Positions 1 to 29,436 of a DNA stretch of 29,436 nt are shown one piece after another. Numbering within the stretch: position 1 is the stretch's first letter; each line of letters begins with the position of its first letter. This DNA is from a virus, in IMG/VR virus record IMGVR_UViG_3300048918_000259, positions 1-29,436 of that record; one strand, 5' to 3'. The translations under genes were made by a program, and so were the position numbers. Below the pieces are notes generated by a model, which was given only the letters and a program-made list of their open reading frames with translations, did no database searches and was not told the origin of the DNA.

Positions 1-2
1 TT

Positions 3-1652
3 GATTTCGGACCCGTCCGGCGCGGGCTCTACAAGATCGGAGCCGACAGGGGCACGGTAGACGCCCTGGAAGCCGTCGTGAACGGCCTCTACGACGTTTC
101 CACGACCACGGAGGGCCAGAGCGACGATCTCACCGCTGTGACCGCCGCAGCGGCGGCTGCACAGGCCTCGGCGGACGCCGCTCTGGACCGTGCGGAAGCC
201 TCGGCGCTGTTTGAGCGGCCCCTGGACTTCACCGGCCTGCAACCGACCGGGGCGCCCCCGCCCAGCACGCCCGGCGGAACCTCCGGTCAGGTGCAGTGGA
301 ACAACGCCGGGAGCTTCGACGGGCTCACCTTCTCGGGCGATGCAACCCTAGTCGCATCAACCGGAGTGGTCACCGTCGCATCAATTGGCGGGGTTGCGCC
401 GGGGGCGTTTTACGCCGGGACGAACGCCGCCAACCTGACCGGTACGCTGGCCAGCGCGCGGGTTTCGGGCTCGTACACTGGCATCACGGGCGTGGGAACG
501 CTCACGGCGGGCACTTGGAACGCGACCGTCATCGGCTCTGCCTATGGCGGCGCCGGGTCCGTCTCGGGCATCCTGAAGGCTAACGGGTCGGGGACGGTTT
601 CGGCTGCGGTTTCGGGCACGGACTATGCGCCGGCCACCTCGGGTAGCTCGATCCTCTACGCCAACGGCTCGGGCGGGTTTTCCAGCGTCACCATCGGAAC
701 CGGGCTCAGCTTCACGACGGGAACGCTCAGCGCGAGTGGGTCAGGCACCGTCACGCACACCGCAGGGGCGCTGACCTCGGGTCAACTGGTCTTCGGCAAC
801 GGCTCGGCCGACATCACGGTCGGAAACCTCTCCGGTGACGTTTCGACCTCGGGCTCGGGTGTGACGACCATTGGGGCCAGCAAGGTCACTACGACGGCGA
901 TCAACAACAGCGCCGTGACGCTCGCCAAGATCGCCAACATAGCCGATCAGACCCTTCTCGGGAACAATACTGGCAGTTCGGCTGCGCCCGTCGCCCTCAC
1001 AGCGTCTCAGGCGCGCACGGTGCTGGGAACCGTCATCGGGACCAACGTCCAGGCGTGGGATGCGGACCTTGACGCCTTGGCCGCGTTGTCGGGCACGAAC
1101 ACGATTTATTATCGGTCTGCATCCAACACGTGGTCTGCGGTCACCATCGGGACACAGCTCAGCTTTTCTAGCGGAACCCTAAACGTCATCGGCGGCGGCG
1201 GCGGAAGCACAGGTTCAGGCGTCACCATCGCGCAGTTGCAAGCGAACTTCTCGATTAACTCCGGTGTCTTCGCGAAGAAGTCGTGGGCTGCGGGTGACAT
1301 CATTCGGGATGACGTGACCGCGTGGTCGTCAGGCGCCGCGACCCGCTTCACCACCCCGAGTGGCTACACCAAGGTTCGCATCACGTCGAAAATGTCGTGG
1401 GCGACGAGCGCCTCAACGAGCTATCGCTGGCTGAACATCTACAAGAACGGCAACTTCTTCAACGGCATACATATCCCGGCCAGCCTTGCGGACAGCACCC
1501 GCGCGTCGTTCACGTCAAACTGGATCGTGGTGGCCGCCACGGACTATTTCGAGGTCGAGTGGGGTCAGAACACCGGGGGCGCGCTCAACCTCATTGGCAG
1601 CACAACCAACGGCGCGGACTGCGCCTCGATCCAGTTCGAATGGGCGCCTTAA
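3..1652 (+). CDS. Phage tail fibre-like protein, 5'-truncated by the window edge
   Basis: The reading frame is open to the left edge, so the GTG at 78 is probably internal and the true start lies outside the window. The visible part (about 549 codons) is rich in Gly, Ser, Thr and Ala and has almost no Cys. It contains repeated beta-strand units: 'VTIGTGLSFTTGTLSASG' in the middle and the related 'VTIGTQLSFSSGTLNVIG' near the C-terminus, each preceded by an 'ILYANGSGG'/'IYYRSASN' type strand. An Ala-rich helical stretch ('AAAAAAQASADAALDRAEA') lies near the start. This repeat style is typical of trimeric tail fibres and side fibres of phages. The last 130 residues look like a folded jelly-roll type tip domain and may contact the host. 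It is the first of the tail and host-recognition genes here; a specific receptor cannot be named. Confidence 0.8.
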   Translation, partial: DFGPVRRGLYKIGADRGTVDALEAVVNGLYDVSTTTEGQSDDLTAVTAAAAAAQASADAALDRAEASALFERPLDFTGLQPTGAPPPSTPGGTSGQVQWNNAGSFDGLTFSGDATLVASTGVVTVASIGGVAPGAFYAGTNAANLTGTLASARVSGSYTGITGVGTLTAGTWNATVIGSAYGGAGSVSGILKANGSGTVSAAVSGTDYAPATSGSSILYANGSGGFSSVTIGTGLSFTTGTLSASGSGTVTHTAGALTSGQLVFGNGSADITVGNLSGDVSTSGSGVTTIGASKVTTTAINNSAVTLAKIANIADQTLLGNNTGSSAAPVALTASQARTVLGTVIGTNVQAWDADLDALAALSGTNTIYYRSASNTWSAVTIGTQLSFSSGTLNVIGGGGGSTGSGVTIAQLQANFSINSGVFAKKSWAAGDIIRDDVTAWSSGAATRFTTPSGYTKVRITSKMSWATSASTSYRWLNIYKNGNFFNGIHIPASLADSTRASFTSNWIVVAATDYFEVEWGQNTGGALNLIGSTTNGADCASIQFEWAP

Positions 1653-1753
1653 TACGGCGCGCCTGAGCCGATCCAGGCGATCCAGATCAGGGCTGCAAAG
1701 AACGCGGCCCAGGCCGCCCATCCGGCGAGTTCATAGAGCTTCGTTCGCGACAT
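1649..1753 (-). CDS. Possible 34-residue single-pass membrane peptide, antisense between late genes
   Basis: This short minus-strand ORF starts with ATG at 1753 after a GGGGGAAG ribosome binding site 7 nt upstream. It ends in TAA at 1649-1651, overlapping the stop codon of the upstream tail fibre gene by 4 nt. The peptide begins MSRTKLYELAGWAAWAAFF and continues as one hydrophobic, Trp-rich helix of about 20 residues before a short GSGAPY tail. Codon choice is mostly G/C-ending. It fills the gap between the tail fibre gene and the divergent glycosyltransferase gene. Function is unknown; it could be a membrane modulator or a chance ORF. Confidence 0.42.
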   Translation of the reverse strand: MSRTKLYELAGWAAWAAFFAALIWIAWIGSGAPY

Positions 1754-1830
1754 TCGATCGCTTCCCCCGGCGCCATGCTGCATTTTGCGTGCCGCGATGA
1801 CGTGTGGCAAGGTCCGCGCGGGGGAGCGGA

Positions 1831-3213
1831 ATGTCGGCGACAGGTGCGGCGCGTAGAGTTGAGCCTTGGGCCTGGGTCGCCCTCGCCATCGTCGCGAGCT
1901 TCCAAACTTGGCTGATATTTTCGCACGCGCTTTGGTTCGATGAGGCTCAAGCGCTGCTAGTCGCCCGCGCGCCATGGGCCGATCTGCACGCGAACCTGCG
2001 CTACGAAGGCCACCCGGCGCTCTGGTACCTGCTGCTCAGCATGATCGACCGCTTGGACGGCGGCCGGCCGCTGACGCTTCCTTTAGCCGAGTTCATCGTC
2101 GCAGCAGGGCTTTGGGCGCTGATCTGGCTGCGCAGTCCGTTCCCGAGTTGGGCCAAGCTGCTCCTGTCGCTGAACTACTACGTCCTGTTCGAGTATGGCG
2201 TGATCTCGCGGAGCTACGGCCTCGCCGCACTCCTGATCCTGGCCGCCGTCGCGGGGCGGCGTTCGATCTGGGGATGGGTGTTCCTGGCCTTGGCCGCCAA
2301 CGTGGCCGTCCATTTCACTGTCGCCGCAGCCTTCGTGGGCGGCCTGATGTTCCTTGAACGCCGAAGCTACATTGGCGCCGCGCTGTTCGCCGCAGGATGC
2401 GTTCTCGCCGTCGCCACGGTCTACCCGAGCCCCGCCGATCTCCACCTGGCCTCTCCGATGCTGGCGCCGCTCTCCGTCAAGCTGATCATCAACTTCCATC
2501 GGATCTCCGGCCTGATCCTGCCCGATCTGCCGCTACCGCCAATCGGGTGGGGACACCTTGCGCCGTTCCCGTGGTCGCTGTTCGTCGCGCTGGTCGCGCT
2601 GATCGCTGGCCCGCTGATGCTTCGGACCTGGCCGGCGCGCCTGGCCTTCCTAGGGCTATTCGGCGCGCTCTGGACCATCGGTGTGGCGGTCTATCCGATC
2701 TGGGTCCGGCACGTCGGGGCGCTGGCGATCTTCCTCATTGCCGCAGCGTGGATGGAGGCGGAACGCGAGCCGCAGCAACCCTTGCCGAGACTGTTCGTGG
2801 CCTGGCTGGTCATATTGGCCTTCTCTGGCGTCTCGGCGGCAGGCTCGGCGCTAGTGATGCCCTTCACAAGGCATCCAGAGATCGCCCGCTGGGTGAGAGA
2901 ACACCACCTTGAGGGGCGCGCATTGGGCGCCTGGCCGGGCAACTACGGCGTGCCGCTCGCTGCGCTCCTGGACCGGCCGATCATCAACACCCAGAAGGGC
3001 TGCGCCGAGCGGTTCACCCGCTGGAACTACGATCCGCAAGGCAAGGGGAGCGCGGAGGCGCGCATTCTGGCCTCCGGCGCCCAATACGTGGTTTCTGATG
3101 AGGTCCTATTCGCGCAGCCGGTCGCGCGGTTTCCGAACGCTTTAGCGGGGAAGGCCCTCACCATCTACGACTTCGGCCCGCCGGTTCGGGCAGCGATGGC
3201 CTGCGGCCGCTAG
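1831..3213 (+). CDS. GT-C family (GT39/ArnT-like) membrane glycosyltransferase, candidate lysogenic-conversion gene
   Basis: The product is a 460-residue polytopic membrane protein with roughly ten hydrophobic segments. After the first membrane helix comes 'HALWFDEAQ' with the Asp-Glu pair at residues 37-38, the acidic loop motif of GT-C glycosyltransferases, followed by 'YEGHPALWY' (His61-Pro62), also typical of the PMT/ArnT-like group. The C-terminal 90 residues form a soluble periplasmic-type tail. Such enzymes move a sugar from a polyprenyl-phosphate donor to a surface glycan or protein. ATG 1831 is preferred over the in-frame GTG at 1804 because GGGGGAG precedes it closely. A glycosyltransferase set among tail genes suggests a cargo gene that alters host surface glycans in lysogens and blocks superinfection; this role is inferred. 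The acceptor is unknown. Confidence 0.75.
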   Translation: MSATGAARRVEPWAWVALAIVASFQTWLIFSHALWFDEAQALLVARAPWADLHANLRYEGHPALWYLLLSMIDRLDGGRPLTLPLAEFIVAAGLWALIWLRSPFPSWAKLLLSLNYYVLFEYGVISRSYGLAALLILAAVAGRRSIWGWVFLALAANVAVHFTVAAAFVGGLMFLERRSYIGAALFAAGCVLAVATVYPSPADLHLASPMLAPLSVKLIINFHRISGLILPDLPLPPIGWGHLAPFPWSLFVALVALIAGPLMLRTWPARLAFLGLFGALWTIGVAVYPIWVRHVGALAIFLIAAAWMEAEREPQQPLPRLFVAWLVILAFSGVSAAGSALVMPFTRHPEIARWVREHHLEGRALGAWPGNYGVPLAALLDRPIINTQKGCAERFTRWNYDPQGKGSAEARILASGAQYVVSDEVLFAQPVARFPNALAGKALTIYDFGPPVRAAMACGR

Positions 3214-3243
3214 CCCGCACTATTCCACCATCGAGAGGCTACC

Positions 3244-3582
3244 ATGACCAACCCGACGCCAACTCGGGCGGCCGTTGTGCTGACCGGGACGCAACAGGCC
3301 TATCAGCCCGTTCCCAGCTTCAACGGCTGGATCGACGGCGCGGTGATCGCCAACACCCACTCCGCAGCCGTGGACGTGACCATCTGGCGGACGCTGGCGG
3401 GCGGCTCGACCTCAACCGCGGCCACCATCCTGCCGCTGACCTCAATCGACGCCGGCGCAACACTGAAGATCGGCGAGCTGATCGGCCAATGGGTGCTCTC
3501 CGACGACACCATCGTTGGCCGGGCCTCGGTCGATGGGGTGGTCGCCTTCAACCTGTCCGCCCGGGAATTTCCGGCTGCGTAG
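3244..3582 (+). CDS. Small phage structural-type protein, unknown function
   Basis: A 112-residue protein starts at ATG 3244 behind a GAGAGG ribosome binding site. It is rich in Val, Ile, Thr and Ala with alternating beta-strand pattern ('GAVIANTHSAAVDVTIWRT', 'TLKIGELIGQWVLSDDTIVG'), has no Cys and no membrane segment. This pattern fits a small beta-sandwich virion or tail-accessory protein of the kind found before ejection-protein genes in podovirus-like prophages. I do not recognise a named family. The downstream acetyltransferase-like ORF overlaps its 3' end in another frame. Confidence 0.6.
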   Translation: MTNPTPTRAAVVLTGTQQAYQPVPSFNGWIDGAVIANTHSAAVDVTIWRTLAGGSTSTAATILPLTSIDAGATLKIGELIGQWVLSDDTIVGRASVDGVVAFNLSAREFPAA

Positions 3583-3985
3583 GGCGGATCGGAGTGACCT
3601 TCCACACCTCGTCTCGTTGGGCGAGGCCTTCCACGCCGAGGACCGCTGGGGCGGCCTCCTCACCTTCGATCCCGCCAGCTTCCGGCGCACCTGCGAATTG
3701 CTGATCGAGCGGGGCGTCATCTTCATCACCGACCGAGGCCTGATCGGACTCTCGGTGGGTCCTTCGATCTACAACCACGCGCTCACCGTCTGCTCGGAGC
3801 TGTTCTTCTGGGCGCCTGACGGTCGGGGCGACGAACTCCGCAAAGCCGCCGAGGCCTGGGCCTCCGGGCACGCCGACGTGCTGGTCATGGGCGCCCATGA
3901 GCCCGGGCCTGTCGAGCGGATCTCCAACTGGTATCGCCGCAAGGGCTACGCCCCCATCGGCCGTCAATTCGCGAGGACTGTCTGA
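3533..3985 (+). CDS. GNAT-like N-acetyltransferase domain protein
   Basis: The core reads 'FRLRRADRSDLPHLVSLGEAF' near the N-terminus and ends with 'ERISNWYRRKGYAPIGRQF', matching the beta1-alpha1 start and the last alpha4-beta6-beta7 part of GNAT acetyltransferases. The central part is short and the acetyl-CoA loop (Q/RxxGxG/A) is not clear, so it may be degenerate or structural rather than catalytic. The start is uncertain: ATG 3533 lies inside the previous gene and has a weak ribosome binding site, and a TTG at 3515 is an alternative. The stop overlaps the next start (TGATG at 3983-3987), suggesting translational coupling. Small GNAT-like proteins are common next to ejection-protein genes in podoviral prophages. 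Confidence 0.65.
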   Translation: MGWSPSTCPPGNFRLRRADRSDLPHLVSLGEAFHAEDRWGGLLTFDPASFRRTCELLIERGVIFITDRGLIGLSVGPSIYNHALTVCSELFFWAPDGRGDELRKAAEAWASGHADVLVMGAHEPGPVERISNWYRRKGYAPIGRQFARTV

Positions 3986-4512
3986 TGGGCTCTATCATTG
4001 ACGCCATTGGCGGGCTGTTTGGTCACCAATCGCAGTCCACCAACGCTCAGAAGGGCGTCTCCGATTTCCAGAACGCGACCAACGCGGCGACGGCGAACTA
4101 CAGCCCGTTCATCACCGGCGGGACGAACGCCTTCAACAGCGCTCAGGCCATGCTTCAGCCGGGCTACCAGTTCAACTCAAGCGACCCGTCCTATGCCTGG
4201 CGCTATCAGCAAGGCCTCGACGCAGCGAACGCTGGCGCAAGTGCGGCGGGCTCACTCAACTCCGGCGGCCAACTGAAGGCGCTTCAGCAGTACGGCCAGG
4301 GCCTCGCCTCGACGGAATTCAACAACCAATTCAACCGCCAAAATACCCTCGCCAACTACGGCCTGCAAGCGGCGAACGGCGAAAGCAACGCGCTGTTCAA
4401 CGGCGCGAACGGCACGGCGAAGTACCGCGGCAACCAGGGCGATGCGACCGCCGCTCAGTGGGGTGATGGCGCCAACCTCGTGACCAGCGTCGGCAAGTTC
4501 TTCGGGTTCTAG
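3985..4512 (+). CDS. P22 gp7-like DNA ejection/transfer protein
   Basis: This 175-residue protein has the signature of a widespread family of podoviral DNA-transfer proteins: an N-terminal amphipathic 'MGSIIDAIGGLFG', then 'NYSPFITGGTNAFNSAQAML', 'DPSYAWRYQQGLDAANAGAS' and 'SGGQLKALQQYGQGLASTEF'. The family is thought to be packed in the virion head and ejected with DNA to help it cross the cell envelope. It is Asn/Gln/Ala-rich and ends in a short hydrophobic 'SVGKFFGF'. Its ATG overlaps the previous stop by 1 nt, and the two larger internal virion genes follow at once, as expected for an ejection-protein cluster of three. Family recognition is from motif memory only. Confidence 0.75.
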   Translation: MGSIIDAIGGLFGHQSQSTNAQKGVSDFQNATNAATANYSPFITGGTNAFNSAQAMLQPGYQFNSSDPSYAWRYQQGLDAANAGASAAGSLNSGGQLKALQQYGQGLASTEFNNQFNRQNTLANYGLQAANGESNALFNGANGTAKYRGNQGDATAAQWGDGANLVTSVGKFFGF

Positions 4513-4525
4513 GGAGCGCACCTGA

Positions 4526-6367
4526 ATGTCGTTCCAAGACACCTACAATCAGACGCGAAACGCCTTCGTCAACCGACAGGAGGCGATTCGCAAGAACGCG
4601 CTCAACGCCCAGCAGGATCAGGCCTCGATCACCGCCGGCAACGCGCTGGCGGGTGGGGACATCCCGGGGGCGGCGAACGCGCTCTACAAGGCGGGCGACA
4701 TTGGAACCGGTCTGAAGGTGGCGCAATACGACGACGCCACCCGCGCCAAGCACGCCGAGGCCGCCCAGCGCATCACGCAGGGCATCCGCGCCGCCGTGGC
4801 CGCCGGGCACTCGCCCAGCGACGCCTACGACATGGCCCAGCAGATCGCCCCGCAGCTCGGCATCAACCCGCAAGACCTCGCCAAGATGCGACCGGCTTTC
4901 GACAAGGACCCCCAAGGCTTCCTCGATCTGGTGGACGCGCAGTCGAAGAAGGAACTCCAGTTCTTCCAAACCAAGCAGGGCATCTACGCAGGCGACAAGA
5001 CGACGGGCAAGGTCACACAGTCGATGGCGCTCCCGCGAGAGCCGATCTCCCTTGACCCCGACAAGCTGAACTACATCCCAGAGGATGGCGCGTCCCCCGT
5101 CGCGTCGCCCGCGCCACCACGCGCAGCCGCCGCCCCGAACGCTGACGCTGTGTGGGCCTCAATCCACCAGCAGGAATCCGGCGGCCAGAAGGAGCCGGGT
5201 AAGGCGGTCGGCCCTAACACGCCCTACGGCAATGCGCTCGGCTCGACCCAGATGCTTCCGGCGACCGCCGAGGCCATGGCTCGCAAGCTCGGCGTGCCGT
5301 GGAACCCCGCCCTGATGCGGGAGAACACCCCACAGGCGCTCGCCTACCAAGACAAGCTCGGCAGGGCCTATTTTGACGAGGGCGTGGAGAAGTCCGGCGG
5401 CGACCTTGCAGGCGGTGCGGCCTATTACTTCGGCGGCCCCGACATGAAGCTGCACGGCCCCAAGACGGCGGCGTATGTGCAACAGGTCATGAGCCGCGCG
5501 GGCCAGCCGCTCGCGGGCGGCTCGGGTGCGGATACTGTCGAGACGGCCCCTCAGATCCCCGGCTACCGGCTTATCACGCCGCAGGCCGGCGGCGGCAAGA
5601 AGGCCAAGTGGGATATCTACATCGACCCGACTGGCAACACGCCGTACCGATATAATTCGGCGACCGCAGAGGCGACAACGCTGGACGGCAAGCCCTACAC
5701 CCCAAGCGGGCTTTCCAAGGTAGCGGGTGGCGGCACACCCCGCAGCGCGGCTGCGCTGGCTGTGCAGCGCTACATTCAGGAGAACCCCGGCGCGACCGCT
5801 GAGGATATCTCGCAGTTCAACGCGAACCTGAACAAGGAGCGCTCCGCGACGACCGCGTTTGGCACCGGCAAGCAGGGCCAAACCATCAATTCGCTGAACG
5901 TCTCCATCGACCACCTGAACACGCTCAGCAACCTGGCCGGGGCGCTCGGCAACGGCGACATCAAGCTCCTGAACAAGTGGGGGCAGCAATGGAAGGCCCA
6001 GACAGGCAACCCGGCTCCGACCAACTTCGTCGCTGCCAAGCAGATCGTCGGTGATGAGATCGTCAAGGGTATTGTTGGCGCGGGCGGCGGCGTGGCTGAC
6101 CGTGAGAAGGCGCAGGCGGCGATTAGCGAGGCCTCGTCCCCAGCCCAGCTCGCGGGCGTCATTAGCACCTACAAGTACCTGCTAGCTGGCCAACTCAACG
6201 GTCTGCGCCTGCAATACAAGAACACGACCGGGCGCGGTGACTTTGAGGACAAGCTCCTGCCGGCCACCCGAAGCGAATTGGAGGGCGTCGGTGCGCGGCC
6301 TACCGCCCCAGCCGCGAAGGCCCCGACCGTCATCCGCTACGACGCCCAAGGTCGCCGTATCAAATGA
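4526..6367 (+). CDS. Internal virion protein with lytic transglycosylase domain
   Basis: This 613-residue protein has a helical Ala/Gln-rich N-terminus (1-200), a lysozyme-like SLT domain at about 205-325, and a helical C-terminus. In the SLT domain 'IHQQESGG' carries the likely catalytic Glu217; 'GNALGSTQM' (about 236-243) is the substrate-groove motif, and 'AAYYFGG' (298-304) replaces the usual AYNAG. Virion transglycosylases cut peptidoglycan locally during DNA entry. Position between the gp7-like protein and another large Ala-rich protein fits an ejectosome gene. ATG 4526 follows GGGAG. Its stop overlaps the next start in an ATGA (6364-6367). Confidence 0.82.
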   Translation: MSFQDTYNQTRNAFVNRQEAIRKNALNAQQDQASITAGNALAGGDIPGAANALYKAGDIGTGLKVAQYDDATRAKHAEAAQRITQGIRAAVAAGHSPSDAYDMAQQIAPQLGINPQDLAKMRPAFDKDPQGFLDLVDAQSKKELQFFQTKQGIYAGDKTTGKVTQSMALPREPISLDPDKLNYIPEDGASPVASPAPPRAAAAPNADAVWASIHQQESGGQKEPGKAVGPNTPYGNALGSTQMLPATAEAMARKLGVPWNPALMRENTPQALAYQDKLGRAYFDEGVEKSGGDLAGGAAYYFGGPDMKLHGPKTAAYVQQVMSRAGQPLAGGSGADTVETAPQIPGYRLITPQAGGGKKAKWDIYIDPTGNTPYRYNSATAEATTLDGKPYTPSGLSKVAGGGTPRSAAALAVQRYIQENPGATAEDISQFNANLNKERSATTAFGTGKQGQTINSLNVSIDHLNTLSNLAGALGNGDIKLLNKWGQQWKAQTGNPAPTNFVAAKQIVGDEIVKGIVGAGGGVADREKAQAAISEASSPAQLAGVISTYKYLLAGQLNGLRLQYKNTTGRGDFEDKLLPATRSELEGVGARPTAPAAKAPTVIRYDAQGRRIK

Positions 6368-8148
6368 CCATCCAGGCTCAGTCCGCCGATGGCGTGATCC
6401 ACGAGTTCCCGGATGGCACGAAGGACGCCGTGATCGACGGCGCCATGAAGGCCTATGCCGCGTCCAAGGCCCCGCCCAAGGGCATCGCGGACACGATTAG
6501 CGGCCTCATGGCGAACGTGAACCGCGGGCTAGGCGTCGGCGATGAGCTGGCGGCCGGCGCGAACACGATCCGGGACGTGGTGACCGGCAAATCCGGCCCG
6601 GACCTCGTTCAGACCTACAAAGACGAACTCGCGGGCCAGCGCAACCGGGAGAGCAGCTTCGCAACGGCCCACCCCAACGCGGCGGCTCTGGCGCGCGGGA
6701 CCGGCATGGCGGCCACAGCGGCGATCCCGGCGGGCAATTCCGCGAACCTGCTCGCCCAAAGCCCGCGCCTGGTCAACATGGCGCGTGGGGCCGTGACGGG
6801 CGGGCTGACGGCTGCGGCCTATGGCGCGGCGGATGCGGGATCACCGGCTGAGCGCCTGAAGGCGGCCTCGGAGGGCGCCACGAACCCCCTGGCGCTCGGT
6901 TTGGGCGCCGTGGGCGGTGGGCTTGGCCCGGCGGCGTCTCGCGGCGCCGGGCGTGGTCCATCGCCCGATGTGGCGGCCCTGGTGAAGGAAGGCGTCAACC
7001 TCACGCCCGGTCAGGCGCGCGGCGGCCTCGCCAAGACCGCGGAAGACATCGCCACCAGCGCTCCCATCCTCGGGACCGCAATCCAGGAAGCCCGCAAGTC
7101 CGGCCTGCAAAGCTTCAACCGCGCCGTGGTCAACCGCGCTCTGAAGCCCATCGGCGAGGCGCTTCCCGACCACATCGAGACGGGCACGGAGGCTGTGAAA
7201 TACGCAGGCGACACGCTCTCCGCAGCCTACAAGAAGACCCTGCCCGAAGGCACAGTGAGGCCGGATGCTCGCTTTGTAGCGGACGTGAACAAGAACGTCA
7301 CGCCGCTCGCCGAGACGCTGAGCAAGGACAACCAAGACGCCCTGCAAGGCATCCTCGCCAAGCGCGTGACCGATGTCAGTAAGGCCAATGACAACCTGCT
7401 GGACGGAAAAACCTTCCAGAAGATCGTCCAAGGGCTGGACTACGAAATCGGGCGCTTCGCCAACTCCGCAGACCCCGATCATGTCGCGATGAGCCAGGCG
7501 CTCGGGGCCACCAAGGACGCCATCGAATCCGCTGCGATGCGCCAGAACCCGACGTTCGCCACGGCCAAGAACAAGATCGACCTCGGCTGGGCCAACCTCG
7601 CCCGCGTCGAGCGCGCAGCCGGCGGGGCCGGGGCAGACGGCGGGATCTTCACGCCGGCACAATACAATTCGGCAATCAGCGCCAGTGAAACCAAGGTCGG
7701 GGGTCGCAACCGCCGCATGGCGCGCGGCGAAGGCCTGAACCAAGACCTCGCGCAAGCGGCCAAGGCGGTATTGCCGAGCAAAGTTCCTGACACCGGGACA
7801 GCCACGCGCGGCGCCATGATTAGCCTAGCCGCTCACGCGCCCGGCGCCGTGGTGGGCGCTATCACGGGCGGCGGCCCTGGTGCGTTGGCGGGCATGGCGG
7901 CGACGACTGGCGGTCTAGCGGCGGCGTCTCGCGCCTACTCGCCCCAGGCCATGGCGGCCTTCAACGCCGCTCTGCGCAGCAATATCAGCCAGCGGGAGGC
8001 GGCAAGCGCCGTGGGCCAGCTTGGGCGGATCGCTGCGAAGGAGCCGGCAGCAAGAGCACTCTACCGGGAAGCCTTGCAACGGCTGGGTCGGACGGCGGGC
8101 CTGATCGGCTCGCAATCCGCTTTAGGCCGCGGAAACCCCGGACAATAG
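6364..8148 (+). CDS. Large internal virion (DNA ejection) protein
   Basis: A 594-residue Ala/Gly-rich, mostly helical protein without Cys, translationally coupled to the transglycosylase gene by an ATGA overlap. Its N-terminus 'HEFPDGTKDAVIDGAMKAYA' matches a short motif seen at the start of many internal virion and ejection proteins of podoviruses. Hydrophobic Gly/Ala stretches near residues 120-200 and again near 490-530 suggest segments that could insert in membranes, as for P22 gp16/gp20-like proteins. No enzymatic motif is visible. It is the last of the three-gene ejection cluster. Assignment rests on order, composition and N-terminal motif. Confidence 0.7.
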   Translation: MTIQAQSADGVIHEFPDGTKDAVIDGAMKAYAASKAPPKGIADTISGLMANVNRGLGVGDELAAGANTIRDVVTGKSGPDLVQTYKDELAGQRNRESSFATAHPNAAALARGTGMAATAAIPAGNSANLLAQSPRLVNMARGAVTGGLTAAAYGAADAGSPAERLKAASEGATNPLALGLGAVGGGLGPAASRGAGRGPSPDVAALVKEGVNLTPGQARGGLAKTAEDIATSAPILGTAIQEARKSGLQSFNRAVVNRALKPIGEALPDHIETGTEAVKYAGDTLSAAYKKTLPEGTVRPDARFVADVNKNVTPLAETLSKDNQDALQGILAKRVTDVSKANDNLLDGKTFQKIVQGLDYEIGRFANSADPDHVAMSQALGATKDAIESAAMRQNPTFATAKNKIDLGWANLARVERAAGGAGADGGIFTPAQYNSAISASETKVGGRNRRMARGEGLNQDLAQAAKAVLPSKVPDTGTATRGAMISLAAHAPGAVVGAITGGGPGALAGMAATTGGLAAASRAYSPQAMAAFNAALRSNISQREAASAVGQLGRIAAKEPAARALYREALQRLGRTAGLIGSQSALGRGNPGQ

Positions 8149-8236
8149 CCACCCACACGATGAAGAAGCCCGGGACCGCCCAGGCCTCGCGATAGAGCCT
8201 GTCGAACTCGTCTTCCGGCGGAAGCGCCTTCTGCAT
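7985..8236 (-). CDS. Possible antisense small membrane protein
   Basis: On the minus strand an ORF starts at ATG 8236 (GTG 8242 is an alternative) behind AGGG. Its first 40 residues, which fill the whole 123-nt gap between two late genes, look protein-like: 'MQKALPPEDEFDRLYREAW', then a hydrophobic 'PGFFIVWVAIV' helix and a basic 'RGFRGLKRI'. The remaining 40 residues lie antisense to the end of the ejection protein gene and look like a shadow frame. No family is recognised, and it may not be a real gene. It resembles the other antisense membrane peptide at 1649-1753 in setting. Confidence 0.28.
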   Translation of the reverse strand: MQKALPPEDEFDRLYREAWAVPGFFIVWVAIVRGFRGLKRIASRSGPPSDPAVARLPGRVLLLPAPSQRSAQAGPRRLPPPAG

Positions 8237-8271
8237 CTCCACACCCTAGCACGTTTTCACGGAGCGACCGC

Positions 8272-8916
8272 ATGGACGTTGCGAAACTCGACCTGCGCAA
8301 CATCGACTTCGACCTCGATGGACACCTGAACGCAGGCGGGCTGATCCACACCTATGCGGCCAGCACCACCACGCCGCTCGCGACCTATACCGATGCGACG
8401 GGCCTCCAGGCGAACGCCAACCCCATCGTGGCGGACAGCTCGGGAAACTACCACCTCTGGCTGACGGTCGGCTCGGCCTACAAGTTCGTCTTTGCAACCG
8501 CCGAAGACGTTACGATCTACACCGAGAACAACGTCACCGTGGCGACCGGCGGTACCATCGAGGGCTCGGTCTTCTGCGATGTCCTCCTGACCTATCCGGG
8601 CGGCCCTCCGGGCTCCTCGGAGTGGCTTGGCGGCGAGCGTTTCGCCCACGATGTGGACTTCCTGGCCAACTGGACCTCCTCGTACGGCAAGGTCCCCAAG
8701 ACGCTTCCGGCGGCCTCCTTCGAAGTCACCATCAAGAAGAACAACTCCACGGTCGGCACGGCCACCTGCGACACGTCCGGCGTCTGGACCTTCGCGACCT
8801 CCGGCGGGGCACAACAGCACTTCCTCGCGGGCGATGAGATCGACTTCTACGGCCCCTCGAGCGCGGACACCAACATCACCGACTTTGGCCTGACCCTGGC
8901 CGGGAGCCTCGCGTAA
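8272..8916 (+). CDS. Tail fibre/receptor-binding-type protein with head-binding-like N-terminus
   Basis: This 214-residue protein opens with 'AGGLIHTYAASTTTPLATYT', then 'ANPIVADSSGNYHLWL', the characteristic pattern of N-terminal virion-attachment domains of podoviral tail fibres and tailspikes (a yTYaaGTtTP..tYtD..g..NpNPivlDs.G motif). The C-terminal half ('FLANWTSSYGKVPKTLPAAS' and beta strands ending in 'DFGLTLAGSLA') looks like a separate beta-sandwich module. RBS CGGAG precedes ATG 8272. The stop overlaps the next start by 1 nt (TAATG). The protein is short for a full fibre, so it may be an adaptor to which the larger proteins downstream attach. Confidence 0.72.
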   Translation: MDVAKLDLRNIDFDLDGHLNAGGLIHTYAASTTTPLATYTDATGLQANANPIVADSSGNYHLWLTVGSAYKFVFATAEDVTIYTENNVTVATGGTIEGSVFCDVLLTYPGGPPGSSEWLGGERFAHDVDFLANWTSSYGKVPKTLPAASFEVTIKKNNSTVGTATCDTSGVWTFATSGGAQQHFLAGDEIDFYGPSSADTNITDFGLTLAGSLA

Positions 8917-9899
8917 TGGCTGACCTCATGTACGGCGGGGAGATCGGCCCGCTGATCCCGTCTGACGGGACGGTCGTAGAGGTCACCGCCACCGGCAACG
9001 TCTACGACACGGCCAAGTGCCGTTGCGCGGTCTACGTCTTCAGCCGCAACAGCTCCGCATCAAGCCCGACCTTTGCCGCGAAGGACACGCTGTGGGTCCA
9101 TTGGGACACCAACAGCGAGACCCACTTCGACAACCGCAAGTCGGGGATCGTGGAGCTGGTCGCGAGTTCGACGCCGATCATCCGCGTCGCCTCGACCCAG
9201 GCCGGGCAGGGCAACGATACCCTCTACCTGGAGTATTTCAGCGGCGGGACGTGGACGACGGTCGGCGGAAGCCAAACCTTCACCACCTTCGGCGTGCGCC
9301 AGACCTTCGATCTGTTCTTCGAGAAATCCAGCGGAACGCTTCGCCTTTACTCCTCGGGAAGCCTCGTCACCGCGCTTGGCGGAACCGCCGTCATCGCCCT
9401 GCAAAGCCTCGGCGCGATCACGCGGGTAGACTGGCGCGGCAACTACGACGGCGGCATCAAGGTCAGCCAGAACGTGGTGTCAGAAGACAGCACCATCGGG
9501 GTCAGCGTCTACACCCGCTATCCAAACGGCGCAGGGGCTTCCAGCGACTATACCGGCTCCTACGCCAACGTCGATGAGATCGTCTATTCCGACGCTGACG
9601 CGATCACCTCCACCGTCTCGGGCGATACGGAACTCTTCACCCACACTGGCCCGACACTGCCCTCCACGATTGCCGTGCGTGGCGTCTACATCGCGGCCCG
9701 CGCCAAGACCGGCGGGACGGTGACCGGCCAGAAGGGTGCGCTCCGCATCGGCTCCACGACGTACGCGTCTGCCGCCAACGTCCTTGACGCCGGGTTCGGC
9801 GCTGACGGCCACATGTACGCCGTCAGCCCGGCCACCTCCGCAGCCTTCACCAAGGCCGAAATCGAGGCCATGCAGTACGGCCACAGGTCGCTGACGTGA
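8916..9899 (+). CDS. Phage tail/virion surface protein with beta-sandwich (lectin-like) fold
   Basis: This 327-residue protein is dominated by beta-strand patterns, with 'DTLWVHWDTNSETHFDNRKS' and 'DTLYLEYFSGGTWTTVGGS' resembling concanavalin A-like surface modules, and no membrane segment. The N-terminus 'MADLMYGGEIGPLIPSDG' carries no signal peptide. It is coupled to the upstream attachment-type gene (1-nt overlap) and to a 54-codon gene downstream (GTG at 9896 overlapping its stop). Context and composition suggest a tail or fibre component; carbohydrate binding is possible but unproven. Confidence 0.6.
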   Translation: MADLMYGGEIGPLIPSDGTVVEVTATGNVYDTAKCRCAVYVFSRNSSASSPTFAAKDTLWVHWDTNSETHFDNRKSGIVELVASSTPIIRVASTQAGQGNDTLYLEYFSGGTWTTVGGSQTFTTFGVRQTFDLFFEKSSGTLRLYSSGSLVTALGGTAVIALQSLGAITRVDWRGNYDGGIKVSQNVVSEDSTIGVSVYTRYPNGAGASSDYTGSYANVDEIVYSDADAITSTVSGDTELFTHTGPTLPSTIAVRGVYIAARAKTGGTVTGQKGALRIGSTTYASAANVLDAGFGADGHMYAVSPATSAAFTKAEIEAMQYGHRSLT

Positions 9900-10060
9900 G
9901 CGGGATCACCACCACCAAGTCCGTGATGTTCGTCGCGGTCAACTCCGCGTCGGGCGGGATCACGCTGACCAAATCGGTGCTGTTCATCGCGTTCAATCCT
10001 ACCGCGGTCGTCAATCCGCGCACCAAGGCCCGCGTCCGCGTCCGTTACGGCCAGGCCTAG
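9896..10060 (+). CDS. 54-residue phage tail-associated small protein with duplicated motif
   Basis: Starting at GTG 9896, which overlaps the previous stop (GTGA), this frame runs 54 codons to TAG at 10058-10060. It encodes two copies of one short unit, 'GITTTKSVMFVAVN' and 'GITLTKSVLFIAFN', joined by a short linker and followed by a basic tail 'NPRTKARVRVRYGQA'. Units of the 'G-I/L-T-x-T/S-K-S/A-V-x-F/Y-x-A' type occur at the ends of phage tail proteins. The overlap and internal duplication support a real gene. Function is unknown. Confidence 0.6.
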   Translation: MSGITTTKSVMFVAVNSASGGITLTKSVLFIAFNPTAVVNPRTKARVRVRYGQA

Positions 10061-10092
10061 CCCCAAGCACATCCACTGAACCCGGAGTCGCC

Positions 10093-11880
10093 ATGCAGCG
10101 AACTCGCCTCGTCGTGGGCCGCAACACACGTACATCCTCAGCCCATGGCCGCGGCCACGTCTCGATGCCGCCACCGGCCCCGACGCTCGGCGCCCTGGCG
10201 CTGACCGGCGCGACGTTCGCCGCCGACGCGCTGGCGGGCGCAGCCATCGGCACGCTGAGCGGCATGACTGCGGGCTCCACGATTGCCGTCTTCCCGGCCG
10301 AGCCTCGGGTATCCCTGGTGGGAACTGGCCTACGGGTGGGCTCCACGGCCGCCAGCGCCGGCACGTTCTCGGTGACCATCCGCGAGACGCTCACCGGAGC
10401 GAGCAACACCCCGCGCGACTCGACGTTCACGATCACGGTTAGCGCCGCCGCTACACCCCCGCCAGTCGTCACGCTGGCCGCTCTGACGCTGAGTGCGTCG
10501 AGCTTCACGGCAGGCGATGCCGAAGGAACCTTCATCGGGGCGATTTCCGGCAAGACGACGGGCTCCACGCTTTCGCTCAGCCCCTCGGACACTCACATCA
10601 AGATCGTCGGCACGAACCTGCTGGTCGGCCCTACATCGTCATCGGCCGGCACGCTCGACATCACCATCCGCGAGACGCTGACGGGCGCCACCAACACGCC
10701 GAAGGACACGGGGTTTTCGCTGACCATCGCCGAAGCGCCGGCCGCTCCCGTCGTCTCGACCTATGGCAACGACGGATCGGGTTCGATCCCGGGCGGGGCG
10801 ACTGTCGTAACGCCGGTCACGCTGGCCGCTGCGATCTCCGGCGCGGCGACCTCGGCGAATCTGGTCCTGGCCCTTGAGCCCGGATCCTATGGCGCCGTCA
10901 CGATCACCAAGGACATGGACAGCGGCAAGACCCTGACGCTGTACGGACAGACGGGCGTCAGCTTCTCGTCGCTCTACCTCAACAGCGCCAACGGGATCGC
11001 GGTCAAGTACGCCAACGTCTCCAGCGTCTCGGGCAACTTCGCCATCCAGGTTTCGGGCGGTAGCCGCCTGACGCTCGAACACATCACCGGCAACCCCGGT
11101 GGGACCTATTCGGGCGTGGGCGTCTCGATCCGCGACAGCGATACGGTGAGCGTCACCAACTGCGATTTCTCGTTCTACGGGACCGCCATAGCGCCGGCAT
11201 CCAGCACCAACGTCACGATCTCCGACAACCGCATAACGGACATCGGCGACAACTTCATCTTCTACAACCTCTGCACTGACCTCGCCATCCTGCGAAACCT
11301 CCTGATGCGGCCCGGCGGCCCGAGTGACGGGCAGCACAGGGACGCCATTCAGGGCGCTTCGGCTGGTACGCCGGACGAGGGCGGCCCGATCCGCAGCGCG
11401 AGGGTGCAGATCGAGAACAACACCTATATCCGCGACAGTGGACTCTCCGTCGTCCAGGGCATCGGGTTCATCGAAAGCACCGACGACCTCTCCCTGCGCT
11501 TCAACGTCGATCACGGAAGCGCCTCGAACGGCATGAGCATCAGCGATTGCAACCGGGTGACCGTCGAGGGCAACCAGGTGCAGGGCCGGACAGACGCGGA
11601 CGGACAGGGCAACGCGGGGAGCGGAAGCCAGATCCTCGCCCGTGGCAACTCCGACACGATCACCTTCCTCAACAACAAGTCCGGCGCCATCGGCTACCTG
11701 ACCAATGCCGAGATCTGCACGAACGTCACGCCGGTTGGGGCCCCGCTCGCAAGCGGAGCGCCCGCCAACACCGTCATCGGCTTCAACGGAAACACCTTCC
11801 TGGCCGATGCGACCGGCATTGCGGACACAGCCGCGCTGCTCACCTTCCTCGCCGCCAACCCTGACAATCCGCGGCCCTAG
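10093..11880 (+). CDS. Beta-helix tailspike-like protein with two tandem N-terminal repeat domains
   Basis: The 595-residue product has three parts. Residues about 31-116 and 127-212 are tandem copies of one domain of roughly 85 residues; shared stretches include 'VTIRETLTGASNTPRD' versus 'ITIRETLTGATNTPKD' and 'GSTIAVFPAEPRVSLVGTGL' versus 'GSTLSLSPSDTHIKIVGTNL'. These look like cadherin/Ig-like beta-sandwich repeats. From about 225 to the end the Asn/Ser/Gly-rich, short-strand pattern ('VSVTNCDFSFYG', 'NVTISDNRITDIGDNFIFY') is a right-handed parallel beta-helix of the pectate-lyase type. Such proteins are tailspike depolymerases or receptor-binding spikes that degrade host polysaccharide. 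Catalytic residues cannot be named. RBS GGAG precedes ATG 10093. Confidence 0.72.
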   Translation: MQRTRLVVGRNTRTSSAHGRGHVSMPPPAPTLGALALTGATFAADALAGAAIGTLSGMTAGSTIAVFPAEPRVSLVGTGLRVGSTAASAGTFSVTIRETLTGASNTPRDSTFTITVSAAATPPPVVTLAALTLSASSFTAGDAEGTFIGAISGKTTGSTLSLSPSDTHIKIVGTNLLVGPTSSSAGTLDITIRETLTGATNTPKDTGFSLTIAEAPAAPVVSTYGNDGSGSIPGGATVVTPVTLAAAISGAATSANLVLALEPGSYGAVTITKDMDSGKTLTLYGQTGVSFSSLYLNSANGIAVKYANVSSVSGNFAIQVSGGSRLTLEHITGNPGGTYSGVGVSIRDSDTVSVTNCDFSFYGTAIAPASSTNVTISDNRITDIGDNFIFYNLCTDLAILRNLLMRPGGPSDGQHRDAIQGASAGTPDEGGPIRSARVQIENNTYIRDSGLSVVQGIGFIESTDDLSLRFNVDHGSASNGMSISDCNRVTVEGNQVQGRTDADGQGNAGSGSQILARGNSDTITFLNNKSGAIGYLTNAEICTNVTPVGAPLASGAPANTVIGFNGNTFLADATGIADTAALLTFLAANPDNPRP

Positions 11881-11882
11881 CG

Positions 11883-12164
11883 ATGAACGAGCGTCAATCC
11901 GTCGCCGGGGCTTACCAGAAGATCGAGAGCCACGAAGAACTGTGCGTCGAGCGCTACGACCGCATCAACGAGAAGCTGGGCGAACTGACGGACGGCGCCA
12001 AGACGCAAAACCGGCTGATGGTGAGCGTTCTCTTGGCCCTGCTCGGCTGGATGGCGCTGCAGCTCTGGAATGGCCAGGTGGTGCATCCGCCGACCCAGAC
12101 CAGCACGCAGACGCAGACCACGACGAACACCCAGACGACGCCGCTCCATGCGCCGGATCGCTAG
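11883..12164 (+). CDS. XhlA-like small membrane protein with coiled coil (lysis-region type)
   Basis: A 93-residue protein with a helical, heptad-like N-terminus ('YQKIESHEELCVERYDRINE') followed by one membrane helix at about 45-64 ('LMVSVLLALLGWMALQLW') and a polar Thr/Gln/Pro-rich C-terminal tail. The amphipathic helix plus single transmembrane helix resembles the haemolysin XhlA family that works with holins and endolysins in many prophages. It starts 2 nt after the tailspike stop with no strong ribosome binding site. The next gene, a lipoprotein, begins inside its 3' end in another frame. That nesting resembles spanin pairs, though the canonical pair lies at 15150-15702. Confidence 0.6.
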   Translation: MNERQSVAGAYQKIESHEELCVERYDRINEKLGELTDGAKTQNRLMVSVLLALLGWMALQLWNGQVVHPPTQTSTQTQTTTNTQTTPLHAPDR

Positions 12165-12306
12165 CGTTCTCTTCCTCCTCCTTGTTGCGGGTTCCTGCAC
12201 GACGATAGGAACGACCATGAGTGGGAATTGGGGATCTGATTACCGCTGGGTTCATGGGGTTGGGGGGCATGTGATGCCGGGGCCGGATGGACGGCAGGTT
12301 GTCTAG
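12148..12306 (+). CDS. Small lipoprotein nested over the end of the membrane-protein gene
   Basis: A 52-codon frame starts at ATG 12148 inside the previous gene's 3' end. It opens with a basic n-region and hydrophobic stretch 'MRRIASVLFLLLVAGSC', giving a lipobox-like AGS-Cys17 cleavage site, followed by a Gly/Trp-rich 35-residue mature peptide ('SGNWGSDYRWVHGVGGHVMP'). This is the architecture of a small outer-membrane lipoprotein such as an o-spanin. Canonical Rz1 is encoded elsewhere in this window, so it may be an accessory lysis or superinfection-exclusion lipoprotein. Confidence 0.55.
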   Translation: MRRIASVLFLLLVAGSCTTIGTTMSGNWGSDYRWVHGVGGHVMPGPDGRQVV

Positions 12307-12311
12307 TTCAT

Positions 12312-12343
12312 CCCGGGGCAGGGCCTAGCGCCGAGGTGTCCGC
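12312..12343 (-). repeat. Dispersed bipartite element, copy a
   Basis: CCCGGG (12312-12317) and, on the minus strand, GCGGACACCTC are separated by about 17 nt. The copy fills the gap between two plus-strand genes, and its GAGG serves as ribosome binding site for ATG 12345. Confidence 0.55.
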
Positions 12344-12344
12344 C

Positions 12345-12536
12345 ATGACCGACCCCATCGATCCTTCCGCCGACACCCTGCGCGCCGCCCTCGATCTCCT
12401 GAACTCCGCCGAGAGACAGAAGCGCTATCGCACCCGCCGCCGGACGTGGGCGTGGAAGATCGGTCGCCCCTATTCCGAAGACCTCGACAAGCCCCTCCCA
12501 GCCGTCGTTGACGGTGTTGACCCGGAGAACGGATGA
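12345..12536 (+). CDS. Small hypothetical protein
   Basis: A 63-residue polar protein ('TDPIDPSADTLRAALDLLNS', then a basic 'RQKRYRTRRRTWAWKIGRPY'). GAGG lies 8 nt before ATG 12345, favouring it over the in-frame GTG at 12336; this GAGG is part of the dispersed repeat copy at 12312-12343. The stop overlaps the metallophosphoesterase start in an ATGA. No family recognised; the basic patch could bind nucleic acid. Confidence 0.6.
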   Translation: MTDPIDPSADTLRAALDLLNSAERQKRYRTRRRTWAWKIGRPYSEDLDKPLPAVVDGVDPENG

Positions 12537-13591
12537 CCGCTCGCAAAGGGCAATCGACCACTGGCCTCAAGCCCCGCGAACTCGACGCGGCGACCAGGGC
12601 CGTCCTGGAGGAGGGCAACGTCACGGCTGCCGCCCGTAAGCTCGGGATACCGCGAGCGACCCTCCAACATCAGCTCAAGATCGCGGTGAGGGCGGGCTAC
12701 ACCGTCCCTCGCACGCAATCCAACCCGTCCCGCTGGCGACCCGGCGCGGAGATCGTTGCCGCCCGCAAAGCTGAGTTCGAACGGGTCAGGAACTCCGGCC
12801 CCAATCGCGACGGCAACGTGATCTTCCGGCCGGACGATGGGCCGTTCATGCTGATCATGCTGGGCGACGAACACCTCGACAATCCAGGGACCGACCTCAA
12901 CCTCTGGGAGCGCTGGATCGGCTACCTGAACCGTGCCAAGCATATCACCGGCTGGTCGCTGGGCGACGTGCTGGACTCCTGGCTGAAGCCGCTCGCCCAC
13001 CTCTACGCCAATTCCGAGACGCCGGCCCCCGAAGGCTGGATTTTGCTGCAACACTACCTCGACCAGATCGGCTCGGACCTCGACTGCTCTGTGGCCGGAA
13101 ACCATGACAAATGGGCCGGCGCGAACGACGTGCTGGGAATGCTCATGGAGCAACATGGTGTCATGCACCGCGCCGACTCCCTGCGCGTCGCCTACCGCTG
13201 CCCGAACGGGCGCGAGATCACCGTCAACGCCCGCCACACCTGGCCGGGCCGGTCGATGTGGAATGAGGTCCACTCGATCAAGCGCGCCGCCCGCATGGGG
13301 ATCAGGGATACGATCCTCGTGGGCGGACATACCCACGTCTCGGGCGAAAGCACCGAACGCGACCCGATGAACGGCAAGATATCGTTCTGCTACCAGGTCG
13401 CGTCGTTCAAGCTGGTGGACGACTACGCCGACACGCTGGGCTTTCTGGACCGCAACCTGTCGCCCGCCGTCGCCCTGGTGATCGACCCGCGCCGGGCTGA
13501 CAACGACCCTGAGCTGGTCAAGCACTTCTACGATCCCGCGCCGGCCGCCGACTACCTGGCGTTCCTGCGGCGCAAGGCCAAGGCCGCCTAG
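12533..13591 (+). CDS. HTH plus calcineurin-like metallophosphoesterase
   Basis: This 352-residue protein joins an N-terminal helix-turn-helix of Fis-like type at about 17-50 ('VTAAARKLGIPRATLQHQLK') to a calcineurin-like phosphoesterase domain from about 100. All metal-site motifs are visible: 'LGDEH' (Asp112, His114), 'LGDVLD' (Asp145), 'AGNHDKW' (Asn190-His191-Asp192), 'ARHTWPG' (His235) and 'GGHTHVSG' (His266, His268). The family hydrolyses phosphomonoesters or diesters, including nucleic acids, with two metal ions. It lies between tail and lysis genes, where a DNA nuclease or phosphatase role in host takeover or packaging is conceivable. Its start overlaps the previous stop. Confidence 0.82.
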   Translation: MTARKGQSTTGLKPRELDAATRAVLEEGNVTAAARKLGIPRATLQHQLKIAVRAGYTVPRTQSNPSRWRPGAEIVAARKAEFERVRNSGPNRDGNVIFRPDDGPFMLIMLGDEHLDNPGTDLNLWERWIGYLNRAKHITGWSLGDVLDSWLKPLAHLYANSETPAPEGWILLQHYLDQIGSDLDCSVAGNHDKWAGANDVLGMLMEQHGVMHRADSLRVAYRCPNGREITVNARHTWPGRSMWNEVHSIKRAARMGIRDTILVGGHTHVSGESTERDPMNGKISFCYQVASFKLVDDYADTLGFLDRNLSPAVALVIDPRRADNDPELVKHFYDPAPAADYLAFLRRKAKAA

Positions 13592-13621
13592 CCGAACCCC
13601 TCCACAATCTGCCGAGGTTCC

Positions 13622-14350
13622 ATGCGAGCTGTCCCAGACATCGCCGCGAAATTCGTGCGCGCTCACGAAGGCTGTTCCCTCAGGGCCTATCAGGACTCCG
13701 GCGGCGTGTGGACCGTGGGCTACGGCCACGTAGGACCCGAGATCCACAAGGGCCTGATCGTCCCGCAAGCCGCCGCTGACCAGTACCTCAACGAGGATCT
13801 GGGGATTGCCGCCAAGCGCCTAAACGGCGTGGTGGACGAGGCCGTGATCCTCTCCCTCACCGACAACCAGTACGCCGCCCTGATCTCGTTCGTCTTCAAC
13901 CTCGGGGCCGATCCGTCGTGGACGATCTGGAAGCGCCTGAACGCGCGCAAGTACGATCAGGTCCCCGGCGAGATGTCCCGCTTCGTCAACGCCGGCGGGA
14001 AGAAGGTCCAAGGCCTCGTCAACCGCCGGGCCGCCGAAGTGCAGCTCTGGTCGAACGGTGAGCCCGGGACGGACAACGAAGTGCTGTCCAGCGCCCAGAC
14101 GCGCAACTGCCCCACACCGCCGGTTCCTGGCTCGTCAGGGAGCCTTGTGGGGCGCTGCGTGGCCTACGGGACGGGTGCGGTCGCGTCCATCGGGGTCGCC
14201 GCCCAGCAAGTCTCCTCGGCCGTCCAGCCCTACGCCGACAAGAGCCCCATCGTCGCCAAGGTCGTCTCGGTCATGGCGCTCCTGGGGGCGGGGGCCGTGG
14301 TCGTGGGCCTGGTCCTGTCGTGGCTCAAGCATCGTGAGGAGAAGCGTTGA
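13622..14350 (+). CDS. Endolysin: T4-type lysozyme (GH24) with C-terminal membrane anchor
   Basis: The first 150 residues are a T4-lysozyme-type muramidase. The Glu-8aa-Asp-5aa-Thr triad is intact as Glu16 ('AHEGCSLRAY'), Asp25 ('QDSGG') and Thr31 ('VWTVGYGH'). Further family marks are 'LTDNQYAALISFVFNLG' and 'QGLVNRRAAEVQLW'. Unlike T4 lysozyme, the protein goes on for about 90 residues, with a Cys/Pro-rich linker, an Ala/Gly-rich segment and a clear membrane helix at about 213-236 ('VMALLGAGAVVVGLVLSWL') followed by a basic end. There is no N-terminal signal. A membrane-tethered lysozyme suggests controlled release at lysis. RBS GAGG lies just before ATG 13622. Confidence 0.85.
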   Translation: MRAVPDIAAKFVRAHEGCSLRAYQDSGGVWTVGYGHVGPEIHKGLIVPQAAADQYLNEDLGIAAKRLNGVVDEAVILSLTDNQYAALISFVFNLGADPSWTIWKRLNARKYDQVPGEMSRFVNAGGKKVQGLVNRRAAEVQLWSNGEPGTDNEVLSSAQTRNCPTPPVPGSSGSLVGRCVAYGTGAVASIGVAAQQVSSAVQPYADKSPIVAKVVSVMALLGAGAVVVGLVLSWLKHREEKR

Positions 14351-14697
14351 CCCTAGCTCTCTGCCTGATCGCGCTCGCCCTGGCTCTCCAGCCGGTGATC
14401 TGGGCGCTCGTGTTTTTCATCGCCCTCCAGCTCGCGTCCGCTGGAGACGGCACACCCCCGACGCAACCAAGTGAGGATCAAATGTCTCAAGCTGTGAAAG
14501 ACGCCTTTGCTGCCTATGTGGCTTTTCGGGATGCTGGTGAAGCAAAGGCCGTAGCCGATGCTGTCGCCGCCGAACAGGCCAACCATCAAGCCGAGATCGA
14601 CGCTGCGAAGGCTGCTGGCGCTCAAGCCGAGTCCGACGAGGACGTGGCGGTGATCGCTGCGGCGATGCCGGCGCCTGAACCCGCGCCCGAGGGCTGA
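14347..14697 (+). CDS. Holin-like membrane protein candidate with helical C-terminal domain; start uncertain
   Basis: Read from TTG 14347 (GAGGAG 5 nt upstream, TTGA overlap with the endolysin stop), this is a 116-residue protein: a hydrophobic N-terminus 'LIALALALQPVIWALVFFIA' (one or two membrane helices), a Pro-rich linker and an Ala/Glu-rich helical tail. An internal ATG at 14481 has its own GAGG seven nt upstream and would give only the soluble 72-residue part. Both products could be made. Position directly after the endolysin suggests a holin or holin regulator, but no family signature was recognised. Confidence 0.5.
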   Translation: MTLALCLIALALALQPVIWALVFFIALQLASAGDGTPPTQPSEDQMSQAVKDAFAAYVAFRDAGEAKAVADAVAAEQANHQAEIDAAKAAGAQAESDEDVAVIAAAMPAPEPAPEG

Positions 14698-14700
14698 TCG

Positions 14701-14808
14701 ATGGGGTGGGCCATCGTCGCGGGCTTAGCCGTCTGGGCGGCGATGGTGGCCCTGCCTCTCGTGCTTATCGTGGTGCTGGTCCGAGGCTGGCTGACGGGCA
14801 AGTGGTAG
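14701..14808 (+). CDS. 35-residue single-pass membrane peptide in the lysis region
   Basis: ATG 14701 lies 7 nt after GAGGG and opens a 35-codon frame ending in TAG at 14806-14808. The peptide is one long hydrophobic helix ('VWAAMVALPLVLIVVLV') with a short 'RGWLTGKW' basic C-terminus. Size, location between endolysin and spanins, and ribosome binding site support a real gene. It could be a holin, pinholin or antiholin-like peptide. Confidence 0.5.
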   Translation: MGWAIVAGLAVWAAMVALPLVLIVVLVRGWLTGKW

Positions 14809-14970
14809 GCGCTGCGGGCCGGACGCTATCCCGGCTAAAGGGCGATCTGGCAGGAACTTAATCCCGGTGTGGTCCACGCCCCTCGACCCCACGATGCGGT
14901 TCTGCTTTCACCGCCGCCGCAGCCCCTGAACAATGCCAGGACATCGTTGACTCTGCAAGGGAAATTCGGC
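14809..14970. other. 162-nt intergenic stretch in the lysis region
   Basis: No convincing gene. It contains TCCCGG at about 14830 and again at 14863, perhaps remnants of the dispersed CCCGGG element but too degenerate to call. A TTGACT lies about 25 nt before the next start codon and could be a promoter -35 box, but no good -10 is visible. Confidence 0.3.
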
Positions 14971-15153
14971 ATGATAGACCCCAATGGCTACCCGGCCACG
15001 GACCCGACGCTGCTAGACCGCTTGGTTGATGCGGCGCGCAACTATCGGATGACTCCGCAGGAGGTGTTCGATCAGCGCGTGAGCTTCGTCTACGGGCAGA
15101 TGAACGGCGAGGTCACGAAGGAGTGGGTCCGCGAACAGTTGGCGGCCCGATGA
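14971..15153 (+). CDS. Conserved small phage hypothetical protein
   Basis: A 60-residue soluble protein with ATG 14971 behind AAGGGA; the longer in-frame GTG start at 14869 has a non-protein-like extension. The motif 'QRVSFVYGQMNGEVTKEWVR' matches a pattern I recognise from many small proteins next to lysis genes in alphaproteobacterial prophages ('QRxSFxYGN...VTkexVr'). The role is unknown. Its stop overlaps the Rz start in an ATGA (15150-15153). Confidence 0.65.
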   Translation: MIDPNGYPATDPTLLDRLVDAARNYRMTPQEVFDQRVSFVYGQMNGEVTKEWVREQLAAR

Positions 15154-15554
15154 TAAAGGCGTTCCTCGCGGCCTACGCGCCTTGGCTCTACGGCGGCCTC
15201 GCGGCGATCATCCTTGGCCTCGCCGGTTGGCTCTACCTCAAAGGCCGCCACGACGCCGACGCGGCCAGCAAGGCCCGAGCGGCCGCCGCCACTCAAACCC
15301 GCCAAGCCCAAATCACCCAAGCCACAAACACCGCGGTCGATCACTACACCCACGACGTGACGATTTTGCACGACCGAACGGAGAAAGCCGCAGATGCCAT
15401 CCGTAAGGCCCCAACAGCTCAAGACGCTCTCGATCCTGGCTATCGCGCTTCTCTCTGCGATCAGCTTGCAGGGGTGCGCGGAACAGCCGTTTGCATCCCA
15501 GACGATCACCATTCCGTCGATGCTTCGGGAGGCCTGCCCGGCGCCGGTTTCTAA
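15150..15554 (+). CDS. Rz: Rz-like inner-membrane spanin
   Basis: The 134-residue product has a short N-terminus, one membrane helix at about 11-31 ('WLYGGLAAIILGLAGWLYLK') and a long periplasmic helical, Ala/Gln/Thr-rich coiled coil. This is the topology of i-spanins, which join an outer-membrane lipoprotein to fuse the two membranes in the last step of Gram-negative lysis. The start of the candidate partner (15394) lies inside this gene in a +1 frame, the classic Rz/Rz1 nesting. ATG 15150 is preferred to the in-frame upstream 15123 because of the ATGA overlap with the previous gene. Confidence 0.78.
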   Translation: MIKAFLAAYAPWLYGGLAAIILGLAGWLYLKGRHDADAASKARAAAATQTRQAQITQATNTAVDHYTHDVTILHDRTEKAADAIRKAPTAQDALDPGYRASLCDQLAGVRGTAVCIPDDHHSVDASGGLPGAGF

Positions 15555-15702
15555 CCTCTCCAGCCACGGTGATGAAGGCGCGCTCCTGATCCAGACGGAA
15601 AGCGCTCGCGTCGAGTGCGACAAGCGCAGAGGGGCCTTGGTGGAGATCATCGACGGGTCGAACCCGAAGGCCGCGAAGCCCTGGTGGAAGATCGGGCGCT
15701 AG
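15394..15702 (+). CDS. Rz1: Rz1-like outer-membrane spanin lipoprotein
   Basis: Starting at ATG 15394 within Rz, with GGAGAAAG upstream, the 102-residue protein has a lipoprotein signal ('TLSILAIALLSAISLQGC') with lipobox LQG-Cys28. The mature part has Pro and two further Cys ('EACPAPVSNL', 'ARVECDKRRG'), and the C-terminus extends beyond the end of Rz. It should sit in the outer membrane and bind Rz in the periplasm to complete lysis. It is longer than lambda Rz1 (60 residues) but usual for overlapping-type Rz1. Its TAG shares a CTAG with the stop of the convergent minus gene. Confidence 0.75.
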   Translation: MPSVRPQQLKTLSILAIALLSAISLQGCAEQPFASQTITIPSMLREACPAPVSNLSSHGDEGALLIQTESARVECDKRRGALVEIIDGSNPKAAKPWWKIGR

Positions 15703-15905
15703 CGCTTCAACAGATCCGGTAGCTTCGCCACGTTCAGCGTGATCCGCCTAGCCAAGTCCCGCGTAAGCCTCGGGCTTCGGTCTGTTCCAACGATGGGTTG
15801 GTCTCTGAAATAGGTGTACGCGAACCTGTGGCCTTCAGCGTCTTCTATCCAGTAGGCGTCTTCGTTGTTGTTTATGGTCCATGGTTGGGGGAGGCGATTG
15901 GTCAT
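15699..15905 (-). CDS. Small conserved hypothetical protein
   Basis: A 68-residue soluble protein. Its core 'DAEGHRFAYTYFRD' followed by 'SPRLTRDLARRITLNVAKLP' fits a short protein type I recall from many Rhizobiales and related genomes and their prophages ('DxxGxxLAYxYfed...LTrdEARRIAxNIAKLPeLL'). No function is known. ATG 15905 follows a CCCCGGGG that belongs to the dispersed repeat (copy at 15906-15936). It is convergent with Rz1, the two stops sharing CTAG, so there is no room for a terminator between the late and leftward units. Confidence 0.65.
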   Translation of the reverse strand: MTNRLPQPWTINNNEDAYWIEDAEGHRFAYTYFRDQPIVGTDRSPRLTRDLARRITLNVAKLPDLLKR

Positions 15906-15936
15906 CCCGGGGCCTAGCTAACGACCTGTGGTGTCC
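15906..15936 (-). repeat. Dispersed bipartite element, copy b
   Basis: Minus-strand order: GGGACACCACAGG, spacer with the stop of one gene (TAG), then CCCGGG 1 nt before the next ATG (15905). The element forms the whole junction between two minus genes. Confidence 0.55.
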
Positions 15937-16094
15937 CGGCTTGCTGCGGTCGCTATATCGCGCCGCCTCAACTCTGCTGCCGCGGCTTCGGAGTTTGAGT
16001 ACACGGCGCGGCCAGTGATCAGGTCTTCGAAGCGCGGTCCCAAGAAGCGCTGAAGTTCGTCGTCGGACATAGTGGCAAAAGGCTTCTGTTCCAT
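15918..16094 (-). CDS. Small hypothetical protein between two dispersed-repeat copies
   Basis: A 58-residue soluble, charged protein ('SDDELQRFLGPRFEDLITGR', then 'AAAAELRRRDIATAAS'). ATG 16094 lies 5 nt after GGGAGGA, supplied by the repeat copy at 16102. The last codons (Arg-Asp-Thr-Thr-Gly-Arg-stop) are formed by the next copy at 15906-15936. No family recognised. Confidence 0.55.
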   Translation of the reverse strand: MEQKPFATMSDDELQRFLGPRFEDLITGRAVYSNSEAAAAELRRRDIATAASRDTTGR

Positions 16095-16101
16095 GGTTCC
16101 T

Positions 16102-16131
16102 CCCGGGGCAGAGCTTAGCCCTGCTGTGGCG
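16102..16131 (-). repeat. Dispersed bipartite element, copy c
   Basis: Minus strand: GCGCCACAGCAGG, spacer with stop TAA, then CCCGGGAGGA five nt before ATG 16094. The first box is degenerate; the second acts as ribosome binding site. Confidence 0.5.
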
Positions 16132-16330
16132 CGGCCGGACGCTGCGCTAAGGCGAGTTGGGCGCTGTATTGGGCCGTGCTACCAGGGTAGAACGGGAGTT
16201 GGTAAAAGCAGCCTTGTGATGTCACCCCATAGCCAGGGGGTGGAATCCGCGCGATGGCGGCGCGTACCTCAGCGATTTCCTCCCTGAGGCTGGCAATTTC
16301 CGCGCGCATCGCTCGCAACTCTTCGTCCAT
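16115..16330 (-). CDS. Small coiled-coil protein, unknown function
   Basis: A 71-residue protein with a heptad-patterned N-terminal helix ('LRAMRAEIASLREEIAEVRA') and a Pro/Gln-rich, probably disordered C-terminus. ATG 16330 is preceded by a weak TAGGA. Its TAA (16115-16117) lies within the spacer of the repeat copy at 16102-16131. The coiled coil suggests a self-associating accessory protein. Confidence 0.55.
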   Translation of the reverse strand: MDEELRAMRAEIASLREEIAEVRAAIARIPPPGYGVTSQGCFYQLPFYPGSTAQYSAQLALAQRPAAPQQG

Positions 16331-16426
16331 CTCTAAATCCTACCTTCAACCGGAGCAGGGGGCTCCGACTATCCCATGGCGCCCATAGAGGTCCATCCCG
16401 GATCAGCTTCAACGCCCGTCTTGGCC

Positions 16427-16807
16427 CTACTTGGGGCCATAGAGCGGCGTGAAATATCGGCAGTCGCGTAGATAGCGCTCGACCGTCTCGGGGCCGTACT
16501 TGGCGCCCCACATGTCCGTGCGTCGGCGGCGCTCCATATCCCGCATCCGGCGCTTCCTTCCGCACTCACCAGCACTGTATTGCGTCCAGCCCTTGGTCGC
16601 GCACGACATCAGCAACCAGTCGTGCATCGGCGCATCATACTTGTCGAACCGGCGCACGCTCGGAAAGGTCTTCGTCGCGGCGGCCTTCCGAAGATCACGG
16701 ATGCGATCCAGGGCATTGGCCGGCTGCTTCCCAGCGAACTTGCGGTAGAGCCACCAGCAGGGCGGCGAAAGCGGCGTGCGGTGCGGCTGGCGAAAGCTGC
16801 TGCTCAT
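16427..16807 (-). CDS. Basic hypothetical protein
   Basis: A 126-residue Arg/Lys-rich protein with several Cys and Trp residues ('SPPCWWLYRKFAGKQPANAL', 'WTQYSAGECGRKRRMRDMER'). ATG 16807 follows GGAGGA by 7 nt and is a better start than the upstream in-frame codon at 16822. The basic central patch may bind nucleic acid. No family recognised. A possible phage operator lies 24 nt upstream (16831-16847). Confidence 0.55.
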   Translation of the reverse strand: MSSSFRQPHRTPLSPPCWWLYRKFAGKQPANALDRIRDLRKAAATKTFPSVRRFDKYDAPMHDWLLMSCATKGWTQYSAGECGRKRRMRDMERRRRTDMWGAKYGPETVERYLRDCRYFTPLYGPK

Positions 16808-16830
16808 CCCGAATCCTCCCACGAAAAGCC

Positions 16831-16847
16831 CCTCAGGGCCAGTGAAC
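16831..16847 (-). promoter_or_regulatory. Possible distant repressor operator
   Basis: Read on the minus strand the site is GTTCACTGGCCCTGAGG. It keeps both outer arms of the immunity-region operators (GTTCAC ... TGAG, consensus GTTCACATTTCNTGAGC) with the same 17-bp length but a different centre. It lies upstream of the minus gene starting at 16807, so a repressor bound here could control these genes during lysogeny. Confidence 0.35.
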
Positions 16848-16860
16848 TCTGCCTATCCAA

Positions 16861-16887
16861 GCGGGCCATGTAGCCCGCAGACGGGCT
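16861..16887. terminator. Overlapping hairpins, possible terminator or attenuator
   Basis: GCGGGC (16861-16866) pairs with GCCCGC (16873-16878), and AGCCCG (16872-16877) pairs with CGGGCT (16882-16887). The two stems exclude each other, as in attenuators. No T-run follows on either strand, so intrinsic termination is weakly supported. Confidence 0.25.
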
Positions 16888-16958
16888 GGCTCAAAATGAA
16901 CCTAAACCCTTGAGTTCCTTTCCTGTCTCTCGCGGTGAGAGGGGAGGGAATAGGTCCT

Positions 16959-16990
16959 CCCGGGATTTGTCACGATCAGGCTGAGGTGCC
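16959..16990 (-). repeat. Dispersed bipartite element, copy d (orphan)
   Basis: Minus strand: GGCACCTCAG, spacer, then GTGACAAATCCCGGGAGGAC. The second half is identical over about 20 nt to copy h. No start codon follows at the expected distance, so this copy is not maintained as a ribosome binding site. Confidence 0.6.
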
Positions 16991-17014
16991 GTGCGCAGAG
17001 AGCGGAGGGCTAAG

Positions 17015-17182
17015 TTACCAGCCGTGGTCAACCGTGTCGTCAGGCGAGCGGTCGGCTGACATCGCGCCGAAAACAAACCCCAGCGCCAGGACGCCGAGCA
17101 GCCCCACGAATAAGGCTGCGACGTGATAGCCCGACACCCAGAGGAAGCCGCCCAGCGCGATCATGATTAGGGAAACAAGCAT
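17015..17182 (-). CDS. Small two-helix membrane protein next to attP
   Basis: A 55-residue protein with two hydrophobic segments ('MLVSLIMIALGGFLWVSGY' and 'AALFVGLLGVLALGFVFGAM') and an acidic C-terminus. ATG 17182 has AGAAGG about 10 nt upstream and is preferred to a TTG at 17248. It could be the last gene before the attachment site and would lie beside the rebuilt tRNA gene after integration. Function unknown; superinfection exclusion is a possibility for such terminal membrane genes. Confidence 0.5.
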   Translation of the reverse strand: MLVSLIMIALGGFLWVSGYHVAALFVGLLGVLALGFVFGAMSADRSPDDTVDHGW

Positions 17183-17211
17183 CAGGATTCGCCTTCTTAT
17201 CCACAGGCCGC

Positions 17212-17224
17212 GCGCATTATGCGC
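17212..17224. promoter_or_regulatory. 13-bp palindrome on the left side of attP
   Basis: GCGCATTATGCGC is a perfect inverted repeat around a single central base. The same sequence on the other strand (GCGCATAATGCGC) occurs at 17408-17420, on the other side of the att core. It may bind an excisionase, integrase or host factor during recombination. Confidence 0.4.
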
Positions 17225-17266
17225 AGGGTCCCCGGAGGGGAATTTCAACTAAGTCATTGAAAAGAG

Positions 17267-17313
17267 TGGTGCCACGACAGGGATTCGAACCCTGGACCTC
17301 AGCCTTACCAAGG
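17267..17313 (-). other. attP: Attachment site: 3' half of a tRNA-Thr(GGT) gene (attP)
   Basis: On the minus strand the sequence from 17313 to 17267 reads as a tRNA from the anticodon loop to CCA: loop TTGGTAA (anticodon GGT, Thr) closed by CC/GG, the T-arm CAGGG-TTCGAAT-CCCTG, the acceptor strand TCGTGGC, discriminator A and CCA. The 5' half (acceptor, D-arm) is missing: bases to the right of 17313 do not pair and no GCCACGA acceptor strand is found. A 3' tRNA fragment of this kind is what tyrosine integrases carry in attP so that integration rebuilds the host tRNA. With this orientation, integration would place the rebuilt tRNA at the lysis-gene side and integrase at the far end. Confidence 0.8.
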
Positions 17314-17333
17314 ACGGGTCCCACAACGGCTAG

Positions 17334-17380
17334 TGGCGACATTGGCGACACTCACACAACATCTTGCGACACTGGCGACG
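17334..17380 (+). repeat. Integrase arm-type direct repeats beside attP
   Basis: Four copies of an octamer, TGGCGACA at 17334 and 17343, TTGCGACA at 17364 and TGGCGACG at 17373, form two pairs with 9-bp spacing inside each pair and 30 bp between pairs. Tandem short direct repeats beside a core site are typical of arm-type sites bound by the N-terminal domain of tyrosine integrases. Part of this stretch also encodes the C-terminus of the small gene after integrase. Confidence 0.5.
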
Positions 17381-17624
17381 GTGTTCCTGTTTCGCCCCCG
17401 CCAAGGTGCGCATAATGCGCTATTCGCTCGTAGTTGCTGATAAGATAGCTTCGATGGATGGTCGTCTGGGCGCCGTAGCGTCCGTCAGGATAAACGGCGT
17501 TCACGTAGAACAGGTCTGGGTCGCCTTTGTGCGCTCGCATGACTTGGCGCCCGACAAGCGGCTTGGTGATCCGCGCTCGCGCGAGTGGTCGCCAGATACT
17601 TCCGATTTCGACTTCATCGCTCAT
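17352..17624 (-). CDS. Small hypothetical protein downstream of integrase
   Basis: A 90-residue protein ('VEIGSIWRPLARARITKPLV', 'VYPDGRYGAQTTIHRSYLIS') with a small SH3/KOW-like beta-barrel look: 'GSIWRP' at the start, then strands ending in a 'DGR' turn, as in other tiny phage proteins. Its ATG overlaps the integrase stop (ATGA), so it is co-translated with integrase. Its C-terminal codons run into the arm-type repeats near attP. Function unknown. Confidence 0.6.
   Translation of the reverse strand: MSDEVEIGSIWRPLARARITKPLVGRQVMRAHKGDPDLFYVNAVYPDGRYGAQTTIHRSYLISNYERIAHYAHLGGGETGTPSPVSQDVV
17408..17420. promoter_or_regulatory. 13-bp palindrome on the right side of attP
   Basis: GCGCATAATGCGC is the mirror copy of the palindrome at 17212-17224. 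It lies inside the coding sequence of the small gene after integrase ('RIAHYAHL'), so its match to a non-coding copy across the att core is not explained by protein constraint. Confidence 0.4.
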
Positions 17625-18634
17625 CCTCGCCTCCCAGCGATATTGTCCACCGCGCCCCGCAGATAGTCAGGCGCGAACATAGCATAGTGGCGGCGGGTCG
17701 TTTCCACGGTATCCCCGAGCATGGTGGCGACCTCATCAAACGAAGCGCCCCCCTGGAGCGCCCAGGACGCCGCTGTACGCCTCAGGTCGTGGCGATGGGC
17801 GTCCTCCAGCCCCGCGAGCCGGCAAGCCCTTCCATAGGCCTTGCGCACGCTCTGCACGGGCAACCCCTCCCACTCGACCACATAGCCCGATGGCCCCGCG
17901 ACCTTCCGGGCCGCCGTCAGGATCGCCCTCAGGGGCTCGTTCATCGGTATGGGCGCCGTCTTCTTGTTGGCGCTCTGGCCGGGCCTGTACCGGACCATGC
18001 CCGCGTCGAAGTCCACGCGATCCCAGGTCAGCTTGAGGATATGCTTTCCCCTGGCCGCCGTGCTGATCGCCAGCGCCAGGAACACCCGCAGGTGCAGGGG
18101 GCTGGCGTGGAAGTAGAGGCGGGCGAACTCCTCACGGCTGAGGTATCGGTCGCGGGGTTCGCCTTCTCCGGGTAGGTCGATCTTGGGCTCGTCGTTGAGC
18201 CAGCCGTGGCGCTTGCCGTACTTGAAGGCCTGGCGCAGGAACCGCAGCTCCTTGCTGATCGTCGGGTCCATGACGCCGGCCTTGCGGCGCTGGGCGACGT
18301 AGGACTTCACGCCCATGGCCGTGACCATCGAGGGCGGCAGAAGCCCGAACTGCGCCTTGATGTGGTTGAGGCTGTTCTTGATGGCCTTCGGGTAATGGAC
18401 GGTTGGATCTTCCTCGCGGTCCTTGAGGTAGGCGTCGCAGAGCTGTTCGACCGTGAAGCGCTCCGGCGGCGCGTCGAGGATCGCCAGCTTTTCGGCGAGA
18501 TACCTGCGGGCCTCTACCTTGTCCGTCGCGCCCGTAGATTGACGATGCGAGCGTCCCGCCTCGCTCCAGATGACGTACCATCGGGCGGATTGCTTGCCGT
18601 TGATGACGGGTCGTTCGAGTCGGTAGTCGGGCAT
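17621..18634 (-). CDS. int: Tyrosine recombinase, phage integrase
   Basis: The 337-residue protein has an N-terminal arm-binding region, a SAM-like core-binding domain ('FTVEQLCDAYLKDREED' onward, about 60-145) and a catalytic domain. Catalytic residues visible are Arg195 ('TAARGKHILKLTW'), a Lys at 224/225, His282 and Arg285 ('HRHDLRRTAASW') and Tyr317 ('TTRRHYAMF'). The residue usually His or Trp after 'MLG' is Asp308, with His316 next to the Tyr. The enzyme should recombine attP at 17267-17313 with the host tRNA-Thr gene and needs the excisionase for release. Its 5' end overlaps the excisionase-like gene by 121 nt, which can limit integrase translation. Confidence 0.93.
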   Translation of the reverse strand: MPDYRLERPVINGKQSARWYVIWSEAGRSHRQSTGATDKVEARRYLAEKLAILDAPPERFTVEQLCDAYLKDREEDPTVHYPKAIKNSLNHIKAQFGLLPPSMVTAMGVKSYVAQRRKAGVMDPTISKELRFLRQAFKYGKRHGWLNDEPKIDLPGEGEPRDRYLSREEFARLYFHASPLHLRVFLALAISTAARGKHILKLTWDRVDFDAGMVRYRPGQSANKKTAPIPMNEPLRAILTAARKVAGPSGYVVEWEGLPVQSVRKAYGRACRLAGLEDAHRHDLRRTAASWALQGGASFDEVATMLGDTVETTRRHYAMFAPDYLRGAVDNIAGRRG

Positions 18635-18789
18635 AGCTTGGCCTCGAAAGCCTCTAGCGCTGTGGGGTGGACGCGGATGATCTTCGGGCCAGGGCGCACG
18701 GCCTGCAACTCGCCGGTCGCGACCCAGCGCTCGACGGTGCGGGGGTTGACCTTGAAGTGGTCGGCAACGTCTTTCACGGTCATGTACAT
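18514..18789 (-). CDS. xis: Excisionase-like HTH (AlpA/MerR-type) protein
   Basis: A 91-residue protein whose first 50 residues are a winged helix-turn-helix of the AlpA/HTH_17 type: 'MTVKDVADHFKVNPRTVERW' then 'GELQAVRPGPKIIRVHPTAL'. This is the common form of phage excisionases and recombination directionality factors. The C-terminus is polar and basic. It overlaps integrase by 121 nt in another frame, so both share one transcript. Role inferred from domain and position; it may also act as a transcription regulator. Confidence 0.72.
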   Translation of the reverse strand: MYMTVKDVADHFKVNPRTVERWVATGELQAVRPGPKIIRVHPTALEAFEAKLCPTTDSNDPSSTASNPPDGTSSGARRDARIVNLRARRTR

Positions 18790-18826
18790 GTTTGGCTCTC
18801 GGCCTGTCTGAAGGAGGCTCTTTGGG

Positions 18827-19117
18827 TCATGGAAGGGTTGAGGGTTTCCCGGGGCCTAGTTCGGCATCGGAGGTGTCCGCGATGGCCCCGCATTGGACAG
18901 CCAGCGGCACATCGCCCAGCGGCGAGTCCTCAAGCGGCAGAAGCCCGCTTTCGAGGGCGCAATAGAGGCATACGGGGACGAGTTTCGCGGCCTCCTTCGG
19001 TTGGGCAACGTCCCGCTGGCAGGTCCGGCAAGTGGCGTACTGCACGGCCTCGCTATCGATCCAGCCGAGCGTCCATGGCCAACACGCCACCTGCCTTGAG
19101 TGAACGAGCGTCAGCAT
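18827..19117 (-). CDS. Small zinc-ribbon-like protein
   Basis: A 96-residue protein with two CxxC pairs, Cys30-x2-Cys33 ('ATCRTCQRD') and Cys50-x2-Cys53 ('PVCLYCALE'), forming a probable zinc ribbon. ATG 19117 is chosen because further upstream the frame is a shadow of the membrane-protein gene, whose stop it overlaps. The C-terminal tail 'AIADTSDAELGPGKPSTLP' is encoded by a copy of the dispersed repeat (18848-18880). Confidence 0.6.
   Translation of the reverse strand: MLTLVHSRQVACWPWTLGWIDSEAVQYATCRTCQRDVAQPKEAAKLVPVCLYCALESGLLPLEDSPLGDVPLAVQCGAIADTSDAELGPGKPSTLP
18848..18880 (-). repeat. Dispersed bipartite element, copy e
   Basis: Minus strand: GCCATCGCGGACACCTCCG, spacer, CCCGGG. It encodes the C-terminal 'AIADTS...GPGKP' of the zinc-ribbon gene. 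Confidence 0.6.
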
Positions 19118-19368
19118 CCCGGCGGGCCTTCCGACCTTCGCTGAGCGTCTCGCTCGCTGTCGCGCGACCGCTCGTAGGCTCCCGACAGGTACATCGGGCC
19201 GAAAACTGCGAGCATTGCGACAGCGCCGAAGACCGCCCCTCGCCAACCCGTTCGTGCGCCGGCCGCGGCGCCCATCAGCGCGAAGGCCAAGAGCGCGATG
19301 GTGCCGGGGTGTTCGCCGTAGCCCTCGACATAGCCGCAGCCGCGGACCGTGTGATGCAACCACCTCAC
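19111..19368 (-). CDS. Small two-helix membrane protein
   Basis: An 85-residue protein with two membrane helices ('TIALLAFALMGAAAGARTGW' and 'GAVFGAVAMLAVFGPMYLSG') and a charged C-terminus. GTG 19368 forms a GTGA overlap with the stop of the 28-codon frame upstream, so I prefer it to an in-frame GTG at 19392. The pattern resembles small membrane proteins seen in alphaproteobacterial prophages; function unknown. Confidence 0.6.
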   Translation of the reverse strand: MRWLHHTVRGCGYVEGYGEHPGTIALLAFALMGAAAGARTGWRGAVFGAVAMLAVFGPMYLSGAYERSRDSERDAQRRSEGPPGC

Positions 19369-19451
19369 GGCGCGCGCCCGTCCGACTGGCACGGCCTATC
19401 CGATGCGGCTCTTGGGCCGTCATATCCGAGGTTGGTACATGAGGAATCCAT
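19365..19451 (-). CDS. 28-residue peptide with strong ribosome binding site, possible leader peptide
   Basis: ATG 19451 is preceded by an excellent GGGGGAGGAA. The frame encodes a polar peptide ('MDSSCTNLGYDGPRAASDRP' plus eight residues) and stops in a GTGA overlap with the membrane-protein start. The pairing of a strong ribosome binding site with a stop-start overlap suggests that its translation drives the next gene. Confidence 0.45.
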   Translation of the reverse strand: MDSSCTNLGYDGPRAASDRPCQSDGRAP

Positions 19452-19492
19452 TGTTCTTCCTCCCCCTCCTAAGGGCCTCACGGCTTCGCGTG

Positions 19493-19507
19493 TGAGATCA
19501 GATCTCA
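19493..19507. promoter_or_regulatory. 15-bp perfect palindrome at the end of a gene
   Basis: TGAGATCAGATCTCA has two 7-bp arms around one base and overlaps the stop codon of the gene at 19505-19828. A second imperfect inverted repeat (AACCCTCTAGAGGG) lies just beside it at about 19513. They could be a protein-binding site or, without a T-run, a weak terminator. Confidence 0.35.
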
Positions 19508-19828
19508 TTCACAACCCTCTAGAGGGGGTTCGTCCCGGGCCAGGTCGTTCTCTCCGGAGGTGTCCGCGATGGCCGACACGGAGACCTTCACCGGAATGAC
19601 GCGGAAGCGGCTGGTGTCGTGTGGCGGCTTCGGGAAGGTCCGCCAGTAAGCGACTACGTAGTCTCGCGCGGCGCGTTCCGTCTCGAACGTCTGCCAGGTC
19701 CAGAAATCGCCGTAGGGGTTCAGGATGCCGTACGCGTTGCCGCGGATCGGCGACGGGCGCTTGGCGGTGCGGCTGCGGACACCTCCCACCGAAGGGGCGT
19801 GGTCCCGGGCGGAACTATCAGACTTCAT
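19505..19828 (-). CDS. Hypothetical early protein ending in repeat-encoded tail
   Basis: A 107-residue protein. The middle ('YGILNPYGDFWTWQTFETER', 'DYVVAYWRTF', 'FRVIPVKVSVS') looks like a compact alpha/beta domain found in small phage early proteins. The tail 'AIADTSGENDLARDEP' is made by the repeat copy at 19534-19567. RBS GGAAGGGG precedes ATG 19828, which overlaps the upstream gene by 11 nt. No family named. Confidence 0.6.
   Translation of the reverse strand: MKSDSSARDHAPSVGGVRSRTAKRPSPIRGNAYGILNPYGDFWTWQTFETERAARDYVVAYWRTFPKPPHDTSRFRVIPVKVSVSAIADTSGENDLARDEPPLEGCE
19534..19567 (-). repeat. Dispersed bipartite element, copy f
   Basis: Minus strand: GCCATCGCGGACACCTCCG, spacer, CCCGGG. 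The first 19 nt are identical to copy e. It encodes the C-terminal 'AIADTSGENDLAR' of the host gene. Confidence 0.6.
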
Positions 19829-20204
19829 TCGTTTCCCCTTCCGTCAGGCTAGGGAGAAGAGCGAGGATGGCGCGGAGGTCGCCGGACTTTTTGCCCGGAG
19901 TGGTCCAGAGCAAGGGGCGCTCGGCGTCGTCATCGCCGTCCAGCCATGCGATGTAGGCCTTCACCCGCTCAATCGCCTCTGTCGGCCATCCCGACTGTAC
20001 GGCGGGGGTTGTTGACGGCATCCCGGGACCCTTGTCGTTGACACCTGAGGTGTCATGCGCTGCAAGGCAGAGATAGGCGTTCAGTTCCTCGGCCATGTCC
20101 TTGCAAACTGCAGCCGTTATGCCGTGGACTAGGCTCCCGGTGGCTAGTTCGCGAAGCGCCGCCAACACCCGGTAAGGGTCTGCTCTTTCTGTAACGTCAC
20201 TCAT
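19818..20204 (-). CDS. Hypothetical protein, possibly two small proteins fused across a repeat
   Basis: A 128-residue protein. The first half ('DPYRVLAALRELATGSLVHG', 'DMAEELNAYLCLAAHDTSG') and second half ('TEAIERVKAYIAWLDGDDDA', 'SGDLRAILALLPSL') are each like small phage helical proteins, joined by codons from repeat copy 20022-20054. Elsewhere that repeat separates two genes; here its frame is open, with an in-frame ATG directly after CCCGGG that could start a shorter product. RBS GGAG precedes ATG 20204. Confidence 0.6.
   Translation of the reverse strand: MSDVTERADPYRVLAALRELATGSLVHGITAAVCKDMAEELNAYLCLAAHDTSGVNDKGPGMPSTTPAVQSGWPTEAIERVKAYIAWLDGDDDAERPLLWTTPGKKSGDLRAILALLPSLTEGETNEV
20022..20054 (-). 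repeat. Dispersed bipartite element, copy g, with 15-bp palindrome
   Basis: Minus strand: GACACCTCAGGTGTC (a perfect 7-1-7 palindrome at 20040-20054), spacer, CCCGGG directly followed by an in-frame ATG. It lies inside an open frame (19818-20204). Confidence 0.6.
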
Positions 20205-20668
20205 CGTGAGGCTCCGTGGGGAAGTGGTTTCCCGACGCGCCCGCAGACCCGGCAGTAGTCGAAGCCTTCGTCATCATCAGCGCCCGCGCAGATGAAGCAC
20301 CAGGCCGCAGCAGCCCCCCCACCCCCCTCGACGTGGGCCTCGGCGGGGGTTGCGGCTTGCGCGACCAGCAACGAGTGCCAACGCCGCGCCGCATTGACGA
20401 GGGTTCGCAACTTCACACCCTTGCCGTAGCGGATGTGATTGATCTCCACGACGCACGGAAGCGGCGTGTCGAGCGGATCGGCGGGGGTTGCGGGTGGGGT
20501 GCGGCGGTTCCAGGCGGCGATGGCTTCGCGGGCTAGATCGCGTACCTGATGAAAGGCCAAGTGTCCTGCGTACTCGGATGACTCATCAGGCTGAATCGCG
20601 ATAGCTTGAAGCGCTTCCAGAAGGCTCTGAGCTTCGGGCGAGGACGGGCTTGGCAGGAGATCAGTCAT
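20201..20668 (-). CDS. Hypothetical protein with C-terminal zinc finger
   Basis: A 155-residue protein ending in a four-Cys zinc finger, Cys124-x2-Cys127 ('WCFICAGADD') and Cys139-x2-Cys142 ('DYCRVCGRVG'). A Gly/Ala linker precedes it. The central part 'VVEINHIRYGKGVKLRTLVN' and the N-terminal helix are of unknown type. ATG 20668 with GGAGGAA upstream is better than more distal in-frame codons. The zinc finger suggests binding to nucleic acid or protein. Confidence 0.65.
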   Translation of the reverse strand: MTDLLPSPSSPEAQSLLEALQAIAIQPDESSEYAGHLAFHQVRDLAREAIAAWNRRTPPATPADPLDTPLPCVVEINHIRYGKGVKLRTLVNAARRWHSLLVAQAATPAEAHVEGGGGAAAAWCFICAGADDDEGFDYCRVCGRVGKPLPHGASR

Positions 20669-20987
20669 AGGAACATTCCTCCGCCCAGCACGAGGCCGGC
20701 GTGTAGCCATCGGCGAAGTAATCGAACCAGCACTCCTCATTGAGCACGACCGATCCGACCAGCCACGCCGCCGGGTTCTTCGGTTGAGCGATCTTCGCGA
20801 GCGCTAGCAGCCAGTCGGTGAATGCGTCGCCGGCTAGCCTTGCGGCCTGTTGTTTGCGCCCCTGGGCGATGAACCAGGGATCATCCTGAGCAGAGTTCTC
20901 CGCGCCCATGCCCGCGAATACTTCCGCGTCAGCGGAAGCCTCGCCGCACGGCTGGCTCCGGGAGACGACCTCATCTTCCTTCTTCAT
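20661..20987 (-). CDS. Hypothetical early protein
   Basis: A 108-residue acidic protein ('DPWFIAQGRKQQAARLAGDA', 'FTDWLLALAKIAQPKNPAAW') with a Cys/Trp/Tyr-rich C-terminus ('EECWFDYFADGYTPASCWAE'). AAAGG precedes ATG 20987. It overlaps the next gene by 8 nt. No family recognised. Confidence 0.6.
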   Translation of the reverse strand: MKKEDEVVSRSQPCGEASADAEVFAGMGAENSAQDDPWFIAQGRKQQAARLAGDAFTDWLLALAKIAQPKNPAAWLVGSVVLNEECWFDYFADGYTPASCWAEECSYD

Positions 20988-21254
20988 TCAAAGGACCTTT
21001 GTCTTGGTGATGTTGGGTTCATCCGGTGGAAGAGACGCTGACGCACGCTGCTCCGCAGCGGCTAATGGAGCGCTGCTCTCCGCTGGAGGAATGCGCCGAA
21101 CCTTCGCGAGGCCAAGAAGACCACCCACGCCCTCGTAAGAGAGCCGCGCCGCGCCCTCAGCTATGGCGCGGTCCACGAGGTCCCGTTCGTAGGCGTCAAG
21201 CGAGCCCACAAAGAGCCCATCGAGCCACACGAGATCGCCTTGCGAAACGGTCAC
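20988..21254 (-). CDS. Hypothetical early protein
   Basis: An 88-residue protein beginning 'MTVSQGDLVWLDGLFVGSLD' and continuing with a helical region. GTG 21254 follows a strong GGAGGAA and overlaps the previous stop by 4 nt. The last codon abuts the next gene. The N-terminal strands could be a small beta-barrel. Function unknown. Confidence 0.6.
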   Translation of the reverse strand: MTVSQGDLVWLDGLFVGSLDAYERDLVDRAIAEGAARLSYEGVGGLLGLAKVRRIPPAESSAPLAAAEQRASASLPPDEPNITKTKVL

Positions 21255-21610
21255 TTACTTTCCTCCGCTGCGATGGGCGTAAAGTCCGGTGTGCGCTGAG
21301 CCTCGCCACGGACGGCCTCGGCGATTTCCGCTTCGGAGGCTCGACGGAGCCATTCCCGGAAGTCACCGATTTGCGCGGTGAACTCCCAGCGTGGTCCGGT
21401 CCCGTTCATGACCATCGCGTGGTACTTCTCCCACGGCGTCCAGCGGCGCTGATCGGTCAGCCTGACCCACGCCGCCGTCGCCGCGACGTGGGGGAACTCG
21501 CCGCACCACCACCACGCGTCTGCAAGGTCTTCGCGGAGCCGCCAGAGGGCGTGACGGTCGTCTTCGATGCTGGGGTCGAGCCAACGAGCAAGGGCTTTGC
21601 GAAGCTTCAC
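21251..21610 (-). CDS. Hypothetical early protein
   Basis: A 119-residue, Trp-rich protein ('ALWRLREDLADAWWWCGEFP', 'RWTPWEKYHAMVMNGTGPRW'), predicted helical, no membrane segment. Its start and stop overlap both neighbours by 4 nt, so it is part of the coupled operon. No known family. Confidence 0.6.
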   Translation of the reverse strand: MKLRKALARWLDPSIEDDRHALWRLREDLADAWWWCGEFPHVAATAAWVRLTDQRRWTPWEKYHAMVMNGTGPRWEFTAQIGDFREWLRRASEAEIAEAVRGEAQRTPDFTPIAAEESK

Positions 21611-22344
21611 GACGCGCCCCCTTCCGACTTCATCTCGGCCGCCTTCGCCGTTTCGGAGAAACGTGCGTCAGTGGGGTTGGAAGATGAAGTATTGAGGTCA
21701 TCCGTTGCTGGATTACCGGCACGAGGCTTCGCCTCGGACTGCGGGCTTGGGCTCTCCGCTGGAAGAAGCGAGAGGATAGCGTTCTGGAGGCAAGATCGCG
21801 CCCAGTCTTTGCTCCAAGCTGGCGTGTGGTTATCGAACCGATTCACACCGTAGAGCTGCTTCCACACCTCTTGGGCGGCGTCTGCGGCGTGGCGCGAATG
21901 ACACGGCGTCTTCAGCCCAAACCTGATCGCCGACGCACACGCTGAAAGCATGTCGATGATGTGGTCGGTCGGATAAGCATCGTCGGGGTTCAGGCGGTCG
22001 CAGGCCTCATGAACGAGAATGGCGCCGCCGGTGAGCGCTGAGGCACCCTCGACGGACAGCATGCCTTCGGCGAGCGCCAGGACCGTCAGCGACCCCTCAG
22101 ATGGCGGCTTCCCGGTTAGGTGACCGATGCGCGCGGCCATGTCGCGATGCTCGGCGATCTCGGCAACCAAGCTGCGCACGAAAGCGACAAGCACGTCGGG
22201 CCGCTCGATCCGCTGATCCCACGGATAGCCAATCTCGTCGCACAGTATGCGGATTGGTCCCTTGGGCTCGTCGTAGCGCATTAGCCGGCGCAGAGTGGCC
22301 GCGTCCTCCGGAGGCAGTGCTGGGGCTTTGCTCGCGAGCGACAT
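21607..22344 (-). CDS. Hypothetical early protein, helical
   Basis: A 245-residue helical protein. Notable parts are 'LCDEIGYPWDQRIERPDVLV', 'HEACDRLNPDDAYPTDHIID' and 'YGVNRFDNHTPAWSKDWARS', the last resembling a 'tPhWeKDWAR' motif in phage early hypotheticals. The last 50 residues are Ser/Asn/Pro-rich and likely disordered. The stop overlaps the next start (ATGA). No enzymatic motif is visible. Confidence 0.65.
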   Translation of the reverse strand: MSLASKAPALPPEDAATLRRLMRYDEPKGPIRILCDEIGYPWDQRIERPDVLVAFVRSLVAEIAEHRDMAARIGHLTGKPPSEGSLTVLALAEGMLSVEGASALTGGAILVHEACDRLNPDDAYPTDHIIDMLSACASAIRFGLKTPCHSRHAADAAQEVWKQLYGVNRFDNHTPAWSKDWARSCLQNAILSLLPAESPSPQSEAKPRAGNPATDDLNTSSSNPTDARFSETAKAAEMKSEGGAS

Positions 22345-22875
22345 TCAATGGCCCCCGTCGTTATCGGATTTCGGCCCTTGGGCCGTACCGCCGCGAGAGG
22401 CAACGGATGACCCATGCTCTTCCAGGCGAGCTAGAACTGAAGCTGCGTACTCGTCTTCGGTCAGCGCCAACCAGTCCCACATGTCCTCCCACGGCTGGCG
22501 CTTGATCGCGTCTGTCCAGCCGTCATGGAAGGCTCGCGCCACAGCTACACGGAGGGAGGCTTCAGCGCGTTCGCGAACGGACTGCGCTGCAAGCTCGCGG
22601 TTGTTGGCGGCCATTCGCGCTGAGCGTTCCGCCAGATACTCGTTCCACGCCGAGGCCTCCTTCGCTTTCAGCTCATCCCGTTCGGCTTCAGCGCGTTCGG
22701 CTCGGGCTTCTAGTTCAACGATGGTGTCGGCGGCTTCCCACGCGGCGTGCTGCTCCAGCGGATAGCCGTCGTCGTGGGCCTGTGCGTGAGCTGATGCCCG
22801 CAACCGCTCGACCAGCGCATCAGAACCCTCTCCCACAGCGGGGGGAGGGAGATGATCTCGGGGTTGTTGGGTCAT
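22345..22875 (-). CDS. Coiled-coil early protein, Ea22/Ead-like
   Basis: A 176-residue protein with 'VERLRASAHAQAHDDGYPLE' near the start and a central coiled coil ('TIVELEARAERAEAERDELK'). This mix, a short 'LRxxA...AAdtIexLea' motif and a coiled coil, is typical of Ead/Ea22-like accessory proteins of temperate phages, whose role is unknown. The C-terminus is disordered. Its ATG overlaps the previous stop by 4 nt. Confidence 0.65.
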   Translation of the reverse strand: MTQQPRDHLPPPAVGEGSDALVERLRASAHAQAHDDGYPLEQHAAWEAADTIVELEARAERAEAERDELKAKEASAWNEYLAERSARMAANNRELAAQSVRERAEASLRVAVARAFHDGWTDAIKRQPWEDMWDWLALTEDEYAASVLARLEEHGSSVASRGGTAQGPKSDNDGGH

Positions 22876-23189
22876 GAGTTCATCCCAGAGTTGCCCGTCT
22901 TGCTAGGCTTCGCCGTCGCATCACCAGGCGCTGTGCGTTCTGAAGGGAGCGGTTTCCACTCGCGCGGCTGCGCCGAGCGCACGCCATGTTCGTTCACCGC
23001 CCAGCAGACGCCATCGCTCCAGCAGGGCGGGGCCGCGTCTTCATCTCGCGCCGCCCAGCCGCCACAGGATCCACTCTCGTTCTCGTAGGCGCCCGCGTTC
23101 CAGAACGCCGCGAACTCCCGCCGGCCGGCCTTGACCATCACCATCTTGCCGGTGAGCGGTGCTGACTTGATCGGACGCCAAGCGCTCAC
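22872..23189 (-). CDS. DUF551-like protein
   Basis: A 105-residue protein opening with 'MSAWRPIKSAPLTGKMVMVK' and followed by 'FAAFWNAGAYENESGSCGGW' and 'REWKPLPSE'. The 'W.PI.sAP..G..vlv' start and the later 'W.PLP' are the marks of DUF551-type small proteins common in phage early operons. Function unknown. It overlaps both neighbours by 4 nt. Confidence 0.7.
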   Translation of the reverse strand: MSAWRPIKSAPLTGKMVMVKAGRREFAAFWNAGAYENESGSCGGWAARDEDAAPPCWSDGVCWAVNEHGVRSAQPREWKPLPSERTAPGDATAKPSKTGNSGMNS

Positions 23190-23566
23190 CGCTCCACCAC
23201 ACGGCCATCGACCGTCCTCTTGCGGGTTGGATTCCAGAACGAGCGGCGCTTGACCTCTTTCGGCCTGGTTAGCCGTTCCTGATGGTGGGCCTTGGTGATC
23301 CGCGGCCGGTCCTCGTCCAGCGTCTTGCGCTCATGGCAGCGCTGCTTGTGCATGGGGTAGAGGTTCTCCAGGCTGTCGTCGGCGGACAGCTCGCGGGGCA
23401 GCTTGTGGTCGTATTCGACGGTGAGCCCGGCTTGCGCCACAGGCTTTCCGCACCACCAGCAGATGCCACCCTCGCGGTTCCATGCCGCGACCTTCATGGC
23501 CTTGGACGGCTGGGGGCGATCCGGGACGATCACGCGCGGGCGGGACATGAGCGGGTTGTGGGTCAT
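23186..23566 (-). CDS. HNH endonuclease
   Basis: A 126-residue protein with a zinc-type HNH fold: 'GGICWWCGKPV' (Cys36, Cys39), 'VEYDHKLP' (catalytic His54), 'SLENLYPMH' (Asn68) and 'KQRCHERKT' (Cys77, His78). HNH enzymes cut DNA. A free-standing HNH next to NinB and a Rad52-like protein may help recombination or packaging, or act as a homing enzyme. No further DNA-binding domain is visible. The stop-start overlaps are ATGA-type on both sides. Confidence 0.85.
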   Translation of the reverse strand: MTHNPLMSRPRVIVPDRPQPSKAMKVAAWNREGGICWWCGKPVAQAGLTVEYDHKLPRELSADDSLENLYPMHKQRCHERKTLDEDRPRITKAHHQERLTRPKEVKRRSFWNPTRKRTVDGRVVER

Positions 23567-24006
23567 GCCGCAGCACCGCCAGCGAGGTTCTGACCCCCGC
23601 TGGCGCCCTGCTGCTCCTCGTGAAACCGGACGTCATGTTCAGCCCCGAACGCGGCGATCAGCTCGATAAGTTCTGCCACCTCGGGAACCGTCATCTGGCT
23701 CGTGTGCATCCCCAGAAGGACAAACCCGCCATTGATCCCCGGCACGACGTCCAGGCCGTGCTTGGCGCTCCTGAGGGCTGCCGTGAAGATGTCCTTCCAC
23801 GCCTCGACGTCGCGCTTGGCCCCGCTCCATTCGACCTGGGCGGCGACGTCGGTGATCATGGCGTGAAGCTTCTGGTTCTGAGGCCCGGTGCGCTTCAGCC
23901 GGGAGAACGTCACCACAGCGTCAGCCGGGGCGTTCGCCAGGAAGGTCGCGGCGCGTTGGCGCTCTCGCTTGGCGCCCAGGATGAAGGTGACGGGGGTTGC
24001 CATCAC
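23563..24006 (-). CDS. ninB: NinB-like recombination protein
   Basis: A 147-residue protein with the NinB family core 'KRTGPQNQKLHAMITDVAAQ' followed by 'VEWSGAKRDVEAWKDIFTAA'. NinB (lambda Orf) binds single-stranded DNA and SSB and replaces host RecFOR functions in phage recombination. The start is at or near the first ATGs. Gene order HNH, NinB, Rad52-like is that of a phage homologous recombination module. Confidence 0.88.
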   Translation of the reverse strand: MMATPVTFILGAKRERQRAATFLANAPADAVVTFSRLKRTGPQNQKLHAMITDVAAQVEWSGAKRDVEAWKDIFTAALRSAKHGLDVVPGINGGFVLLGMHTSQMTVPEVAELIELIAAFGAEHDVRFHEEQQGASGGQNLAGGAAA

Positions 24007-24812
24007 GCAGCCTGTACGTGACCCGAGTTCCCGGCCACGCGGCCAGGACTTGCTCCACCAATCGCGCCACGAAATCCGGCGTCGAGATCAGCCGCCTCGC
24101 TGGCGATGTGTTCCTCGCCGACGATCTCCTCCAACCGTAGCTCAAGCATATTGTGGATGCTGTCGAGCCATGACGTGGGGAGGTGAGCGGTGTAGTCGTC
24201 GAAGTTGGTGTGCCAGTCCTTCAGGCCAGCGCGGTCGCATTGGGCGATGTCGGCCTTGATCTTGGCGTCGTCACCGTCTCGCTTGGCTTGCGCCGAGGAC
24301 TTGCGGCCGGTCGTGGGCTTTACGGGGGGCAGTGGCGCGGAGGGTTCGGCGCGAACCTGCGCTGTGCGCTGGTCCAGCAGGTTCCGCAGCTTGCCGTACT
24401 CGCTGTCCTTGATGACGGAGGTCCGCCCGCGCTGTTCCAGCTCCACCCAGGGCGACGTTAGATCGTACAGGTACCGTCCGATGCCCCAATTCACGGCGGC
24501 CCGCTTAAACGCTGTCGAAAGCGAGCCCTTCTCGGCTTCAACGTCAGTGTCGCCCGCGCCGTCCGACTTCCAGATCCATTCGTCGCCGACCTTGACGCCG
24601 ATCTCGCACGTCGTGGTCCCGTTGACGTGGGGATGACGGCGCTGCCAGCCGCCAGGACCGCACACAGCGTCCAGCCGCTCCATCACGTCGCGGGCGTCGA
24701 TGTAGGCCAGGGCCATGCCGCGGCTCTTGTCGGCGGTCGTGGAGCCCACCCGCCAGGAAATGCGGTCGGCAGGGAAGGGCGCGGCCAGATGGTCGAAGAT
24801 GCCTTGGGTCAT
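24003..24812 (-). CDS. Rad52-family single-strand annealing protein
   Basis: A 269-residue protein whose first 140 residues carry the Rad52/Rad22 fold signature: 'RISWRVGSTTADKSRGMALA', 'YIDARDVMERLDAVCGPGGW' and 'GSLSTAFKRAAVNWGIGRYL'. These proteins form rings that anneal complementary single strands. The C-terminal 120 residues are polar and variable and may contact SSB or other partners. It precedes ninB in the operon, with a 4-nt overlap. No exonuclease partner is visible in this window. Confidence 0.88.
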   Translation of the reverse strand: MTQGIFDHLAAPFPADRISWRVGSTTADKSRGMALAYIDARDVMERLDAVCGPGGWQRRHPHVNGTTTCEIGVKVGDEWIWKSDGAGDTDVEAEKGSLSTAFKRAAVNWGIGRYLYDLTSPWVELEQRGRTSVIKDSEYGKLRNLLDQRTAQVRAEPSAPLPPVKPTTGRKSSAQAKRDGDDAKIKADIAQCDRAGLKDWHTNFDDYTAHLPTSWLDSIHNMLELRLEEIVGEEHIASEAADLDAGFRGAIGGASPGRVAGNSGHVQAA

Positions 24813-25033
24813 GCGAAAGCCCTTGCGGTTTCGAGCTTGGAGAGAGCGGCCTTGCGGGTCGCGTCCTCACCGTCGAGGGTTGCTTGGTAGGCGACGTGAC
24901 CGGCGGACCACATGGAGGCGAGGGCCTTGCGGATCGCGGCCGGATCGTCAGCGGATTGAGCGGCGAGCGCGTGCTTGGCGACCTCGGCCAGAGCATCGCT
25001 GAGGATGGTGGAATAGGGCTCGGCGAAGGTCAT
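24809..25033 (-). CDS. Small helical early protein
   Basis: A 74-residue Ala-rich helical protein ('STILSDALAEVAKHALAAQS', 'TRKAALSKLETARAFA'). ATG 25033 overlaps the previous stop (ATGA), and its end overlaps the Rad52-like start. It may belong to the recombination module. No family recognised. Confidence 0.6.
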   Translation of the reverse strand: MTFAEPYSTILSDALAEVAKHALAAQSADDPAAIRKALASMWSAGHVAYQATLDGEDATRKAALSKLETARAFA

Positions 25034-25287
25034 TGACGAACTCCCGCATCGATCTGCGACCAGATTTCGGTTCGCTCGGTCTTGTGGACGTAGACGGCAA
25101 CCGGGCCGTCTTGCCGGTACTGCGCCGCATAGTGATTGGCCTCGCGAAGGATGGCTTCGCCGTCAGCCCCCTCGCCGAACGCCACCTCGTCTTCGCCCTG
25201 GAAGACGGAGAACTCATAGGTGACCTCGCCGACCGGCGCCGAAGGCCCGGAGACGGGCGTTGCAACAGCCCTGGGATGACCCCTCAC
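25030..25287 (-). CDS. Small hypothetical early protein
   Basis: An 85-residue protein; the conserved-looking part is 'VTYEFSVFQGEDEVAFGEGA' followed by 'ANHYAAQYRQDGPVAVYVHK', an alpha/beta pattern often seen in tiny phage proteins. GTG 25287 overlaps the previous stop (GTGA); the first 20 residues look unstructured, so a later start is possible. Confidence 0.55.
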   Translation of the reverse strand: MRGHPRAVATPVSGPSAPVGEVTYEFSVFQGEDEVAFGEGADGEAILREANHYAAQYRQDGPVAVYVHKTERTEIWSQIDAGVRQ

Positions 25288-25469
25288 GCCGCCACCCGTT
25301 CAGCAGCCGCCGGACGCCAGATCGTTCTCGGCCCGTTGGGGGTTTCCTTGATGATCCGGGCACAGCCGTAGCGCTCGCCTTCCTGTTCAGCCCAAAGCCT
25401 TGCGGCCTTGCTGTCGGTGAAGGTTTTGACGAGGATCGGGACGCCGTAGATTGTCTGAGCGGTAATCAT
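25284..25469 (-). CDS. Small hypothetical early protein
   Basis: A 61-residue protein ('MITAQTIYGVPILVKTFTDS', 'RYGCARIIKETPNGPRTIWR') with a short alpha/beta layout. ATG 25469 forms an ATGA with the previous stop; the longer frame upstream is a shadow. Function unknown. Confidence 0.6.
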   Translation of the reverse strand: MITAQTIYGVPILVKTFTDSKAARLWAEQEGERYGCARIIKETPNGPRTIWRPAAAERVAA

Positions 25470-25804
25470 TGGGGCGCTCCAGCGAGGCCGCAGAAGCCCT
25501 CGTAGACCCAAGTCCCGTGGCCGGTCAGGTCGCGGTCGGAAAGCTGGCCGGTACGGGCGTCCTTGAACTTGGACGCGCCGGGCACTTTCCGCCACGCCAT
25601 GCAGGCTGAGCCGATGCACCGAGCGCTTGCTGGATTGCTGGCGTCGCCATCGGTGTGGACCACGACGCGATCACTCAGCGCTCCCCGGTTAGCGCCGGCC
25701 ACGCCGATCCATTGCTCCACTAGCGAGCCTTTGGGTGTGATGGCGGACGGGGAGGCTACCCGCGCGAACGGACACCATTTCGTCTTCGCTTCGTCTTCGG
25801 TCAT
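25466..25804 (-). CDS. Cys-containing conserved phage early protein
   Basis: A 112-residue protein with 'KTKWCPFARVA' near the start, 'CIGSACMAWR' in the middle and 'GFCGLAGAPQ' at the end. This WCPf.R ... CigsaCMaWr ... GyCGLa pattern recurs in small phage proteins and could bind a metal ion through its Cys residues. ATG 25804 shares one base with the stop of the 28-residue membrane peptide gene upstream (TGATG). Function unknown. Confidence 0.65.
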   Translation of the reverse strand: MTEDEAKTKWCPFARVASPSAITPKGSLVEQWIGVAGANRGALSDRVVVHTDGDASNPASARCIGSACMAWRKVPGASKFKDARTGQLSDRDLTGHGTWVYEGFCGLAGAPQ

Positions 25805-25890
25805 CACAAGCTCCACATGAAGCAGCAGACCAGCGCGATAACCGCGCATGTGCTGATGAATTGAAGGGAGAGAGGGAGGAAGACTTTCAT
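25804..25890 (-). CDS. 28-residue membrane peptide
   Basis: ATG 25890 follows CCCGGGAGGA of the repeat copy at 25898-25932 and overlaps the previous stop (ATGA). The peptide is one hydrophobic helix ('SLQFISTCAVIALVCCFMWS') with a short basic-free start. Its TGA shares one base with the next ATG. Tight coupling on both sides supports a real gene. Confidence 0.5.
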   Translation of the reverse strand: MKVFLPLSLQFISTCAVIALVCCFMWSL

Positions 25891-26372
25891 GCGTCCTCCC
25901 GGGATTTGTCACCGACGACCTGAGGTGTCCGCAGCAGCTTCGACCGGCGCGCCGTCACTTCGCTCATTGCGAGGGTAAGGGCGTAAAGCACCTCCTCGCG
26001 ATGCTCTTCGGCCACGTTGTCGAGCACTCTGTCGAAGAAGCTGGCTTTGATCCTGTCGAGGATCGCGCGAGCATTCATGGCGCGCGTTTCCCAGAGCATC
26101 TTCACCGTGCCCTCAAGCGCGGTCGCCCAGTGGTCAGGCTCATAGCCGTTGTCGATCAACCAGCGCCGCACCTCGGAACTGGGGTTCCGCAGGGCCTCGG
26201 CCACCACCTTGCAGTGGCGCGAGGTCGGATCGGTGTGGATCGGGAAGAACTTGCCGTAGAGCCGCCCCCATTGCGGCGGCTTGGCATACACAGGATCGCG
26301 AGCGTAGCGTTCAGCGCCGCCATCGCGGACACCGCCGGCCGTCTCGTCAAGGTTCCCGGGAGGACCACTCAT
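25887..26372 (-). CDS. Hypothetical early protein with repeats at both ends
   Basis: A 161-residue soluble protein ('DPVYAKPPQWGRLYGKFFPI', 'HWATALEGTVKMLWETRAMN'). Codons 3-14 come from an inverted repeat copy (26325-26360) and the last dozen codons from another copy (25898-25932), so both ends are repeat-derived. RBS AGGAGGA precedes ATG 26372. No family recognised. Confidence 0.6.
   Translation of the reverse strand: MSGPPGNLDETAGGVRDGGAERYARDPVYAKPPQWGRLYGKFFPIHTDPTSRHCKVVAEALRNPSSEVRRWLIDNGYEPDHWATALEGTVKMLWETRAMNARAILDRIKASFFDRVLDNVAEEHREEVLYALTLAMSEVTARRSKLLRTPQVVGDKSREDA
25898..25932 (-). repeat. Dispersed bipartite element, copy h
   Basis: Minus strand: GCGGACACCTCAGG, spacer, GTGACAAATCCCGGGAGGAC, then ATG at 25890. 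It supplies the C-terminus of one gene and the ribosome binding site of the next. Confidence 0.6.
26325..26360 (+). repeat. Dispersed bipartite element, copy i (inverted)
   Basis: Plus strand: GCGGACACCGCC, spacer, CCCGGGAGGAC. It is preceded by GCCATC as in copies e and f. It lies in reverse orientation just inside the start of the minus gene at 26372. Confidence 0.55.
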
Positions 26373-26581
26373 GCCGCAGTCCTCCTATCCTGCCGAAAGT
26401 CCATCGCCTGACAGCGGGCATCCCAGAGGGCGTTGAAGGCCTCGCGGGCTACTCTGGCTGCTTTTGCAGCTTCAGTGGCTTCCGCTTCAAACAGCGTCAG
26501 AAGGTCTTCAACCCTATGATCTGTAAGAGCTGATCCAGAGAGGTAGACTTGGCCGTTTAGGGAGGTGAAAGACTGGCTCAT
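26369..26581 (-). CDS. Small hypothetical early protein
   Basis: A 70-residue protein with a short beta start ('SFTSLNGQVYLSGSALTDHR') and a helical Ala/Glu-rich body ('FEAEATEAAKAARVAREAFN'). ATG 26581 forms an ATGA with the previous stop; the longer frame is a shadow. Function unknown. Confidence 0.6.
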   Translation of the reverse strand: MSQSFTSLNGQVYLSGSALTDHRVEDLLTLFEAEATEAAKAARVAREAFNALWDARCQAMDFRQDRRTAA

Positions 26582-26925
26582 TGGCCTTCGCTCCGCGCCA
26601 GTTCGGAAGCTTTGCGGAGGGCGGCGACGACTTCGGCTTGAGTTCGGCCGGGAGTGTCGTTCCACTGGATTTCTGGCGAGCGGATGACCCCGCGAAGAAA
26701 CTCGCGGGCCTTGTTATCTACCCAGTCGGCGTCTTCTCCTGACGCCACGATCAGCGCGCCAGAGACGCAGAAGCAGTCCGCCTGTTTCCAGTCGTTGCCG
26801 AGCCCGGTGGCGAAAATCTTGCGGCCCTTGCGCGCTAGAATATGCTGCGTCCAGCAGCCCTTCGGCTCGATCAGGTCAGCGGCCTTCGCCAGGACTTCGG
26901 AAGGCTTGAGAGCAACGTCGGTCAT
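26578..26925 (-). CDS. DUF6197-like protein
   Basis: A 115-residue protein with 'VLAKAADLIEPKGCWTQHIL', 'ADCFCVSGALIVA' and 'WNDTPGRTQAEVVAALRKAS'. This trio, an N-terminal 'aa.li.p.gwtQ', a central 'C.C..GAl' and a C-terminal 'wND.pgrTq.eV...l..A', is the DUF6197 pattern found in phages and actinobacterial or proteobacterial genomes. Function unknown. AAAGG precedes ATG 26925. Confidence 0.75.
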   Translation of the reverse strand: MTDVALKPSEVLAKAADLIEPKGCWTQHILARKGRKIFATGLGNDWKQADCFCVSGALIVASGEDADWVDNKAREFLRGVIRSPEIQWNDTPGRTQAEVVAALRKASELARSEGQ

Positions 26926-26928
26926 GAT

Positions 26929-27255
26929 CTACCTTTCCGACTGGCGTTGAGTTGAAGTTGCGGCCAAGTAGCCGCGCATCCGGGGTGGGTATTGGGAGGC
27001 CATAAACTCCGCCTCACCATTCAACTCAGCAACAACATCCCTAGCCATAGATTCCGTAAGGCCAGAGACAAGCCGCGTGCAGTCCCCATCCCAACCCTCG
27101 GAGTCCTTCCAGGTCGTATCTTGATACACCCCCCAACCTTCACCAGACGGAGAAGCTGAGAAGCTGACACTCACCTTCCGAGCAGAAGCCGGAACGAACT
27201 CCCATGGAGAACGGGGATGGATGGCGATGTCGGAGATATCGGCGAAGGCGTTCAA
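26929..27255 (-). CDS. Hypothetical early protein
   Basis: A 108-residue protein ('SPWEFVPASARKVSVSFSAS', 'GWGVYQDTTWKDSEGWDGDC', 'ESMARDVVAELNGEAEF'), an alpha/beta layout typical of small phage proteins. The start is a TTG at 27255 overlapping the previous stop (TTGA). Function unknown. Confidence 0.55.
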   Translation of the reverse strand: MNAFADISDIAIHPRSPWEFVPASARKVSVSFSASPSGEGWGVYQDTTWKDSEGWDGDCTRLVSGLTESMARDVVAELNGEAEFMASQYPPRMRGYLAATSTQRQSER

Positions 27256-27554
27256 GACCGCGCCTCCGTCCCGAGGGCCTTGGCGATGGCGGCGCGAGCG
27301 GCGTCGGTGGCGGTGTTCACGTCGGCGTCCAGGTTGCCGTACTTGAGCATCACCAAGGCGAGCATGGTCTGCGCCGCCTGAAGCAGCTCAGGAGCCGCAG
27401 CGATCAGGCGGGCGTTGGCGCGACATTCGTCAGCCGACTTTAGTTTGTCGCAGCTGGCCCACACGGTGCCTCGCTGGACGTTTCCACAGGTGGCGACCAC
27501 ACGCCCGTATGGCTCAGTGCCCCACGGCCCCGGGGTAAAACCAGCCGCGCTCAT
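27252..27554 (-). CDS. Conserved phage protein of the 'FTPGPW ... NARLIAAAPEL' type
   Basis: A 100-residue protein with 'GFTPGPWGTEPYGRVVATC' at the N-terminus and 'CRANARLIAAAPELLQAAQT' in the second half. Both motifs together define a very common small phage early protein family of unknown function. The start overlaps the HNH gene stop by 4 nt. The CCCCGGGG at 27531-27538 is just the codons for Thr-Pro-Gly-Pro and not a dispersed-repeat copy. Confidence 0.8.
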   Translation of the reverse strand: MSAAGFTPGPWGTEPYGRVVATCGNVQRGTVWASCDKLKSADECRANARLIAAAPELLQAAQTMLALVMLKYGNLDADVNTATDAARAAIAKALGTEARS

Positions 27555-28072
27555 CGGCTACACTCCGATTTTGCCCAGCGGGCGTTGATGGCGTTGCGGC
27601 TGATGTCGGATCGACGCTCCGGGCTCAGCGCAGCAGCGCGAGCATGCCCACCGCGCGGGGCGCTGCCCGGAGACTTCGCGAGGCCCTTTCGGACGGCGGC
27701 GGCGTGACGTTCTCCCCGCGATGTCCGGCCATGTGCCTCGCGATCCGCCGCGTTCTCGGCGCGGGTTCCCCAAGCGAGGTTGTCAGCGCTTCGGTTCAGT
27801 TTGTTTCCGTCGAGGTGGCGAACCTCGTGCGCTGGCGTGGGCCGAGGAGGCAGATAGCGCTCGGCCACCAACACATGAACAGCCTTCCGGGTGCGCTTCC
27901 CGTTGATGATCAGGCGCACGCTCGGGTAGCCGTCGTCGTTGGGCTCCTGCGCCAGCTCGCGCCGCCCCAAACCTCGCCAGTTGGTCAGCGAGAACACGCG
28001 GCCGTCCGGCGTCACCTCATAGAGAGCAGCAAGGCTGACGCCACCGGTCTCTCGTGCGTCCCGGGAGGACAT
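27551..28072 (-). CDS. HNH homing-type endonuclease with NUMOD4-like N-terminus
   Basis: A 173-residue protein: an N-terminal NUMOD4-like part ('LYEVTPDGRVFSLTNWRG'), an HNH_3 nuclease core ('AVHVLVAERYLPPR', 'HEVRHLDGNKLNRSADNLAW' with His86, Asp88 and Asn98), and a C-terminal helix ('LSPERRSDISRNAINARWAK') like DNA-binding modules of homing enzymes. It is the first gene of the leftward operon; codons 2-12 come from an inverted dispersed-repeat copy. The gene may move by homing; at this position it would also be the first early product. GGAGATGAG lies before ATG 28072. Confidence 0.85.
   Translation of the reverse strand: MSSRDARETGGVSLAALYEVTPDGRVFSLTNWRGLGRRELAQEPNDDGYPSVRLIINGKRTRKAVHVLVAERYLPPRPTPAHEVRHLDGNKLNRSADNLAWGTRAENAADREAHGRTSRGERHAAAVRKGLAKSPGSAPRGGHARAAALSPERRSDISRNAINARWAKSECSR
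28038..28065 (+). repeat. Dispersed bipartite element, copy j (inverted, degenerate)
   Basis: Plus strand: GACGCCACC, spacer, CCCGGGAGGAC. The first box is weak. It lies just inside the first gene of the leftward operon, in reverse orientation, directly next to its start codon (28072). Confidence 0.45.
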
Positions 28073-28135
28073 AAAAATCTCATCTCCAAAACCCCCAGAA
28101 CCAAGACCAAGGCCCTGCTTCCGGGTGATGGGAAG

Positions 28136-28164
28136 AGGTTCACATTTCGTGAGCTACGGGTCAA
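28136..28164 (-). promoter_or_regulatory. Candidate leftward early promoter (PL-like)
   Basis: On the minus strand TTGACC (28164-28159) is followed after 17 nt by GAACCT. The -35 box lies between the operators at 28172-28188 and 28138-28154, and the -10 overlaps the latter. The rightward promoter has exactly the same layout. The -10 is a poor match to standard consensus, so the call rests on the mirrored geometry. It would drive the whole early operon from 28072 down to integrase. Confidence 0.5.
28138..28154 (+). promoter_or_regulatory. Phage operator, left cluster, site 1
   Basis: GTTCACATTTCGTGAGC, a 17-bp imperfect palindrome. It shares 14 of 17 bases with the site at 28645-28661. Its centre is 34 bp from the next left site, the same spacing as in the right cluster. 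Confidence 0.65.
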
Positions 28165-28171
28165 CAGAAAA

Positions 28172-28188
28172 GTTCACGAAACACGAGC
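28172..28188 (+). promoter_or_regulatory. Phage operator, left cluster, site 2
   Basis: GTTCACGAAACACGAGC, 17 bp, keeps the outer arms GTTCAC and GAGC. It lies 7 bp upstream of the candidate leftward -35 box and exactly 34 bp from site 1. Confidence 0.6.
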
Positions 28189-28249
28189 GACCAAATCGCG
28201 CGCAGTGAAAAGGGAGCCTGCTGCCGCCGTTTAGTGAGTCGGGATCAGC

Positions 28250-28576
28250 CTACTTTACGCCCCGGAGGCGGCGTTCAATCTCTCCATGAAGCCCCTCAGC
28301 TTCAAGGGCCTCAGCAGCAAGCTTGGGGCCTTCCTCGCGCATTGCGCGGATCGCATAGGCGAGAGGAGGGGGCATCAGCAGTTCATATGGGCGGATCTGT
28401 AGAGCTCGCGATACGATGTTCACGATATCCTTGTCGTACCGCTTGAGCCCGGTAAGGACGTTGCTCACCTTGCCAGCGGACCAGCCCGTCTCTTTCTTAA
28501 GCCAGGCGTGCGGAAACTCGATGCGCTGCGCCTCGATCCACTCGGGCAAATACCAGTCAGGGTCCGACCTAGCCAT
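28250..28576 (-). CDS. Phage repressor, XRE-family HTH (CI/C2-like)
   Basis: A 108-residue protein with an N-terminal XRE-type helix-turn-helix at about 13-66 ('WIEAQRIEFPHAWLKKETGW', 'SAGKVSNVLTGLKRYDKDIV', 'SRALQIRPYELLMPP'), a pattern common in alphaproteobacterial prophage repressors. No LexA-like self-cleavage domain is present, so induction must work by another route than RecA-driven cleavage. ATG 28576 is chosen; the frame upstream is non-coding. The palindromic operator 28577-28593 abuts the start codon, which implies autoregulation. It is transcribed left, away from the Cro-like gene, as lambda cI is. Confidence 0.82.
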   Translation of the reverse strand: MARSDPDWYLPEWIEAQRIEFPHAWLKKETGWSAGKVSNVLTGLKRYDKDIVNIVSRALQIRPYELLMPPPLAYAIRAMREEGPKLAAEALEAEGLHGEIERRLRGVK

Positions 28577-28593
28577 GCTCGCATTTTGCGAGC
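28577..28593. promoter_or_regulatory. Phage operator, right cluster, perfect 17-bp palindrome
   Basis: GCTCGCATTTTGCGAGC has two 7-bp arms around three bases and matches 13 of 17 bases of the left site 1. It touches the repressor start codon, covering its ribosome binding region, so bound repressor would block its own synthesis. Confidence 0.65.
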
Positions 28594-28610
28594 GCGTGCC
28601 GGGTCCGTCG

Positions 28611-28627
28611 CTACAGGAAACGTGAAC
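28611..28627 (-). promoter_or_regulatory. Phage operator, right cluster, middle site
   Basis: On the minus strand GTTCACGTTTCCTGTAG. One arm (GTTCAC) is intact and the other decayed. It starts exactly 34 bp from each neighbouring site and lies 7 bp upstream of the rightward -35 box. Confidence 0.6.
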
Positions 28628-28634
28628 TGAACCG

Positions 28635-28663
28635 TTGACTTCGCGCTCAGATAATGTGAACTC
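28635..28663 (+). promoter_or_regulatory. Candidate rightward early promoter (PR-like)
   Basis: TTGACT (28635-28640) is followed after 17 nt by GAACTC. Its distances to the flanking operators (7 bp upstream, 4 bp downstream) equal those of the leftward promoter. The predicted transcript would start at about 28670, at or next to the ATG of the Cro-like gene, which has no ribosome binding site; a leaderless mRNA is likely. Confidence 0.5.
28645..28661 (-). promoter_or_regulatory. Phage operator, right cluster, site next to Cro-like gene
   Basis: On the minus strand GTTCACATTATCTGAGC, 14 of 17 bases identical to left site 1. It overlaps the -10 region of the candidate rightward promoter. Confidence 0.65.
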
Positions 28664-28669
28664 TGGCGC

Positions 28670-28906
28670 ATGGACCTTGCTGACTTCAGGCGTAGCCTCG
28701 GGCTCTCTCAGGAACAGTGCGCCGCCCATTTGGGTTTGGCGCCGTCGAGCAAGGGCTGGATTAGCGAGATCGAGAGCGGCGCCCGGCCAGCATCTCTTCG
28801 GCTGGCGCTGAAGATCGAAAAGTGGTCGCAGGGCGCTGTGCCGGCGGCCAGTCTCAGCCCAATCGCGGCCGATCTGGCCCGCCAGAAGCGGGGCGAGGCC
28901 GCCTGA
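28670..28906 (+). CDS. Cro-like HTH regulator
   Basis: A 78-residue protein with a helix-turn-helix of the XRE/YdaS type: 'MDLADFRRSLGLSQEQCAAH', 'WISEIESGARPASLRLALKI'. It is divergent from the repressor and separated from it only by the operator cluster, the place of Cro in lambda-like switches. It lacks an upstream ribosome binding site, and the ATG lies where the rightward promoter should start, so it is probably leaderless. As Cro it would repress the repressor gene and early promoters; this role is inferred from position. Confidence 0.75.
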   Translation: MDLADFRRSLGLSQEQCAAHLGLAPSSKGWISEIESGARPASLRLALKIEKWSQGAVPAASLSPIAADLARQKRGEAA

Positions 28907-28910
28907 TGGC

Positions 28911-29183
28911 CTACTCCGTCCCCACGCTCGCAATCAACGTCGGCAGGTACTGGCGGAACAACGCCAAGGCCTGCATCCGCGCACGGGTGACGGCCGGCTG
29001 CGATTTCGGCGGTCGTATCGGCGTGACACCGGACAGGGATTCTTCCGTCGCCAAGAGGTCGGCCGCATGGCGCAAGAAGGCCTCGCCGCGTCGTTTGGAG
29101 ACGGTCGCGAGGTACGACTGCACGAACACGCGGATCAAGACGATCTCGGCTGACGGGGCGGGGAGTTCTTCGGGCGCTGACAT
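28911..29183 (-). CDS. Hypothetical helical protein, minus strand
   Basis: A 90-residue protein ('AEIVLIRVFVQSYLATVSKR', 'RGEAFLRHAADLLATEES', 'ARMQALALFRQYLPTLIASV'), with amphipathic helices and about 85% G/C third positions. The start is ATG 29183 with GGTGGA upstream, or GTG 29195. An opposite-strand frame (28906-29295) overlaps it fully and begins in a TGATG with the Cro-like gene, but its composition is odd and its last 100 nt lose the codon bias, so I prefer this strand. If real, it reads back toward the Cro-like gene and could antagonise the rightward transcript. Confidence 0.55.
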   Translation of the reverse strand: MSAPEELPAPSAEIVLIRVFVQSYLATVSKRRGEAFLRHAADLLATEESLSGVTPIRPPKSQPAVTRARMQALALFRQYLPTLIASVGTE

Positions 29184-29291
29184 GACGTGTTCCACCGCCC
29201 CTATGGGGAACCCGGCAGATGAACGCCACCTGAAAATTGAGGGTTACCCCTCGCGCAACCATGCGGCGATTTATCATGCGGGGTCGATCCC

Positions 29292-29381
29292 GTGACCGGC
29301 GCCGAACTTTTCTCGATCTGCGTGGGTGTTGGCGTCGCGCTCGCTGCGCTGATGATGGCCGCCCTGCACGGTAGTCGCTGA
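29292..29381 (+). CDS. 29-residue membrane peptide
   Basis: GTG 29292, with GGGG 8 nt upstream, opens a 29-codon frame encoding one hydrophobic helix ('ELFSICVGVGVALAALMMAA') and a short basic end. It is followed within 2 nt by another small membrane gene, suggesting an operon. Function unknown. Confidence 0.42.
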   Translation: MTGAELFSICVGVGVALAALMMAALHGSR

Positions 29382-29382
29382 C

Positions 29383-29436
29383 ATGCTGTGGGGCGCGATC
29401 ATCGTCTGGCTGGCCCTTCAAGCTCCGCTGGGGCTT
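29383..29436 (+). CDS. Start of a small membrane protein, cut by the window edge
   Basis: ATG 29383 opens a frame that stays open to the right edge: 'MLWGAIIVWLALQAPLGL'. A short start followed by a membrane helix with 'LQxPLGL' resembles tiny phage and prophage membrane proteins. Only 18 codons are visible. Confidence 0.45.
   Translation, partial: MLWGAIIVWLALQAPLGL

Follow-up and report, generated by a model that had tools for sequence, protein, structure and literature searches.

A tRNA-Thr(GGT) 3' half as the probable attP site of an undescribed P22-like podovirus of Caulobacteraceae

Anatomy of the attachment site

In the tRNA-gene type of phage attachment site, attP contains the 3' portion of a tRNA, which begins at the anticodon loop and extends to the end of the tRNA, the integrase gene adjoins attP, and integration restores the tRNA gene; Williams is said to have set apart, in 2002, an anticodon-loop class of such sites. 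As a rule, attP carries a replacement sequence for the tRNA gene (PMC10111431). The locus described here lies in a viral contig of 29,436 nucleotides (IMG/VR record IMGVR_UViG_3300048918_000259), which we analyzed at its full length and refer to as the window. Compared with the tRNA-gene type its anatomy is fully typical; what sets it apart is the target, tRNA-Thr(GGT) in Caulobacteraceae, and a new integrase. The second described system to which it compares is that of the P22-like podoviruses: the terminase, portal, scaffold and coat of L004, a syntenic relative of the window, are of P22 type, whereas in the window the late operon has its lysis genes at the att end, and the host group differs. 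Among named phage records, the nearest portal is that of Vibrio phage VvAW1 (40% identity to the L004 portal).

The attP core (17267-17314, minus strand) is the 3' half of a tRNA-Thr(GGT), from the anticodon loop to CCA. On the minus strand, 17267-17313 reads CCTTGGTAAGGCTGAGGTCCAGGGTTCGAATCCCTGTCGTGGCACCA, which opens with CCTTGGTAAGG, closes with CACCA and comprises the anticodon loop TTGGTAA (anticodon GGT), the variable region, the T arm, the acceptor strand and CCA. The block identical to host DNA is 48 nt long, namely these 47 nt plus the T at 17314, which also matches the hosts, and it starts just before the anticodon loop. The original prediction held that only this 3' half is present, without a 5' half, and this is what we found: ARAGORN detected no complete tRNA in the whole window, and the 5' half of the host tRNA is absent from it, because its best match there has 9 mismatches in 28 nt. 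When 16400-18700 was compared with phage records by blastn, the sole match was to the tRNA-Thr of Caulobacter phage CcrSC (85%).

Lysis genes and integrase plus early genes were predicted to lie on opposite sides of the core, and the annotation agrees. A tyrosine recombinase (phage integrase) gene of 337 aa (17621-18634, minus strand; PF00589, E 5.3e-15; phrog_1, E 2.7e-50) is read towards the core and lies 307 bp from it. The protein has an HDLR motif, with RRHY near the C-terminus, and is about 35% identical at most to any integrase in named phage records. The end of its gene and the P' arm are overlapped by a small ORF of 90 aa (17352-17624, minus strand) that has no family match and is replaced in relatives. 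Further along this side, the early operon encodes a Rad52-type recombination protein (24003-24812, minus strand; PF04098, E 3e-17) adjoined by NinB (23563-24006; PF05772, E 1.3e-37). The early region also contains two HNH endonuclease genes (23186-23566 and 27551-28072), of which the latter also matches NUMOD4 weakly, in the manner of homing endonucleases. On the lysis side we found an endolysin gene (13622-14350, plus strand; phrog_7, E 1e-45) and a weak Rz1-like (spanin) match (15394-15702, plus strand), overlapped by an ORF at 15123-15554 with a weak DUF2570 match; both weak matches are below the Pfam gathering cut-offs.

Three other IMG/VR contigs (L002, L003 and L004) carry the exact core and an integrase 90-92% identical to that of the window. 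Across these relatives the attP module, consisting of P arm, core and P' arm (17196-17420), is one conserved block outside which most sequence diverges. Specifically, 17196-17420 is 92.5% identical to L002/L051 and 17265-17420 is 98.7% identical to L004; outside the integrase gene, divergence covers most of the sequence in L002 and L003 and, in L004, the surroundings of the site. The only two sites of the near-palindrome GCGCATWATGCGC in the window, against 0.08 expected, lie on the lysis side (GCGCATTATGCGC, 17212-17224) and the integrase side (GCGCATAATGCGC, 17408-17420) of the core. Each of the four phages has exactly two copies, only at att, and none was found elsewhere in the loci fetched. 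The pair flanks the core, one copy per side, in the window, L002 and L004, and in L003, which is cut off at the core, both copies are on the integrase side. In addition, a pair of 14-nt direct repeats, GCGACATTGGCGAC and GCGACACTGGCGAC (17336-17379; repeat sequence GCGACAYTGGCGAC), lies on the integrase side with starts 30 nt apart, and is also present in L004 with the same 30-nt spacing. The direct repeats are candidate arm-type sites of the integrase, and near-palindromes and direct repeats alike may be arm-type or accessory-protein sites. We further observe that the near-palindromes at 17212-17224 and 17408-17420 bracket the attP module and lie where the conservation among phages that otherwise differ comes to an end. 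It is conceivable, though we regard it as rather doubtful, that integrase and attP together constitute a self-contained cassette with GCGCATTATGCGC and GCGCATAATGCGC as its borders, which moves as a unit between dissimilar Caulobacteraceae phages, the palindromes binding a dimeric accessory factor and not the integrase.

The host gene and the proposed integration

We scanned 84,980 species genomes for the exact 47-mer and found it in 13 contigs, whose record titles name Phenylobacterium, Caulobacteraceae or Alphaproteobacteria. A tRNA-Thr(GGT) gene sharing these 47 nt, for which the original prediction had proposed a search of host genomes, thus exists in 13 genomes, each time as the exact 3' end of a complete tRNA-Thr(ggt) gene of 75 nt. 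Because all 13 exact occurrences sit in such complete genes, the match to real tRNA genes is evidently not due to chance. Moreover, the core with at most 2 mismatches is present in 31 of 390 Caulobacteraceae genomes, and we confidently predict a host group of Caulobacteraceae, of the Phenylobacterium type.

We propose that the adjacent tyrosine integrase would recombine attP with the host tRNA-Thr(GGT) gene, the crossover most likely falling inside the anticodon loop, where the 48-nt block has its 5' edge. Integration would rebuild an intact tRNA at the lysis-gene end from the host 5' half and the phage 3' half; the tRNA would remain intact because the phage brings the 3' half with CCA. The host's own 3' half would be displaced to the other end of the prophage, beside the integrase. 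Joined in silico, host 5' half and window core (attL) indeed give an intact tRNA-Thr, and neither attR (window upstream sequence joined to host downstream sequence) nor attP (the window itself) contains one. The activity of the integrase, the position of the crossover and the arm sites are predictions from sequence.

Two Phenylobacterium-type genomes contain a second, partial copy of the tRNA-Thr (L114, G009:C13 12581-12627; L115, G011:C105 3539-3585). Upstream of these copies lies a different sequence that both genomes have in common, and the copies are probably the termini of a further family of elements at this tRNA.

Relatives, integrated copies and the form of the genome

The relative that bears most directly on the configuration of the site is L004 (IMGVR_UViG_3300005548_000004; 42,048 bp). 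To either side of the core its genes are syntenic with those of the window: tail and lysis genes occupy one flank, integrase and early genes the other. L004 opens and closes with the same 120 bases, and because of these identical ends its assembled sequence is best read as circular, about 41.9 kb in length, with the core in its interior and no host DNA, consistent with headful packaging and circularly permuted ends. Both ends of the window map into L004 in the same circular order; the window, a linear fragment, lacks a terminal repeat. Judged against L004, it covers about 29.4 kb out of a genome of roughly 42 kb, and the missing stretch is expected to hold the head and replication genes. Indeed, the part of L004 beyond the range of the window, which does not reach such genes, encodes P22-type terminase, portal (phrog_156), scaffold, coat (phrog_283), head closure and primosomal proteins. 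We also note a complete tRNA-Gly(tcc) in the lysis region of L004 (13272-13346) that is absent from the window; a Pfam search found no repressor at the divergent promoter region of L004. Together, the synteny of the relatives and the circular L004 show the core flanked by phage DNA to the left and to the right, as in attP and not as in attL or attR, and lend strong support to the attP configuration originally proposed for 17267-17313. We consider it very probable that this site serves as attP in a temperate P22-like podovirus, so far undescribed, whose hosts are Caulobacteraceae of the Phenylobacterium type, that the contig stems from a non-integrated, circular or circularly permuted form, and that the integrase would act on attP and the tRNA-Thr(GGT) gene of the host.

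A host genome in which one side of this region is chromosomal, which would contradict the attP configuration, was not found. Specifically, the integrase of the window had no match at E <= 1e-10 in the 13 attB genomes, and no close integrase was present in 390 genomes of the family, a small sample with one genome per species, where matches were 32-37% identical. The roughly 4-kb loci around these matches contained no tRNA-Thr(GGT).

Attachment sites attL and attR at tRNA-Thr are seen for a different P22-like prophage, in genome G243. Here two copies of the core lie 55.6 kb apart, one within an intact tRNA-Thr and the other partial, starting at CATTGGTAAGG about 86 bp past the end of a tyrosine integrase gene. 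From the tRNA, the order is endolysin, head closure, coat, scaffold, portal, replication protein and RusA, which is the gene order of the L004 circle cut at the core; like L004, the prophage runs from lysis through head and replication to integrase. Genome G248 (L091) has the uninterrupted empty site, contiguous with both outer flanks of G243 (93.7% identity over 820 nt upstream and 88.6% over 1.5 kb downstream). These junctions identify another P22-like phage that uses this tRNA-Thr and next to which host DNA starts at the core when integrated, just as the original prediction expected of a prophage. The portal of the G243 prophage is 46-48% identical to that of L004, its integrase is hardly similar to that of the window, and its core starts about 2 nt later. 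Because the two integrases are hardly similar, the common integration site would be either convergent or very old.

We weighed three other explanations. The first follows from the original prediction, which allowed for either a free, circularised or virion genome or two tandem prophages: the circular L004 speaks for the former, and sequence alone gives the same picture for a free or virion genome and a tandem junction. If prophages lie in tandem, or if replication forms concatemers, the window could be the inner junction of head-to-tail copies, chromosomal yet attP-like, given that the inner junction of a tandem lysogen equals attP in sequence; a circular assembly such as L004 could stem from a tandem array as well. 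We consider this improbable: every sample would require an additional event, the core is crossed without host DNA in two independent long contigs (the window and L004), and no tandem arrangement was seen in the occupied host genome G243. Less probable still is an assembly artefact, in which a sample containing only prophage had the lysis end at attL joined to the integrase end at attR across the 48 nt of the core. Exactly this core is common to both prophage ends, and L003 (IMGVR_UViG_3300009093_000785) stops 4 nt past it, as expected at a branch of an assembly graph, so that this may be a branch point. Against this, the window, L002 and L004 all cross the core with the same arms, and L004 closes far from the core, by a 120-bp overlap that is longer than the core. 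The least likely reading, that the fragment is no attachment site and instead represents a phage tRNA gene in decay, or an RNA that derives from a tRNA and has a role of its own, has in its favor that phages such as L004 do carry tRNA genes, but we give it next to no credence in view of a fragment identical to the host 3' half and ending in the anticodon loop, its place beside an integrase, the conserved flanking arms, an RNA fold of the attP strand that is not unusually stable (z -0.95), and the use of the same tRNA by the G243 prophage. A further observation on L003 is that its integrase-side arm is partly duplicated at 4300-4997, with a 53-nt repeat 490 nt apart.

Dispersed repeats, chromosomal head cassettes and implications

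A dispersed repeat had been predicted to occur on both sides of the core, and it does. The pattern TCCCGGGN{8,28}GAGGTGTC has five exact matches in the window against 0.02 expected, one on the lysis side (12311) and four on the integrase side (18847, 19533, 20021 and 25897), and it is kept in the relatives L002-L004. In a wider form reading GGACACCTC...CCCGGGAGGAC, the repeat is found in one orientation at 12311, 15905, 16101, 16958, 18847, 19533, 20021 and 25897 and in the other at 19775, 26325 and 28059; at some sites it lies directly ahead of a start codon, and the copy at 20021 contains the perfect palindrome TGACACCTCAGGTGTCA. Cluster K mycobacteriophages have start-associated sequences with upstream inverted repeats, and the repeat of the window is similar to these in layout (PMC3203893).

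Outside the window, we observed a P22-like head cassette in chromosomes of Caulobacteraceae. Portals of the L004 type were matched in 48 of 390 genomes of the family and are 35-42% identical to the phage portal, except in G243 and G311 (54%). By portal match, about 46 of the 390 genomes hold one cassette each, which is largely colinear and comprises terminase, portal, scaffold, coat, adaptor, two small genes and the virion protein phrog_3287. This layout was established from G014, G015, G373, G386, G013 up to its contig end, and 20 more loci; in G020 and G021 only portal and terminase were matched, and contig ends cut some loci. Examples are L130 (G014, 3547-18140) and L146 (G316, 4463-19576), with L133, L136, L139 and L141-L160 as further loci. 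Relative to the G014 copy, identity is mostly 65-82% for portal, terminase and coat and often lower for the smaller genes, and the aligned parts of the cassette genes contain no stops, with dN/dS near 0.3 (NG86; a rough value, as dS is saturated). In the loci inspected the cassette is intact, no integrase was seen, and host genes adjoin it; five genomes have it close to tRNA-Thr(GGT). In G316 its start immediately adjoins a histidine kinase of the host and an acyl-CoA dehydrogenase, a lysozyme is present, and an integrase is likewise not seen. In G013, G014, G015, G373 and G386, P22-like portals occur 10-15 kb downstream of tRNA-Thr; we had considered these as integrated relatives, and dropped this reading: there is no second core copy, order and neighbors are different, and the genes belong to the conserved chromosomal cassette. 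These observations suggest a vertically kept, integrase-less P22-like head cassette that is a candidate domesticated prophage or gene-transfer-agent-like system; a literature search found no report of such a cassette in Caulobacteraceae.

The integration biology described here is well known, and the phage itself is undescribed. With the proposed attP, an anonymous metagenomic phage contig gains a host group, an integration site and a temperate lifestyle. Moreover, an integrase/attP pair with a named target may be of use in genetic tools for Caulobacteraceae and Phenylobacterium.
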